Of a stretch of DNA of 40,217 nucleotides, positions 1-40,217 are shown in pieces. Numbering within the stretch: position 1 is the first letter of the stretch; each line of letters starts with the position of its first letter. The notes under the pieces were generated by a model that worked only from the letters and a program-made list of their open reading frames with translations, did no database searches and was not told the origin of the DNA. Source of the DNA: Bacteroidales bacterium. GTDB taxonomy: Bacteria > Bacteroidota > Bacteroidia > Bacteroidales > UBA932. The position numbers and the translations under genes are program-made. The stretch is taken from assembly GCA_017962925.1 (NCBI GenBank), contig JAGCUK010000095.1:1-40217 (forward strand), given 5' to 3'.

Positions 1-28
1 CCTGAGCCAGGATCAAACTCTTCTTTGT
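1..28 (-). rRNA. rrs: 16S rRNA, 5' end only (partial)
   Basis: Positions 2-21 are the exact reverse complement of the universal 5' 16S sequence used as the 27F primer site (AGAGTTTGATCCTGGCTCAG). The gene therefore runs leftward out of the window. Counting back seven bases from E. coli position 8 puts the mature 5' end near position 28. Only about 28 nt are present, which is too little for taxonomic placement. Confidence 0.95.
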
Positions 29-185
29 ATATTTCTATATATCTGGCTTGATTCCTGACGACTCTCAATTTCTTTTCTAAGAATTGACGCTCTCGATCTA
101 TTTTTTGTTCTCGGTACTTGCTTGTACTTGTTCTCCCAATATTTTCAATGAACTAAATCCGTTTAGAAAATCCTTTTTCCGAAAC
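29..185 (-). other. 16S rRNA leader (transcribed spacer)
   Basis: This is the stretch between the predicted rRNA transcription start and the mature 16S 5' end. It contains no plausible gene. Reading on the minus strand, a boxA-like element with the core AGTTCATTGAAAA lies at about 142-154, as expected for antitermination in an rRNA leader. An imperfect hairpin (TCAATTCTT paired with AGAAATTGA) lies nearer the 16S end and could take part in processing. The role is inferred from position; the boxA match is loose. Confidence 0.6.
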
Positions 186-191
186 GGGCTG

Positions 192-222
192 CAAAGATAC
201 GCACTTTTTTGAAACCACCAAA
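192..222 (-). promoter_or_regulatory. rRNA operon promoter, Bacteroidota -33/-7 type
   Basis: On the minus strand TTTG (219-222) is followed by exactly 19 nt and then TATCTTTG (192-199). This matches the Bacteroidota housekeeping consensus TTTG-N19-TAnnTTTG at every specified position. Transcription should start near 185 and run into the 16S gene. An A-tract lies just upstream on the minus strand and could act as an UP-like element. Confidence 0.88.
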
Positions 223-230
223 CTTTTTTC

Positions 231-280
231 GGTATTTTTTTATAAAAATTAGAACGCCTCTCGTTTCACAACGAAAGGCG
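231..280 (-). terminator. Intrinsic terminator at the end of the PUL 1 operon
   Basis: An 11-bp stem with one mismatch (255-265 pairing with 270-280, 4-nt loop at 266-269) is followed on the minus strand by an AT-rich tract containing TTTTT. The stem can be extended by outer TTAGAA/TTCTAA arms (249-254 and 288-293) across an internal loop. It lies about 80 nt after the cyclophilin stop codon and just upstream of the rRNA promoter, so it would keep operon read-through out of the rRNA genes. Confidence 0.75.
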
Positions 281-361
281 CTCACAATTCTAACCTAAAA
301 TTTAACCTATGAAAAAACTATTCGGTTAAATCAATTGCGAAATCCGTGCCAAAAACGACAC

Positions 362-1036
362 CTATTCCGCAGTAATTTTAATAATTTTCACCTGGGCTAC
401 GGGGCGGTCGCGACGGTCGGTCTCGACAGCTGCGATCTTATCGATAACATCCAGTCCCTCAACGGTTTCGCCAAACACAGTATAGGCACCATCCAGCTGA
501 GCACAGGTCTGCTCGTTCTGAACGATATAGAACTGAGAACCGGAAGACTCCTTCATGGGATTAGCGGCATCTCCACGACGGGCAGCGGCAATCGCCCCCT
601 TCTTGTGACGATGTGCAGGCACGAACTCGGCAGGGATGGTATACCCCGGACCGCCGGTGCCGAAACGATCGATATTCGCCGGATCCTTGGTAAGAGGATC
701 TCCACCCTGGATCATGAACCCATTGATAACACGATGGAAGAGCAGCCCATCGTAGAACCCGGAAAGCGCCAACTTGGCGAAATTAGCCTTGTGCAGAGGC
801 GTATCTGCATACAACTTGATCTTAATCGTGCCGTAATTGGTGACAATGTCGAATACCGGCTCCTCGGCCAGCTCAGTGATTTTCTTTTCCACTTTGATTG
901 AATCTTGTTTAGCCTGTTCTGCTGCAGCCTGTTCGGCAGCCTCCGCCTCTTCTGCAGCTTTTTTCTTGTTTCCGCAAGCGGAAGCCAATAGCGCCAGCAC
1001 CGCAACGCCAATGGCAAGGATTAATAACTTTTTCAT
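362..1036 (-). CDS. Cyclophilin-type peptidyl-prolyl cis-trans isomerase, lipoprotein
   Basis: Predicted to speed cis-trans isomerisation of X-Pro bonds in the periplasm or at the outer membrane. The N-terminus has a lipoprotein signal ending LLASAC, with lipidated Cys21. A charged Ala/Glu/Lys-rich spacer (about 22-58) follows, then a cyclophilin domain (about 62-224). The family signature FHRVINGFMIQGGD is at 100-113, and its Arg102 corresponds to the catalytic arginine of human CypA (Arg55). The SGSQFYIV motif is at 165-172. At 224 residues it is normal for a single-domain bacterial cyclophilin with a spacer. It starts 13 nt after the GH20 stop and precedes the terminator, so it is probably the last gene of the PUL 1 operon, where it may help exported enzymes fold. 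Confidence 0.92.
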   Translation of the reverse strand: MKKLLILAIGVAVLALLASACGNKKKAAEEAEAAEQAAAEQAKQDSIKVEKKITELAEEPVFDIVTNYGTIKIKLYADTPLHKANFAKLALSGFYDGLLFHRVINGFMIQGGDPLTKDPANIDRFGTGGPGYTIPAEFVPAHRHKKGAIAAARRGDAANPMKESSGSQFYIVQNEQTCAQLDGAYTVFGETVEGLDVIDKIAAVETDRRDRPVAQVKIIKITAE

Positions 1037-1049
1037 ATATTATAAATAC

Positions 1050-3050
1050 TCAATTGATGATCACTTCGCTGATGTTGACGGTCACCTTCTTATCCCCCCG
1101 GTTGAAGCTAAGGCGCACATACTGCACGTTATCCACTTTGACCGGGGCACCTACGGTAAGTATTTGGAAATGCTTTCTGTCCGCATGCAAATTTGACTGG
1201 GGCACATTCACCGGAGTGAACTCCTTCCCATCGGATGAGACGGAGAATTCCACGTCCGAAGGCACCCTGATACGGCGCAGATTGTAGTCTGCAAACTCAG
1301 CGCCGAGGTAATTCAGCTTCATCTTTTTCCCCAGGTCGATATCTATCGTGACCTCTTTGCCGCGGACCTCGTTCCAGACCTTTCTGTCGGCAATGTTCCA
1401 GCCGCCCAGACGGCCGTCCACCAGGATAGAGGCATTCTGCGGTGCACCGCCTGCCTCGCGAATAGTAGCCTTAGCCTGCTGGGTGATGCGTGGAATCTCC
1501 ACCGCCGCTTCCGGCCTGTCGCCAACTTCAGTCTCAAGATTGAAGAGGGTGTAGCCCTTATCCTTCATCATCCTGCCCAAGGCTATGGCACGCTCTCGGA
1601 AGGATGAATAATCCTTTGATGCAGCAAGACTCCATCCGGTTTCCGCAATCGCAAAAGCGCGGGGGTAGAGCATATACTCAAAGTGCCGGGGCTCAAGCAC
1701 GCACTCGCCCCAGAGATTACCCTGCACGCCGAGCAAATGCTCCAGCGAGCTGATGCCCTCTTCGGGGTCGTAGTTGTAGACGGATTCTATCGCAAGATAA
1801 GGCCTGAATGCCATAGGCTCCTTGTAAGGGGCATCCTGGCCATAGTCCAGATAGTAGTAAGTGTTCGGGGTCATGATCACGTCGTGCCCCATGCTGTTGG
1901 CCTTGATGCCTCCGGCGACTCCGCGCCAGCTCATGACCGTGGCATTCTCGGAAAGGCCGCCTTCCAGGATTTCATCCCAGCCAATCAGGCGCTTCCCGTG
2001 AGCATTGACAAACTTTTCCACGCGCCGGATCACATAGCTCTGGAGCTCGAATTCATTCTTCAATCCTTCCGCGGCCATACGCTGTTTGCAACGGCTGCAA
2101 AGCACCCAGTTGGCCTTGGAGGCCTCGTCTCCGCCGATGTGGATGTACTGCGAAGGGAAGATTTCCATCACCTCGGCGAGCACCTTCTCAAAGAAATCGA
2201 AGACATCTTCCCGCCCGGCGCAGATAACGTTGTTGGCGGGGTGTTTGCCGTCGCAAAAATACTCCGGATGCACGCTCAACAGCACCCTGTTATGGCCGGG
2301 AATCTCGATTTCGGGAATAACTTCTATCTGGCGTTCGGCGGCATAGGCGACGATTTCCCGAAGGTCATCCTTGGTGAGATAGCCTCCGTAGATGTGCCCG
2401 TCATCATAGATGGTTCCGTGCACATAGCCGGCAGGTTCACTGCCGTACTTCTGGGCCTTTCCGGATAGGAAATTGTGGAAAAACCAGGCATCGCCAAAGC
2501 CGGCGATGGACGCCATTTCCGGAGCGCAGTCAAGCTTGATGCGCCAGGCTTCGTTATCTGTGAGATGCAACTGCAGGCGGCTCATCTTCACCAGCGCCAT
2601 CGCATCTATCTGCTTGAGAATGAAGTCCTTACTCTGGAAGTGGCGGACCAGGTCGAACATCAGCCCGCGATGCACAAAGCGCGGTGCATCATCGATGCGG
2701 CAAAAGGCAACCTTCCCCTCCGGATCAGCGTTCCGCATCTGGATGAGGGACTGCAGGGCATAAAAGGCTCCCTTCTGGCTGGCGGCAGAAATGGTGACGC
2801 CCTTTCGGTTTATCGTGAGCGTATACGCGCCATCCGGCCTGCCTTTCTGCTCCTTCGGCCCGATCTTGAATTTGATCGCAGCCATGTCGCCTTCGGACAA
2901 GGCAAAGAAATCCTGCTTGTCCAGAGTGATGCTCCCGGCAGCTTTCCCGCTTGCAGTGGTGTAAGATGCCACTTTGGGGATAATGCACTCGGGAGTGCTG
3001 CCACCTGCGAGGGTGGAGATCATTAGAAGCAGGGAGAATAATACTGTCAT
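1050..3050 (-). CDS. GH20 beta-N-acetylhexosaminidase, exported
   Basis: Predicted to release terminal beta-linked GlcNAc or GalNAc by substrate-assisted catalysis in the periplasm or at the surface. After a short hydrophobic signal (about 1-17) comes the GH20 N-terminal alpha/beta domain (about 20-120). The catalytic barrel follows (about 125-480), with HIGGDEASKANW holding the catalytic Asp308-Glu309 pair. Other family motifs seen are HLTDNEAWR (162-170) and EIEIPGH (247-253). The C-terminal 140 residues resemble a discoidin-like (F5/8 type C) sugar-binding module. Length (666 aa) is typical of Bacteroidota GH20. The start codon overlaps the stop of the phosphatase gene as TAATG, which fixes the start and suggests translational coupling. 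It is the only classical exo-glycosidase in PUL 1 and points to a HexNAc-containing substrate. Confidence 0.94.
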   Translation of the reverse strand: MTVLFSLLLMISTLAGGSTPECIIPKVASYTTASGKAAGSITLDKQDFFALSEGDMAAIKFKIGPKEQKGRPDGAYTLTINRKGVTISAASQKGAFYALQSLIQMRNADPEGKVAFCRIDDAPRFVHRGLMFDLVRHFQSKDFILKQIDAMALVKMSRLQLHLTDNEAWRIKLDCAPEMASIAGFGDAWFFHNFLSGKAQKYGSEPAGYVHGTIYDDGHIYGGYLTKDDLREIVAYAAERQIEVIPEIEIPGHNRVLLSVHPEYFCDGKHPANNVICAGREDVFDFFEKVLAEVMEIFPSQYIHIGGDEASKANWVLCSRCKQRMAAEGLKNEFELQSYVIRRVEKFVNAHGKRLIGWDEILEGGLSENATVMSWRGVAGGIKANSMGHDVIMTPNTYYYLDYGQDAPYKEPMAFRPYLAIESVYNYDPEEGISSLEHLLGVQGNLWGECVLEPRHFEYMLYPRAFAIAETGWSLAASKDYSSFRERAIALGRMMKDKGYTLFNLETEVGDRPEAAVEIPRITQQAKATIREAGGAPQNASILVDGRLGGWNIADRKVWNEVRGKEVTIDIDLGKKMKLNYLGAEFADYNLRRIRVPSDVEFSVSSDGKEFTPVNVPQSNLHADRKHFQILTVGAPVKVDNVQYVRLSFNRGDKKVTVNISEVIIN

Positions 3051-4333
3051 TATAACCGATTTACAAACAACGATGTACGTTTTGAAAGGTATTCTTTAAC
3101 CGCAGGCCACTCATAATACGGGCCGTCAAATGGCTTCAGGTTGCCGAGCACCGCTTCTTCACCGTTCAGCAGCAACTTCACCAGCGGCTCTCCCCCGCGC
3201 TTCTTGCACTTGGGAGTGTAGAACACTAACTGGAGATTGGCCGCCATCGGAGAGCAGTAGGTCCTGAACACATCCTTCAGGTCATCTGCCTTGGCGGGGA
3301 ACTGGCCGAATCCCTCGATGTCCATAATCATCAGCAGGGACATCAGCACGTGATCGTGGCCGAAGCGCAGGTTGGCGCCCGTGCTGCCGGCAGAGAGTCT
3401 GTCATCCGCCTTGGCTATCATATCATCCACTATGGAAGAGCAGGTTACGCAGTAAGGCAGATACTCGCGGAAACGCTCGTAGTTGTCTATCTCCCAAAGG
3501 ATTGCAAGCTCCTCGTCGGTCAGCAGGCCGGAGATGTCGACACGCACGTCTTCGGGCAGGCTGTTCATTCCCACCACCAGCATCGCATAGTTGAAGAACG
3601 CATCATAGGCGCTATACTTGCCTAGGCAACCGGCAGTGTTCTTGAACAGGCGTGCCAGAGCATCGTTGTAGCCCGGGAACTTGCGGAGGAAGAAAGCCTC
3701 CGAACTCTCATCGTAGGGGAAGACAGGCTTGGGGCCCTTGTAGGCAAAAGGATTCTTGCCCATATTCGGCCGGGTAGCCTGGATATCCAGAGTGCCGGAG
3801 TGGGCATAAACATCCGCTTTTGGCGCCTCAGACGAGATGGATGCACATTCGCTGGACATGCTCATTATGGAGCGGACGGAGGTGGATGAGCAGGCATCTA
3901 CCTCGCTGCCTTTCTTGAACGCATCCGGGAAGGATGCCACCATAGTGCGGGCTATCCAATCGTGCTGCTGCCAGCCGAGGGGCGTGAGGTCGCCTACCTG
4001 ATACTGCGCCTTCTCCCAGAACTTCTCTAGGTCTGCGAGTAGCTTGAAGCCGCGGTCGGTCAGGTTTCCCTTGGACGCACCGGCGCGCAGCAGTTCCAGA
4101 GGCATAGTATAGGCCTTCGCAGTATAGGCATAGCGCGAACCGTGACGGCCGTAGTGGCTGATATACACGGCTTTATATCCCTTAGGCGCTGGTGTGGCCG
4201 CCTTGACGGACATATCGTAGACCCCGTCCAGGCCGGAATACTTGTTCCAATCGAACGCCTGGGCAAAGGCAATCCCGCTCCAGGCAGCAAGCGCCAGGAG
4301 CAGGACAATAAAGAAGGTGCGATGCGACTTCAT
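3050..4333 (-). CDS. Histidine acid phosphatase (branch 2), exported
   Basis: Predicted to hydrolyse phosphomonoesters through a phosphohistidine intermediate. A type I signal peptide ends at about residue 25 (IAFAQ). The catalytic motif YGRHGSRY lies at 61-68, with nucleophile His64 and phosphate-binding Arg63 and Arg67. The distal FGHDHV motif (325-330) supplies the HD proton-donor pair. Together these define the histidine acid phosphatase/phytase branch; MINPP-like phytases of gut Bacteroides are relatives, though many of those carry HAE rather than HD. Length (427 aa) fits. It lies between the antiporter (3-nt gap) and GH20 (TAATG overlap). In this operon it could remove phosphate from sugar phosphates exposed by the phosphodiester glycosidases and supply Pi for exchange. 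The substrate is not readable from the sequence. Confidence 0.87.
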   Translation of the reverse strand: MKSHRTFFIVLLLALAAWSGIAFAQAFDWNKYSGLDGVYDMSVKAATPAPKGYKAVYISHYGRHGSRYAYTAKAYTMPLELLRAGASKGNLTDRGFKLLADLEKFWEKAQYQVGDLTPLGWQQHDWIARTMVASFPDAFKKGSEVDACSSTSVRSIMSMSSECASISSEAPKADVYAHSGTLDIQATRPNMGKNPFAYKGPKPVFPYDESSEAFFLRKFPGYNDALARLFKNTAGCLGKYSAYDAFFNYAMLVVGMNSLPEDVRVDISGLLTDEELAILWEIDNYERFREYLPYCVTCSSIVDDMIAKADDRLSAGSTGANLRFGHDHVLMSLLMIMDIEGFGQFPAKADDLKDVFRTYCSPMAANLQLVFYTPKCKKRGGEPLVKLLLNGEEAVLGNLKPFDGPYYEWPAVKEYLSKRTSLFVNRL

Positions 4334-4336
4334 GGG

Positions 4337-5716
4337 TTAGTCGATTTCCTGGGGCTTGCGCTTCCAGTTCAGTATCGGGAGGAGGAAGGAGATGACCGCT
4401 GCGCCGATCCAGAAGATGCTGGCGTAGGTGAAATCATGCTTGCCGTCCACGATATTATTGTCCAGAAGCAGACCGGTGACAACGTTCTGAAGACCAGCAG
4501 CAGCGTAGGATGCCATACCAACGATTCCGATGGCGGCACCTGTCGCCTTGCGAGGCACCAAGTCAATAGCCATCAATCCACCAACGAAACTGATCAGCAC
4601 GCCGATAGCGATGCCGAAGAGTACCATTGAGAGAATAGCGACCCATTTCTGCGGCCCGCCAAAGAGGAAGAGCACCAGCGAGATGGCCTCGAGGATACCT
4701 GCCACGAACGCCGGGTACTTACGGTCTCCTTTGAAAACGGCATCCGAAAGCCATCCGGAGAAGACGGTGCCGAGCACTCCGAAGATGGGATTGATGCCCA
4801 CGATGGCACCGGCCTCGGTGAGGCTATAGCCGCGAGCCTCCTGAAGGAAAATGATACCCCATTCATTTATGGCGTAGCGGCTCATATACATAAACGCGCT
4901 TGATAATGCCAGAATCCAAACGCCGGGGTTGCGCACCACTGAGGCTTGCAGGCGGCGGGTTTCCGCACGCTTTTCAGATGCAGGCACAGGCTTAGGCTGG
5001 GGCTCATTGGCAAGTTCCTCGATAGAAGGGAGGCCCTTGCTCTCGGTGCTGTTGTGGAGGAAGAAGACGATGATAAGCACTCCCAGGATGCCGGCCAATG
5101 CGGCTCCGAAGAAGCCCCATCTCCATCCCATAGCGGCAACCATGGCACTCACGAAGACGAAGGAAAGGCCTTCACCGATATTGTGCGAGGAACTGAAGAA
5201 GCCATAGAAGGTTCCGCGTATGCGAAGCGGGAACCAGCGGGAAAGGGAGATGATTGCAGGCGGCGCACCCATGGACTGCGCCCATCCGTTAACTGCCCAG
5301 CAAATGGCGAAAGTGAGGAATAGGCCACCGTTGGCCATATTTCCGTTCATTGCACTCACTCCAAGAATGCCCATGATAAAGTTCATCGCCACGGACACGA
5401 TCAGGCCGGCGGCCATGAAACGCTTGATATTGGCGCTGTCGGCAAGGAAGCCGTTCACCAGTTTGCCGATGGCGTAAGCCCAATAGAGGCACGCGCCGAT
5501 GATACCCAGTTGGGTAGCGTTGAGCAAGCCCGCATCGATGAGCGGCTGCTTCATCACGCCCATCGAGAGGCGGCAGACATAGTAGAGGGCATAACCGAAG
5601 GTTGCTGCCAGGAATGTCTGGATCCTCAGTCGCTTGTAGGTTTTATCGACTTTCTCCGCCGGAACTGCTTTTGCCGCCGGGGCGCTGTCAATCTTGAAGA
5701 AATCCAAAACGCTCAT
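4337..5716 (-). CDS. Organophosphate:Pi antiporter-type MFS transporter (GlpT/UhpT family)
   Basis: A 12-helix inner-membrane permease of 459 aa. Family features are clear. GYALYYVCRLSMGVMKQP (41-58) corresponds to the first helix of GlpT, with Arg49 at the place of phosphate-binding Arg45. SSHNIGEG (176-183) carries His178 at the place of GlpT His165. AFMYMSRYAINEWG (274-287) carries Arg280 at the place of GlpT Arg269. GWAQSMGAPP (144-153) is the QGxGxPP-like family motif. Known members exchange glycerol-3-phosphate or hexose-6-phosphate for inorganic phosphate. It is embedded in the PUL operon, 3 nt upstream of the acid phosphatase. Residues 222-255 form a long hydrophilic central loop. A sensor-only UhpC-like role is possible but less likely with no two-component system nearby. 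Confidence 0.86.
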   Translation of the reverse strand: MSVLDFFKIDSAPAAKAVPAEKVDKTYKRLRIQTFLAATFGYALYYVCRLSMGVMKQPLIDAGLLNATQLGIIGACLYWAYAIGKLVNGFLADSANIKRFMAAGLIVSVAMNFIMGILGVSAMNGNMANGGLFLTFAICWAVNGWAQSMGAPPAIISLSRWFPLRIRGTFYGFFSSSHNIGEGLSFVFVSAMVAAMGWRWGFFGAALAGILGVLIIVFFLHNSTESKGLPSIEELANEPQPKPVPASEKRAETRRLQASVVRNPGVWILALSSAFMYMSRYAINEWGIIFLQEARGYSLTEAGAIVGINPIFGVLGTVFSGWLSDAVFKGDRKYPAFVAGILEAISLVLFLFGGPQKWVAILSMVLFGIAIGVLISFVGGLMAIDLVPRKATGAAIGIVGMASYAAAGLQNVVTGLLLDNNIVDGKHDFTYASIFWIGAAVISFLLPILNWKRKPQEID

Positions 5717-5736
5717 AATATCTTTTGTTTATCCTA

Positions 5737-6672
5737 TTAAATACCCTCGTTTTTCGAAACGTCGATGACCAGGAACATGGTCCGGACATTACGGACCCCG
5801 GCGTGATCGTATTTTTCGTTATCGGTGGGATAGTTTACGACGTTGGTTTCAGGGTCGCCCTGGCCACGCACGCAGAGGGTGGTGGATCCGCCACCGTCCA
5901 TATTGAGTGCGTACTGAGGGTGGAAGTATTTCACCAGGAAACGGGTCAGTTCGCGGGCGCTCATTCCCTCGCTGACGGCGGGGCGGCGGCCATCTACCGC
6001 AACCAAAAGGAGGTGGTTATTCTTGGTCTTGGCAACCGCAGAACGCGGGTGGCGCACCCCCTGGTGGCGGATAGGATCCTCATACTGGAGTTTGTCAAAA
6101 TCCTCCTGCCCGTACTTCGGGTCCACAAAGCGCTCGCCCACCGGATCGAAATCATCGATGAGCATGGGGGCGCTGGAGAAGATGTTGTTATGGGTGGAGG
6201 ATGCGTAGAAGGCCCTGCGTTCTTCGATGGTCTTACCCTTGCCGTCGAAGGTGATGCTCACGTCGCGGCCGTTCTCCACGCAGATCGCACCCTCGCTCTT
6301 CCAGTTGGGGATGTTGCTGGTGAAGACGAAGTCGTGGGGCATGCAGGTGAAGTATTCTCCATCCACCTTGATGACGACAGAGGTCGATTCATAGGTTGCA
6401 TTCATCGCCGCGATGCAGCCGGGAGTGCGGAGATAGACGTCTGAGGTCGGCTCTCTCTTGTCGGAGCAGTTGAAACGCAGTTCGTATTTAGGATTGTTCA
6501 GATCCTGGTCGATTACAAATACTTGCTGCGCCGAGCCCGTCACCTTGTCGATACCCGAGAAGGTGTAATAGGTGATGCCGTCGGCAATCTTCGTAGTGGT
6601 CCAGCCCTCGCCCCTCGGCCCGGTGCATGCAAACAGCGGCAGCGAGAGAAGGATAATCAGTGCTTTTCTCAT
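5737..6672 (-). CDS. Phosphodiester glycosidase (NAGPA/DUF2233 family) lipoprotein
   Basis: Related to the mammalian uncovering enzyme, which removes GlcNAc from GlcNAc-1-phospho-6-mannose; activities of bacterial members are largely unassigned. A lipoprotein signal ends LPLFAC (Cys16). The NAGPA domain fills about 25-305, with conserved AAMNATYES (88-96), RHPRSAVAKT (207-216), VDGRR (226-230) and the family hallmark NMDGGGSTT (257-265). Its start overlaps the stop of the SGNH hydrolase gene as ATGA. A second family member lies on the other side of that gene; both share the hallmark and a VVNYP..N..YDH segment, so they are tandem paralogues. Likely anchored in the outer membrane, cleaving sugar-phosphate diesters. 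The exact bond is not known. Confidence 0.88.
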   Translation of the reverse strand: MRKALIILLSLPLFACTGPRGEGWTTTKIADGITYYTFSGIDKVTGSAQQVFVIDQDLNNPKYELRFNCSDKREPTSDVYLRTPGCIAAMNATYESTSVVIKVDGEYFTCMPHDFVFTSNIPNWKSEGAICVENGRDVSITFDGKGKTIEERRAFYASSTHNNIFSSAPMLIDDFDPVGERFVDPKYGQEDFDKLQYEDPIRHQGVRHPRSAVAKTKNNHLLLVAVDGRRPAVSEGMSARELTRFLVKYFHPQYALNMDGGGSTTLCVRGQGDPETNVVNYPTDNEKYDHAGVRNVRTMFLVIDVSKNEGI

Positions 6673-7445
6673 TTCAGCAGTCCTTCGATTATTGGTTTGA
6701 TGATACCCTCCATTACCGTGTAGGCGTCGGGGTTGGGGTGCAGGTAGTCGTAGAGGCAGTACTCTGTCTTGAGTGAATACCCGTCAGAGGCCACCAGGGC
6801 CGGATAATAGTCACAATAGGTAAAGCCCTTTTCCCCTGCATAGTCCTTGATCATCTTGTTCAGAGCCACGATATGGGTTCCTTTGGGGCGGGGAGTCAGT
6901 CTGCTGTACTCCATATTGCAGGGCGTGACGGAGCAAAGCACCACCTTCATGTTCTTAGCGGCTGCCTGCTCGGCCATGGACTTGATATTATTCAGGATGT
7001 TATCCTTGGTAATACCCTGGGCCAGGTCGTTGGTGCCGCCCATGATGACCACGACGAATGGATCCTTTGCGAGGACGTCCTTCTCATAACGGGCCAGCAT
7101 TTCGTCGGTGCGTTCGCCGCTGACACCCATGTCCACATAGTTGTTCTGAGAGAAGAAGCTGGCATGCCAGGTAATTGTCACATTCTCGCCGGAGATACTC
7201 ATCCAGGCGGGTCTGGGATCTATAGGAATGATTACCTGCTGGCTCGCTTTCAACGTGCGGGTCACAAGCCCCCACTGCCAGGTGATACTGTCACCGATAA
7301 AAGCGGCTTTGGGACCTTTATGCGCTGCACTCTGGTCGGGTTTCTCGGGCTCGATATTGTTGTTGTAAGTCTCTTTGCTACCACAGGAGGCTGCCAGTAA
7401 GGCAGCCCCTGCGATTGCAATAAGCAGAAACAGTCTGTGTTTCAT
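6669..7445 (-). CDS. SGNH/GDSL-family hydrolase lipoprotein
   Basis: Predicted serine esterase; members in carbohydrate loci are often deacetylases, but substrates vary. The lipoprotein signal ends LLAASC (Cys21). Block I is AFIGDSITW with nucleophile Ser53. Block II glycine is in MGVSGERT (106-113), with Gly110. Block III is GGTND (136-140) with Asn139. Block V is DYLHPN (233-238), supplying Asp233 and His236. All four SGNH blocks are intact and the 258-aa length is normal. It sits between the two phosphodiester glycosidase genes, 3 nt from one and overlapping the other, so it probably removes ester groups from the same substrate. A lipid substrate cannot be excluded. Confidence 0.9.
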   Translation of the reverse strand: MKHRLFLLIAIAGAALLAASCGSKETYNNNIEPEKPDQSAAHKGPKAAFIGDSITWQWGLVTRTLKASQQVIIPIDPRPAWMSISGENVTITWHASFFSQNNYVDMGVSGERTDEMLARYEKDVLAKDPFVVVIMGGTNDLAQGITKDNILNNIKSMAEQAAAKNMKVVLCSVTPCNMEYSRLTPRPKGTHIVALNKMIKDYAGEKGFTYCDYYPALVASDGYSLKTEYCLYDYLHPNPDAYTVMEGIIKPIIEGLLK

Positions 7446-7448
7446 AAT

Positions 7449-8504
7449 TTACTTTTTAAGCACCATAATGAAAGCGTCACGGGAACGCTCACCGGTATGG
7501 TCGTAGTTCTTGTTTCCGTCGCAAGGATAGTTGACCACATTGGTCGAAGCATCTCCCTCTCCCTTCACGCACATAGTGGTGGAGCCGCCGCCATCCAGGT
7601 TCAGGGCATACTGCGGATTAAACCACTTTACCATGAAACGTGTCAGCGAACGGGCGCCCATTCCATAACTCTTGATACGGCCATCCACACACAGAAGAAT
7701 CAAATGGTTATCCTTCGTGAGGCCAATCGCAGTGCGCGGGTGCAGCGTGCGCTGATGCTTGTCGGGATGCTCGCTACTCAAGCCTTTATAATAAGACGAA
7801 CTGGTGCTGATGGAGTAATCAACAAAGTTTTCTCCCACCTTTACATAGTCATTGATGAGCATCGGCGCGCTGGTAATGAAACTCGGATATTCCGTGGTAG
7901 AAAGGGCCTTGTAGTATTGCCGCTGCTGATCAACGGTTACTTCACCCTTCTTTTGCGAACCCGCCCACAGGAACTTCACGTTGCTGTCTCCCGAGAAGGA
8001 GACTGCTGCTTCACTCTTCCAGTTGGGGACCTCGGTGCCATTGATAATATCATTCTGCAGCGTATACACATTTGTACCGTTGACACGCATGTAGATGGAA
8101 GTGGGCTCATAGTTAGCATTGATGGCAGCAATGGCCTTCGTCTGCTTTCTAAACGCGGCTGATGTTGTGAGGCGTGGATTCTCGTAAACCAACTTCACCT
8201 GATAGGCCGGATTGTTCAAGTCCACATCAATGACAAAGACTTCCTGATGATAGCCGGTAATCTCATCCGTGCCGTTGAAGACATGATAGAGGACTCCATT
8301 ATCTATCTGTTTGCTGGTCCAGCCTTTGCCCAGCGGCGTGGCTTCTACCCCTGCACCGCCCTGGATGTCACCACCGCCGGGAGCATCGGTCTGCTCCTCG
8401 CCATTAGGTGGAGGAAGTTCTTTGACGGGCTCTTTGTTACCCCCGCATCCATTCAGAAGCAGGGGCAACAGAGCCATCAATAAAAAGAATCTTTTCAGTT
8501 TCAT
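7449..8504 (-). CDS. Phosphodiester glycosidase (NAGPA/DUF2233 family) lipoprotein, second copy
   Basis: Same family as the protein encoded at 5737-6672. The lipoprotein signal ends LLLNGC (Cys20). A Gly/Pro-rich spacer of about 35 residues follows, as in surface-exposed Bacteroidota lipoproteins, then the NAGPA domain. Shared motifs are AAINANYEPT, LHPRTAIGLTKDNH and NLDGGGSTT, ending in a VVNYP..N..YDH segment like its paralogue. The longer spacer (351 aa against 311 aa) may hold this copy further from the membrane. It lies 3 nt after the GLUG lipoprotein stop and 3 nt before the SGNH start. Two copies suggest different linkages or different cellular sides, which is inference. Confidence 0.87.
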   Translation of the reverse strand: MKLKRFFLLMALLPLLLNGCGGNKEPVKELPPPNGEEQTDAPGGGDIQGGAGVEATPLGKGWTSKQIDNGVLYHVFNGTDEITGYHQEVFVIDVDLNNPAYQVKLVYENPRLTTSAAFRKQTKAIAAINANYEPTSIYMRVNGTNVYTLQNDIINGTEVPNWKSEAAVSFSGDSNVKFLWAGSQKKGEVTVDQQRQYYKALSTTEYPSFITSAPMLINDYVKVGENFVDYSISTSSSYYKGLSSEHPDKHQRTLHPRTAIGLTKDNHLILLCVDGRIKSYGMGARSLTRFMVKWFNPQYALNLDGGGSTTMCVKGEGDASTNVVNYPCDGNKNYDHTGERSRDAFIMVLKK

Positions 8505-8507
8505 TCC

Positions 8508-10460
8508 TTACTTGAGTTTAGGCGTGTCACCGCTGAGATCCCAGACTTCGGCGCTCCAGCCAATACGCTGGGCCACCTGACTCAGGGTCTCGGAAGCACC
8601 GGCGGCCTTGCCGTGGTAACCGCAACTGTAGGTTCCAGTACCCCAGACCAGCGGATTGTCAGCATTTGCATCATCCTGATCGGTAGGCACATAATCGGTG
8701 CCCTTCGCTACATTACCAGCGCAATCGTTGTAAACCAGATCGGCTTTGCGCCAGCAGTTCTTGAGGGTGTTCTTCTGGGCTGTAGAGCCTATAATAGCGC
8801 CATTGCTATAATGCTCGCTGGTATCGGAACAATTGGAGGTGAGAGCATTGTTCCATGCAATACAGTTGGCAATGTTCTGTCTCATGGCAGAGTTGGCATT
8901 GTTGGCTTTGGTGCCCTTGGCAGCGCCATTCGCCCTGCCCACGATACCACCAAAGTAGAACTGCGTTGTTAAGGACATGGTTGAGAAGCAGTTGGTAATA
9001 GAACTGTTCGCACAAATCAAATCACCGCTGATACCGCCAACTATAGACGCCGAAGATGTAATTGAACCGGAGGTCCAGCAATTGCTGATAACAACGCCCG
9101 TTCCGGCATCTACTCCAATGATTCCTCCATTCTGCTGTCCTGCGCAAGTAATGACCACATCAGCCGAACTATTGGTAATCGTAGCCTCGCGGCCCGTACC
9201 AAACATGCCTCCCACGCAATTACCGGCGGTGCTGGTTATAGTACCCTGGACATGAACCTTGTCCACCTGGCAAGGCTTATCGGCGGTGCCGCCATAACCT
9301 CCCAAAATACCGCATCCCTTAGTAGTTGCGCTGATGGTGGCATTGACGAACTTAACATTGTGGCACTTGCCGTACAGCACACCGAAGAAACTGGGATAAC
9401 TGGCGGCCGAGCAACTGAAGTTGTAAATGGTATGACCGTCTCCGTCAAAGTCAATCTCCTTGTCATAAGGAGAAGCGGCATTGACCGGAGTCCAGTTGAT
9501 ACCATCCATGTTAATGTCGGCGCCTAACTTGAAGTAACGTTTTTCACCTGCTACCAGATCGTCATTCATGAACTGAATCTGCTCGGGCGTATTGATGACC
9601 CAAGGCTTGTCGGCAGTACCCTTACCGGAAGCATAGTGGCTGGGCAGCACCCAACCTGTGGCGTCCACGTTGAATACGTTCACCTTGCCGGGCATCAGGA
9701 CCGACTCTTCGGTAAACTTGACATCCTTTTCAATGGTACCTACCTTGGTCTTGACACCAACGGTGAGGGTGGTACCCGCAGGCACGGTCACCTCGTTCCA
9801 GGACGTGGTGAACCATGCGGTGAACACGTGCTTGGCATCCGGCGTGGCGTCGGTCACAGCCAGTTCCAACTTGTTTACCTTGGTGTTGCCGTTGTCCTTG
9901 TAGAAAATGGCATCTTCGGCAACAATGGAAACGCCGTTCACGGCACTCACTGTATCGGGAAGAGCGATGACCATCTTCATTACACCAATCTGCTTAATTG
10001 TACCCTTGTGCTCAGCAGCCCATTCCGGGTTGAAAGAGAAGGAGAGGTAGTCGTCAACGTCGGAGAGCTGGGCGGCATACTTCAGATGGCCATACGAGTT
10101 GTTGCCAGTCTGAGTCTGCTTGCTCCAGTCGGCCGTTGCGGCGTCGGTAGGATAAGCGATGGTAAAACTTTCTCCTTTAACGGGTTTGCCCACAAACTCG
10201 GCAAACTTGCCAGAGAAACCATCCTTGATTTTATAAGTTTCCGTTGCCTCGGCACCGGTGACGGCAATCTTATCACCTTCACCCCAGTACCAAGAGAAGC
10301 CCACATGGGCACCTGCCTTGGTGAGAACATCCTCAGGCAGCCCGCCCTTGATGGTAATCAAGTCTTGCGGGGCCGGCAAATCATTACCCGCTTCCTTCAT
10401 ACAAGAAGCCAGTACGGCTACGCCGGCAAGCATTGCTATGATATATTTCGTTGTTTTCAT
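8508..10460 (-). CDS. Surface lipoprotein: fimbrillin-like N-domain with GLUG repeats
   Basis: Lipoprotein signal ends VLASC (Cys20). Residues about 30-270 resemble the fimbrillin superfamily: a VLTKAG segment at 45-50, GEGDKIAV and beta-rich sequence. From about 275 the protein carries GLUG-type repeats (units such as NCVGGMFG, QNGGIIGV, SIVGGISG and FYFGGIVG, each followed by a Cys/Asn-rich strand). It ends with a conserved HGKAAG...SQVAQRIGW...WDLSG tail. That second half is clearly homologous to the neighbour at 10476-12185, while the N-domains differ. It occupies the SusE/SusF position after susD, so a glycan-binding role at the cell surface is likely but inferred. No catalytic motif was seen. 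Confidence 0.82.
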   Translation of the reverse strand: MKTTKYIIAMLAGVAVLASCMKEAGNDLPAPQDLITIKGGLPEDVLTKAGAHVGFSWYWGEGDKIAVTGAEATETYKIKDGFSGKFAEFVGKPVKGESFTIAYPTDAATADWSKQTQTGNNSYGHLKYAAQLSDVDDYLSFSFNPEWAAEHKGTIKQIGVMKMVIALPDTVSAVNGVSIVAEDAIFYKDNGNTKVNKLELAVTDATPDAKHVFTAWFTTSWNEVTVPAGTTLTVGVKTKVGTIEKDVKFTEESVLMPGKVNVFNVDATGWVLPSHYASGKGTADKPWVINTPEQIQFMNDDLVAGEKRYFKLGADINMDGINWTPVNAASPYDKEIDFDGDGHTIYNFSCSAASYPSFFGVLYGKCHNVKFVNATISATTKGCGILGGYGGTADKPCQVDKVHVQGTITSTAGNCVGGMFGTGREATITNSSADVVITCAGQQNGGIIGVDAGTGVVISNCWTSGSITSSASIVGGISGDLICANSSITNCFSTMSLTTQFYFGGIVGRANGAAKGTKANNANSAMRQNIANCIAWNNALTSNCSDTSEHYSNGAIIGSTAQKNTLKNCWRKADLVYNDCAGNVAKGTDYVPTDQDDANADNPLVWGTGTYSCGYHGKAAGASETLSQVAQRIGWSAEVWDLSGDTPKLK

Positions 10461-10475
10461 ACCTGAGCGTGTTTA

Positions 10476-12185
10476 TTAGTTATAGAACTCATGTTCGCCA
10501 AAGTCGGGCAGCTGGCCTTCGGCATCGTCATCCGTGATAATAACAGGAGCGTCACCACCCTTGAAGAACGGAAGAGCGCCGGACAGATCCCAGATGCTCT
10601 CATCCCAACCCAAGGCTTTTGCCACCTGAGATGCAGTAGTACCGGCAGCGGCAGCCTTGCCGTGGTACGGGAAGTTGTAGTTTGTGCCACCGGTACTCTC
10701 GGCCACTTGCTTAAGCGGGGATTCCGGAGATGAATTCTCCTGATCGAAGAGCACGTTGAAGGTGTTACCCGGGCAGTCAGAGAAGTCCAGATCGGCTCTG
10801 CGATAGCAGTCTGCAAGATAGTTCTTGACAGAGGTGAAGCCCACCACGGCACCTGCACTGTAGTGTACAGATGCATCAGCCACGTCGGAATAGATAGATT
10901 CATTCCAGGCGATGCACTTTTCGACATGGTTCTTAATGTCCAGGCCTTCTCCGGTCTTCTGACCCTGAGCGGCGTCTCCCACGATGCCGCCGTACTTAAA
11001 CTGGGCATGCACCTTGGCGGTAGAGTAGCAATTCTTGATGACTACCGGGCTGACAGCCGCATTATTGGCTGCATTTCCTGCGATACCACCCACCATTCGG
11101 TTTCCGGAGATATCACCAGCACTCCAGCAGTTAGAAACCGTGCTGAACTTCGGAGCCGCCGAATTGTCGTAACCGTAGATGCCGCCGGAATCGTACTTGG
11201 TAGAAACAATGGTAACATCGGCCGAGCAGGCATTGATGGTGGCATTGATGATAATGCCGAAGAGTCCGCCGGTTCCGTGTGCGACCGTATTGTTAATCTT
11301 TCCGCTCACGTTCACGTGATCAACCTCAACCGGAGTGTCCTGTGTGCCAGCAGTAGAGCCCACGATACCGATTGCGCCTGCGGCGTTGTCAATCTGCGCG
11401 TTCGTAACGTTAAGATTACAGAGTTTACCCACGACATAGCCAAACAGGCTGGTAGTCCCGGTGAAGTTGGTAATGGTATGACCCTTTCCGTCCATGTTGA
11501 AGGGGAAGGCCAGAGTATTGACGGGTTCCCAATCGGTTACGCCAGTCATATCCAGGTCGTTCTCCAGGGTGAAATACACCATGGTACCCTCAACTAGTTT
11601 GGATTTCATGGCCTTAAGATCATCTACAGAAGCGATCTCATAAGGATTATTCTCTGTTCCGGGAGCGTTGGGGTCTACATTGCTCATCTTGAAGATCACA
11701 TAAGCGGCCAGGGTGTCGGCTACCGACCATTTATCGGTCTGGGTAGCCTTGTCCAGCGTAACAGGCAGAATGTAAGTCACATCATCCTCCAGGCCAGAAG
11801 CGGTCACCTTGAGTTTGGCGACAGTGGATGCCTGGCCATAGCGGGGCAGCATCACATTGTTGGTCACGAATTCGAAGGCCGAACCAGGGCACATCTGGTA
11901 GGAAGTGCCATTGGCCTCGTTGTATTTGGCTACGGCGTCGGCATCGGCCTTGAAAGAGAAGTTCATGGTGATGTCGGTCACGTGGCTCTGGAAGGCACAG
12001 GCCTTCAGGTTATAGGACTTGCTGGCACCGGGAGCAATTTCCACCAGTGCTTTATCGCCCGGAATGTCGGCATAGAAGACGCCTTCCATGCTGGGCTCGG
12101 CTGTTCCTGTCTCAGAACCATTCTTCTGACAAGATATCGCCATCGCGGCAAGGGCCGTCATCAGCAAATAAAATATCTTTTTCAT
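10476..12185 (-). CDS. Surface lipoprotein: DUF1735 N-domain with GLUG repeats
   Basis: Starting at the ATG at 12183-12185 gives a standard lipoprotein signal, MKKIFYLL to AISC (Cys19); an in-frame ATG four codons upstream is also possible. The N-terminal domain (about 30-165) resembles DUF1735, common in lipoproteins of glycan loci (NEANGTSYQMCP, DVTYILPVTL). A linker rich in Pro/Asn leads to GLUG-type repeats (GGLFGII, SGGIYGYD, MVGGIAGN, KYGGIVGD). The HGKAA...SQVAKALGW...WDLSG tail matches the downstream gene product. Located directly after susD, it is probably a surface glycan-binding protein handing substrate to SusC/SusD. DUF1735 often accompanies host-glycan loci, which fits the hexosaminidase in this operon. 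Confidence 0.83.
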   Translation of the reverse strand: MKKIFYLLMTALAAMAISCQKNGSETGTAEPSMEGVFYADIPGDKALVEIAPGASKSYNLKACAFQSHVTDITMNFSFKADADAVAKYNEANGTSYQMCPGSAFEFVTNNVMLPRYGQASTVAKLKVTASGLEDDVTYILPVTLDKATQTDKWSVADTLAAYVIFKMSNVDPNAPGTENNPYEIASVDDLKAMKSKLVEGTMVYFTLENDLDMTGVTDWEPVNTLAFPFNMDGKGHTITNFTGTTSLFGYVVGKLCNLNVTNAQIDNAAGAIGIVGSTAGTQDTPVEVDHVNVSGKINNTVAHGTGGLFGIIINATINACSADVTIVSTKYDSGGIYGYDNSAAPKFSTVSNCWSAGDISGNRMVGGIAGNAANNAAVSPVVIKNCYSTAKVHAQFKYGGIVGDAAQGQKTGEGLDIKNHVEKCIAWNESIYSDVADASVHYSAGAVVGFTSVKNYLADCYRRADLDFSDCPGNTFNVLFDQENSSPESPLKQVAESTGGTNYNFPYHGKAAAAGTTASQVAKALGWDESIWDLSGALPFFKGGDAPVIITDDDAEGQLPDFGEHEFYN

Positions 12186-12198
12186 ACTTTGGTGCATC

Positions 12199-13989
12199 TT
12201 AGAAAGTTAAACCATCGTCCCATCCCGGGTTCTGGGTGAGAGCGCCACCGGTGAGGCTGCGCTCGTTGGTAGGAACAGGATAGAGGTAGTCACGGCCGTC
12301 ATTCCACTTGCACTGGATTCCCTTGAAGAGATTCACATTGCCGGAATTACCGTTGCTGAGGATAAACTCTGTACTGCCAATCTTGTACTGGACAGGGGCA
12401 GTGCTGGCGGGCTTGGTATCTCCATAAAGGAGGATATCCGCAACGCCGTCACCATTCAGGTCGTATTCGCCCTCTCCGGGGAAATACATGCCATAATACT
12501 GCTTTTCGAAGATCTTGCCTTCCTTCCAGCGCATAATGTCATAGTAACGGAAACCTTCCTGAGCCAACTCTACGGCACGCTCACGGCGAATTTCCAAGAT
12601 GACACCCTTGTTGGTACCGGTCACATTCTGGTAACCGCCCCAGGCCTCATTGGTAAGGAAAGGATCCGGATTAGCATTGGCGGCTTCCATATTCAGGGCC
12701 GGCATACCGGCGCGGGAACGGATGCGATTAATGCTCTGATCCAGGTCGGCCTGCGACAGGGTATTAGCTTCGGCCTTGGCCTCGGCATAGTTCAGCATAA
12801 CCTCGGCGGCGCGGAAGATGATCAGGTCTGTTTCAGAACTGTTGTATGCGTCATACTCTTTCTCTACCACATACTTGGCCGGATGATAACCGGTGAGGCA
12901 GTATTCGAACTCGGGCGGGCAAGGTGCATCGTCACCCAAACGCTTGTAACCAGGGGTACGGATGCTCTGTGCCAGACGAGGGTCGCGGTTCTTAGTTTCC
13001 GTAATAAAGTCCATGGTCTCCCAACCAGCCTGGTCGGTAAAGCGGGTACCGTCGGCCATCAGATAACTGGCCACCATCTTGCGGGTCATGCCGTAACGGC
13101 CACGGGTAGAAGCATGCATGGCACCGGTAGCGTCATGCGTCACGCCATAGGCGGCGTTGTAGTTGCGGGCCAGAATAACCTCGTCCGTGTTTTCCGTAGC
13201 GTCATTCGTGGTGAACAAGCTATAGTAGGCCTTATTGGCACCGCCGGCGGTATGTAAGGTATAACCGCTGTTAGCCAGGAAATCACTGGAAACCTTGGCG
13301 CATTCTTCCAGATACCACTTCCAGTCATGGGCACCAGTGCCATAGTCAAACTCGGTGTGGTATTTACGGAAAGTACCTTCGAACAGCAGGAAACGGGATT
13401 TGAGGGCCATAGCGGTCCATTTGGTAATCTCGTAGGTGCTCTTGGTGGCAGGGAGGTTGGCGATCGCGCAGTCAATGTCCTCGATCATCTTGCCCATGAT
13501 GAACTCACGGGAGTCGCGGGGACGCTTGAGAGCCTCGGTATCGGCCGATCCTACAGGTTTGTCATACCACGGCACTTCGCCGAAGCGCTTGAGCATGCTG
13601 AAATAGAAGTAGGCGCGGAAGAATCGGGCAAAGCCTTCATACTTGGCGCGAACGTTGGCATCGGGGCAGTTGGAAAGGTACTCCAACATCGTATTCGCAG
13701 TGCGCAGATTTCCCCAACTCCAGCCGTTGCCGGTAGGTTCAATCTGACGGGTACCTTTCTGTTCATCGGTCAGCCCCATCTGGATATAATTATCGGCATT
13801 TTCGATAAAGAGGGAGGATGCGCCGGGCAACATGGCATACAGGTTCATGCCATAGGCCTGGAGTTCCGTTTCTGTCTTGTAGAAAGTTTCGGGGGACATG
13901 CGGTCCAGGGGATAGATGTCCAGCAAATCGTCGCAGCCGGTAAAAGTGAAACCGGCCAGGATGAGAAGGATATATGCAATCTTTTTCAT
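12199..13989 (-). CDS. susD: SusD/RagB-family outer-membrane nutrient-binding lipoprotein (PUL 1)
   Basis: Binds glycan at the cell surface and caps the SusC channel. The lipoprotein signal ends FTFTGC (Cys19), followed by the SusD N-terminal signature DDLLDIYPLDRMSPETFYKTE. Helical TPR-like segments (FARFFRAYFYFSMLKRFGEVPW, RAAEVMLNYAEAKAEA, RRERAVELAQEGFRYYDIMRW) and a C-terminal NPGW are all typical. At 596 aa it is of usual length. It begins 13 nt after the susC stop, the standard susC-susD order, and the next gene follows about 13 nt after its stop. Confidence 0.96.
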   Translation of the reverse strand: MKKIAYILLILAGFTFTGCDDLLDIYPLDRMSPETFYKTETELQAYGMNLYAMLPGASSLFIENADNYIQMGLTDEQKGTRQIEPTGNGWSWGNLRTANTMLEYLSNCPDANVRAKYEGFARFFRAYFYFSMLKRFGEVPWYDKPVGSADTEALKRPRDSREFIMGKMIEDIDCAIANLPATKSTYEITKWTAMALKSRFLLFEGTFRKYHTEFDYGTGAHDWKWYLEECAKVSSDFLANSGYTLHTAGGANKAYYSLFTTNDATENTDEVILARNYNAAYGVTHDATGAMHASTRGRYGMTRKMVASYLMADGTRFTDQAGWETMDFITETKNRDPRLAQSIRTPGYKRLGDDAPCPPEFEYCLTGYHPAKYVVEKEYDAYNSSETDLIIFRAAEVMLNYAEAKAEANTLSQADLDQSINRIRSRAGMPALNMEAANANPDPFLTNEAWGGYQNVTGTNKGVILEIRRERAVELAQEGFRYYDIMRWKEGKIFEKQYYGMYFPGEGEYDLNGDGVADILLYGDTKPASTAPVQYKIGSTEFILSNGNSGNVNLFKGIQCKWNDGRDYLYPVPTNERSLTGGALTQNPGWDDGLTF

Positions 13990-14002
13990 AAGGCACTGTC
14001 AA

Positions 14003-17000
14003 TTAAAGGGTCACGTCTATACCAAACATAATGGTCTTCTGCCAGGGATAGATGCGCAGGTTGCCATTGGTCTGGGCCATTTCTGGATCGATGTAGTCGC
14101 AGTGCAGGCCAGGAGCCCAGTAGAACAGGTTTTCACCCGTGAAGTAGAAGCGAAGACGCTCGATACTTACCTTCTTGGTAATCTTCTCCGGCAAGGTGTA
14201 GCCGAAGGTGAGGTTCTTCAGACGCAGATAGCCAATGTTCTGCAGGTAACGGTCGTTGGTCTCGGTGAGCTCACGGCCCGTACCTACGCCGGCCACATAA
14301 CCGCGGGGACGCGGGAAGTAAGCATCGGGGTTCTCCTCGGTCCAGTACATATTCTGGAAGTCGCGGGGAATGAACGTTGCGAACGGGCGTGCATACAGGC
14401 TCCAGAACTGACGCACCTCGTACTGAGGATACCAGTCCATATGGCCGATGCCCTGGAAGAACATTGCCAGGTCGAAGCCCATGTATGAGGCACCCAGGTT
14501 GATACCAAAGTTGTAGCGAGGCTGGCCATTTCCGATGACGCGGTAGTCACCGCTGTCACCAACTTTTTCCTGGCCCTTGTCAATTTTGCCATTGCCATCC
14601 AGGTCGGCGAACTTGAGGTCGCCGGCACGGACACCGGGAGCGCCGGTAACCGGGTTGATATCACCCACGCTGGCATTGATGATGCCATTCACCTTGGACT
14701 GATCCACGCCGTAAGCAGCCGCTTCTTCATCGGAAGCGAACAGGCCGTCGATGTGCCATCCCCAGATGTCGCCATATTTCATGCCCACCCAGTAATTCTT
14801 GGAGAGGAGCATGTCAGGGTTGTTGAAACGGGTGATGTGGGACACATAGTCACTGAACAGCACGCTGGCGTTGTAATGGAAGGGTTTTCCGGCAATCGTG
14901 AAGGTATCCTTCCAACCCATGTTGAACTCATAACCCATGGTGCGCAGGTCAGCTACGTTCTCCTTGGGAGCAGTGCTATAACCATAGGTAGAGGGCAGAA
15001 CCTCACCGGCGGTAAGCATGTCCTTGGTGTCACGGATGTAACCCTCGGCACTGAAATCCAGACGGCCGCTCAGGAAGGTCATGTCCACACCCAGGTTGCT
15101 CTGAATGGAGCGCTCCCAGGTAAGACCGGAAGAAACAGGGGCCGAGATGGTGGCGAGAGCCGGCTTTGCGCCGCCCAGCAGATAAGTGGACTGGCTGCCG
15201 GTAGAGATGGTGCGGATGGCGGGATAGTAATCGCTCATCTGCTGGTTGCCCAACTGACCGAAAGAAGCACGGATCTTAAGGTTGTCCCACCACTTCTTGA
15301 GGGGTTCGAAGAAGCCCTCTTCGCTGATTCTCCAACCCATGGAAACGGACGGGGAGAATACCCAGCGGCTACCGCGAAGGAAGCGGGAAGAACCGTCGTA
15401 ACGGCCGTTCACTTCCAGCAGGTATTTGCCCTTGTAGTCGTAGTTGATACGGCTGAAGTAACCGGCGGTGCGGTATTCGTTCTGACCACCCGCAACCTCC
15501 ATGCGCTTGTTGCCGTCGGCATCGGTGCCCACCAGGTTCAGGTCGTTCAAATCATAGGAGAACAGGTCGTAACCGATAGCTTCCAAATCCTTGATGTGCT
15601 TGGTTTCGTAGTTCACACCGGCCATAATCTTAAGGTTGTGTGCCTCGTTCCAACTGTGTTCGTAGGTAGAATAGAGGTTGGCGGCCTGGTAGGTGTGCAC
15701 GTTGGCATCTTCGGAAAGTTTGTTCTCAAAGGCAGCACCCGTAGACTGAGTTATGATGATGCCGGGCTCCTTGGAATAATAGCCAGGCATAGTACGGTTT
15801 GTATAACGGACCAGACGGAAACTATAAGTGTAGTCACCCTTGATGGTAAAGCCCTTGAAAGGAGTAATTGTGGCATCAAGGGTATTGCTCAGGTTGTCGA
15901 TACGGTCGGTGTTGGTATCCCCGTTGTTCAGGGCCATCATAAGACCGTCCATGAGCGTACTATTATTATATTTAGTCTGATAAATGATAGTACCGTCGGG
16001 GTTGTAGGCGGGGTAACTAGCCGATGCGTGTGCAGATGCACCATAAAGGGAGTTGTTGATACCGCCGCGGCCCGGATAGGTGTAACCGCTGTTGAAATAA
16101 CTGAAGTTATTGCCGATCTTGAGCCACTTGGTCACATCGAAACCGACCTTTGCGCGCAGATTGTAGCGGTTATAGGAATCGGGGTTGATATTGAACATAC
16201 CCTGCTCGTAAGTGTAACCGGCAGAAATGAGGTAGTTCACATGCTCTGTAGCGCCGCTGGCGGTAAGGGTGTGGCTGGTCGTGGGTTTATTGTCCTTATA
16301 CAGCACATGCCACCAGTCGGTGTTGGCATAATAGTTATACACATCCTTACCGGACTGATCCTGCGTGATGACGACCCAGGGACGTGCGGGATTCTCCACC
16401 ACATCGTTGCGGCGGGCCCAGAGTTCCTGCATGTCGGCGTCGGAATAGTTATAGTTAAGGGTGTTGTTATAAGCCTTCATGAACAGGTTGGAAAGGTACA
16501 CGGTGTAATAACCGCGGGTTTCCCAGTCGGTGGAGGCGGTAGGAGCCGTCCAACCCACACGGCCGCTATAGGTTACCTTGGCCATGCCGTCCTTTTCCTT
16601 GGAGCCATTCTTAGTGCTTACCAAAATGACACCGGCAGAACCCTTAGCACCGTAGATGGCTGCAGCAGCAGCATCCTTGATGACGGAGATATTGTCAACA
16701 TCGGCAGGGTTGATGTACTGGATATCGCCTTCCACGCCGTCAATGAGCACCAGCGGGCTGCCTCCGTTAATGGAGTTCCAACCGCGGATGTTCAGGCTGG
16801 CGGCCTGGCCGGGACGACCCGAAGCGGAGGTGACGTTAAGGCCTGGAACAGAACCCTGCAGCATGTGACCCACATCCAGAGCCGAACGATCTTTGAGGTT
16901 TTCGGCCTTAATGACCGACACGGCACCGGTGAGGTTAGTCTTCTTCTGGGTACCGTAACCAACGACTACGGCATCTTCCATCAAGAAGGCATCTTCTTCC

Positions 17001-17281
17001 AGGGTGATGGTGAGATTAGTGCGTCCATCCACCGGCACCTGCTTGGAGATGTATCCGAGGCAGGAGACTGTGAGGACGTCTTGAGGAGAAACGGTGATGG
17101 CAAACTTGCCATCCATGTCCGTGACAGCATTGGCATCCTTGCCCTGCAGAACCGCCCCTATGACGGGACCGGTGCTATCGAGCACTGTGCCAGTAACTGT
17201 CTGCTTCTGGGCAAATGCACCAAAAGACACTGCCATACCTAGCAGTACGGACAGCATTGCGAACAGTCTTTTTTGCAACAT
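14003..17281 (-). CDS. susC: SusC/RagA-family TonB-linked outer-membrane transporter (PUL 1)
   Basis: TonB-dependent importer for the glycan handled by this locus. A signal peptide ends at about residue 25 (SFGAFAQ). A carboxypeptidase-D regulatory-like beta-sandwich follows (about 26-105). Next is the SusC signature DAVVVGYGTQKKTNLTGAVS, a plug domain (about 110-225), then a 22-strand barrel to the C-terminal aromatic-rich end. Length (1092 aa) is typical. There is no N-terminal secretin/TonB STN domain, so signalling to an anti-sigma factor is not expected; this agrees with the divergent SusR-like regulator. It is the first gene of a twelve-gene operon. A Bacteroidota -7 element lies about 45 nt upstream of its start. 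Confidence 0.96.
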   Translation of the reverse strand: MLQKRLFAMLSVLLGMAVSFGAFAQKQTVTGTVLDSTGPVIGAVLQGKDANAVTDMDGKFAITVSPQDVLTVSCLGYISKQVPVDGRTNLTITLEEDAFLMEDAVVVGYGTQKKTNLTGAVSVIKAENLKDRSALDVGHMLQGSVPGLNVTSASGRPGQAASLNIRGWNSINGGSPLVLIDGVEGDIQYINPADVDNISVIKDAAAAAIYGAKGSAGVILVSTKNGSKEKDGMAKVTYSGRVGWTAPTASTDWETRGYYTVYLSNLFMKAYNNTLNYNYSDADMQELWARRNDVVENPARPWVVITQDQSGKDVYNYYANTDWWHVLYKDNKPTTSHTLTASGATEHVNYLISAGYTYEQGMFNINPDSYNRYNLRAKVGFDVTKWLKIGNNFSYFNSGYTYPGRGGINNSLYGASAHASASYPAYNPDGTIIYQTKYNNSTLMDGLMMALNNGDTNTDRIDNLSNTLDATITPFKGFTIKGDYTYSFRLVRYTNRTMPGYYSKEPGIIITQSTGAAFENKLSEDANVHTYQAANLYSTYEHSWNEAHNLKIMAGVNYETKHIKDLEAIGYDLFSYDLNDLNLVGTDADGNKRMEVAGGQNEYRTAGYFSRINYDYKGKYLLEVNGRYDGSSRFLRGSRWVFSPSVSMGWRISEEGFFEPLKKWWDNLKIRASFGQLGNQQMSDYYPAIRTISTGSQSTYLLGGAKPALATISAPVSSGLTWERSIQSNLGVDMTFLSGRLDFSAEGYIRDTKDMLTAGEVLPSTYGYSTAPKENVADLRTMGYEFNMGWKDTFTIAGKPFHYNASVLFSDYVSHITRFNNPDMLLSKNYWVGMKYGDIWGWHIDGLFASDEEAAAYGVDQSKVNGIINASVGDINPVTGAPGVRAGDLKFADLDGNGKIDKGQEKVGDSGDYRVIGNGQPRYNFGINLGASYMGFDLAMFFQGIGHMDWYPQYEVRQFWSLYARPFATFIPRDFQNMYWTEENPDAYFPRPRGYVAGVGTGRELTETNDRYLQNIGYLRLKNLTFGYTLPEKITKKVSIERLRFYFTGENLFYWAPGLHCDYIDPEMAQTNGNLRIYPWQKTIMFGIDVTL

Positions 17282-17326
17282 TGTTATAATAGATTAAAAT
17301 AAAGTTATTAATGTGCGCGGTTTGTG

Positions 17327-17357
17327 CAAATATAGTATTAATCACGTGTACGCGAAA
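17327..17357 (-). promoter_or_regulatory. Putative susC promoter of PUL 1
   Basis: On the minus strand TATATTTG (17327-17334) matches TAnnTTTG exactly. Nineteen nt upstream, TTTC (17354-17357) is a three-out-of-four match to the -33 TTTG. Transcription would begin near 17320 and give a leader of about 40 nt. The slightly weak -33 element is compatible with a promoter needing an activator. Confidence 0.65.
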
Positions 17358-17371
17358 GCACATGGACGGTT

Positions 17372-17458
17372 TTAGTAGACCATAATGACTGTATACTTAA
17401 ATATAATAAGCTGATTATCAGATATTTGATTTTTATCATTGAAATTAAAATTAGTAGA
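17372..17458. repeat. Direct repeat TTAGTAGA and a short palindrome in the divergent control region
   Basis: TTAGTAGA occurs at 17372-17379 and again at 17451-17458 in the same orientation, 79 nt apart. A perfect 5-bp inverted repeat around one base, CTGAT-T-ATCAG, lies between them at 17411-17421. Both are upstream of the susC -33 region and between the divergent genes, where a SusR-like activator would be expected to bind. The region is AT-rich, so chance occurrence is a real possibility. Confidence 0.3.
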
Positions 17459-17489
17459 GTAAAACATAGCTTGTTTAATAATTAATTTG

Positions 17490-17497
17490 TAATTTTG
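17490..17497 (+). promoter_or_regulatory. -7 element immediately before the regulator start
   Basis: TAATTTTG matches TAnnTTTG exactly and ends two bases before the ATG at 17500. A start site four to seven bases after it would fall on or next to the ATG codons at 17500 and 17503, implying a leaderless or nearly leaderless mRNA. No TTTG is present 19 nt upstream; a TTG at 17471-17473 leaves a short 16-nt spacer. Confidence 0.45.
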
Positions 17498-17499
17498 CG

Positions 17500-19122
17500 A
17501 TGATGAAGACTATCCTGCCTTTACTTCTTTCAGCGCTCCTGCTACAGGGGTGTCTCACCCCTTCCGGCATCTCCATTCCCACCCGGAATGCCATCGCTGA
17601 ACTGGACCGAATACTTGAAACAAACGACGAAATCATTTCCAGGAAAGAGGCACGCATCAGCGAAATGAGGCGGCAACTGGAAAATGCACCGGACGTGCAG
17701 TCCCGCTACCGTGCATGCTGCGGACTATGTGACGAGTACTACAAATTCGACCTGGATTCGGCCCTGCATTACATATACTTAAAGACGTCGCTCGCACGTG
17801 AGCTGAACGACGACAACCTGAAAACCGACGCAGTGCTGGACCTCACAGGGAGATACCTGATCTCGGGAATGTATTACAGTGCCAAGGAACTCATCGAATC
17901 AATAGACACATCCCGCATGTCTTCGGAACAGTTTGCGCCTTATTATCAGGCTTTCACAACACTTTACCACAATCTCGTGCTTGTGAACAAGGATTCGAAA
18001 CTGACAGCAGGATTCAGAGAACAGGAAATGCGTTACCGCCAGCTGAGCCTGTCCATTTCCCGGCCAAGCATGCTGAACTACAATACAGAAATGGCTGAGG
18101 CTCTTATGTCTAAAGGAAAGAACGCCGAAGCCCGAAAATTACTACTGGACTACCTAGAACACCAGGAATATCCTAACCAGAACCTGGCTATCATCCACTA
18201 CTGGATCGCAAAGACATACAAGGCCGAAGGCAACAAGGACCAGGCGCTCATGCACTATACCATCAGCGCCCGCCACGATATGGCCGGCTCCGTCAGGGCT
18301 TCCCGCTCAATCATCCAGGCGTCGGTGCTGCTGCTCGACTACGGGCAGCCGGAAAGAGCATACAGATATATCCACCGGGCATATCAGGATGCCGTGATGG
18401 CAGATGCCCGCATCTGTATGGAGGAAATCGCCCGGTTTATGCCGGAGATCACTTCCACCTACGACAGGATGAACACCAGCCGCATACGCGAGCTCATCTC
18501 CGCCCTGGTTCTGGTAGCGCTGCTGCTGGCGGTTTCCGTAGTCGGCCTGTTGCTTATCCGAAGCCTACAGAAGAAGAACATGAAAGCCAATCAGGAAATC
18601 AAGGACGGCCTTCTGAAGATGAAGGAGGCCAACGACATAAAAGACATCTACATAGGGCGCTACTTGTCTATGTTCTCAAGCCATATCAACGGAATAGAGC
18701 AGTATCGCTCATCCATCAGGAACGTGGCCAAATCAAAGGATATGGACCAGATCATGAAGGCTCTCCGCTCGGATGAATTCATAGACAATCAGCGGGAGAC
18801 TCTCTACGCGGAGTTCGACCACGCTTTCCTGGGGATGTTCCCGGATTTTGTGAGCCAGTTGAATTCCCTGCTGAAAGAAGACCAGCGCATAGGGAAGAAA
18901 CTTCATGATGGCCATCTGAACAACGAACTGCGCATTTTCGCTCTTATACGATTGGGAGTAAACGAGTCTTCCCAGATAGCCAGTTTCCTTAAAAAATCCC
19001 CCTCTACCATATATAATTATAGGGTAAAGCTAAGGAATGCCTCTATCTACCCTCATGATGAATTCGAGCAACATGTCATGGAAATAGGCACTCCTGGCTG
19101 GCATTTGCTGGAAAATAACTAA
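17500..19122 (+). CDS. SusR-like membrane-spanning transcriptional regulator (DUF6377 type)
   Basis: Predicted to sense a glycan breakdown product outside the inner membrane and activate the divergent susC operon. It has an N-terminal signal with a lipobox-like LLLQGC (Cys18), a TPR-like helical region (about 60-325), one transmembrane helix (about 333-353), a cytoplasmic linker, and a C-terminal helix-turn-helix (about 477-512, core GVNESSQIASFLKKSPSTIYNY). This layout and the 540-aa length match SusR-type regulators of Bacteroides. It is transcribed divergently from susC across 218 nt, the classic arrangement. Two consecutive ATG codons (17500, 17503) open the frame; the second may be the true start if the -7 element at 17490-17497 is used. 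Ligand unknown. Confidence 0.87.
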   Translation: MMKTILPLLLSALLLQGCLTPSGISIPTRNAIAELDRILETNDEIISRKEARISEMRRQLENAPDVQSRYRACCGLCDEYYKFDLDSALHYIYLKTSLARELNDDNLKTDAVLDLTGRYLISGMYYSAKELIESIDTSRMSSEQFAPYYQAFTTLYHNLVLVNKDSKLTAGFREQEMRYRQLSLSISRPSMLNYNTEMAEALMSKGKNAEARKLLLDYLEHQEYPNQNLAIIHYWIAKTYKAEGNKDQALMHYTISARHDMAGSVRASRSIIQASVLLLDYGQPERAYRYIHRAYQDAVMADARICMEEIARFMPEITSTYDRMNTSRIRELISALVLVALLLAVSVVGLLLIRSLQKKNMKANQEIKDGLLKMKEANDIKDIYIGRYLSMFSSHINGIEQYRSSIRNVAKSKDMDQIMKALRSDEFIDNQRETLYAEFDHAFLGMFPDFVSQLNSLLKEDQRIGKKLHDGHLNNELRIFALIRLGVNESSQIASFLKKSPSTIYNYRVKLRNASIYPHDEFEQHVMEIGTPGWHLLENN

Positions 19123-19127
19123 ATTTG
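19120..19127 (+). promoter_or_regulatory. Candidate -7 element ahead of the EEP-family gene
   Basis: TAAATTTG matches TAnnTTTG and overlaps the regulator stop codon (TAA at 19120-19122). The start site would be near 19132-19134, just past the first ATG (19131) but before the ATG at 19152. No good -33 element is present at 19 nt, so it may be fortuitous. Confidence 0.3.
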
Positions 19128-19130
19128 TCT

Positions 19131-19973
19131 ATGCATAAATTCGAGTCGATTATGTTATCGCGTACACTGAACCTGTTGCTGCTGATTGCTGTGCTCTTTT
19201 CCGCAGCCTGTAAGAACAACCCTGGCAAGGATCTCCCATCTCCAACAGATGGCGTTGTCCGAATCGGCACTTACAATGTGGGTGTGTTCGACAAAAGCGG
19301 ATTCGATTCCACCGAAATGATTGCTGCGATGATGAAGGAACTCGGAGTGCAGGTGCTTTCGATGAACGAGCTCGACAGTTGCAACACGAGACACCCCTCC
19401 TACCAGATTAAACTGTTCTCGGAGGCGATGGGTGAATGGGGATATAATTTCGCACCGGCGATGCCCTACAAGGGCGGTGCATACGGAGTCGGAGTTGCGT
19501 ACTCCCCGAAGTTGAAACTCATTCGCGAATCAGACCTCTCGCTCGCCAAGGGAGACGGCTCCGAACCGAGGGCCGTGGCAGTGTGTGAATTCAAGGATTT
19601 CGTGTTCTGTTCCACCCATCTCGACCACAGGTCCGCAAACGCGCAACTCGCTCAGGCTCAGCAGATTTGCGATTGGGCAGCAAAGCAATACGGCCGTTCC
19701 CGCAAACCTGTGATTATGTGCGGAGATTTCAATGCCCTGCCCGATAGCGAGACCATCAATTTAATGAAGAAAGACTGGACGATTATCTCCCCCGATGAAT
19801 TCACTTTCTCGGCCAAGAATCCCAGCAAATGCATAGACTATATCATGGTCTATAAGAATGCCGCCAAACGGGTAGAAGTGCTCGAGGCTAAAGTCTGCAA
19901 GGAGTTCGAAACCGGCAGCGTCTCCGTTGCCTCCGACCACCTTCCCGTCTACCTGAAAATCCGCATCCGATGA
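19131..19973 (+). CDS. Endonuclease/exonuclease/phosphatase-family lipoprotein
   Basis: A metal-dependent phosphodiesterase or phosphatase fold (DNase I-like). Numbered from the ATG at 19131 (280 aa), a lipoprotein signal ends LFSAAC (Cys27). Catalytic signatures are intact: GTYNVG (46-51), metal-binding Glu80 in MNELD, STHLDHR (161-167) with a catalytic His, GDFNALPDS (198-206), and SDHLPV (268-273) with the final Asp-His pair. A TTG at 19125 and an ATG at 19152 are alternative starts; the latter also gives a good signal peptide (273 aa). Being exported, it is unlikely to act on chromosomal DNA; secreted relatives hydrolyse phospholipids, nucleic acids or sugar/inositol phosphates. It lies 8 nt after the regulator, and its stop overlaps the flippase start as ATGA. 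Confidence 0.86.
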   Translation: MHKFESIMLSRTLNLLLLIAVLFSAACKNNPGKDLPSPTDGVVRIGTYNVGVFDKSGFDSTEMIAAMMKELGVQVLSMNELDSCNTRHPSYQIKLFSEAMGEWGYNFAPAMPYKGGAYGVGVAYSPKLKLIRESDLSLAKGDGSEPRAVAVCEFKDFVFCSTHLDHRSANAQLAQAQQICDWAAKQYGRSRKPVIMCGDFNALPDSETINLMKKDWTIISPDEFTFSAKNPSKCIDYIMVYKNAAKRVEVLEAKVCKEFETGSVSVASDHLPVYLKIRIR

Positions 19974-21430
19974 ACCTCAAATCCCTCGCAAAAGATACGG
20001 CCATCTACGGCCTCAGCAGCATTGTAGGCAGATTCCTCAACTATCTGCTCGTACCCGTCTACACCCGCGTCATCATGGCGGAAAGCGGCGGCTATGGCAT
20101 AGTCACCAACCTCTACGCATACACCGCTCTGCTGCTGGCCATCCTCACCTTCGGCATGGAAACCACCCTCTTCCGTTTCTGCAATAAGGATGGGGAGGAT
20201 GAGAAGTTGGTCTATAGCACCATCCTGCGCATGGTGGGAGGAGTGAGCCTGCTGTTCTTCGCGCTGGTGATGGTCTTCATCCATCCTATTTCGGAAGCGA
20301 TGGGCTATGCCGATCATCCGGAATACGTCGGATGCATGGCCGCGATAGTGGCGCTGGACGCCTTCCAGGCCATAATGTTCAGCCGTCTGCGGCAGCAGAA
20401 ACGGCCGGTGAAGTTCATGGCGCTCAAGTTTGCCTTCATCATCCCCAACATCCTTCTCAACCTCTTCATCTTCCTGGTGATGCCCAAGATGGGAGCGGCA
20501 CATCCGGAGTTGCTCAAGCTCTTTGTCAAGTACAACTATGGCGTCGGGCTGATCTTCTTCGCCAACCTGCTCTGCACCGGCATGGTGACCTTCGGTTTCA
20601 TCAAGGAGATTCGCGGGATTTTTTACGGATTCAACGGCAAACTTGCCAAGAGGCTGCTGGGATACAGCTGGCCGCTGCTGATCCTGAGCCTGGTAGGCGT
20701 ATTCAACCAGGTGGCAGACAAGATACTATATCCTCTGGTAGACAAGAGCCCGGAGGGGATGGTGCAGCTTGGAATCTACGGAGCCTGCGTGAAGATAGCG
20801 ATGATAATGGCCCTGCTGACCCAGGCCTTCCGCTATGCATACGAGCCCATAGTCTTCAGCGGCAGCCGGGACAAGAACAGCCCCGAAACGCTGGCGGACG
20901 GAATGAAATATTTCGTGGTATTCACCCTGCTGGCGTTCCTCGCCGTGATTATCTATATGCCTGTGCTTCAGAGGTTTGTGGGCGAGCAGTATCGCTCCGG
21001 CCTGGCTGTGGTGCCCATTGTGATGATGGCGGAGATCTTCATGGGAATCTACTTCAACCTGTCCTTCTGGTATAAGCTTTCTGACCAGACCCTCTGGGGG
21101 GCGACGATGAGCGCCATCGGCGCCGCAGTGATGGTGGCGGTGAACATCTTCGGAATCCCCCGCTGGGGCTATATGGCCTGCGCGTGGGGCGGCTTTGCCG
21201 GCTACGCCACCGCGATGCTGCTGAGCTACATCATCGGCCAGAAGAAATATCCTATTAAATATGACATGCGCGCGATAGGGGGCTTCTTTGCCTTCGCGAT
21301 GATCATATTCGCTGGATATACTGCACTGGGGCGCACTGAACTTGGCCAATGGCCGATGATGGCCATAGGCAGCGTGCTGCTCCTCGCATACTGCGGGGCA
21401 GTTTGGAAATACGTTATCAGAGCGCGCTAA
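19970..21430 (+). CDS. Polysaccharide flippase / oligosaccharide exporter (MOP superfamily, Wzx-like)
   Basis: An integral inner-membrane protein of 486 aa with about 14 predicted helices. The N-terminal segment (LAKDTAIYGLSSIVGRFLNY, then LLVPVYTRVI) is characteristic of Wzx-type flippases moving lipid-linked oligosaccharide across the inner membrane. A PolySacc_synt_C-like region covers the second half, including RYAYEP (288-293 region). Its ATG overlaps the EEP stop (ATGA), so the two are probably translated together. No glycosyltransferases are nearby, which is unusual for a Wzx; many Bacteroidota carry such orphan flippases. Its stop overlaps the stop of the convergent GH92 gene by a few bases. 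Confidence 0.86.
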   Translation: MNLKSLAKDTAIYGLSSIVGRFLNYLLVPVYTRVIMAESGGYGIVTNLYAYTALLLAILTFGMETTLFRFCNKDGEDEKLVYSTILRMVGGVSLLFFALVMVFIHPISEAMGYADHPEYVGCMAAIVALDAFQAIMFSRLRQQKRPVKFMALKFAFIIPNILLNLFIFLVMPKMGAAHPELLKLFVKYNYGVGLIFFANLLCTGMVTFGFIKEIRGIFYGFNGKLAKRLLGYSWPLLILSLVGVFNQVADKILYPLVDKSPEGMVQLGIYGACVKIAMIMALLTQAFRYAYEPIVFSGSRDKNSPETLADGMKYFVVFTLLAFLAVIIYMPVLQRFVGEQYRSGLAVVPIVMMAEIFMGIYFNLSFWYKLSDQTLWGATMSAIGAAVMVAVNIFGIPRWGYMACAWGGFAGYATAMLLSYIIGQKKYPIKYDMRAIGGFFAFAMIIFAGYTALGRTELGQWPMMAIGSVLLLAYCGAVWKYVIRAR

Positions 21431-23574
21431 TCAGCGATCAGGGGCTTATCCGACATTTCAAGAACCAGCGTTCCGCCGGAGATGATGTCTTCGTGCGACA
21501 GGAACATCCTGTCCAGGGCCTTGCCGTTCAGCTTGGCTGATACCACATATTTGTTTTCGGCAGATGCGCCTCGCGCAATCACCCGGAACTGCTTTCCGTT
21601 CGAGAGCTCGACGGTTGCTTTTTCGAAGACAGGGCTTCCAATGGCATATTCCGCAGTTCCCGGAGTAACCGGGTAGAGCCCCACGGAAGAAAACACCACG
21701 AAGGATGACATTCCGCCGCCGTCCTCATCGCCGGGAACTCCCATAAGGTCGTTGCGGAACCAGGTTGAGAGCATCTGGCGGACGCGTTTCTGCGTCTTCC
21801 ACGGCTGGCCGGCATAATTATAAAGGTAGGGCACGTGAAGCGAAGGCTCGTTGGCCATAGAAAAACATCCGACGTTGGCAGTGTGGTCCGGGAGTTTGGA
21901 GTAGAACAAGTATTTGGGCACGCCGAGAGGGGTTGCGAACATCCTGTCCAGTTCGGCGCAGAAAGCCTCGTTCCCTCCCATCAGCTCGATGAGCCCTGGG
22001 ATATCGTGCTGCACGTCCCAACGGTAGACCCAGGCATTGTTCTCGTCGTAATACTCCCTTGCTCCGAGGCCGCCAGGGAAGTTGTAATCCACCCCCGGGA
22101 TGAAGTTTCCCTCCTTGTCTTTGGGATGGAAAAAGCGGGTTTGGGGGTTGAAGAGAGTGGCGTAGCGGCGGGAGTACCCTTCAAACTGCTCTGCCAGAAC
22201 GCTGTTCCCGGCCGCACGGGCAAGGATGGAGAGGCACCAGCAATCGTAGGCAGTACCCAGGGTCACCGCCACCGGCTGACGCTTTTCAAAGTCATTCACC
22301 ACCGGATCGGTTTCAGGCTCTCCGGGACGCAGTGCCGCAACGTAACCATTCTCCCAGAAGAAGCGGTCCAGGTCGCTTGCCGGCGCTCCGCTCCAGGGGG
22401 CAAGGGTCTTTTCCGTCAGAGCCTTGCAAGAGGATTCCAGCGCGGCGGGAATATCCACTTTGAGCCCTTTTACCACCGCATCGGCAAAGGTCGCCACGGT
22501 ATGATTGGAATTCATCCTGCGGCTGTCTCCGCTCACCTCGGGGAAGGTCGGGGCCCAGCCAGTACCGCTTTCAGAGGCCATCCTGAGGAAAGAAGAAAGG
22601 ATATCCTCCTCCATTCCGGCATCGGTCAGCACGCGGAGTGGATGGGCGGCACGGTAGGTGTCCCAGATCCAGTCGTCGGTATAGAAGGGAGTGCCTCCGT
22701 CTTCGTGCACGGAGTTATCCCAGGCACTCCAGTAGCGGCCGTCCTCGCTCAGACAGATCGGGCGCTCGAAAGTGCGGTAGTAGGATGTATAGAATACGGT
22801 CTTTTCATCCTCGCTGCCACCCTTTACCTTTATCCTGGAAAGGGTCTGGTTCCAGATGCGGCGGCCTTCCCGCTCTACCGCATCGATGTCATAGCCCTTC
22901 TGCTCGCGCAGAAGGTTGGCTTTGGCCTGCTCCCAGCTGATGAAGGAGACGCCGTAGCGGAGATTCACCGCACCGCCCCCGAAAGAGAGGATGGCGCAGT
23001 TGCCCCGCATTTCCCTGGCGACGGAAGCCTCCTGTGTTTGGAGGTACACATAAACCTTGGTGCTGTCCAGCACGGTCTGGCTGCCGTAGATGCCGTCGGA
23101 ATCTTCCCCCACCTGCCCGCCGAGGCTCCAAAGCGAAAGCCTCAGCGGTTCGGCGGAAGTGATTTTATAGATTGCGGACTGATGGCTCACCGCATAGCGC
23201 ACGTCCACCGCCCCGTCCAGCAGCGTGACGCTGTAGGAATAGGGGGTGATGCGCTCGTTGTCGTAGCTCAGGGGCTTCGGAGCCAGGATGGGCCCCGAGC
23301 CCAGGTCTACGGAAAGATTGAATGCGGAGCGCTCCCGATGGTTCGTGACGACCACCGGCAGTCCGCCGAGATACTCGCCGGTGAAATCGCCCCTGTCCGG
23401 ATAGACCCTGAGCATGGAGTTCGGGAGTTGCACGGTGGGGAACGTGGGCACCAGCATGTGGCTTATGTTGCCCATATATGGGTTGACATAATCCACCGGC
23501 TCCTTATCCCGGCAGCAGGAGGCTGCCAGGATGGAGATAGCGGTGCATAAGGCGAGTATTCTCTGCGGTTTCAT
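21427..23574 (-). CDS. GH92 family alpha-mannosidase lipoprotein (divergent subgroup)
   Basis: Calcium-dependent exo-acting alpha-mannosidase family. The lipoprotein signal ends ILAASC (Cys20, followed by a second Cys). Residues 28-90 form the N-terminal beta-sandwich with YVNPYMGNISHMLVPTFPT, a variant lacking the HLNGTGC motif of the other GH92 here. The catalytic (alpha/alpha)6 region has DDWIWDTYRAAHP (300-312), YYDENNAWVYRW (508-519) with Glu511 at the usual general-acid place, and GDEDGGGMSS (615-624) with the general-base aspartates. Length (715 aa) is normal. Because the acid is Glu, a conventional alpha-mannosidase is more likely than a mannosyl-phosphodiesterase, in which Gln has been reported. 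It begins 3 nt after the fimbrillin/BspA gene and is the last gene of PUL 2. Confidence 0.88.
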   Translation of the reverse strand: MKPQRILALCTAISILAASCCRDKEPVDYVNPYMGNISHMLVPTFPTVQLPNSMLRVYPDRGDFTGEYLGGLPVVVTNHRERSAFNLSVDLGSGPILAPKPLSYDNERITPYSYSVTLLDGAVDVRYAVSHQSAIYKITSAEPLRLSLWSLGGQVGEDSDGIYGSQTVLDSTKVYVYLQTQEASVAREMRGNCAILSFGGGAVNLRYGVSFISWEQAKANLLREQKGYDIDAVEREGRRIWNQTLSRIKVKGGSEDEKTVFYTSYYRTFERPICLSEDGRYWSAWDNSVHEDGGTPFYTDDWIWDTYRAAHPLRVLTDAGMEEDILSSFLRMASESGTGWAPTFPEVSGDSRRMNSNHTVATFADAVVKGLKVDIPAALESSCKALTEKTLAPWSGAPASDLDRFFWENGYVAALRPGEPETDPVVNDFEKRQPVAVTLGTAYDCWCLSILARAAGNSVLAEQFEGYSRRYATLFNPQTRFFHPKDKEGNFIPGVDYNFPGGLGAREYYDENNAWVYRWDVQHDIPGLIELMGGNEAFCAELDRMFATPLGVPKYLFYSKLPDHTANVGCFSMANEPSLHVPYLYNYAGQPWKTQKRVRQMLSTWFRNDLMGVPGDEDGGGMSSFVVFSSVGLYPVTPGTAEYAIGSPVFEKATVELSNGKQFRVIARGASAENKYVVSAKLNGKALDRMFLSHEDIISGGTLVLEMSDKPLIAD

Positions 23575-23577
23575 AGA

Positions 23578-25155
23578 TTACTGTACGTGTAAAAAGAATC
23601 GTGCTGCGTTGAATGTAGCCTCATTGACTCTTACATCATCGTAAAATGCCTGGGAGCAATAAAGCTGACACTTCTTGGCATCATCTCCGGAGGCATCGAT
23701 GGATGTCTGCCTTGCGGCATCCAGGAACATGTTCGTATGTGTAGCTGCAAGGGTGAAGTTAGCACCGAGATCCAAATGCTTGAGATTCTGGTTGTTGTTG
23801 AACATCGACTGCATTGTTGTAGCAGATGTGGTTGCAGTACCACCCAGATTAACATATTCCAGTGCACTTGCCCCGGTATAGAACATATAGCTGAAATTTG
23901 TTACCTTGGAGAAGTCCGCATTGCCGAAGTCCACTTTTTTCAACTTCGTATCATTCCTGAACATATACTCGAAGCTGGCGCCGGCCTGAGTGTCTACATC
24001 ATCGAAAATAACCTCTTCAAGTGCAAGGAAGTTTCTGAAGAGATTGGAGCTTGTCGCGTTAAGGGTGATCTTTGATGCTTCCGTGCACACATAGACCACG
24101 TCACCATCGATATAAGTAAAGATGCTTTCCGTTCCGGCACCGCTCGAAACGGTTCCAGCACTTGTCTTCTTTTCGTTCGGAATAATAGCGTGAGACTTGA
24201 AGATAATCTTTTTTACGACGTTGTCGTCGGCAGAAGCAGTTCCTGAGCCACCAGCCATATACTTAATCAGTCCGGTAAACTGCCAAGGATTGCCATAATC
24301 TCCAAACATCCTCAATACTGCCGTACCGGATACCGGAGTATAGCCAGAGTCTCCAAGAGATCCAACTGGAACGATATGGCTTCGTATGATATCGAGCGCC
24401 GTGGCAGTGCTTCTCTTGCAAAGCTGGTTGCTTCCATTGACATAGGCCACCATAAATCCGGCATCGTAAGTAGTCTTGGGGCGGACTGCTACATAATAAG
24501 TACCGGGAGCAATGACATCATCTCCTTCCTTAGGAACTAGTGTAATGATCTGCGTTGTCTTTTTGACATCAGGGATGGCCAGCGCTCCGTTTTCGGCATT
24601 GAAGTTGAATTCTCCGGCAATGGCAATGGTAGCAGCCTTTCCACCGGCAACCTGGATGGTCTTTACGGTGAGTCCATCAGGGACAACGATTTTCACAAGA
24701 CCCACGGCATTCTTGAGCTCCACGCTACCTGTTCCGGTGGCGATACCTGCGCTGATAAGGGCCTTGGGATCCACTCCACCGGGAGTAGCAACCTGCTCGG
24801 AAGGGATGGTGATACGGACCTGCATGCTGCCGACATCCACACGAGTAGCATCCGCATTGTAAGGGCTCAGGACAAGATAATTTTCCAACTCCGCGACAGA
24901 TTCGCCGGAAGTGAAAGTAGCGGTGGATCCGCCTGCAGTGGTGGTGAATTCGTGATTTGTCAAACCGGCAAACACGCTGATTTTATCGCCTGCGGCAAAG
25001 TTGACATTGGTGCCGCTGAGTTCGGCCTTGGTGCTGCCAATGGCCTCTTTAGTGACCGAGAAGGTGAGTTTACCGTTCTGTCCGAGATTGTTTTCCTTAG
25101 TGCAGGAAACCATCAACGCTGCAATTGCAGCAATAACAAAAATGTACTTTTTCAT
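23578..25155 (-). CDS. Fimbrillin-like lipoprotein with BspA/DUF285-type leucine-rich repeats
   Basis: Start chosen at the ATG at 25153-25155, since it gives a lipoprotein signal MKKYIFVI to LMVSC (Cys18) and has an AGGAGG seven bases upstream; a longer in-frame extension overlaps the small upstream gene and is unlikely. Residues 25-290 resemble a fimbrillin-like domain (GSTKAELSG, AAGDKISVFAG). Residues about 370-490 hold four repeats of about 25 residues with the pattern MF-x5-L-x2-V/L-D/N: EYMFRNDTKLKKVDF, SYMFYTGASALEYVNL, QSMFNNNQNLKHLDL and TNMFLDA. This is the DUF285/BspA-like surface repeat. 525 aa. It probably mediates surface binding; it sits between two GH92 genes. No enzyme motif was seen. 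Confidence 0.82.
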   Translation of the reverse strand: MKKYIFVIAAIAALMVSCTKENNLGQNGKLTFSVTKEAIGSTKAELSGTNVNFAAGDKISVFAGLTNHEFTTTAGGSTATFTSGESVAELENYLVLSPYNADATRVDVGSMQVRITIPSEQVATPGGVDPKALISAGIATGTGSVELKNAVGLVKIVVPDGLTVKTIQVAGGKAATIAIAGEFNFNAENGALAIPDVKKTTQIITLVPKEGDDVIAPGTYYVAVRPKTTYDAGFMVAYVNGSNQLCKRSTATALDIIRSHIVPVGSLGDSGYTPVSGTAVLRMFGDYGNPWQFTGLIKYMAGGSGTASADDNVVKKIIFKSHAIIPNEKKTSAGTVSSGAGTESIFTYIDGDVVYVCTEASKITLNATSSNLFRNFLALEEVIFDDVDTQAGASFEYMFRNDTKLKKVDFGNADFSKVTNFSYMFYTGASALEYVNLGGTATTSATTMQSMFNNNQNLKHLDLGANFTLAATHTNMFLDAARQTSIDASGDDAKKCQLYCSQAFYDDVRVNEATFNAARFFLHVQ

Positions 25156-25162
25156 AATCATT

Positions 25163-25168
25163 CCTCCT
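25163..25168 (-). promoter_or_regulatory. Shine-Dalgarno site of the fimbrillin/BspA gene
   Basis: AGGAGG on the minus strand, seven bases before the ATG at 25153-25155. It lies in the 17-nt gap after the small ORF. Strong Shine-Dalgarno sites are uncommon in Bacteroidota, and this one decides the start of the gene. Confidence 0.7.
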
Positions 25169-25172
25169 CTTT

Positions 25173-25340
25173 TTACCAAGTGAAGACGCCGTCTTCGACA
25201 AAACTTTCTACCGATGTTGATTCCACATCGTCGATAACCAATGCGGAAATACTCTGGCAAAGCATACTGGTAATCTCGGTACGGACTACCGATGCTTCAG
25301 GAGCCATATACTCCTTTTGCGCTAATTGTTTTTTACTCAT
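25173..25340 (-). CDS. Small protein of 55 residues, unknown function
   Basis: An ATG (25338-25340) opens a frame of 55 codons ending with TAA at 25173-25175. The product begins MSKKQLAQKEYMAPEASV, continues with TEITSMLCQSIS around residues 22-32, and has an acidic tail ending VFTW. It has no signal peptide or transmembrane helix. The K-rich start, a YxxPE motif, a hydrophobic/acidic stretch and then a ML(C/A) motif recall short hypothetical proteins often seen beside fimbrillin-type genes in Bacteroidales; this is from memory and unproven. It lies 19 nt after the GH92 stop and 17 nt before the fimbrillin start, filling what would otherwise be a 200-nt gap. Function unknown. Confidence 0.7.
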   Translation of the reverse strand: MSKKQLAQKEYMAPEASVVRTEITSMLCQSISALVIDDVESTSVESFVEDGVFTW

Positions 25341-25359
25341 AGTGTAATAGATAATTATG

Positions 25360-27489
25360 TTATGATTTTGGTTGATTTGTCATATTGAACTCCAGCGTGC
25401 CGCCGGCGATAACGTCGGAGTGGGAGATGGTGAATCCCTCCACGGGCTTGCCGTTCAGGAGCACGCTCTCCACATACTTATTCTTTTCGCCGAGGCCGTT
25501 GGCTTTCACGGTAAAGCGCTTTCCTCCAGGGAGTTTCAGGATCATCTGCGGAATCTGGGGGGCTCCCAGCACATACTCGCAGCTCACTGGATCCACGGGA
25601 TAGAATCCCATGGCCGAGAAGAGATACCAGGCGCTCATCTGTCCGCAATCGTCATTGCCGCAGAGGCCGTCCGGGCGCGGGAAATAGAAGCGGTCGAAGA
25701 CCTCACGCACCAGCTCCTCCGTCTTCCAGGGCTTGCCTGCGAACTGATAGAGGTAGGCCACGTGGTGGCTGGGTTCGTTGCCGTGGGCGTACTGCCCGAT
25801 CAGGCCGGTGACATCTCCAACGAATCCGGTATTGTTCTCACTCACGGTATCGAGGAAGAAGAGAGAGTCGAGCTTGGTCTCGAAAGCATTGGGGCCGCCC
25901 TGGAGTTCGATCATCCTGGCAGGATCCTGCTGAACGTGCCAGGTGTATTGCCAGGCATTGCCTTCGGTGTAGTCGCCACCGTGGGTGGAGGCGTGGGAAA
26001 GGGCAAAACGGTCGAAGGGAGTCCTCCAGTTGCCGTTGGAATCCTTCCCCCTCACAAGTTTGGATTCAGGGTCGAAGAGATTCACCCAGCCCTGCGAGCG
26101 CTTGCGGAAGTATTCAGCATCCTCCTTGTGGCCAAGGGCCTCTGCAAAGACGGCTGCGCAATAATCGTCGTAGCACATCTCCATAGTGCAGGAAACGGAT
26201 TCCTTCTCCACTATATCGAAGGGATAATAGCCGTATTCGTCGAACAGTTCGAACCTGGAAGATCTGGGGTGATTGGTGGTAAGCGTTGTCTTCACCGCCT
26301 CCCAGGCCCTCTCGGCATCGAATCCGCGGAAGCCCTTCATATAAGCCTCCACAATGGAAGGCACGGCGTGATTGCCTATCATACAATGGGTTTCACTTCC
26401 CCACAGAGGCCATATCGGCAGGTATCCCTGTTTGTCGTACTGGGCAAGCATGCTGTTCACGAACGCATCCACCATTTCCGGGTTCAGCACCGTGTAGAAG
26501 GGGTTTGCCGCGCGGTAGGTGTCCCATAGGGAGAAGGTGGAATAAAGGGTCTCGCCTGAATCGGTGATGTTGTTCGGCTGGATGTAGAGATGATAGAGAC
26601 CGGTGTAGACATTCTTTTTCTGCTCTACGCTGCCTTTGACCTCAACCCTCGATAGGAGCTCATGCCAGCGCCTGTGGGCTTCTTTGCGTATCTTTCCGAA
26701 GTTCCAGGCGGGGTCCTCGGCCTGCATCGATTTGCGGGCGCCGTCCACGCTGGTGGCGGATATGGCCACCTTCACTCCAAGGGCCTTGCCGCTTTCGGGG
26801 AATGTGAGAATCATCTTGTCTGCCTTTTCCTTTCCCACCAGCTCCAGATTGGTCCTGGACTCATAGGGCTCGGAGAAAGTCAGCACGAAAAACCACTCGC
26901 GGGTGGTCCAGTTGTGGGTCAGGAGACGCCCGGAGATGACGGTGGGGCTCTCGTAATCGATATCCGCTTCCAGCACGTGGAAGAGCAGGTTGCCCGGGGA
27001 ATTCACCATCCCGTTCTGAAGGTCCACATAGAGTTTGCGGGCCTTGGGATCGGGGTACTGCACCTGGTAATGGGACACATGCTCGGTGGCGGTCATCTCC
27101 ACCGAAATGCCGTTGCAGAAACGCACGCTGGTGTATCCGGGAGTGGCTTTCAGGGATTCCTTGACATAAGGATTATCGTGCAAGGGGGCCTCTTCCAGGA
27201 AGGGCAGAAGCAGCACGTCCCCGAGGTCCCGGCAGCCGGTGCCGTTCAGATGCGTCTGGGAGAAGCCTATCAAAGTGCTGTCGGCAATGTTGAAGCCCGA
27301 GCAGTATTCCCAAGCGGAATTGCCGGAATCCGGGCTCGGCTGGGCCAGTCCGAAGGGGACGCAGGCACCGGGGAAGGTGTGCCCGTTGTCGGCGGTGCCG
27401 ACGAGGGGATCTGCGTATTTGCACACATCCTCGCTGCAGGCAGCAAGCATAAGCGCCGATATCAGGCAGGCTGTAAGTCTTAGTTTCAT
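25360..27489 (-). CDS. GH92 family alpha-mannosidase lipoprotein (canonical)
   Basis: Predicted to release alpha-linked mannose with Ca2+ in the periplasm or at the surface. The lipoprotein signal ends LMLAAC (Cys18). All standard GH92 motifs are present: DPLVGTADNGHTFPGA (27-42), GFSQTHLNGTGC (75-86), LWDTYRAANP (321-330), GGDYTEGNAWQYTW (504-517) with general acid Glu509, and GNDDCGQMSAWY (611-622) with the general-base aspartates. 709 aa is typical. The start overlaps the stop of the upstream FAD oxidoreductase gene as ATGA, so the genes are coupled. Linkage specificity (1,2; 1,3; 1,4 or 1,6) cannot be read from the sequence. Confidence 0.95.
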   Translation of the reverse strand: MKLRLTACLISALMLAACSEDVCKYADPLVGTADNGHTFPGACVPFGLAQPSPDSGNSAWEYCSGFNIADSTLIGFSQTHLNGTGCRDLGDVLLLPFLEEAPLHDNPYVKESLKATPGYTSVRFCNGISVEMTATEHVSHYQVQYPDPKARKLYVDLQNGMVNSPGNLLFHVLEADIDYESPTVISGRLLTHNWTTREWFFVLTFSEPYESRTNLELVGKEKADKMILTFPESGKALGVKVAISATSVDGARKSMQAEDPAWNFGKIRKEAHRRWHELLSRVEVKGSVEQKKNVYTGLYHLYIQPNNITDSGETLYSTFSLWDTYRAANPFYTVLNPEMVDAFVNSMLAQYDKQGYLPIWPLWGSETHCMIGNHAVPSIVEAYMKGFRGFDAERAWEAVKTTLTTNHPRSSRFELFDEYGYYPFDIVEKESVSCTMEMCYDDYCAAVFAEALGHKEDAEYFRKRSQGWVNLFDPESKLVRGKDSNGNWRTPFDRFALSHASTHGGDYTEGNAWQYTWHVQQDPARMIELQGGPNAFETKLDSLFFLDTVSENNTGFVGDVTGLIGQYAHGNEPSHHVAYLYQFAGKPWKTEELVREVFDRFYFPRPDGLCGNDDCGQMSAWYLFSAMGFYPVDPVSCEYVLGAPQIPQMILKLPGGKRFTVKANGLGEKNKYVESVLLNGKPVEGFTISHSDVIAGGTLEFNMTNQPKS

Positions 27490-29321
27490 AATCTGTCGTA
27501 TATAAACTGTAGTATTTCTTTTCTTGTGGCGAGCCCGGAAGGAATCTCCATTCCGGACAGGCTGCGGAAGGTCTCAAGTTCCGCCGCGGTAGGGGCGTCG
27601 CCCAGGCGGGCCTCCCACTCGGGGATGTATCCTGCCAGCGCCATCTTCTGCACCATTGCAAAGTCTGGCGAAGAAGGAGTGACGTCCTTGAAATATATAA
27701 GGGAAGCCCCCACTTTGAGGAGTTCATCCTGGATTGCGGACACCGGCAGTTCCTGCACGGGGAGGGCGCTACGCACCGCCTGCGCAGCGGCAATTCCGGC
27801 GGCCTGCCCGAGGGCCATCCAGCAAGGCTCCATCCTCATGGTGGAGAAGCCTACGTGACTCCCGGAAACGGGAACGGGGAAGAGGAGATTTTCTACCTTT
27901 TCCGGCACCATCACCCCGAAAGGAATGGTGTACGGCACGCTTTCGTAGCCAAAGAATCCGTCCAGGTGGACGCGGCCCTCCTCCCTCTTATGGCAGGCGT
28001 GCGAGTCCAGTGCATAGTGGCTGGAGGTGATGCTTTCGCGGTGGATAGGAGGCCTCTGCCCGGGAGCGACTGCGATGGCATCGTTGGCGGTAAAGAAGTA
28101 AGTCCCCTTCATCCTCCTGCCCTCGCGCACGTAGACCTGGCGGGGGAAATGGTCGTTGTCGGCATACTCATCTGCCGAGAGCCCCCAGCGCAGGCATTCC
28201 TTGCGGAAAGATGCCGGCAGGGCCTTGTCGTGCTGGGCGAACCACAGCAGGCCGAGGGTGTAGTCCCGGAGCCGGCGGGCGAAGTTGTCCCTCCATTCCC
28301 AGGTAGCGGTCGGCCAGGGCCAGTTCTCTTCCGGCAGGTCGGTGGAGATGAAAGCCATATGCTGGTTGTTGGCATCGGTCTTTCCGTTGGGCAGCTTCAC
28401 CATGTTGGTGACTCTTGCTATGCCCTTCGGATCCCCGGGCCAGTCGGGAGTGACACCGGTGTTGCGGCACTGGAGCACATCCTCCACCATCGAGGCATAC
28501 TCTTCCCTATTGTAGTTTGCCGGCTTGCGTATGGGCACCCTGGCGCTCTTGTCGGAAGTGAGGCAGAGGCGGTAGTTGTAGGCCTGCACGGCATTGTCCC
28601 CAAGATAAGTGGTCCCCTCGGATTCATAGCCCTCGAAGCCGTTGTAGGAGGATTTCTCCCCCCTCCCGAACTGAACTCCCCAGTGGCGGTAGATGCGGCC
28701 GGCGCAAGGCTCGCCATACTCGGCACGCCCTTCACGGCCAATCCTGTATGGGATGTTGGCCGCTGCGGCCAGGTCTCCCTCGTAGGTGGCATCTATGAAC
28801 ACCCGCGCCTCATACTCCTCCGTATTTCCGGTCTGACGGTTCAATATCTTGACAGACAGAACCTTACCGCCGTCCATTGTGACGTTTGCGGGATCGCTGT
28901 CGAACTGCCTTTCGAGGAGGATGGTCACGCGGTCTCCGCACTCCTCCAGCATCGCCAGGAAGGTTTTCTCGGCAACGGAAGGTTCGAAGTGATAGCCATC
29001 GCTGCAATCCGCCAGCTGCCGGGAAGCGGGGCCGTAAGTCTGCTCATAATACTGCCTGTTCCTCCCCACGAACTCCAGGAAAAGACCGGCCGTCGCTCCG
29101 CGGGTGGTGATGTCGGTGGCGCCGAGCCCGTTGGCAGGCAGGCCGCCTATGTGCGAAGTGCGTTCCAGCAGAAGCACGTTCATCCCTTCCCTTGCCGCGG
29201 ATATGGCTGCGGTAATCCCGCCGGGAGTGCCGCCCACAACCACCACATCGTAGCGCGGTGCGGCGGTGGCGGCTGTGCAGAGCAGGCACAGGGCAGCGGA
29301 TATGCGGGCAAGAAGCTTCAT
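27486..29321 (-). CDS. Exported FAD-dependent oxidoreductase (FAD_oxidored family)
   Basis: A Rossmann-fold flavoprotein with a Sec-type signal (residues 1-20, cleavage near ATAAP) and no twin-arginine motif. The dinucleotide site VVVGGTPGGITAAISA spans 27-42, followed by LLLERTSHIGGLPANGLG (50-67). A second FAD-contact segment is RVFIDATYEGDLAAAA, and SGSHVGFSTMRMEPCWMALGQAAGIAAA lies near the C-terminus. These fit the FAD_oxidored family (PF12831). Members are frequent in glycan loci, but their substrates are mostly unknown. 611 aa. It is coupled to the following GH92 (ATGA) and begins 1 nt after the esterase stop. A sugar or uronic-acid oxidation is the natural guess, by context only. Confidence 0.88.
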   Translation of the reverse strand: MKLLARISAALCLLCTAATAAPRYDVVVVGGTPGGITAAISAAREGMNVLLLERTSHIGGLPANGLGATDITTRGATAGLFLEFVGRNRQYYEQTYGPASRQLADCSDGYHFEPSVAEKTFLAMLEECGDRVTILLERQFDSDPANVTMDGGKVLSVKILNRQTGNTEEYEARVFIDATYEGDLAAAANIPYRIGREGRAEYGEPCAGRIYRHWGVQFGRGEKSSYNGFEGYESEGTTYLGDNAVQAYNYRLCLTSDKSARVPIRKPANYNREEYASMVEDVLQCRNTGVTPDWPGDPKGIARVTNMVKLPNGKTDANNQHMAFISTDLPEENWPWPTATWEWRDNFARRLRDYTLGLLWFAQHDKALPASFRKECLRWGLSADEYADNDHFPRQVYVREGRRMKGTYFFTANDAIAVAPGQRPPIHRESITSSHYALDSHACHKREEGRVHLDGFFGYESVPYTIPFGVMVPEKVENLLFPVPVSGSHVGFSTMRMEPCWMALGQAAGIAAAQAVRSALPVQELPVSAIQDELLKVGASLIYFKDVTPSSPDFAMVQKMALAGYIPEWEARLGDAPTAAELETFRSLSGMEIPSGLATRKEILQFIYDRL

Positions 29322-29322
29322 C

Positions 29323-30306
29323 TTACAGGTATTGCTGTGCGGTGATCAGCATTTTCATCACCATGGGTTCGAAGAGATCGGTGTCGTTGAAACCGTTGTG
29401 GGAGTAATAGTCCTTGTAGATAAGGTCGTACTTCACTCCCTTTGCTCGCAGGGCACGGGTGAAGGTTTTCACCTGCTCCTTGTCCACCAGGGTATCTCCG
29501 CCGGTGAAGGTCAGCAGGCAATAAGGCGCATCTGAGTGCACGAAAGTGACAGGCGAGCACTCTGCCCTGGACTCCTGGCTGGCGAGGCCGAAGTATTCGT
29601 CGTGACGGGACGAAGGAACATAGTCCGGAACGGTGTTCACCAGATCGTAGATGCCGTTAAGGCTGATGAGGAGTTTGGTGCCGGGAATGCGCATGGCGGC
29701 ATAAGACGCCAGGTGGCCTCCCGCGGAGTGTCCGGCGAAGCCGAAACGGTCCGGATCCAGATTGTACTCTGCGGCATGCTCGCGCACATAGGCCAGGGCA
29801 TCCTGAATGTCCTGCCAGGTGTCGGCGAAAACGGCTCCCTGGGTGAGCAGCGAATAGGAAATCCGGACGCCGGCTATTCCGTTGCCTGCAAGGAAACGGG
29901 AATGCAGGCTGTGGCCGCCGAAGTTGCCGGTATGCCAGCCGCCGCCGTGAATCCATACCATGAAGGGCAGGCTCTTGCCTTCCCTGTTCCGGGGAAGGTC
30001 CAGAGCGAGCTTAAGCTCGTAGGAAGGGTATTTTTTGTATACCACTTCGATGGTTTCGCAGTTGTGGAAATCATCTTCCTTCAGGAAACTGCGCGAACGG
30101 GTGTAGGGCTCGAACATGTCGGCAGGGGCTTTCTCCACATCGAAGATGCCATGGCTCGTTATCTTGGCCTCGTCCATAAGTTTCCAGACCCGGCCTTTTC
30201 CCATGAATATTTCAAGTCCGTAGCGGTTGATGATCCGCTCCTGCGCATTCATCGCCGATGTGCCGAAGAGGCACAGGCAGGCTAGTATCAGAAGGTGCTT
30301 TTTCAT
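29323..30306 (-). CDS. Alpha/beta-hydrolase, esterase (BD-FAE/hormone-sensitive-lipase type), exported
   Basis: Predicted carbohydrate esterase removing acyl groups from the glycan. The signal peptide ends near residue 21 (SAMNAQ). The oxyanion-hole motif HGGGW is at 120-124. The nucleophile elbow GHSAGG has Ser194. The triad is completed by an Asp in TGGDTLVD (Asp271 or Asp275) and His303 in YSHNGF. Length (327 aa) fits. Its start overlaps the GH97 stop as ATGA. Relatives in plant-polysaccharide loci act on feruloyl or acetyl esters; which group is removed here is not decidable. Confidence 0.88.
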   Translation of the reverse strand: MKKHLLILACLCLFGTSAMNAQERIINRYGLEIFMGKGRVWKLMDEAKITSHGIFDVEKAPADMFEPYTRSRSFLKEDDFHNCETIEVVYKKYPSYELKLALDLPRNREGKSLPFMVWIHGGGWHTGNFGGHSLHSRFLAGNGIAGVRISYSLLTQGAVFADTWQDIQDALAYVREHAAEYNLDPDRFGFAGHSAGGHLASYAAMRIPGTKLLISLNGIYDLVNTVPDYVPSSRHDEYFGLASQESRAECSPVTFVHSDAPYCLLTFTGGDTLVDKEQVKTFTRALRAKGVKYDLIYKDYYSHNGFNDTDLFEPMVMKMLITAQQYL

Positions 30307-32309
30307 ATCTTTTTAAATCTAATAACGTATCCGCCGCCAGGAGCGATGCGGATATTGAGGGTATCGGCAGAACTGCATTCTGTATAACCGTGACGGTAGT
30401 CGGCGGCATTCCTGCCGGCATTCACTCCGTCGCAGAATATCTCGGCACGGTAGCGCCCTTCCGGGAGGAAGGAGAGGTTCAGCGCCGCATCCCGGCCTTC
30501 CCAGGAGGCGAGCGAACCCACATACCAGCTGCCGTCGTATGCACGGCGGGCTATGGTTTCATATTCGCCGAGCCTGCCGTCGATAACCCGGGTTTCATCC
30601 CAGACGGTAGGAATCGAAGAGATGAAGCGGGTGCATTCATCTTCTTTGTAATAATTGGTGGGAGTGTCGCAGAGCATGCAGAGGGGCGAAGAGAACACCA
30701 CATACTCGGCAAGCTGCCGGCAACGGGTTCCCTGGCTCATAGGCTCCGACCATACGCTGCGGTACGATGCCTTGGTGCCGTTTTTCATTGCTCCCTGGGT
30801 GTAGTCCACAGGGCCCGCTATCGACCTTATGAAGGGGAAGGTGACGTCGTAGGTAACCAGGTCGCATTCATAGCTGGGGTTTTTCAGCTGCTCCAGACCG
30901 TGGACGCCCTCGAAGTTGAGCACGTTGGGATAGGTCTTATTGAGGCCCGCGGGCTTCGCTCCGCCGTGGAAGTCAAGCACCACGCGGTTTTCCAGACCCA
31001 GGGCGGCAGCCTTGTAGTAGAATTCGTTCATCAGCTGGTCGTCCCGGCCGATGGCATCGAGCTTGAAGCCTTTTATGCCCATCTGCGCATATTCGCGGAT
31101 GACGCGCTCCATGTCTTTCTGGAACACGTAGTATCCCACCCAGAGCATCAGGCCCACGCCCTTGGTATCGGCATAACGGATGAGCTCGGGGAGGTCGATC
31201 TCCGGCACTATGGCGAATGCGCTCCCCGCCATTCGGTCGTACCAGCCGTCGTCCAGGACGACGTAAGGGATGCCATAGGCAGCAGCAAAATCGATGTAGT
31301 ACTTATAGGTGGCGGTGTTGACTCCGCTCTCGAAATCCACTCCGGTGATGTTCCAGTCGTTCCACCAGTCCCAGGCCAGCATTCCGGGCTTTACCCAGGA
31401 GAAATCGCCTTCGACGGTGGGGCGGCCGAGTTTGTAGACGAGGTTGTTGTCCAGAAGATCCGCATCGTTCTCAGCTATCGCGACCACCCTCCAGGGCATC
31501 TGCCAGCCGGGATTGAGGCGGGCGATGTAGTCCTCCCTCTCGGTCACCACCTGATTGTGGCCGCCTATGGTCACGGAAGGATCGTGGCTGCCCTGGCGCA
31601 TCTTCCTGGGATAGGGTGCGAAGACTCCGTGCACACGGCCTTCTCCCTCTCCCAGCAGATACATTCCCGGATAGTGCTCCAGATCCGACTCGGCGATGCA
31701 GAACTTCTTTCCGTTGCCGGCCTCAAAGAGGATGGGCAGGAAAGCGAGCTGGCCGCGGCGCCATTCGGAAACGGCGTGACGGGCGTAAGTGTTTTCGAAA
31801 GTGTTGAAGAACTGAATGTTGAAATCTCCCGTCTTCCTGACGTAAGGCACATACGCAAGAGGATCGCCGTCGAATATGAAGTCCGCGGTCTCGGAATTCA
31901 CCGTCAGGGCTTTCTTGCCGTTATATACATAGCGCCAGGCGACACCCTCGTCGTAGGCCCTCAGCACCAGGTCGTATGCTCCCCGTCCTTTCAGCACGAG
32001 CTGATTATAAACCGCCCTTTCCTTACTGCGGACATGGACGGGAGTATCGAAGCTCTCATCGACATGGCTCCGGACGGCTTTCTTCACCCGGAAGCCCTTT
32101 CCGAACTCGCCCTCGCTGGTGCTGAGGCCGGTTCTGGAGTCCTTCAGAAGGATGTCGCCGCCATTGGAAAGAGTAAGGGTGACCTCGTCCGAAACGATCA
32201 CCTGCAGGCAGGTTTTTCCGTCCGGGGAATTAACTCGGTAACTGTTCTGAGCGCCGGCGAGGGCGGTCAGAACAGTAGCGCAGAGGGTTATAAGAAGCCT
32301 CAGCCTCAT
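30303..32309 (-). CDS. GH97 alpha-glycosidase, exported (retaining-type candidate)
   Basis: GH97 contains inverting alpha-glucosidases (SusB) and retaining alpha-galactosidases. A signal peptide ends near residue 20 (TALAGAQ). The N-terminal beta-supersandwich (about 22-290) is followed by a catalytic barrel with AWDWWNDWNITGVDF (312-326), PYVVLDDGWYD (348-358), KGFKLDAIGRDDQ (413-425) and PNVLNFEGVHGLE (461-473). A C-terminal beta domain follows. Asp418 stands where retaining GH97 enzymes place the nucleophile, so an alpha-galactosidase-like retaining enzyme is favoured; this alignment was done by eye. 668 aa is normal. The start overlaps the stop of the broken upstream gene as TAATG. Confidence 0.92.
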   Translation of the reverse strand: MRLRLLITLCATVLTALAGAQNSYRVNSPDGKTCLQVIVSDEVTLTLSNGGDILLKDSRTGLSTSEGEFGKGFRVKKAVRSHVDESFDTPVHVRSKERAVYNQLVLKGRGAYDLVLRAYDEGVAWRYVYNGKKALTVNSETADFIFDGDPLAYVPYVRKTGDFNIQFFNTFENTYARHAVSEWRRGQLAFLPILFEAGNGKKFCIAESDLEHYPGMYLLGEGEGRVHGVFAPYPRKMRQGSHDPSVTIGGHNQVVTEREDYIARLNPGWQMPWRVVAIAENDADLLDNNLVYKLGRPTVEGDFSWVKPGMLAWDWWNDWNITGVDFESGVNTATYKYYIDFAAAYGIPYVVLDDGWYDRMAGSAFAIVPEIDLPELIRYADTKGVGLMLWVGYYVFQKDMERVIREYAQMGIKGFKLDAIGRDDQLMNEFYYKAAALGLENRVVLDFHGGAKPAGLNKTYPNVLNFEGVHGLEQLKNPSYECDLVTYDVTFPFIRSIAGPVDYTQGAMKNGTKASYRSVWSEPMSQGTRCRQLAEYVVFSSPLCMLCDTPTNYYKEDECTRFISSIPTVWDETRVIDGRLGEYETIARRAYDGSWYVGSLASWEGRDAALNLSFLPEGRYRAEIFCDGVNAGRNAADYRHGYTECSSADTLNIRIAPGGGYVIRFKKI

Positions 32310-32899
32310 TATTTCTTGACCTTCTTGGGACCGACGCTCACGTCATCGATTCTGAAGACGCAACCGTAACCGTTCTGGCGGAAACGGAGGGAAAGCTTCT
32401 CCTTGTTGGGCAGAGGGGAGGTGCGGCGGTAGGTGAACACGAGTTCGGAGCCTTCATCGGTGCCGAGAGGTTCGAAATCGAGTTAGGTCCAACGCAGGCC
32501 GTCTTCGCTCCATTCAACCACGAGGTCGGTGCCGTCGAAGCGGCGGACACCCTTCAGGAGAGCAAAACCGACCACGGGCTTCTTGATGCCCATAGTGTTG
32601 ATGCCGTTGATCTGGAAATAGCAGTTGTGCTTGTCGGAGATGCGCACGTTGCAGCTCCTGGAAGCCTCGTTGCCGAACTGAGTCTTGTAGGTGGCGTTCT
32701 TGGGAGTGGCGCCGGTGTACTGGATTTCGGCGTCGCCCTCATAGGTGAACTTGCCGCTGTAGCGGAAACCGTTTTCCTCGTTGAGGTCGTCGGCGCTCAT
32801 CATAACGGGAAGGGTGCCCATGGTTTCTTCGAATTCCTGGGCAAATGCCGGCATTGCAATCACTAGTGCCAATGCGGCCAAAATGTTTCTGGTTTTCAT
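32309..32899 (-). pseudogene. Small exported beta-rich protein interrupted by an in-frame TAA
   Basis: A frame with a clear signal peptide (MKTRNILAALALVIAMPAFA) runs for 138 codons to a TAA at 32483-32485. The same frame then continues for 57 sense codons, and its final stop (TAA 32309-32311) overlaps the GH97 start codon as TAATG, like other junctions in this operon. The second part keeps coherent sequence (LVFTYRRTSPLPNKEKLSL, FRIDDVSVGPKKVKK) that fits the end of a jelly-roll or LamG-like beta-sandwich. The intact protein would have been about 196 residues. One base change (for example AAA, GAA or CAA to TAA) explains the break. It could be a true loss, a strain variant or a sequencing error. 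Family not recognised; possibly a carbohydrate-binding module. Confidence 0.8.
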
Positions 32900-32903
32900 A
32901 ATG

Positions 32904-34277
32904 CTATCGTTTTACTGTTATATTCTTCGTGAATTCATTCTTGGTAACGTCTTTGGCGGTAACGGTGCGTCCGTTCACCACCACGTTCTTTATTACGACG
33001 TCTTTCACAAGGTGGGAGGCGTCGTATCCGAGCACCTGGATGGTCGGGCGCAGCACATTGGTAGCGACGATGTCTTCGAAGACGATGTTGTCTATGTGCC
33101 CGCGCTCGGCGGTGCTGCTCCAGATGGCGCTGTTGATCCACAGGGAGAGGAAATTCCTGCTTTCCTCAATACGGAGATTGCGGAACACCACGTTGGAAAC
33201 CCTTGCTTCGTCGCAATGATAGACGCGCATGCTCCATTCACGACCTTTATCGTGGATGATGTCGCTGTCCTCGAAAACAATGTCCGAGACATCTTTGGCG
33301 ATCTCGGCTCCCACGCTCACGGCATGGGCGACCTCGTTCCAGAGGATGTTGCGGTATGCATGCACCCGCCTGCACGGGCCCCCGCTGCGGAGGGTCTTGA
33401 TGACAATCAGATCGTCCAGAGTGCGGATGAAACAGTTGCGTATGACCACATCTTCGCTGTTGCAGACGTCGATTCCGTCGGAATTGGCCCTGTAGCCTAT
33501 GATCTTGATGCCGTCGATTACGACGTTCTTGCTGTTCTTGACCGGAAGCGTCCATACGCTGCCGTCCCTGAGAACTATGCCTTCGATGGAAATGTTGTTT
33601 CCGACGACGGAAAGCAGGTTCGTGGTAAGCGTGGTGCAGAGAGACCCGTCGATAATGCCCCTGCCGCGCACCTTGATATTATCGCCTATCAGCGAAACGA
33701 CAGGTGAGCAGACGCCGTTCTGGGCGTTCAGGTACATCTCTCCGTAGAGAACGGCTCCTGGAGCGAGATACAGGGTCTGGTTCGAGCGGACGATAAGCCT
33801 CGAGACATAGTGATCGCCGGGGCCGTAATAGATGACATTCGGATCGGACGGATCCGGCACATCCTCATCCTTGGGGTCCGCGAAAACATGCAGCGAGTGA
33901 TACTCGTCACCGTTCAGCTCCAGGGTGAGCTTGTCGCCAGGAACAGCCTGGAAGCTGACCTCACGGCCGGAGATTTCGGGCACTATCCCCCTGGATGAAG
34001 GGAGCACCTTTGCAGTATGCACATCGTATCCGACCTTCACCTTTACGGTTGAAGGCCCGGTGATGTCGGCAGAGCAGAAGTAGGCCGTCTCGAATATATC
34101 GGCAGAGCCTTTCTTGTCGTCCATGCCCTTCATGCGCCGAAGGCTGTCGGCAGGCGATACTTTGGCCTCATAAACGCTCACTTTCCTGCCATCCACTTTC
34201 ACCGAGAAGGGGCTGCCCTTCGCGGCAAGCGGAAGGACGGCAAGTGCCAAAATCAGGATATTTATTATCTTTTTCAT
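32904..34277 (-). CDS. GH28-like right-handed beta-helix protein, exported
   Basis: Resembles polygalacturonase-type (GH28) and dextranase-like beta-helix enzymes. A signal peptide covers about 1-20. An N-terminal beta domain (about 22-155) is followed by repeated beta-helix rungs (ISIEGIVLRDG, VVIDGIKIIGY, VVIRNCFIRT, IVFEDSDIIH). Catalytic-region motifs are NSDGID (265-270) and TLDDLIVIK (286-294), matching the Asp-bearing NTDG and DD motifs of GH28. The usual GHG is replaced by AHAVSVGAE (317-325). Length 457 aa from the ATG at 34275-34277; a GTG one codon upstream is also open. The ATG overlaps the upstream FAD-oxidoreductase stop as TGATG. Whether it hydrolyses pectin-like uronides or another alpha-linked glycan is unclear. 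Confidence 0.78.
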   Translation of the reverse strand: MKKIINILILALAVLPLAAKGSPFSVKVDGRKVSVYEAKVSPADSLRRMKGMDDKKGSADIFETAYFCSADITGPSTVKVKVGYDVHTAKVLPSSRGIVPEISGREVSFQAVPGDKLTLELNGDEYHSLHVFADPKDEDVPDPSDPNVIYYGPGDHYVSRLIVRSNQTLYLAPGAVLYGEMYLNAQNGVCSPVVSLIGDNIKVRGRGIIDGSLCTTLTTNLLSVVGNNISIEGIVLRDGSVWTLPVKNSKNVVIDGIKIIGYRANSDGIDVCNSEDVVIRNCFIRTLDDLIVIKTLRSGGPCRRVHAYRNILWNEVAHAVSVGAEIAKDVSDIVFEDSDIIHDKGREWSMRVYHCDEARVSNVVFRNLRIEESRNFLSLWINSAIWSSTAERGHIDNIVFEDIVATNVLRPTIQVLGYDASHLVKDVVIKNVVVNGRTVTAKDVTKNEFTKNITVKR

Positions 34278-36268
34278 CACTTCTTGATAAATCTGACTGC
34301 GTCGACCACGACGATTCCGCCTTCGCCCTTGTTGCTGATGACAACCTTGAGGGGCTTCTTGGGATCGTGGACATATACGCCGAGGCTATGCCAGTAGCCG
34401 CCGTCTGCACGGGGGCTGACCGTCATGTCGACGGGGCAGGAGTGCGTGCCTTTGCGGTCCACTACCACCACGTCTGCCTTCTTGGTCCTGTTGCCGGACG
34501 CAGAATACATAATCTGAACTTCGTACTTGCCCTTTTCCGGCAGAGTGGGTTTGAAGACCGCCTCTTCGCCGCCCTTGGGGTTGCAGTTCATGAAACGATA
34601 GTTATACAGCATGAAGGGGCCCTGGCTGGTGGAGTGGCTCCAGATGCCGTCGTTGAGTTTGAGATCGGTGTCGTCCATCACCACTCCTTCGAACTGCTCC
34701 GGCATGAGGTACATGCCCAGCGGGGGTTTGAAGTGGATGATCTGCTTCTGGGCCCTGAGCTTGGACTGGAGTTCCTTGATGTCGATGCCCTGCACCGGAC
34801 TTCCGTCCCTGATGGCAAGGGCTGCGGCATCGGCCGCGACCTGTCCGAGCATCATGTAGACGGGCTCCATCCTGAGCGATGCGCAGATCACGTGGGATGC
34901 GCTCATGCACACGGGCACAAGAAGGTTGGTGCACTCATCTCTTTTAGGGGTAATGCTCCTGTAGGGAATCTCGTAGGGCCTGTAGGGGGTGTAGTCGAAT
35001 GCACCCTCCTCCATGTGGAAGCCCCTCTTGTTCACTACGGAAGACACGAAGTGGCAGTCGAGGAAGTAGGAGCCGATGGCAACCGCATCCTCCTTGGTGG
35101 GATGGTCCCATGCATCCTGCTGGATCATGATGTACTCACCCCTCATCCTGCGGCCTTCGCGGATGTAGAGCTGCCAGGGCCAGTTGCCGTTGTCGGTGTA
35201 TTCGTCGGCGGCAAGGCCGTAGCGCTGGGTATCCTGGCGCAGGGCCTCCGGCACGCGGGGATCGTGACCGAAGAACCACAACAGGCCTTCCTGGTAGCGG
35301 CGGTGATACAGGTCGATGGCATCCCTCAACTCATAGCTGCCGTCGGGATAATTCCAGGAGGCGTTGATGAGGTCCATGTGGTTGAGGTCGTACTTCCGGT
35401 TGGGAAGAGGATAGAGCGTCACCACCTGCGCAAAGCGGGTGAGGCTGCGCTTCTGGATGCGGTAGAGGGCGCTGATATACCTGTCGGGATCGTATCCTTC
35501 AGGCTTGTAGAAGGGCACCCTGTTGTCGGGATCGTCGGTCACCGTCAGGCGATAGACATAGGCCTGGGTCTTGCCGTCGGCCTTTCCCTTGGGCTGCTTC
35601 TCCTCGAACTTGATATCGAGAGGATACTTGGCAGCGATCTTCCGCACCTCGTTCATTTCTTCCGGGGTGTAGGTCCTGAAGTGCCTGTATTCCGCGATGC
35701 CGGCGGAGGATTCGCCGAACTCGTCCGCACCCTCGCGGCCGGTGAGATAACTCACTCCGGCCTGGGCCATGAGGTCTCCCTCATAAGAAGAGTCGATGAA
35801 AACCTTGCCCTGCAGCTTGCTTCCGTTCTCGAGGGTGATGGAGACAATCTTGCCGTCCTTCACCTCCACTCCGCCCTTTTCCATGAGGCGGGAATGGTAG
35901 AGCACATCGACTCCCTCACGGGACAGCATATCGTTGAAGATTCCCTCGGCGATCTTGCACTCGAGGGCTATCTGCATACGGTGGGGAGTGCCGTAATGGG
36001 CACCGACCGTCCTGAGGAATTCGGCCGTGTAGCCGCCTACGGTGGTGGCCCAGCCGATGTCGACGTTGCCGATTCCGCTGGTGGTCAGGCCGCCCACGTG
36101 GGCAGTCCTCTCGACGAGGGCCACGCTGAGGCCTTCCTTCGCGGCGGAATAAGCGGCGATGACACCGGATGCGGTGCCTCCGTACACGACCACATCGTAG
36201 CTGCCTGCCTGCGCGAGGGCGCAGACAGACAGGCACAATGCTGCGAGTGTGTTGACTATCTTTTTCAT
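34277..36268 (-). CDS. Exported FAD-dependent oxidoreductase with golvesin-like C-terminal domain
   Basis: The signal peptide covers about 1-21 (Sec type, no twin arginine). The FAD-binding motif VVYGGTASGVIAAYSAAKEG spans 27-46, then VERTAHVGGLTTSG (52-65). Further FAD_oxidored motifs are KVFIDSSYEGDLMAQAG and SHVICASLRMEPVYMMLGQVAADAAALA. Residues about 555-663 form a separate beta-sandwich (YEVQIMYSASGNRTKKADVV, ending VVVDAVRF) resembling the golvesin or xanthan-lyase-type C-terminal carbohydrate-binding-like domain. 663 aa. The start overlaps the upstream lipoprotein stop (TGATG), and the stop overlaps the beta-helix start. It shares catalytic architecture with the protein at 27486-29321 but has the added module, suggesting it binds polymer. 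Substrate unknown. Confidence 0.87.
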   Translation of the reverse strand: MKKIVNTLAALCLSVCALAQAGSYDVVVYGGTASGVIAAYSAAKEGLSVALVERTAHVGGLTTSGIGNVDIGWATTVGGYTAEFLRTVGAHYGTPHRMQIALECKIAEGIFNDMLSREGVDVLYHSRLMEKGGVEVKDGKIVSITLENGSKLQGKVFIDSSYEGDLMAQAGVSYLTGREGADEFGESSAGIAEYRHFRTYTPEEMNEVRKIAAKYPLDIKFEEKQPKGKADGKTQAYVYRLTVTDDPDNRVPFYKPEGYDPDRYISALYRIQKRSLTRFAQVVTLYPLPNRKYDLNHMDLINASWNYPDGSYELRDAIDLYHRRYQEGLLWFFGHDPRVPEALRQDTQRYGLAADEYTDNGNWPWQLYIREGRRMRGEYIMIQQDAWDHPTKEDAVAIGSYFLDCHFVSSVVNKRGFHMEEGAFDYTPYRPYEIPYRSITPKRDECTNLLVPVCMSASHVICASLRMEPVYMMLGQVAADAAALAIRDGSPVQGIDIKELQSKLRAQKQIIHFKPPLGMYLMPEQFEGVVMDDTDLKLNDGIWSHSTSQGPFMLYNYRFMNCNPKGGEEAVFKPTLPEKGKYEVQIMYSASGNRTKKADVVVVDRKGTHSCPVDMTVSPRADGGYWHSLGVYVHDPKKPLKVVISNKGEGGIVVVDAVRFIKK

Positions 36269-37920
36269 CAGTCTACTATCTGAGCTTTGATGGAAATCAC
36301 AATGTAGACGGGGGCGCTGCCGAAGTTGGTCTTGCTGCCTTCGAATACATCGAAGCGGATGACACCCATCGCGTTCGGGCAGGTCGACAGAGGGCCGGTC
36401 TTGAAGATGAGGCAGTCACCGGGCTTGTAGCCGTACCAGTCGGCGGCAACCTTGCCCTGGGCCACGTAGCTCTGCACTGCGGGAGCCATCAGGTCGTCGA
36501 CAGTCACATTGTCGAAATCGAACTTATAGGCATCGGTGAGCTTCTTCATGTAGGTAGCGTTGCGGCTGCCCCAGTCGGAACCTGTGCCAAGTTCGGGGAT
36601 TCCACCGGTGACATCGGCAAGGTACCTTTCGCTGTCCTGGCCGGAGCGCTCCTCGCTGGCCTTCATGATACGGGCGCCGTTGTCGTTGGCATTGGCGTAG
36701 TTCCAGGAGAAGTAGAACAGGTCGATGTTCCTGCGGTTCTCCTGCTCCCAGAAGTAGTGGAGGCTGTAGGTCTTGAAGTCCTTGATGGAGAAGAAGCAGT
36801 AGGCTTCCTGTCCGGGGAACTCGTCAAGGGTAAGAGGGGCCTTGGCATTGTACTGGGATGCGATCACGATATTCTCGGCATAGCGCATGTCCACGACGGT
36901 GGGGATTTTGACGACCGCCTTGTGATTCAGCTTGTCGGTGGCCGTGAATTCGATGGCGTGGCAGGCAGGATCGAAGGAGTCGAGAGTGTAGGAGTAGTCC
37001 TTGGAGAAATCGGTATCCGGGGAGTAGTAAGCGACGTTCACGCTGGTGACAACCTCTTCGCCCAGTGCATTCTTGGATATCTTGCTGACCTCGACATTGG
37101 AGAGGCCGGCCTCGGAATCGATGTGGAAACCGAAGGTCTTTGAATCGGTCGAACGGACGATGATCCTGTCGAGAGTGGTGCCGTCCAGGGGTGTGAAGAC
37201 GGGAACCGGCGCGGGGATGTAATTCACGGGCAGGGTCTCGATCTTCATCTTGCCGTTGGCATCGGTAGCCGTTACCTGGAGGCCTCTGTAGCCCTCGAGA
37301 TAGGTGATGGTCTGGTCGAAGCTGTAGGTCTCGTCGCCGATATGGAATGCCGGCTGAAGCGGCACGTCCACAATACCTTCCGAGGTGAAGAGACTCACCT
37401 TCACGCTCTGCAGGGTGTTGGAAGAAACGACGTCGAACCTGGTCTGGATTTCGTTGGGATCCTCGTTACGTTCGTTGATCACGATCTTCTCCCTTTCGAA
37501 GGTAATGACGGGTGCGGGAAGCACGGGAGTCACGCTGACGTTGATGCTGGCGGTCGCCTTGCGCCCGGCCTTATCCTCGGCGCGGACGGTAAGGGCGGTG
37601 ATATCGGTATTCCAGGAAGGAGTCTCCTTGAGGGAATACTGATGGGCATCCCGGAATTCGGTGATTACGGAAACGGGGCTGTCCACGCCGGCTTCGGTCT
37701 TGAAAAGGGAGACTTTCGAGAGTCCTGCTTCCGAGAAGATTACGCAGACCACGGGGGTGTTGTCCACCCTGTTGAGGTCGGGATAGATGGTATCGTACAT
37801 CAGTTCGATAGTGGGTGCCTTCATTCCGGTATAATCGGGCTCGGTCTCAGTGCAGGAGACCAGCGAAAGAGCCAGGACGAGGGCGAGTGCTGATATAATC
37901 TTTTTCATTCCGTTATCCAT
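36268..37920 (-). CDS. SusE-position surface lipoprotein with Ig-like domains
   Basis: A probable surface glycan-binding lipoprotein by position; no family was recognised with confidence. The lipoprotein signal ends LSLVSC (Cys23 from the first ATG). Tandem beta-sandwich modules follow, with recurring segments such as SWNTDITALTVRAEDKAGRKA, RGLQVTATDANGKM and ACHAIEFTATDKLNHKA (Ig/cadherin-like, about 35-345). A distinct C-terminal domain (about 350-550) contains YCFFSIKDFKTYSLHYFWEQ and GVIRFDVFEGS. 550 aa. The ATG at 37918-37920 overlaps the stop of the fasciclin gene as TAATG; an ATG four codons later gives a more standard MKK signal start. It lies between the fasciclin lipoprotein and the first FAD oxidoreductase. 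Confidence 0.75.
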   Translation of the reverse strand: MDNGMKKIISALALVLALSLVSCTETEPDYTGMKAPTIELMYDTIYPDLNRVDNTPVVCVIFSEAGLSKVSLFKTEAGVDSPVSVITEFRDAHQYSLKETPSWNTDITALTVRAEDKAGRKATASINVSVTPVLPAPVITFEREKIVINERNEDPNEIQTRFDVVSSNTLQSVKVSLFTSEGIVDVPLQPAFHIGDETYSFDQTITYLEGYRGLQVTATDANGKMKIETLPVNYIPAPVPVFTPLDGTTLDRIIVRSTDSKTFGFHIDSEAGLSNVEVSKISKNALGEEVVTSVNVAYYSPDTDFSKDYSYTLDSFDPACHAIEFTATDKLNHKAVVKIPTVVDMRYAENIVIASQYNAKAPLTLDEFPGQEAYCFFSIKDFKTYSLHYFWEQENRRNIDLFYFSWNYANANDNGARIMKASEERSGQDSERYLADVTGGIPELGTGSDWGSRNATYMKKLTDAYKFDFDNVTVDDLMAPAVQSYVAQGKVAADWYGYKPGDCLIFKTGPLSTCPNAMGVIRFDVFEGSKTNFGSAPVYIVISIKAQIVD

Positions 37921-38564
37921 TAAAAGGGTGTGACATCAGTTGCGGTCTTGCGATACATGGCGTAGTCGTTCATAATGTGGATGACACCGTTCTTGGGCAT
38001 TATGTTGGATGCCACGGAACTCGACTGCCTGCTGTTGAAGATACTCCCCTTCTCGTTGGCGACTATGTTGCCGTTTGCAATGGGATAGCCGATGGAGTTC
38101 GAAGAGGATTTGTTGACCTTGAGGGTCATAAGGCCCCATTCGCCGTCCAGGAGGGTCTTCACGTACATAGGCTGCACGGGAAGCTTCTGATTCAGGGAAT
38201 GGTATTCGCCGATGACCATATGGTAGAGAAGGAGGCGGGTCACCTCATCCTTGTCCCAATACTCGATCTTCTCGATCTGCGAGTGGGCATTGCGGAAATT
38301 CGCCATCGCGGTATTGTTGAGGAAGAGATAGGTGATGGTCCTGGCGGTCTGGGTGTAGTAGTCTTCCATACCGGTGTACTGCACGGCCTCGACCATCTCG
38401 GAGAGGTCCTCGCGGGACTGCATATATTCCCAGGCGTTCACTCCTACGTGAGGATCCAGGGGCTTGCTTTCGTAGTGGTAGTCGGTCTGCATCTTGAATT
38501 CGGAGCATCCGAGGCAGAGCGAAAGCAGGGCGATTGCCAATGTTGCTATTGTTATCTTTTTCAT
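37920..38564 (-). CDS. Fasciclin (FAS1)-domain lipoprotein
   Basis: The lipoprotein signal ends LCLGC (Cys20). The rest is one FAS1-like domain: NAWEYMQSREDLSEMVEAVQ (about 44-63) fits the H1 region, followed by TITYLFLNNTAMANF, RLLLYHMVIGEY (the leucine-rich LxxHxV element) and, near the end, NGVIHIMNDYAMYR (the H2-like NGVIHxID element). 214 aa is normal for a single-domain FAS1 protein. FAS1 domains mediate adhesion or carbohydrate binding; Bacteroidota glycan loci sometimes place them after susD. It begins 18 nt after the susD stop behind an AGGAGG site, and its stop overlaps the next gene's start. Confidence 0.83.
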   Translation of the reverse strand: MKKITIATLAIALLSLCLGCSEFKMQTDYHYESKPLDPHVGVNAWEYMQSREDLSEMVEAVQYTGMEDYYTQTARTITYLFLNNTAMANFRNAHSQIEKIEYWDKDEVTRLLLYHMVIGEYHSLNQKLPVQPMYVKTLLDGEWGLMTLKVNKSSSNSIGYPIANGNIVANEKGSIFNSRQSSSVASNIMPKNGVIHIMNDYAMYRKTATDVTPF

Positions 38565-38572
38565 TTCCTTTT

Positions 38573-38578
38573 CCTCCT
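38573..38578 (-). promoter_or_regulatory. Shine-Dalgarno site of the fasciclin-domain gene
   Basis: AGGAGG on the minus strand, eight bases before the ATG at 38562-38564, inside the 18-nt gap after susD. A second purine run (AAAAGGAA) lies between it and the ATG. Confidence 0.6.
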
Positions 38579-38582
38579 TATA

Positions 38583-40088
38583 TTAATAACCGGGGTTCTG
38601 CTTGTAGGCATTCTGGCAGAGATTGAGAACGCTCTGGTTGATGGGGAAGAGTTCCTCGTCGGTGCTGCTGAGGCCGTTGATGGGGTTCATCACCTCCACG
38701 ACCCTGTGGTTGCGCACCAGGTCGAACCAGCGCTTGCCCTCGCCCACCTGCTCGATCTGCTTCTGGTCGAGGATGTAGTCGATGAGTTCGTCGCGGGAGC
38801 TGAAATCGCTCAGCGCGGCAATCTTGGAGGAGACTCCGGCGCGGTCCAGCACGAACTGCACGAGGTTGAGGGCATCCTGCCACTTGTCGAGGTTGGCTTT
38901 GACCTCGGCCTGCATCAGGAGCACGTCGGTGTAGCGGTAAATGGGATAGGCGGCCTGGCAGTTGATGTAGTCCTGATAGTTGACGCGGGCGCCGTTAGCC
39001 ATATACTTATGCACCTGATAAGACTCTGCGCTGCTCTTGGAAGGGCAGAGATAATTCTCGAAGCGCTTGTCCACGGGAGCCTTGGCTGCGGCGTTCTCGT
39101 AGATCGTCTGCAGTTTCGGGGAGAGGACCACGACCGAACCCTGTCCCATTCCGCATCCGAGGATGCTCCAGATCAGGGAGTAGTTGTTCTGGCCGGCTTC
39201 GTTGATGTTCTGGTGGATGACGAAGATGAACTCGTTGGGATCGCCGTACTCGTCCACGTTGGGGTTGTTGTCGCCGGCCTTGTTGTTGAGGCATTCCACG
39301 AAGGAGTTCTTGAGCTTGGTCATATCCTTCTCGAACACGACGGTGGAGTTGGTGGTTGCCGAACTCGGGCTGCCGTTGGCGGCCATGAAGCGGTCGATGG
39401 TAGCATCGGCGGCCTCCCACTCTCCGAGCCACATCTGGGCGTCGGCGAGGATGGAGTAGATGGCGTTGCGGCTGATGCGCTTGCGCTCAACGTTGGCAGG
39501 GTTGATGAGGGATTCGGCCATTTCCAGGTCGGGGATGATCACATCCCTGAGCACATCCTCCTTGGCGGTGCGTCCCTGCACCTTTGCTGTGGCGATGTTG
39601 TCCACGGGCTCGAGATATACCGGAACGGCACCCCATACGCGCACGGCGTAGAAGTAGCACAGGGCACGCATCGCATACGCCTGGGCCAGATAGTCGTTCT
39701 TGAGGGCCTGGTCGGTGATTTCGGAATCCGGGATGTTCTGGATGGCGAAGTTGGTATTGCTGATGACCTTATAGAGGCTCTGCCAGCTGGTGGAAGGCAG
39801 GTCGGTGGTCATCTGGTTGAGCAGGAGCTTGGAATACTCCGAAGGAAGTTCCTGGTAGAGGACGAAGTTGTCCGAACGCATTTCTCCCCAGCAGAACCAG
39901 TTGGTCCTGAGGGCGGTCCTGAAGGAAGAATATATTTCTGCGATACCGGCGTTGACGTCACGCTGGTTCTGCCACATCTGGCTTTCGGGAATCTCGCTTA
40001 TAGGGTCGACATTCAGAAAGTTGCAGGAACTGGCAAGGAGCGAGGCTCCGAGCAGGCAGATGATAGAATATTTGACTGTATTTTTCAT
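38583..40088 (-). CDS. susD: SusD/RagB-family outer-membrane nutrient-binding lipoprotein (PUL 2)
   Basis: Surface glycan-binding partner of the SusC encoded just upstream. The lipoprotein signal ends LLASSC (Cys22), followed by NFLNVDPISEIPESQMW. SusD hallmarks include AQAYAMRALCYFYAVRVWGAVP (helical TPR region), YRYTDVLLMQAEVKA and EGKRWFDLVRNHRVVEVMNP, ending KQNPGY. 501 aa is typical. It starts 12 nt after the susC stop. Sequence similarity to the PUL 1 SusD is limited to family motifs, consistent with a different substrate. Confidence 0.96.
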   Translation of the reverse strand: MKNTVKYSIICLLGASLLASSCNFLNVDPISEIPESQMWQNQRDVNAGIAEIYSSFRTALRTNWFCWGEMRSDNFVLYQELPSEYSKLLLNQMTTDLPSTSWQSLYKVISNTNFAIQNIPDSEITDQALKNDYLAQAYAMRALCYFYAVRVWGAVPVYLEPVDNIATAKVQGRTAKEDVLRDVIIPDLEMAESLINPANVERKRISRNAIYSILADAQMWLGEWEAADATIDRFMAANGSPSSATTNSTVVFEKDMTKLKNSFVECLNNKAGDNNPNVDEYGDPNEFIFVIHQNINEAGQNNYSLIWSILGCGMGQGSVVVLSPKLQTIYENAAAKAPVDKRFENYLCPSKSSAESYQVHKYMANGARVNYQDYINCQAAYPIYRYTDVLLMQAEVKANLDKWQDALNLVQFVLDRAGVSSKIAALSDFSSRDELIDYILDQKQIEQVGEGKRWFDLVRNHRVVEVMNPINGLSSTDEELFPINQSVLNLCQNAYKQNPGY

Positions 40089-40100
40089 ATTCCTTCCTGA

Positions 40101-40217
40101 TTATAAGTTAAGAGTGACTCCGAGGCCGAACTCCCTGTTTCGGGGGAAGCGGTTGGTATCCATACCGATGGAGAGTGCACTGTAGTTGGAGAATTCGGGA
40201 TCGTACCCGCTGTAGGC
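40101..40217 (-). CDS. susC: SusC/RagA-family TonB-linked transporter, C-terminal end only (PUL 2)
   Basis: The last 38 codons of a frame that enters from the right edge and stops with TAA at 40101-40103. The product includes AYSGYDPEFSNYSALSIGMD and ends FPRNREFGLGVTLNL, which is the characteristic C-terminus of SusC proteins (YSGYDPE.., PR.R.F.LG). It is 12 nt upstream of susD. The rest, including any signalling domain and the operon promoter, is outside the window. Confidence 0.92.
   Translation of the reverse strand, partial: AYSGYDPEFSNYSALSIGMDTNRFPRNREFGLGVTLNL

Follow-up and report, generated by a model that had tools for sequence, protein, structure and literature searches.

A SusCD operon with putative phosphodiester glycosidases and a histidine acid phosphatase in a Bacteroidales bacterium, and the recurrent fusion of these two domains in related species

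The window, a 40,217-nucleotide stretch of contig JAGCUK010000095.1 from a rumen-type Bacteroidales bacterium, carries a sugar-uptake operon that encodes two proteins of the phosphodiester glycosidase family (NAGPA1 and NAGPA2) together with a histidine acid phosphatase (HAP). Among 82 close homologues of HAP from the genus, 48 are in-frame fusions with NAGPA, in either order (25 NAGPA–HAP and 23 HAP–NAGPA). Judged from sequence, and at a probability of roughly 0.7, the operon is predicted to serve the SusCD-based uptake and breakdown of a glycan or oligosaccharide with glycosyl-1-phosphodiester bonds; NAGPA would cut these bonds, and HAP would remove the phosphate that is left.

Organization of the locus

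The operon comprises 10 co-directional minus-strand genes, from window position 17281 down to 1050, as established by the ORF list and by Pfam, NCBIfam and PDB searches (Table 1). Neighboring genes overlap or are separated by gaps of at most 20 bp. ORFs and family searches bore out the earlier note's description of a packed susC/susD operon with two NAGPA proteins, an SGNH protein, a permease, a HAP and a GH20; the operon itself runs beyond the 1050..8504 covered there, up to SusC. It is adjoined by a divergent plus-strand unit (17500-21430) encoding a SusR-type regulator, an EEP phosphoesterase and a polysaccharide-flippase-like protein. The SusC/SusD pair, a regulator and degradative enzymes stand together in the manner of a PUL, and SusCD is also accompanied by phosphoesterases, the combination that marks PUS loci. 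No Pfam family matched the large lipoprotein at 8508..10460. SusD was set aside as a guide to the substrate, its nearest solved chain matching only at E=2e-17 and being named a putative lipoprotein.

Table 1. Features of the operon and of the adjoining divergent unit in the window
Feature	Position	Strand	Support
GH20 beta-hexosaminidase-family protein	1050..3050	-	PF00728 327 bits; HIGGDE motif
Histidine acid phosphatase (HAP)	3050..4333	-	PDB 7r5y E=1.8e-36; RHGSR and GHD; below Pfam threshold; signal-peptidase-I-type leader (simple rule)
OPA-like (GlpT-like) MFS permease	4337..5716	-	1pw4 E=4e-48; PF07690; below NCBIfam equivalog cut-offs
NAGPA2, phosphodiester glycosidase family, lipobox	5737..6672	-	PF09992 84 bits; 3ohg and uncovering-enzyme chains
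SGNH esterase-family lipoprotein	6669..7445	-	PF13472 95 bits; 3p94
NAGPA1, phosphodiester glycosidase family, lipobox	7449..8504	-	PF09992 80 bits
Large lipoprotein, possible glycan-binding protein (predicted role)	8508..10460	-	3n6z E=2e-36 over 273-498; relatives in related loci
BT_3987-like N-terminal domain lipoprotein, possible glycan-binding protein (predicted role)	10476..12197	-	PF08522
SusD	12199..13989	-	PF07980 162 bits
SusC	14003..17281	-	PF07715, PF13715
SusR/DUF6377-type regulator	17500..19122	+	PF19904 203 bits; NF058541 406 bits, below cut-off 480
EEP-family phosphoesterase, lipobox	19125..19973	+	PF03372

Protein families and motifs

Both window NAGPAs score far above the curated PF09992 cut-off of 25 bits, and both contain HPRxA, VDGR and NxDGGGS, motifs taken from alignments and which we take to be catalytic. 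Among 176 segment entries, in which many proteins are entered twice, NxDGGGS is present in all 176, a VDGR-type motif in 164 and an HPRxA-type motif in 154. The PF09992 domain and its C-terminal motifs are shared with the solved chains of the NAGPA uncovering enzyme (6pkg and others) and with the DUF2233 structure 3ohg; unlike the fusions described here, these chains have no phosphatase in their names, the chain names being the only basis for setting them apart. In the NAGPA tree, NAGPA2 of the window groups among the NAGPA domains that are fused to HAP.

The window HAP matches no Pfam family at E<=0.001 and falls short of the PF00328 cut-off, which two of its relatives in the fused lineage C (see below) pass. 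Among solved chains it is closest to 7r5y, for which no paper naming the code was found in the open-access literature, and multiple inositol polyphosphate phosphatases (MINPP) follow at about 1e-22. With these chains it shares RHGxR and placement by sequence in histidine phosphatase branch 2, RHGxR and HD presumably being the catalytic motifs of that branch. RHGSR lies at residue 63 and GHD at residue 325, and RHGxR and GHD are intact in 89 of 89 HAP ORFs checked, a set distinct from the 82 loci, in which a few genomes are entered twice (L016/L064, L019/L072, L020/L124) and a small number of distant paralogues are present. Window-type HAPs differ from MINPP in their link or fusion to NAGPA and in carrying GHD in place of HAE, the MINPP proton-donor motif.

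The permease aligns with GlpT (1pw4), and four pocket-type residues, the two Arg, the Lys and the His that we assume to form the GlpT pocket, are identical in the alignment. Its NCBIfam scores stay below the cut-offs for TIGR00881, the PgtP subfamily (224 against 408 bits), GlpT (211 against 633) and UhpT (161 against 497). The protein is a predicted OPA-like permease.

Association of NAGPA and HAP in the genus

At E<=1.5e-109, 89 HAP rows were obtained: the window's own, the 82 examined, and six left out (G256:C69, a fragment, and G362, G289, G553, G433 and G468). NAGPA was fused to HAP or lay within 9 kb of it in 52 of the 82 close loci, versus none of 20 HAP-paralogue loci hand-picked from weaker rows without in-frame stops, some of which are short stretches (the shortest 4.9 kb). 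Each of the 82 genomes stands for one species, but several HAPs are near-copies (e.g., L107, L111, L112, L113), so that the counts are not independent events. In the remaining 30 loci no NAGPA was found within 9 kb; 13 of these belong to the lowest-scoring homologues, and the others are close homologues or lie on short contigs. An OPA orthologue is present in 63 of the 88 genomes that have the HAP orthologue and in 58 of the 312 that lack it, an odds ratio of 11 before any correction for kinship; OPA and HAP lie no more than 9 kb apart in only 21 of the 82 loci. The association exceeds chance, because the domains are fused in 48 of 82 loci, the controls gave 0 of 20, and OPA and HAP co-occur across genomes.

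The conserved association on which the earlier note had staked its proposal was recovered. Its broader sugar-phosphodiester theme was upheld in part: NAGPA followed by a phosphatase is conserved, with an OPA-like permease as a frequent companion, and the fusions are stronger evidence for the theme than was available before, but GH20 is only an occasional partner. Eight of the 82 loci have a GH20 within 9 kb of HAP, GH20 is commoner beside HAP paralogues that have no NAGPA (10 of 20 control stretches), and its standing as a defining part was lowered. GH92, searched with a model built from two sequences, was within 9 kb in 1 of 82 loci, and the GH92 genes of the window lie in a separate convergent operon; GH92 was accordingly rejected as a part of the system. 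SusC and SusD were found within 9 kb of 9 and 10 of the 48 fused genes, respectively, many having neither, although this limit is tight, the window's own SusC being 9.7 kb from HAP.

Phosphoesterases within 9 kb of HAP include EEP (17 of 82 loci), Agp-like proteins (7), GDPD (4) and purple acid phosphatase (4). EEP relatives adjoin HAP or are fused with it, as in the HAP–EEP ORF of L114, and their N, E, H, D and SDH columns are invariant in a 16-row alignment. The genes directly next to HAP in six loci form one cluster, whose L112 member matches the Agp glucose-1-phosphatase (3ntl, 1nt4) at 257 bits; in contrast to Agp itself, these genes are companions of HAP and NAGPA genes, and the window operon has none.

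Fusion lineages and predicted location

A further HAP–NAGPA fused lineage, C, comprises 16 loci, 14 of them with ORFs longer than 650 aa, and forms a single clade in both the HAP and the NAGPA trees. Within single ORFs of L176 and L172, NAGPA and His_Phos_2 both exceed their Pfam cut-offs. Three lineage-C loci consist of four genes, SusC, SusD, an EEP phosphoesterase (EEP2) and HAP–NAGPA, with no glycoside hydrolase among them; in 9 of the 16 loci SusCD was not seen in the gene run. Since order B (HAP–NAGPA) falls among the order-A (NAGPA–HAP) rows of the NAGPA tree, it may be a rearrangement of order A. A single clade of order B with lineage C was not rejected in that tree (p-AU 0.08), and the trees do not show a separate fusion event in every lineage.

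Under the final leader rule, fusions have a lipobox in 0 of 62 cases and a signal-peptidase-I-type leader in 55 of 62, and a lipobox is predicted in 21 of 24 stand-alone NAGPAs, 14 of 16 EEP and 6 of 7 EEP2 proteins. This split depends on the rule, which was tightened after the output of a first, cruder version (lipoproteins among 4/24, 3/24 and 6/14 fusions and only 8/24 stand-alone NAGPAs), and the final rule misses likely lipoproteins such as the window SusD.

Proposed pathway and alternative readings

In the pathway that we favor, the lipoprotein NAGPAs, and probably the neighboring EEP protein, would cleave the substrate at the outer membrane or beyond it, and the resulting pieces would enter via SusCD. 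NAGPA would hydrolyze the sugar C1-O-P bond to give a free sugar and a phosphomonoester, from which HAP in the periplasm would strip the phosphate, while the OPA-like permease may import whatever remains phosphorylated in exchange for Pi. HAP and the permease would compete for one phosphomonoester, which counts against this scheme. Other points against it are the 30 close HAP loci with no NAGPA within 9 kb, the many fused genes with no SusCD near them, the limited share of loci with OPA close to HAP, and the sub-threshold Pfam score of the window HAP. More speculatively, NAGPA–HAP could work in two strokes as an exo-enzyme on poly(glycosyl-1-phosphate) chains and so unravel them, NAGPA taking the terminal sugar and HAP the newly exposed phosphate in repeated cycles, as the core of a PUL class that needs no glycosidase. 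If true, the bonds cut by such PULs would be phosphodiesters and not the glycosidic links from one sugar to the next.

Phosphate itself could be the primary gain, the locus harvesting Pi from sugar phosphodiesters with sugar as a by-product, a reading that we hold only tentatively. SusCD with phosphoesterases is already published as a general kind: in the PUS loci of Flavobacterium, PusCD lies beside phosphodiesterases or a phosphomonoesterase (PDE/PME) acting on imported organophosphates (PMC8115612). Those loci are induced by Pi starvation, and the matching passages of that paper name neither NAGPA nor HAP, whereas the window locus has a SusR-type regulator, an OPA-like permease and, in relatives, NAGPA–HAP fusions. 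The four-gene loci of lineage C and the EEP, GDPD and purple acid phosphatase neighbors of HAP also favor scavenging; the adjoining SusR-type regulator and the GH20, SGNH and two large lipoproteins within the operon speak against it, as does the lack of a PhoB/PhoR-type family match among the window proteins scanned. A Gram-positive wall polymer is likewise a doubtful candidate: the substrate would resemble teichoic acid, with glycerol phosphate and GlcNAc-1-P linkages among its parts, and glycerol-3-phosphate would be the cargo of the permease. GlpT gives the permease its top score among NCBIfam equivalogs, as 1pw4 does among solved chains, and GH20, which could presumably remove beta-HexNAc, counts in the same direction. 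GDPD, which lies within 9 kb of fused genes in 4 of 82 loci, would fit this substrate but is rare and missing from the window operon, in which no peptidoglycan-active family had a Pfam match.

Phosphorylated mannose glycans, either fungal phosphomannan or GlcNAc-P-Man N-glycans with HAP or the permease handling mannose-6-phosphate, are an unlikely substrate. Uncovering-enzyme chains are among the solved relatives of the window NAGPAs, GH92 genes lie near in the window, and the G195 locus carries GH130 (Pfam), two GH92 (BLAST) and, beyond OPA, a mannose-6-phosphate isomerase identified by eye; against this stand the rarity of GH92 near HAP, its place in another operon of the window, and the four-gene loci with no mannosidase among their genes. 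Use of inositol phosphates or phospholipid head groups by a MINPP-type phosphatase, with NAGPA as an accessory, is highly improbable: MINPP chains rank high among the solved chains related to HAP, but the GHD motif in all 89 ORFs, where MINPP has HAE, lowered the MINPP/phytase reading, and the fusion partner of HAP is NAGPA.

Significance

No report of NAGPA with HAP in a PUL was found among the matches listed in the CC-licensed open-access literature, which is weak evidence of absence. The matching text of one paper includes a NAGPA-related COG in a list of genes from the rumen, with no PUL containing NAGPA found there (PMC5114307), and apparent mentions in the matched text of PMC9866204 and PMC11925995 are the author name Nagpal.

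The NAGPA/HAP fusions in many related species suggest that bacteria do feed on phosphate-linked sugar chains, a food source that has received little study. Research on glycan use by Bacteroidota has centered on glycosidic bonds, and phosphodiester-linked glycans are common, as teichoic acids, capsules, phosphomannans and protist phosphoglycans; to our knowledge, their breakdown in the gut has been little studied. The recurrent fusion makes the question testable with one recombinant protein, and NAGPA–HAP could yield enzymes for phosphoglycan trimming. It would also be a case of the PUL architecture remade around phosphoester chemistry.

Structure of the operon and family assignments

In the source genome (2.0 Mb, 84% complete), the window operon is tightly packed on the minus strand, from SusC at 17281 down to GH20 at 1050. 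The candidate phosphoglycan utilisation locus proposed in the earlier note covered the enzyme half of this operon and stopped short of the part extending to SusC.

Features of the window operon and the divergent genes beside it
Feature	Position	Strand	Remark
SusC	14003-17281	-	
SusD	12199-13989	-	
BT_3987-like lipoprotein	10476-12197	-	
Second large lipoprotein	8508-10460	-	without Pfam family; solved-chain match 3n6z over 273-498
NAGPA1	7449-8504	-	
SGNH	6669-7445	-	
NAGPA2	5737-6672	-	
OPA-like permease	4337-5716	-	
HAP	3050-4333	-	
GH20	1050-3050	-	
SusR/DUF6377 regulator, EEP phosphoesterase, flippase-like protein	17500-21430	+	divergent from operon

NAGPA1 and NAGPA2, the two phosphodiester-glycosidase-family lipoproteins, both exceed the Pfam cut-off and match 3ohg and uncovering-enzyme chains. 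The histidine acid phosphatase (HAP) has no Pfam match at E<=0.001; its relatives among solved chains include 7r5y and multiple inositol polyphosphate phosphatases, and it carries the RHGSR and GHD motifs. GlpT is the top-scoring equivalog model for the permease, yet under every cut-off, and alignment with 1pw4 reveals two Arg, a Lys and a His in common, the phosphate-binding set. EEP belongs to PF03372, with no close solved relative found in the solved-chain search. The 3n6z chain carries the name putative immunoglobulin A1 protease.

The next stretch of the window (21427-40088, minus strand) is taken up by another PUL-like operon. It encodes SusD and two GH92 proteins, together with GH97, GH28, an alpha/beta-hydrolase, a protein with a fasciclin domain and two FAD-dependent oxidoreductases that look unusual. 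A cyclophilin gene (362-1036) and the flippase-like gene (19970-21430) flank the operon and, in the related loci L086 and L092, a reduced version with a HAP-HAP gene, which suggests a fixed chromosomal site of variable content.

Association of NAGPA and HAP across the genus

A genus-level search of 400 genomes detected some HAP in 279 at E<=1e-30 and returned 89 rows at E<=1.5e-109, 82 of which were examined, the window's own not counted. NAGPA is fused to HAP or lies <=9 kb away in 52 of the 82 loci. The architectures comprise 25 NAGPA-HAP fusions (order A), 23 HAP-NAGPA fusions (order B), one HAP-EEP ORF and 29 single HAPs. The remaining four are also long ORFs: three contain a pair of HAP domains (L086:4039-6654, L092:3843-6806, L093:4720-7245) and one a beta-helix region. 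Since the HAP-EEP ORF (L114) is placed inside the HAP-NAGPA clade of the HAP tree, it may be a deletion product.

Other genes <=9 kb from these HAPs encode OPA (21 loci), SGNH (20), EEP (17), SusC and SusD (11 each), GH20 (8), Agp-like proteins (7), GH97 (6), GDPD and purple acid phosphatase (4 each) and GH92 (1). An OPA orthologue (E<=1e-150) occurs in 63/88 genomes with a HAP orthologue vs 58/312 others (Fisher p 3e-20, kinship ignored); many of these OPA genes are on contigs other than that of HAP. An Agp-type glucose-1-phosphatase homologue, an assignment tested on the L112 protein, directly adjoins HAP in L112 (7927-9225), L100, L107, L111, L113 and L060. A large lipoprotein-like domain shares one ORF with NAGPA (L021:11420-14551, 1043 aa; L023:12063-15215, 1050 aa) or with SGNH (L021:14773-18474, 1233 aa; L023:15426-18668, 1080 aa).

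Among twenty control loci with HAP paralogues (36-41% identity), NAGPA, OPA and EEP were found in none and GH20 in 10. GH20 lies about one gene from the paralogue in L143, L144, L145, L146, L148, L149, L157, L160 and L161; the intervening gene in L143, L148, L157 and L160 resembles, by eye, a sugar-responsive regulator, beside which L157 carries NagB-like genes. Judged in part by eye, this neighbourhood points to a second association of HAP with HexNAc. Three consecutive HAP genes occur at L160:9208-13738.

Lineage C, fusion history and range

The NAGPA2 search of the same genus matched 90/400 genomes at E<=1e-50 and revealed further ORFs of ~700-770 aa. HAP-NAGPA ORFs, two of them partial, are present in the 16 loci of lineage C (L025 and L163-L177); the L025 HAP is 31% identical to that of the window. 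A block of four genes (SusC, SusD, EEP2, HAP-NAGPA) makes up each of the loci L025, L172 and L176, the flanking ORFs being unrelated as judged by eye; Pfam confirms the whole block in L176 and the pair in L172. L171 adds an extra SusC and an extra SusD to this block, L164 and L173 combine EEP2 with two SusCD pairs, and L167 contains purple acid phosphatase, HAP-NAGPA, SusC, SusD and EEP; SusCD was not found in the gene run of 9/16 lineage-C loci.

The two fusion orders were separated by one change among fused rows in the first HAP tree, and three changes are required in the larger FastTree HAP tree that includes lineage C. Lineage C forms a single clade there and in the NAGPA tree (SH-aLRT 99), where order B is nested among order A. 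From these trees, two events of joining or rearrangement are a safe minimum; lineage C probably adds a third, though this is not proven. In the window a permease gene separates NAGPA2 from HAP, and this split pair may be a derived fission, because NAGPA2 and its sister L060 are placed among order-A fusions (NAGPA tree; fork support 90, drawn open).

NAGPA1 matched 6/199 family genomes at E<=1e-20, its own included, all in its own genus, possibly Cryptobacteroides (25 genera sampled). The relatives with names, five in number, are all MAGs of Bacteroidales; the titles of three point to goat omasum and to the reticulum and rumen of buffalo, and the other two are titled RUG, presumably rumen. The L024 fusion matched 2/393 order-level genomes at E<=1e-60 (its own and one lone HAP), and the lineage-C fusion matched 11/198 at E<=1e-25 (its own, the other ten being lone HAPs whose frames span 417-479 aa). 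As only own fusions and lone HAPs matched, no NAGPA/HAP fusion was seen outside the genus in these samples, at thresholds that diverged forms could escape.

Predicted location and proposed chemistry

Under a lipobox rule tightened after the output of a cruder one, which gave a much weaker split, had been seen, none of the 62 fusions is called a lipoprotein (55 have a signal-peptidase-I type leader and 7 are unclear), and the 30 stand-alone HAPs include 24 of signal-peptidase-I type and 2 with a lipobox. The lipobox is present in 21/24 stand-alone NAGPA, 14/16 EEP, 6/7 EEP2 and 7/10 Agp-like proteins; in the window it occurs in NAGPA1, NAGPA2 and EEP and is absent from HAP. This predicted split fits a scheme in which NAGPA and EEP would cut while anchored and HAP would complete the reaction in the periplasm.

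We infer the substrate, the permease cargo and the reaction order. Phosphate scavenging, the role given to Flavobacterium phosphate utilisation system (PUS) loci in PMC8115612, and teichoic-acid-like substrates are the strongest rivals. Because of the fusions, sequential chemistry, with NAGPA acting first and HAP second, is the best-supported step of the proposal. Loci without a glycoside hydrolase (custom profiles: GH20, GH92 and GH97 only) also allow a bolder reading, in which alternating NAGPA and HAP could fully unravel a poly(glycosyl-1-phosphate).
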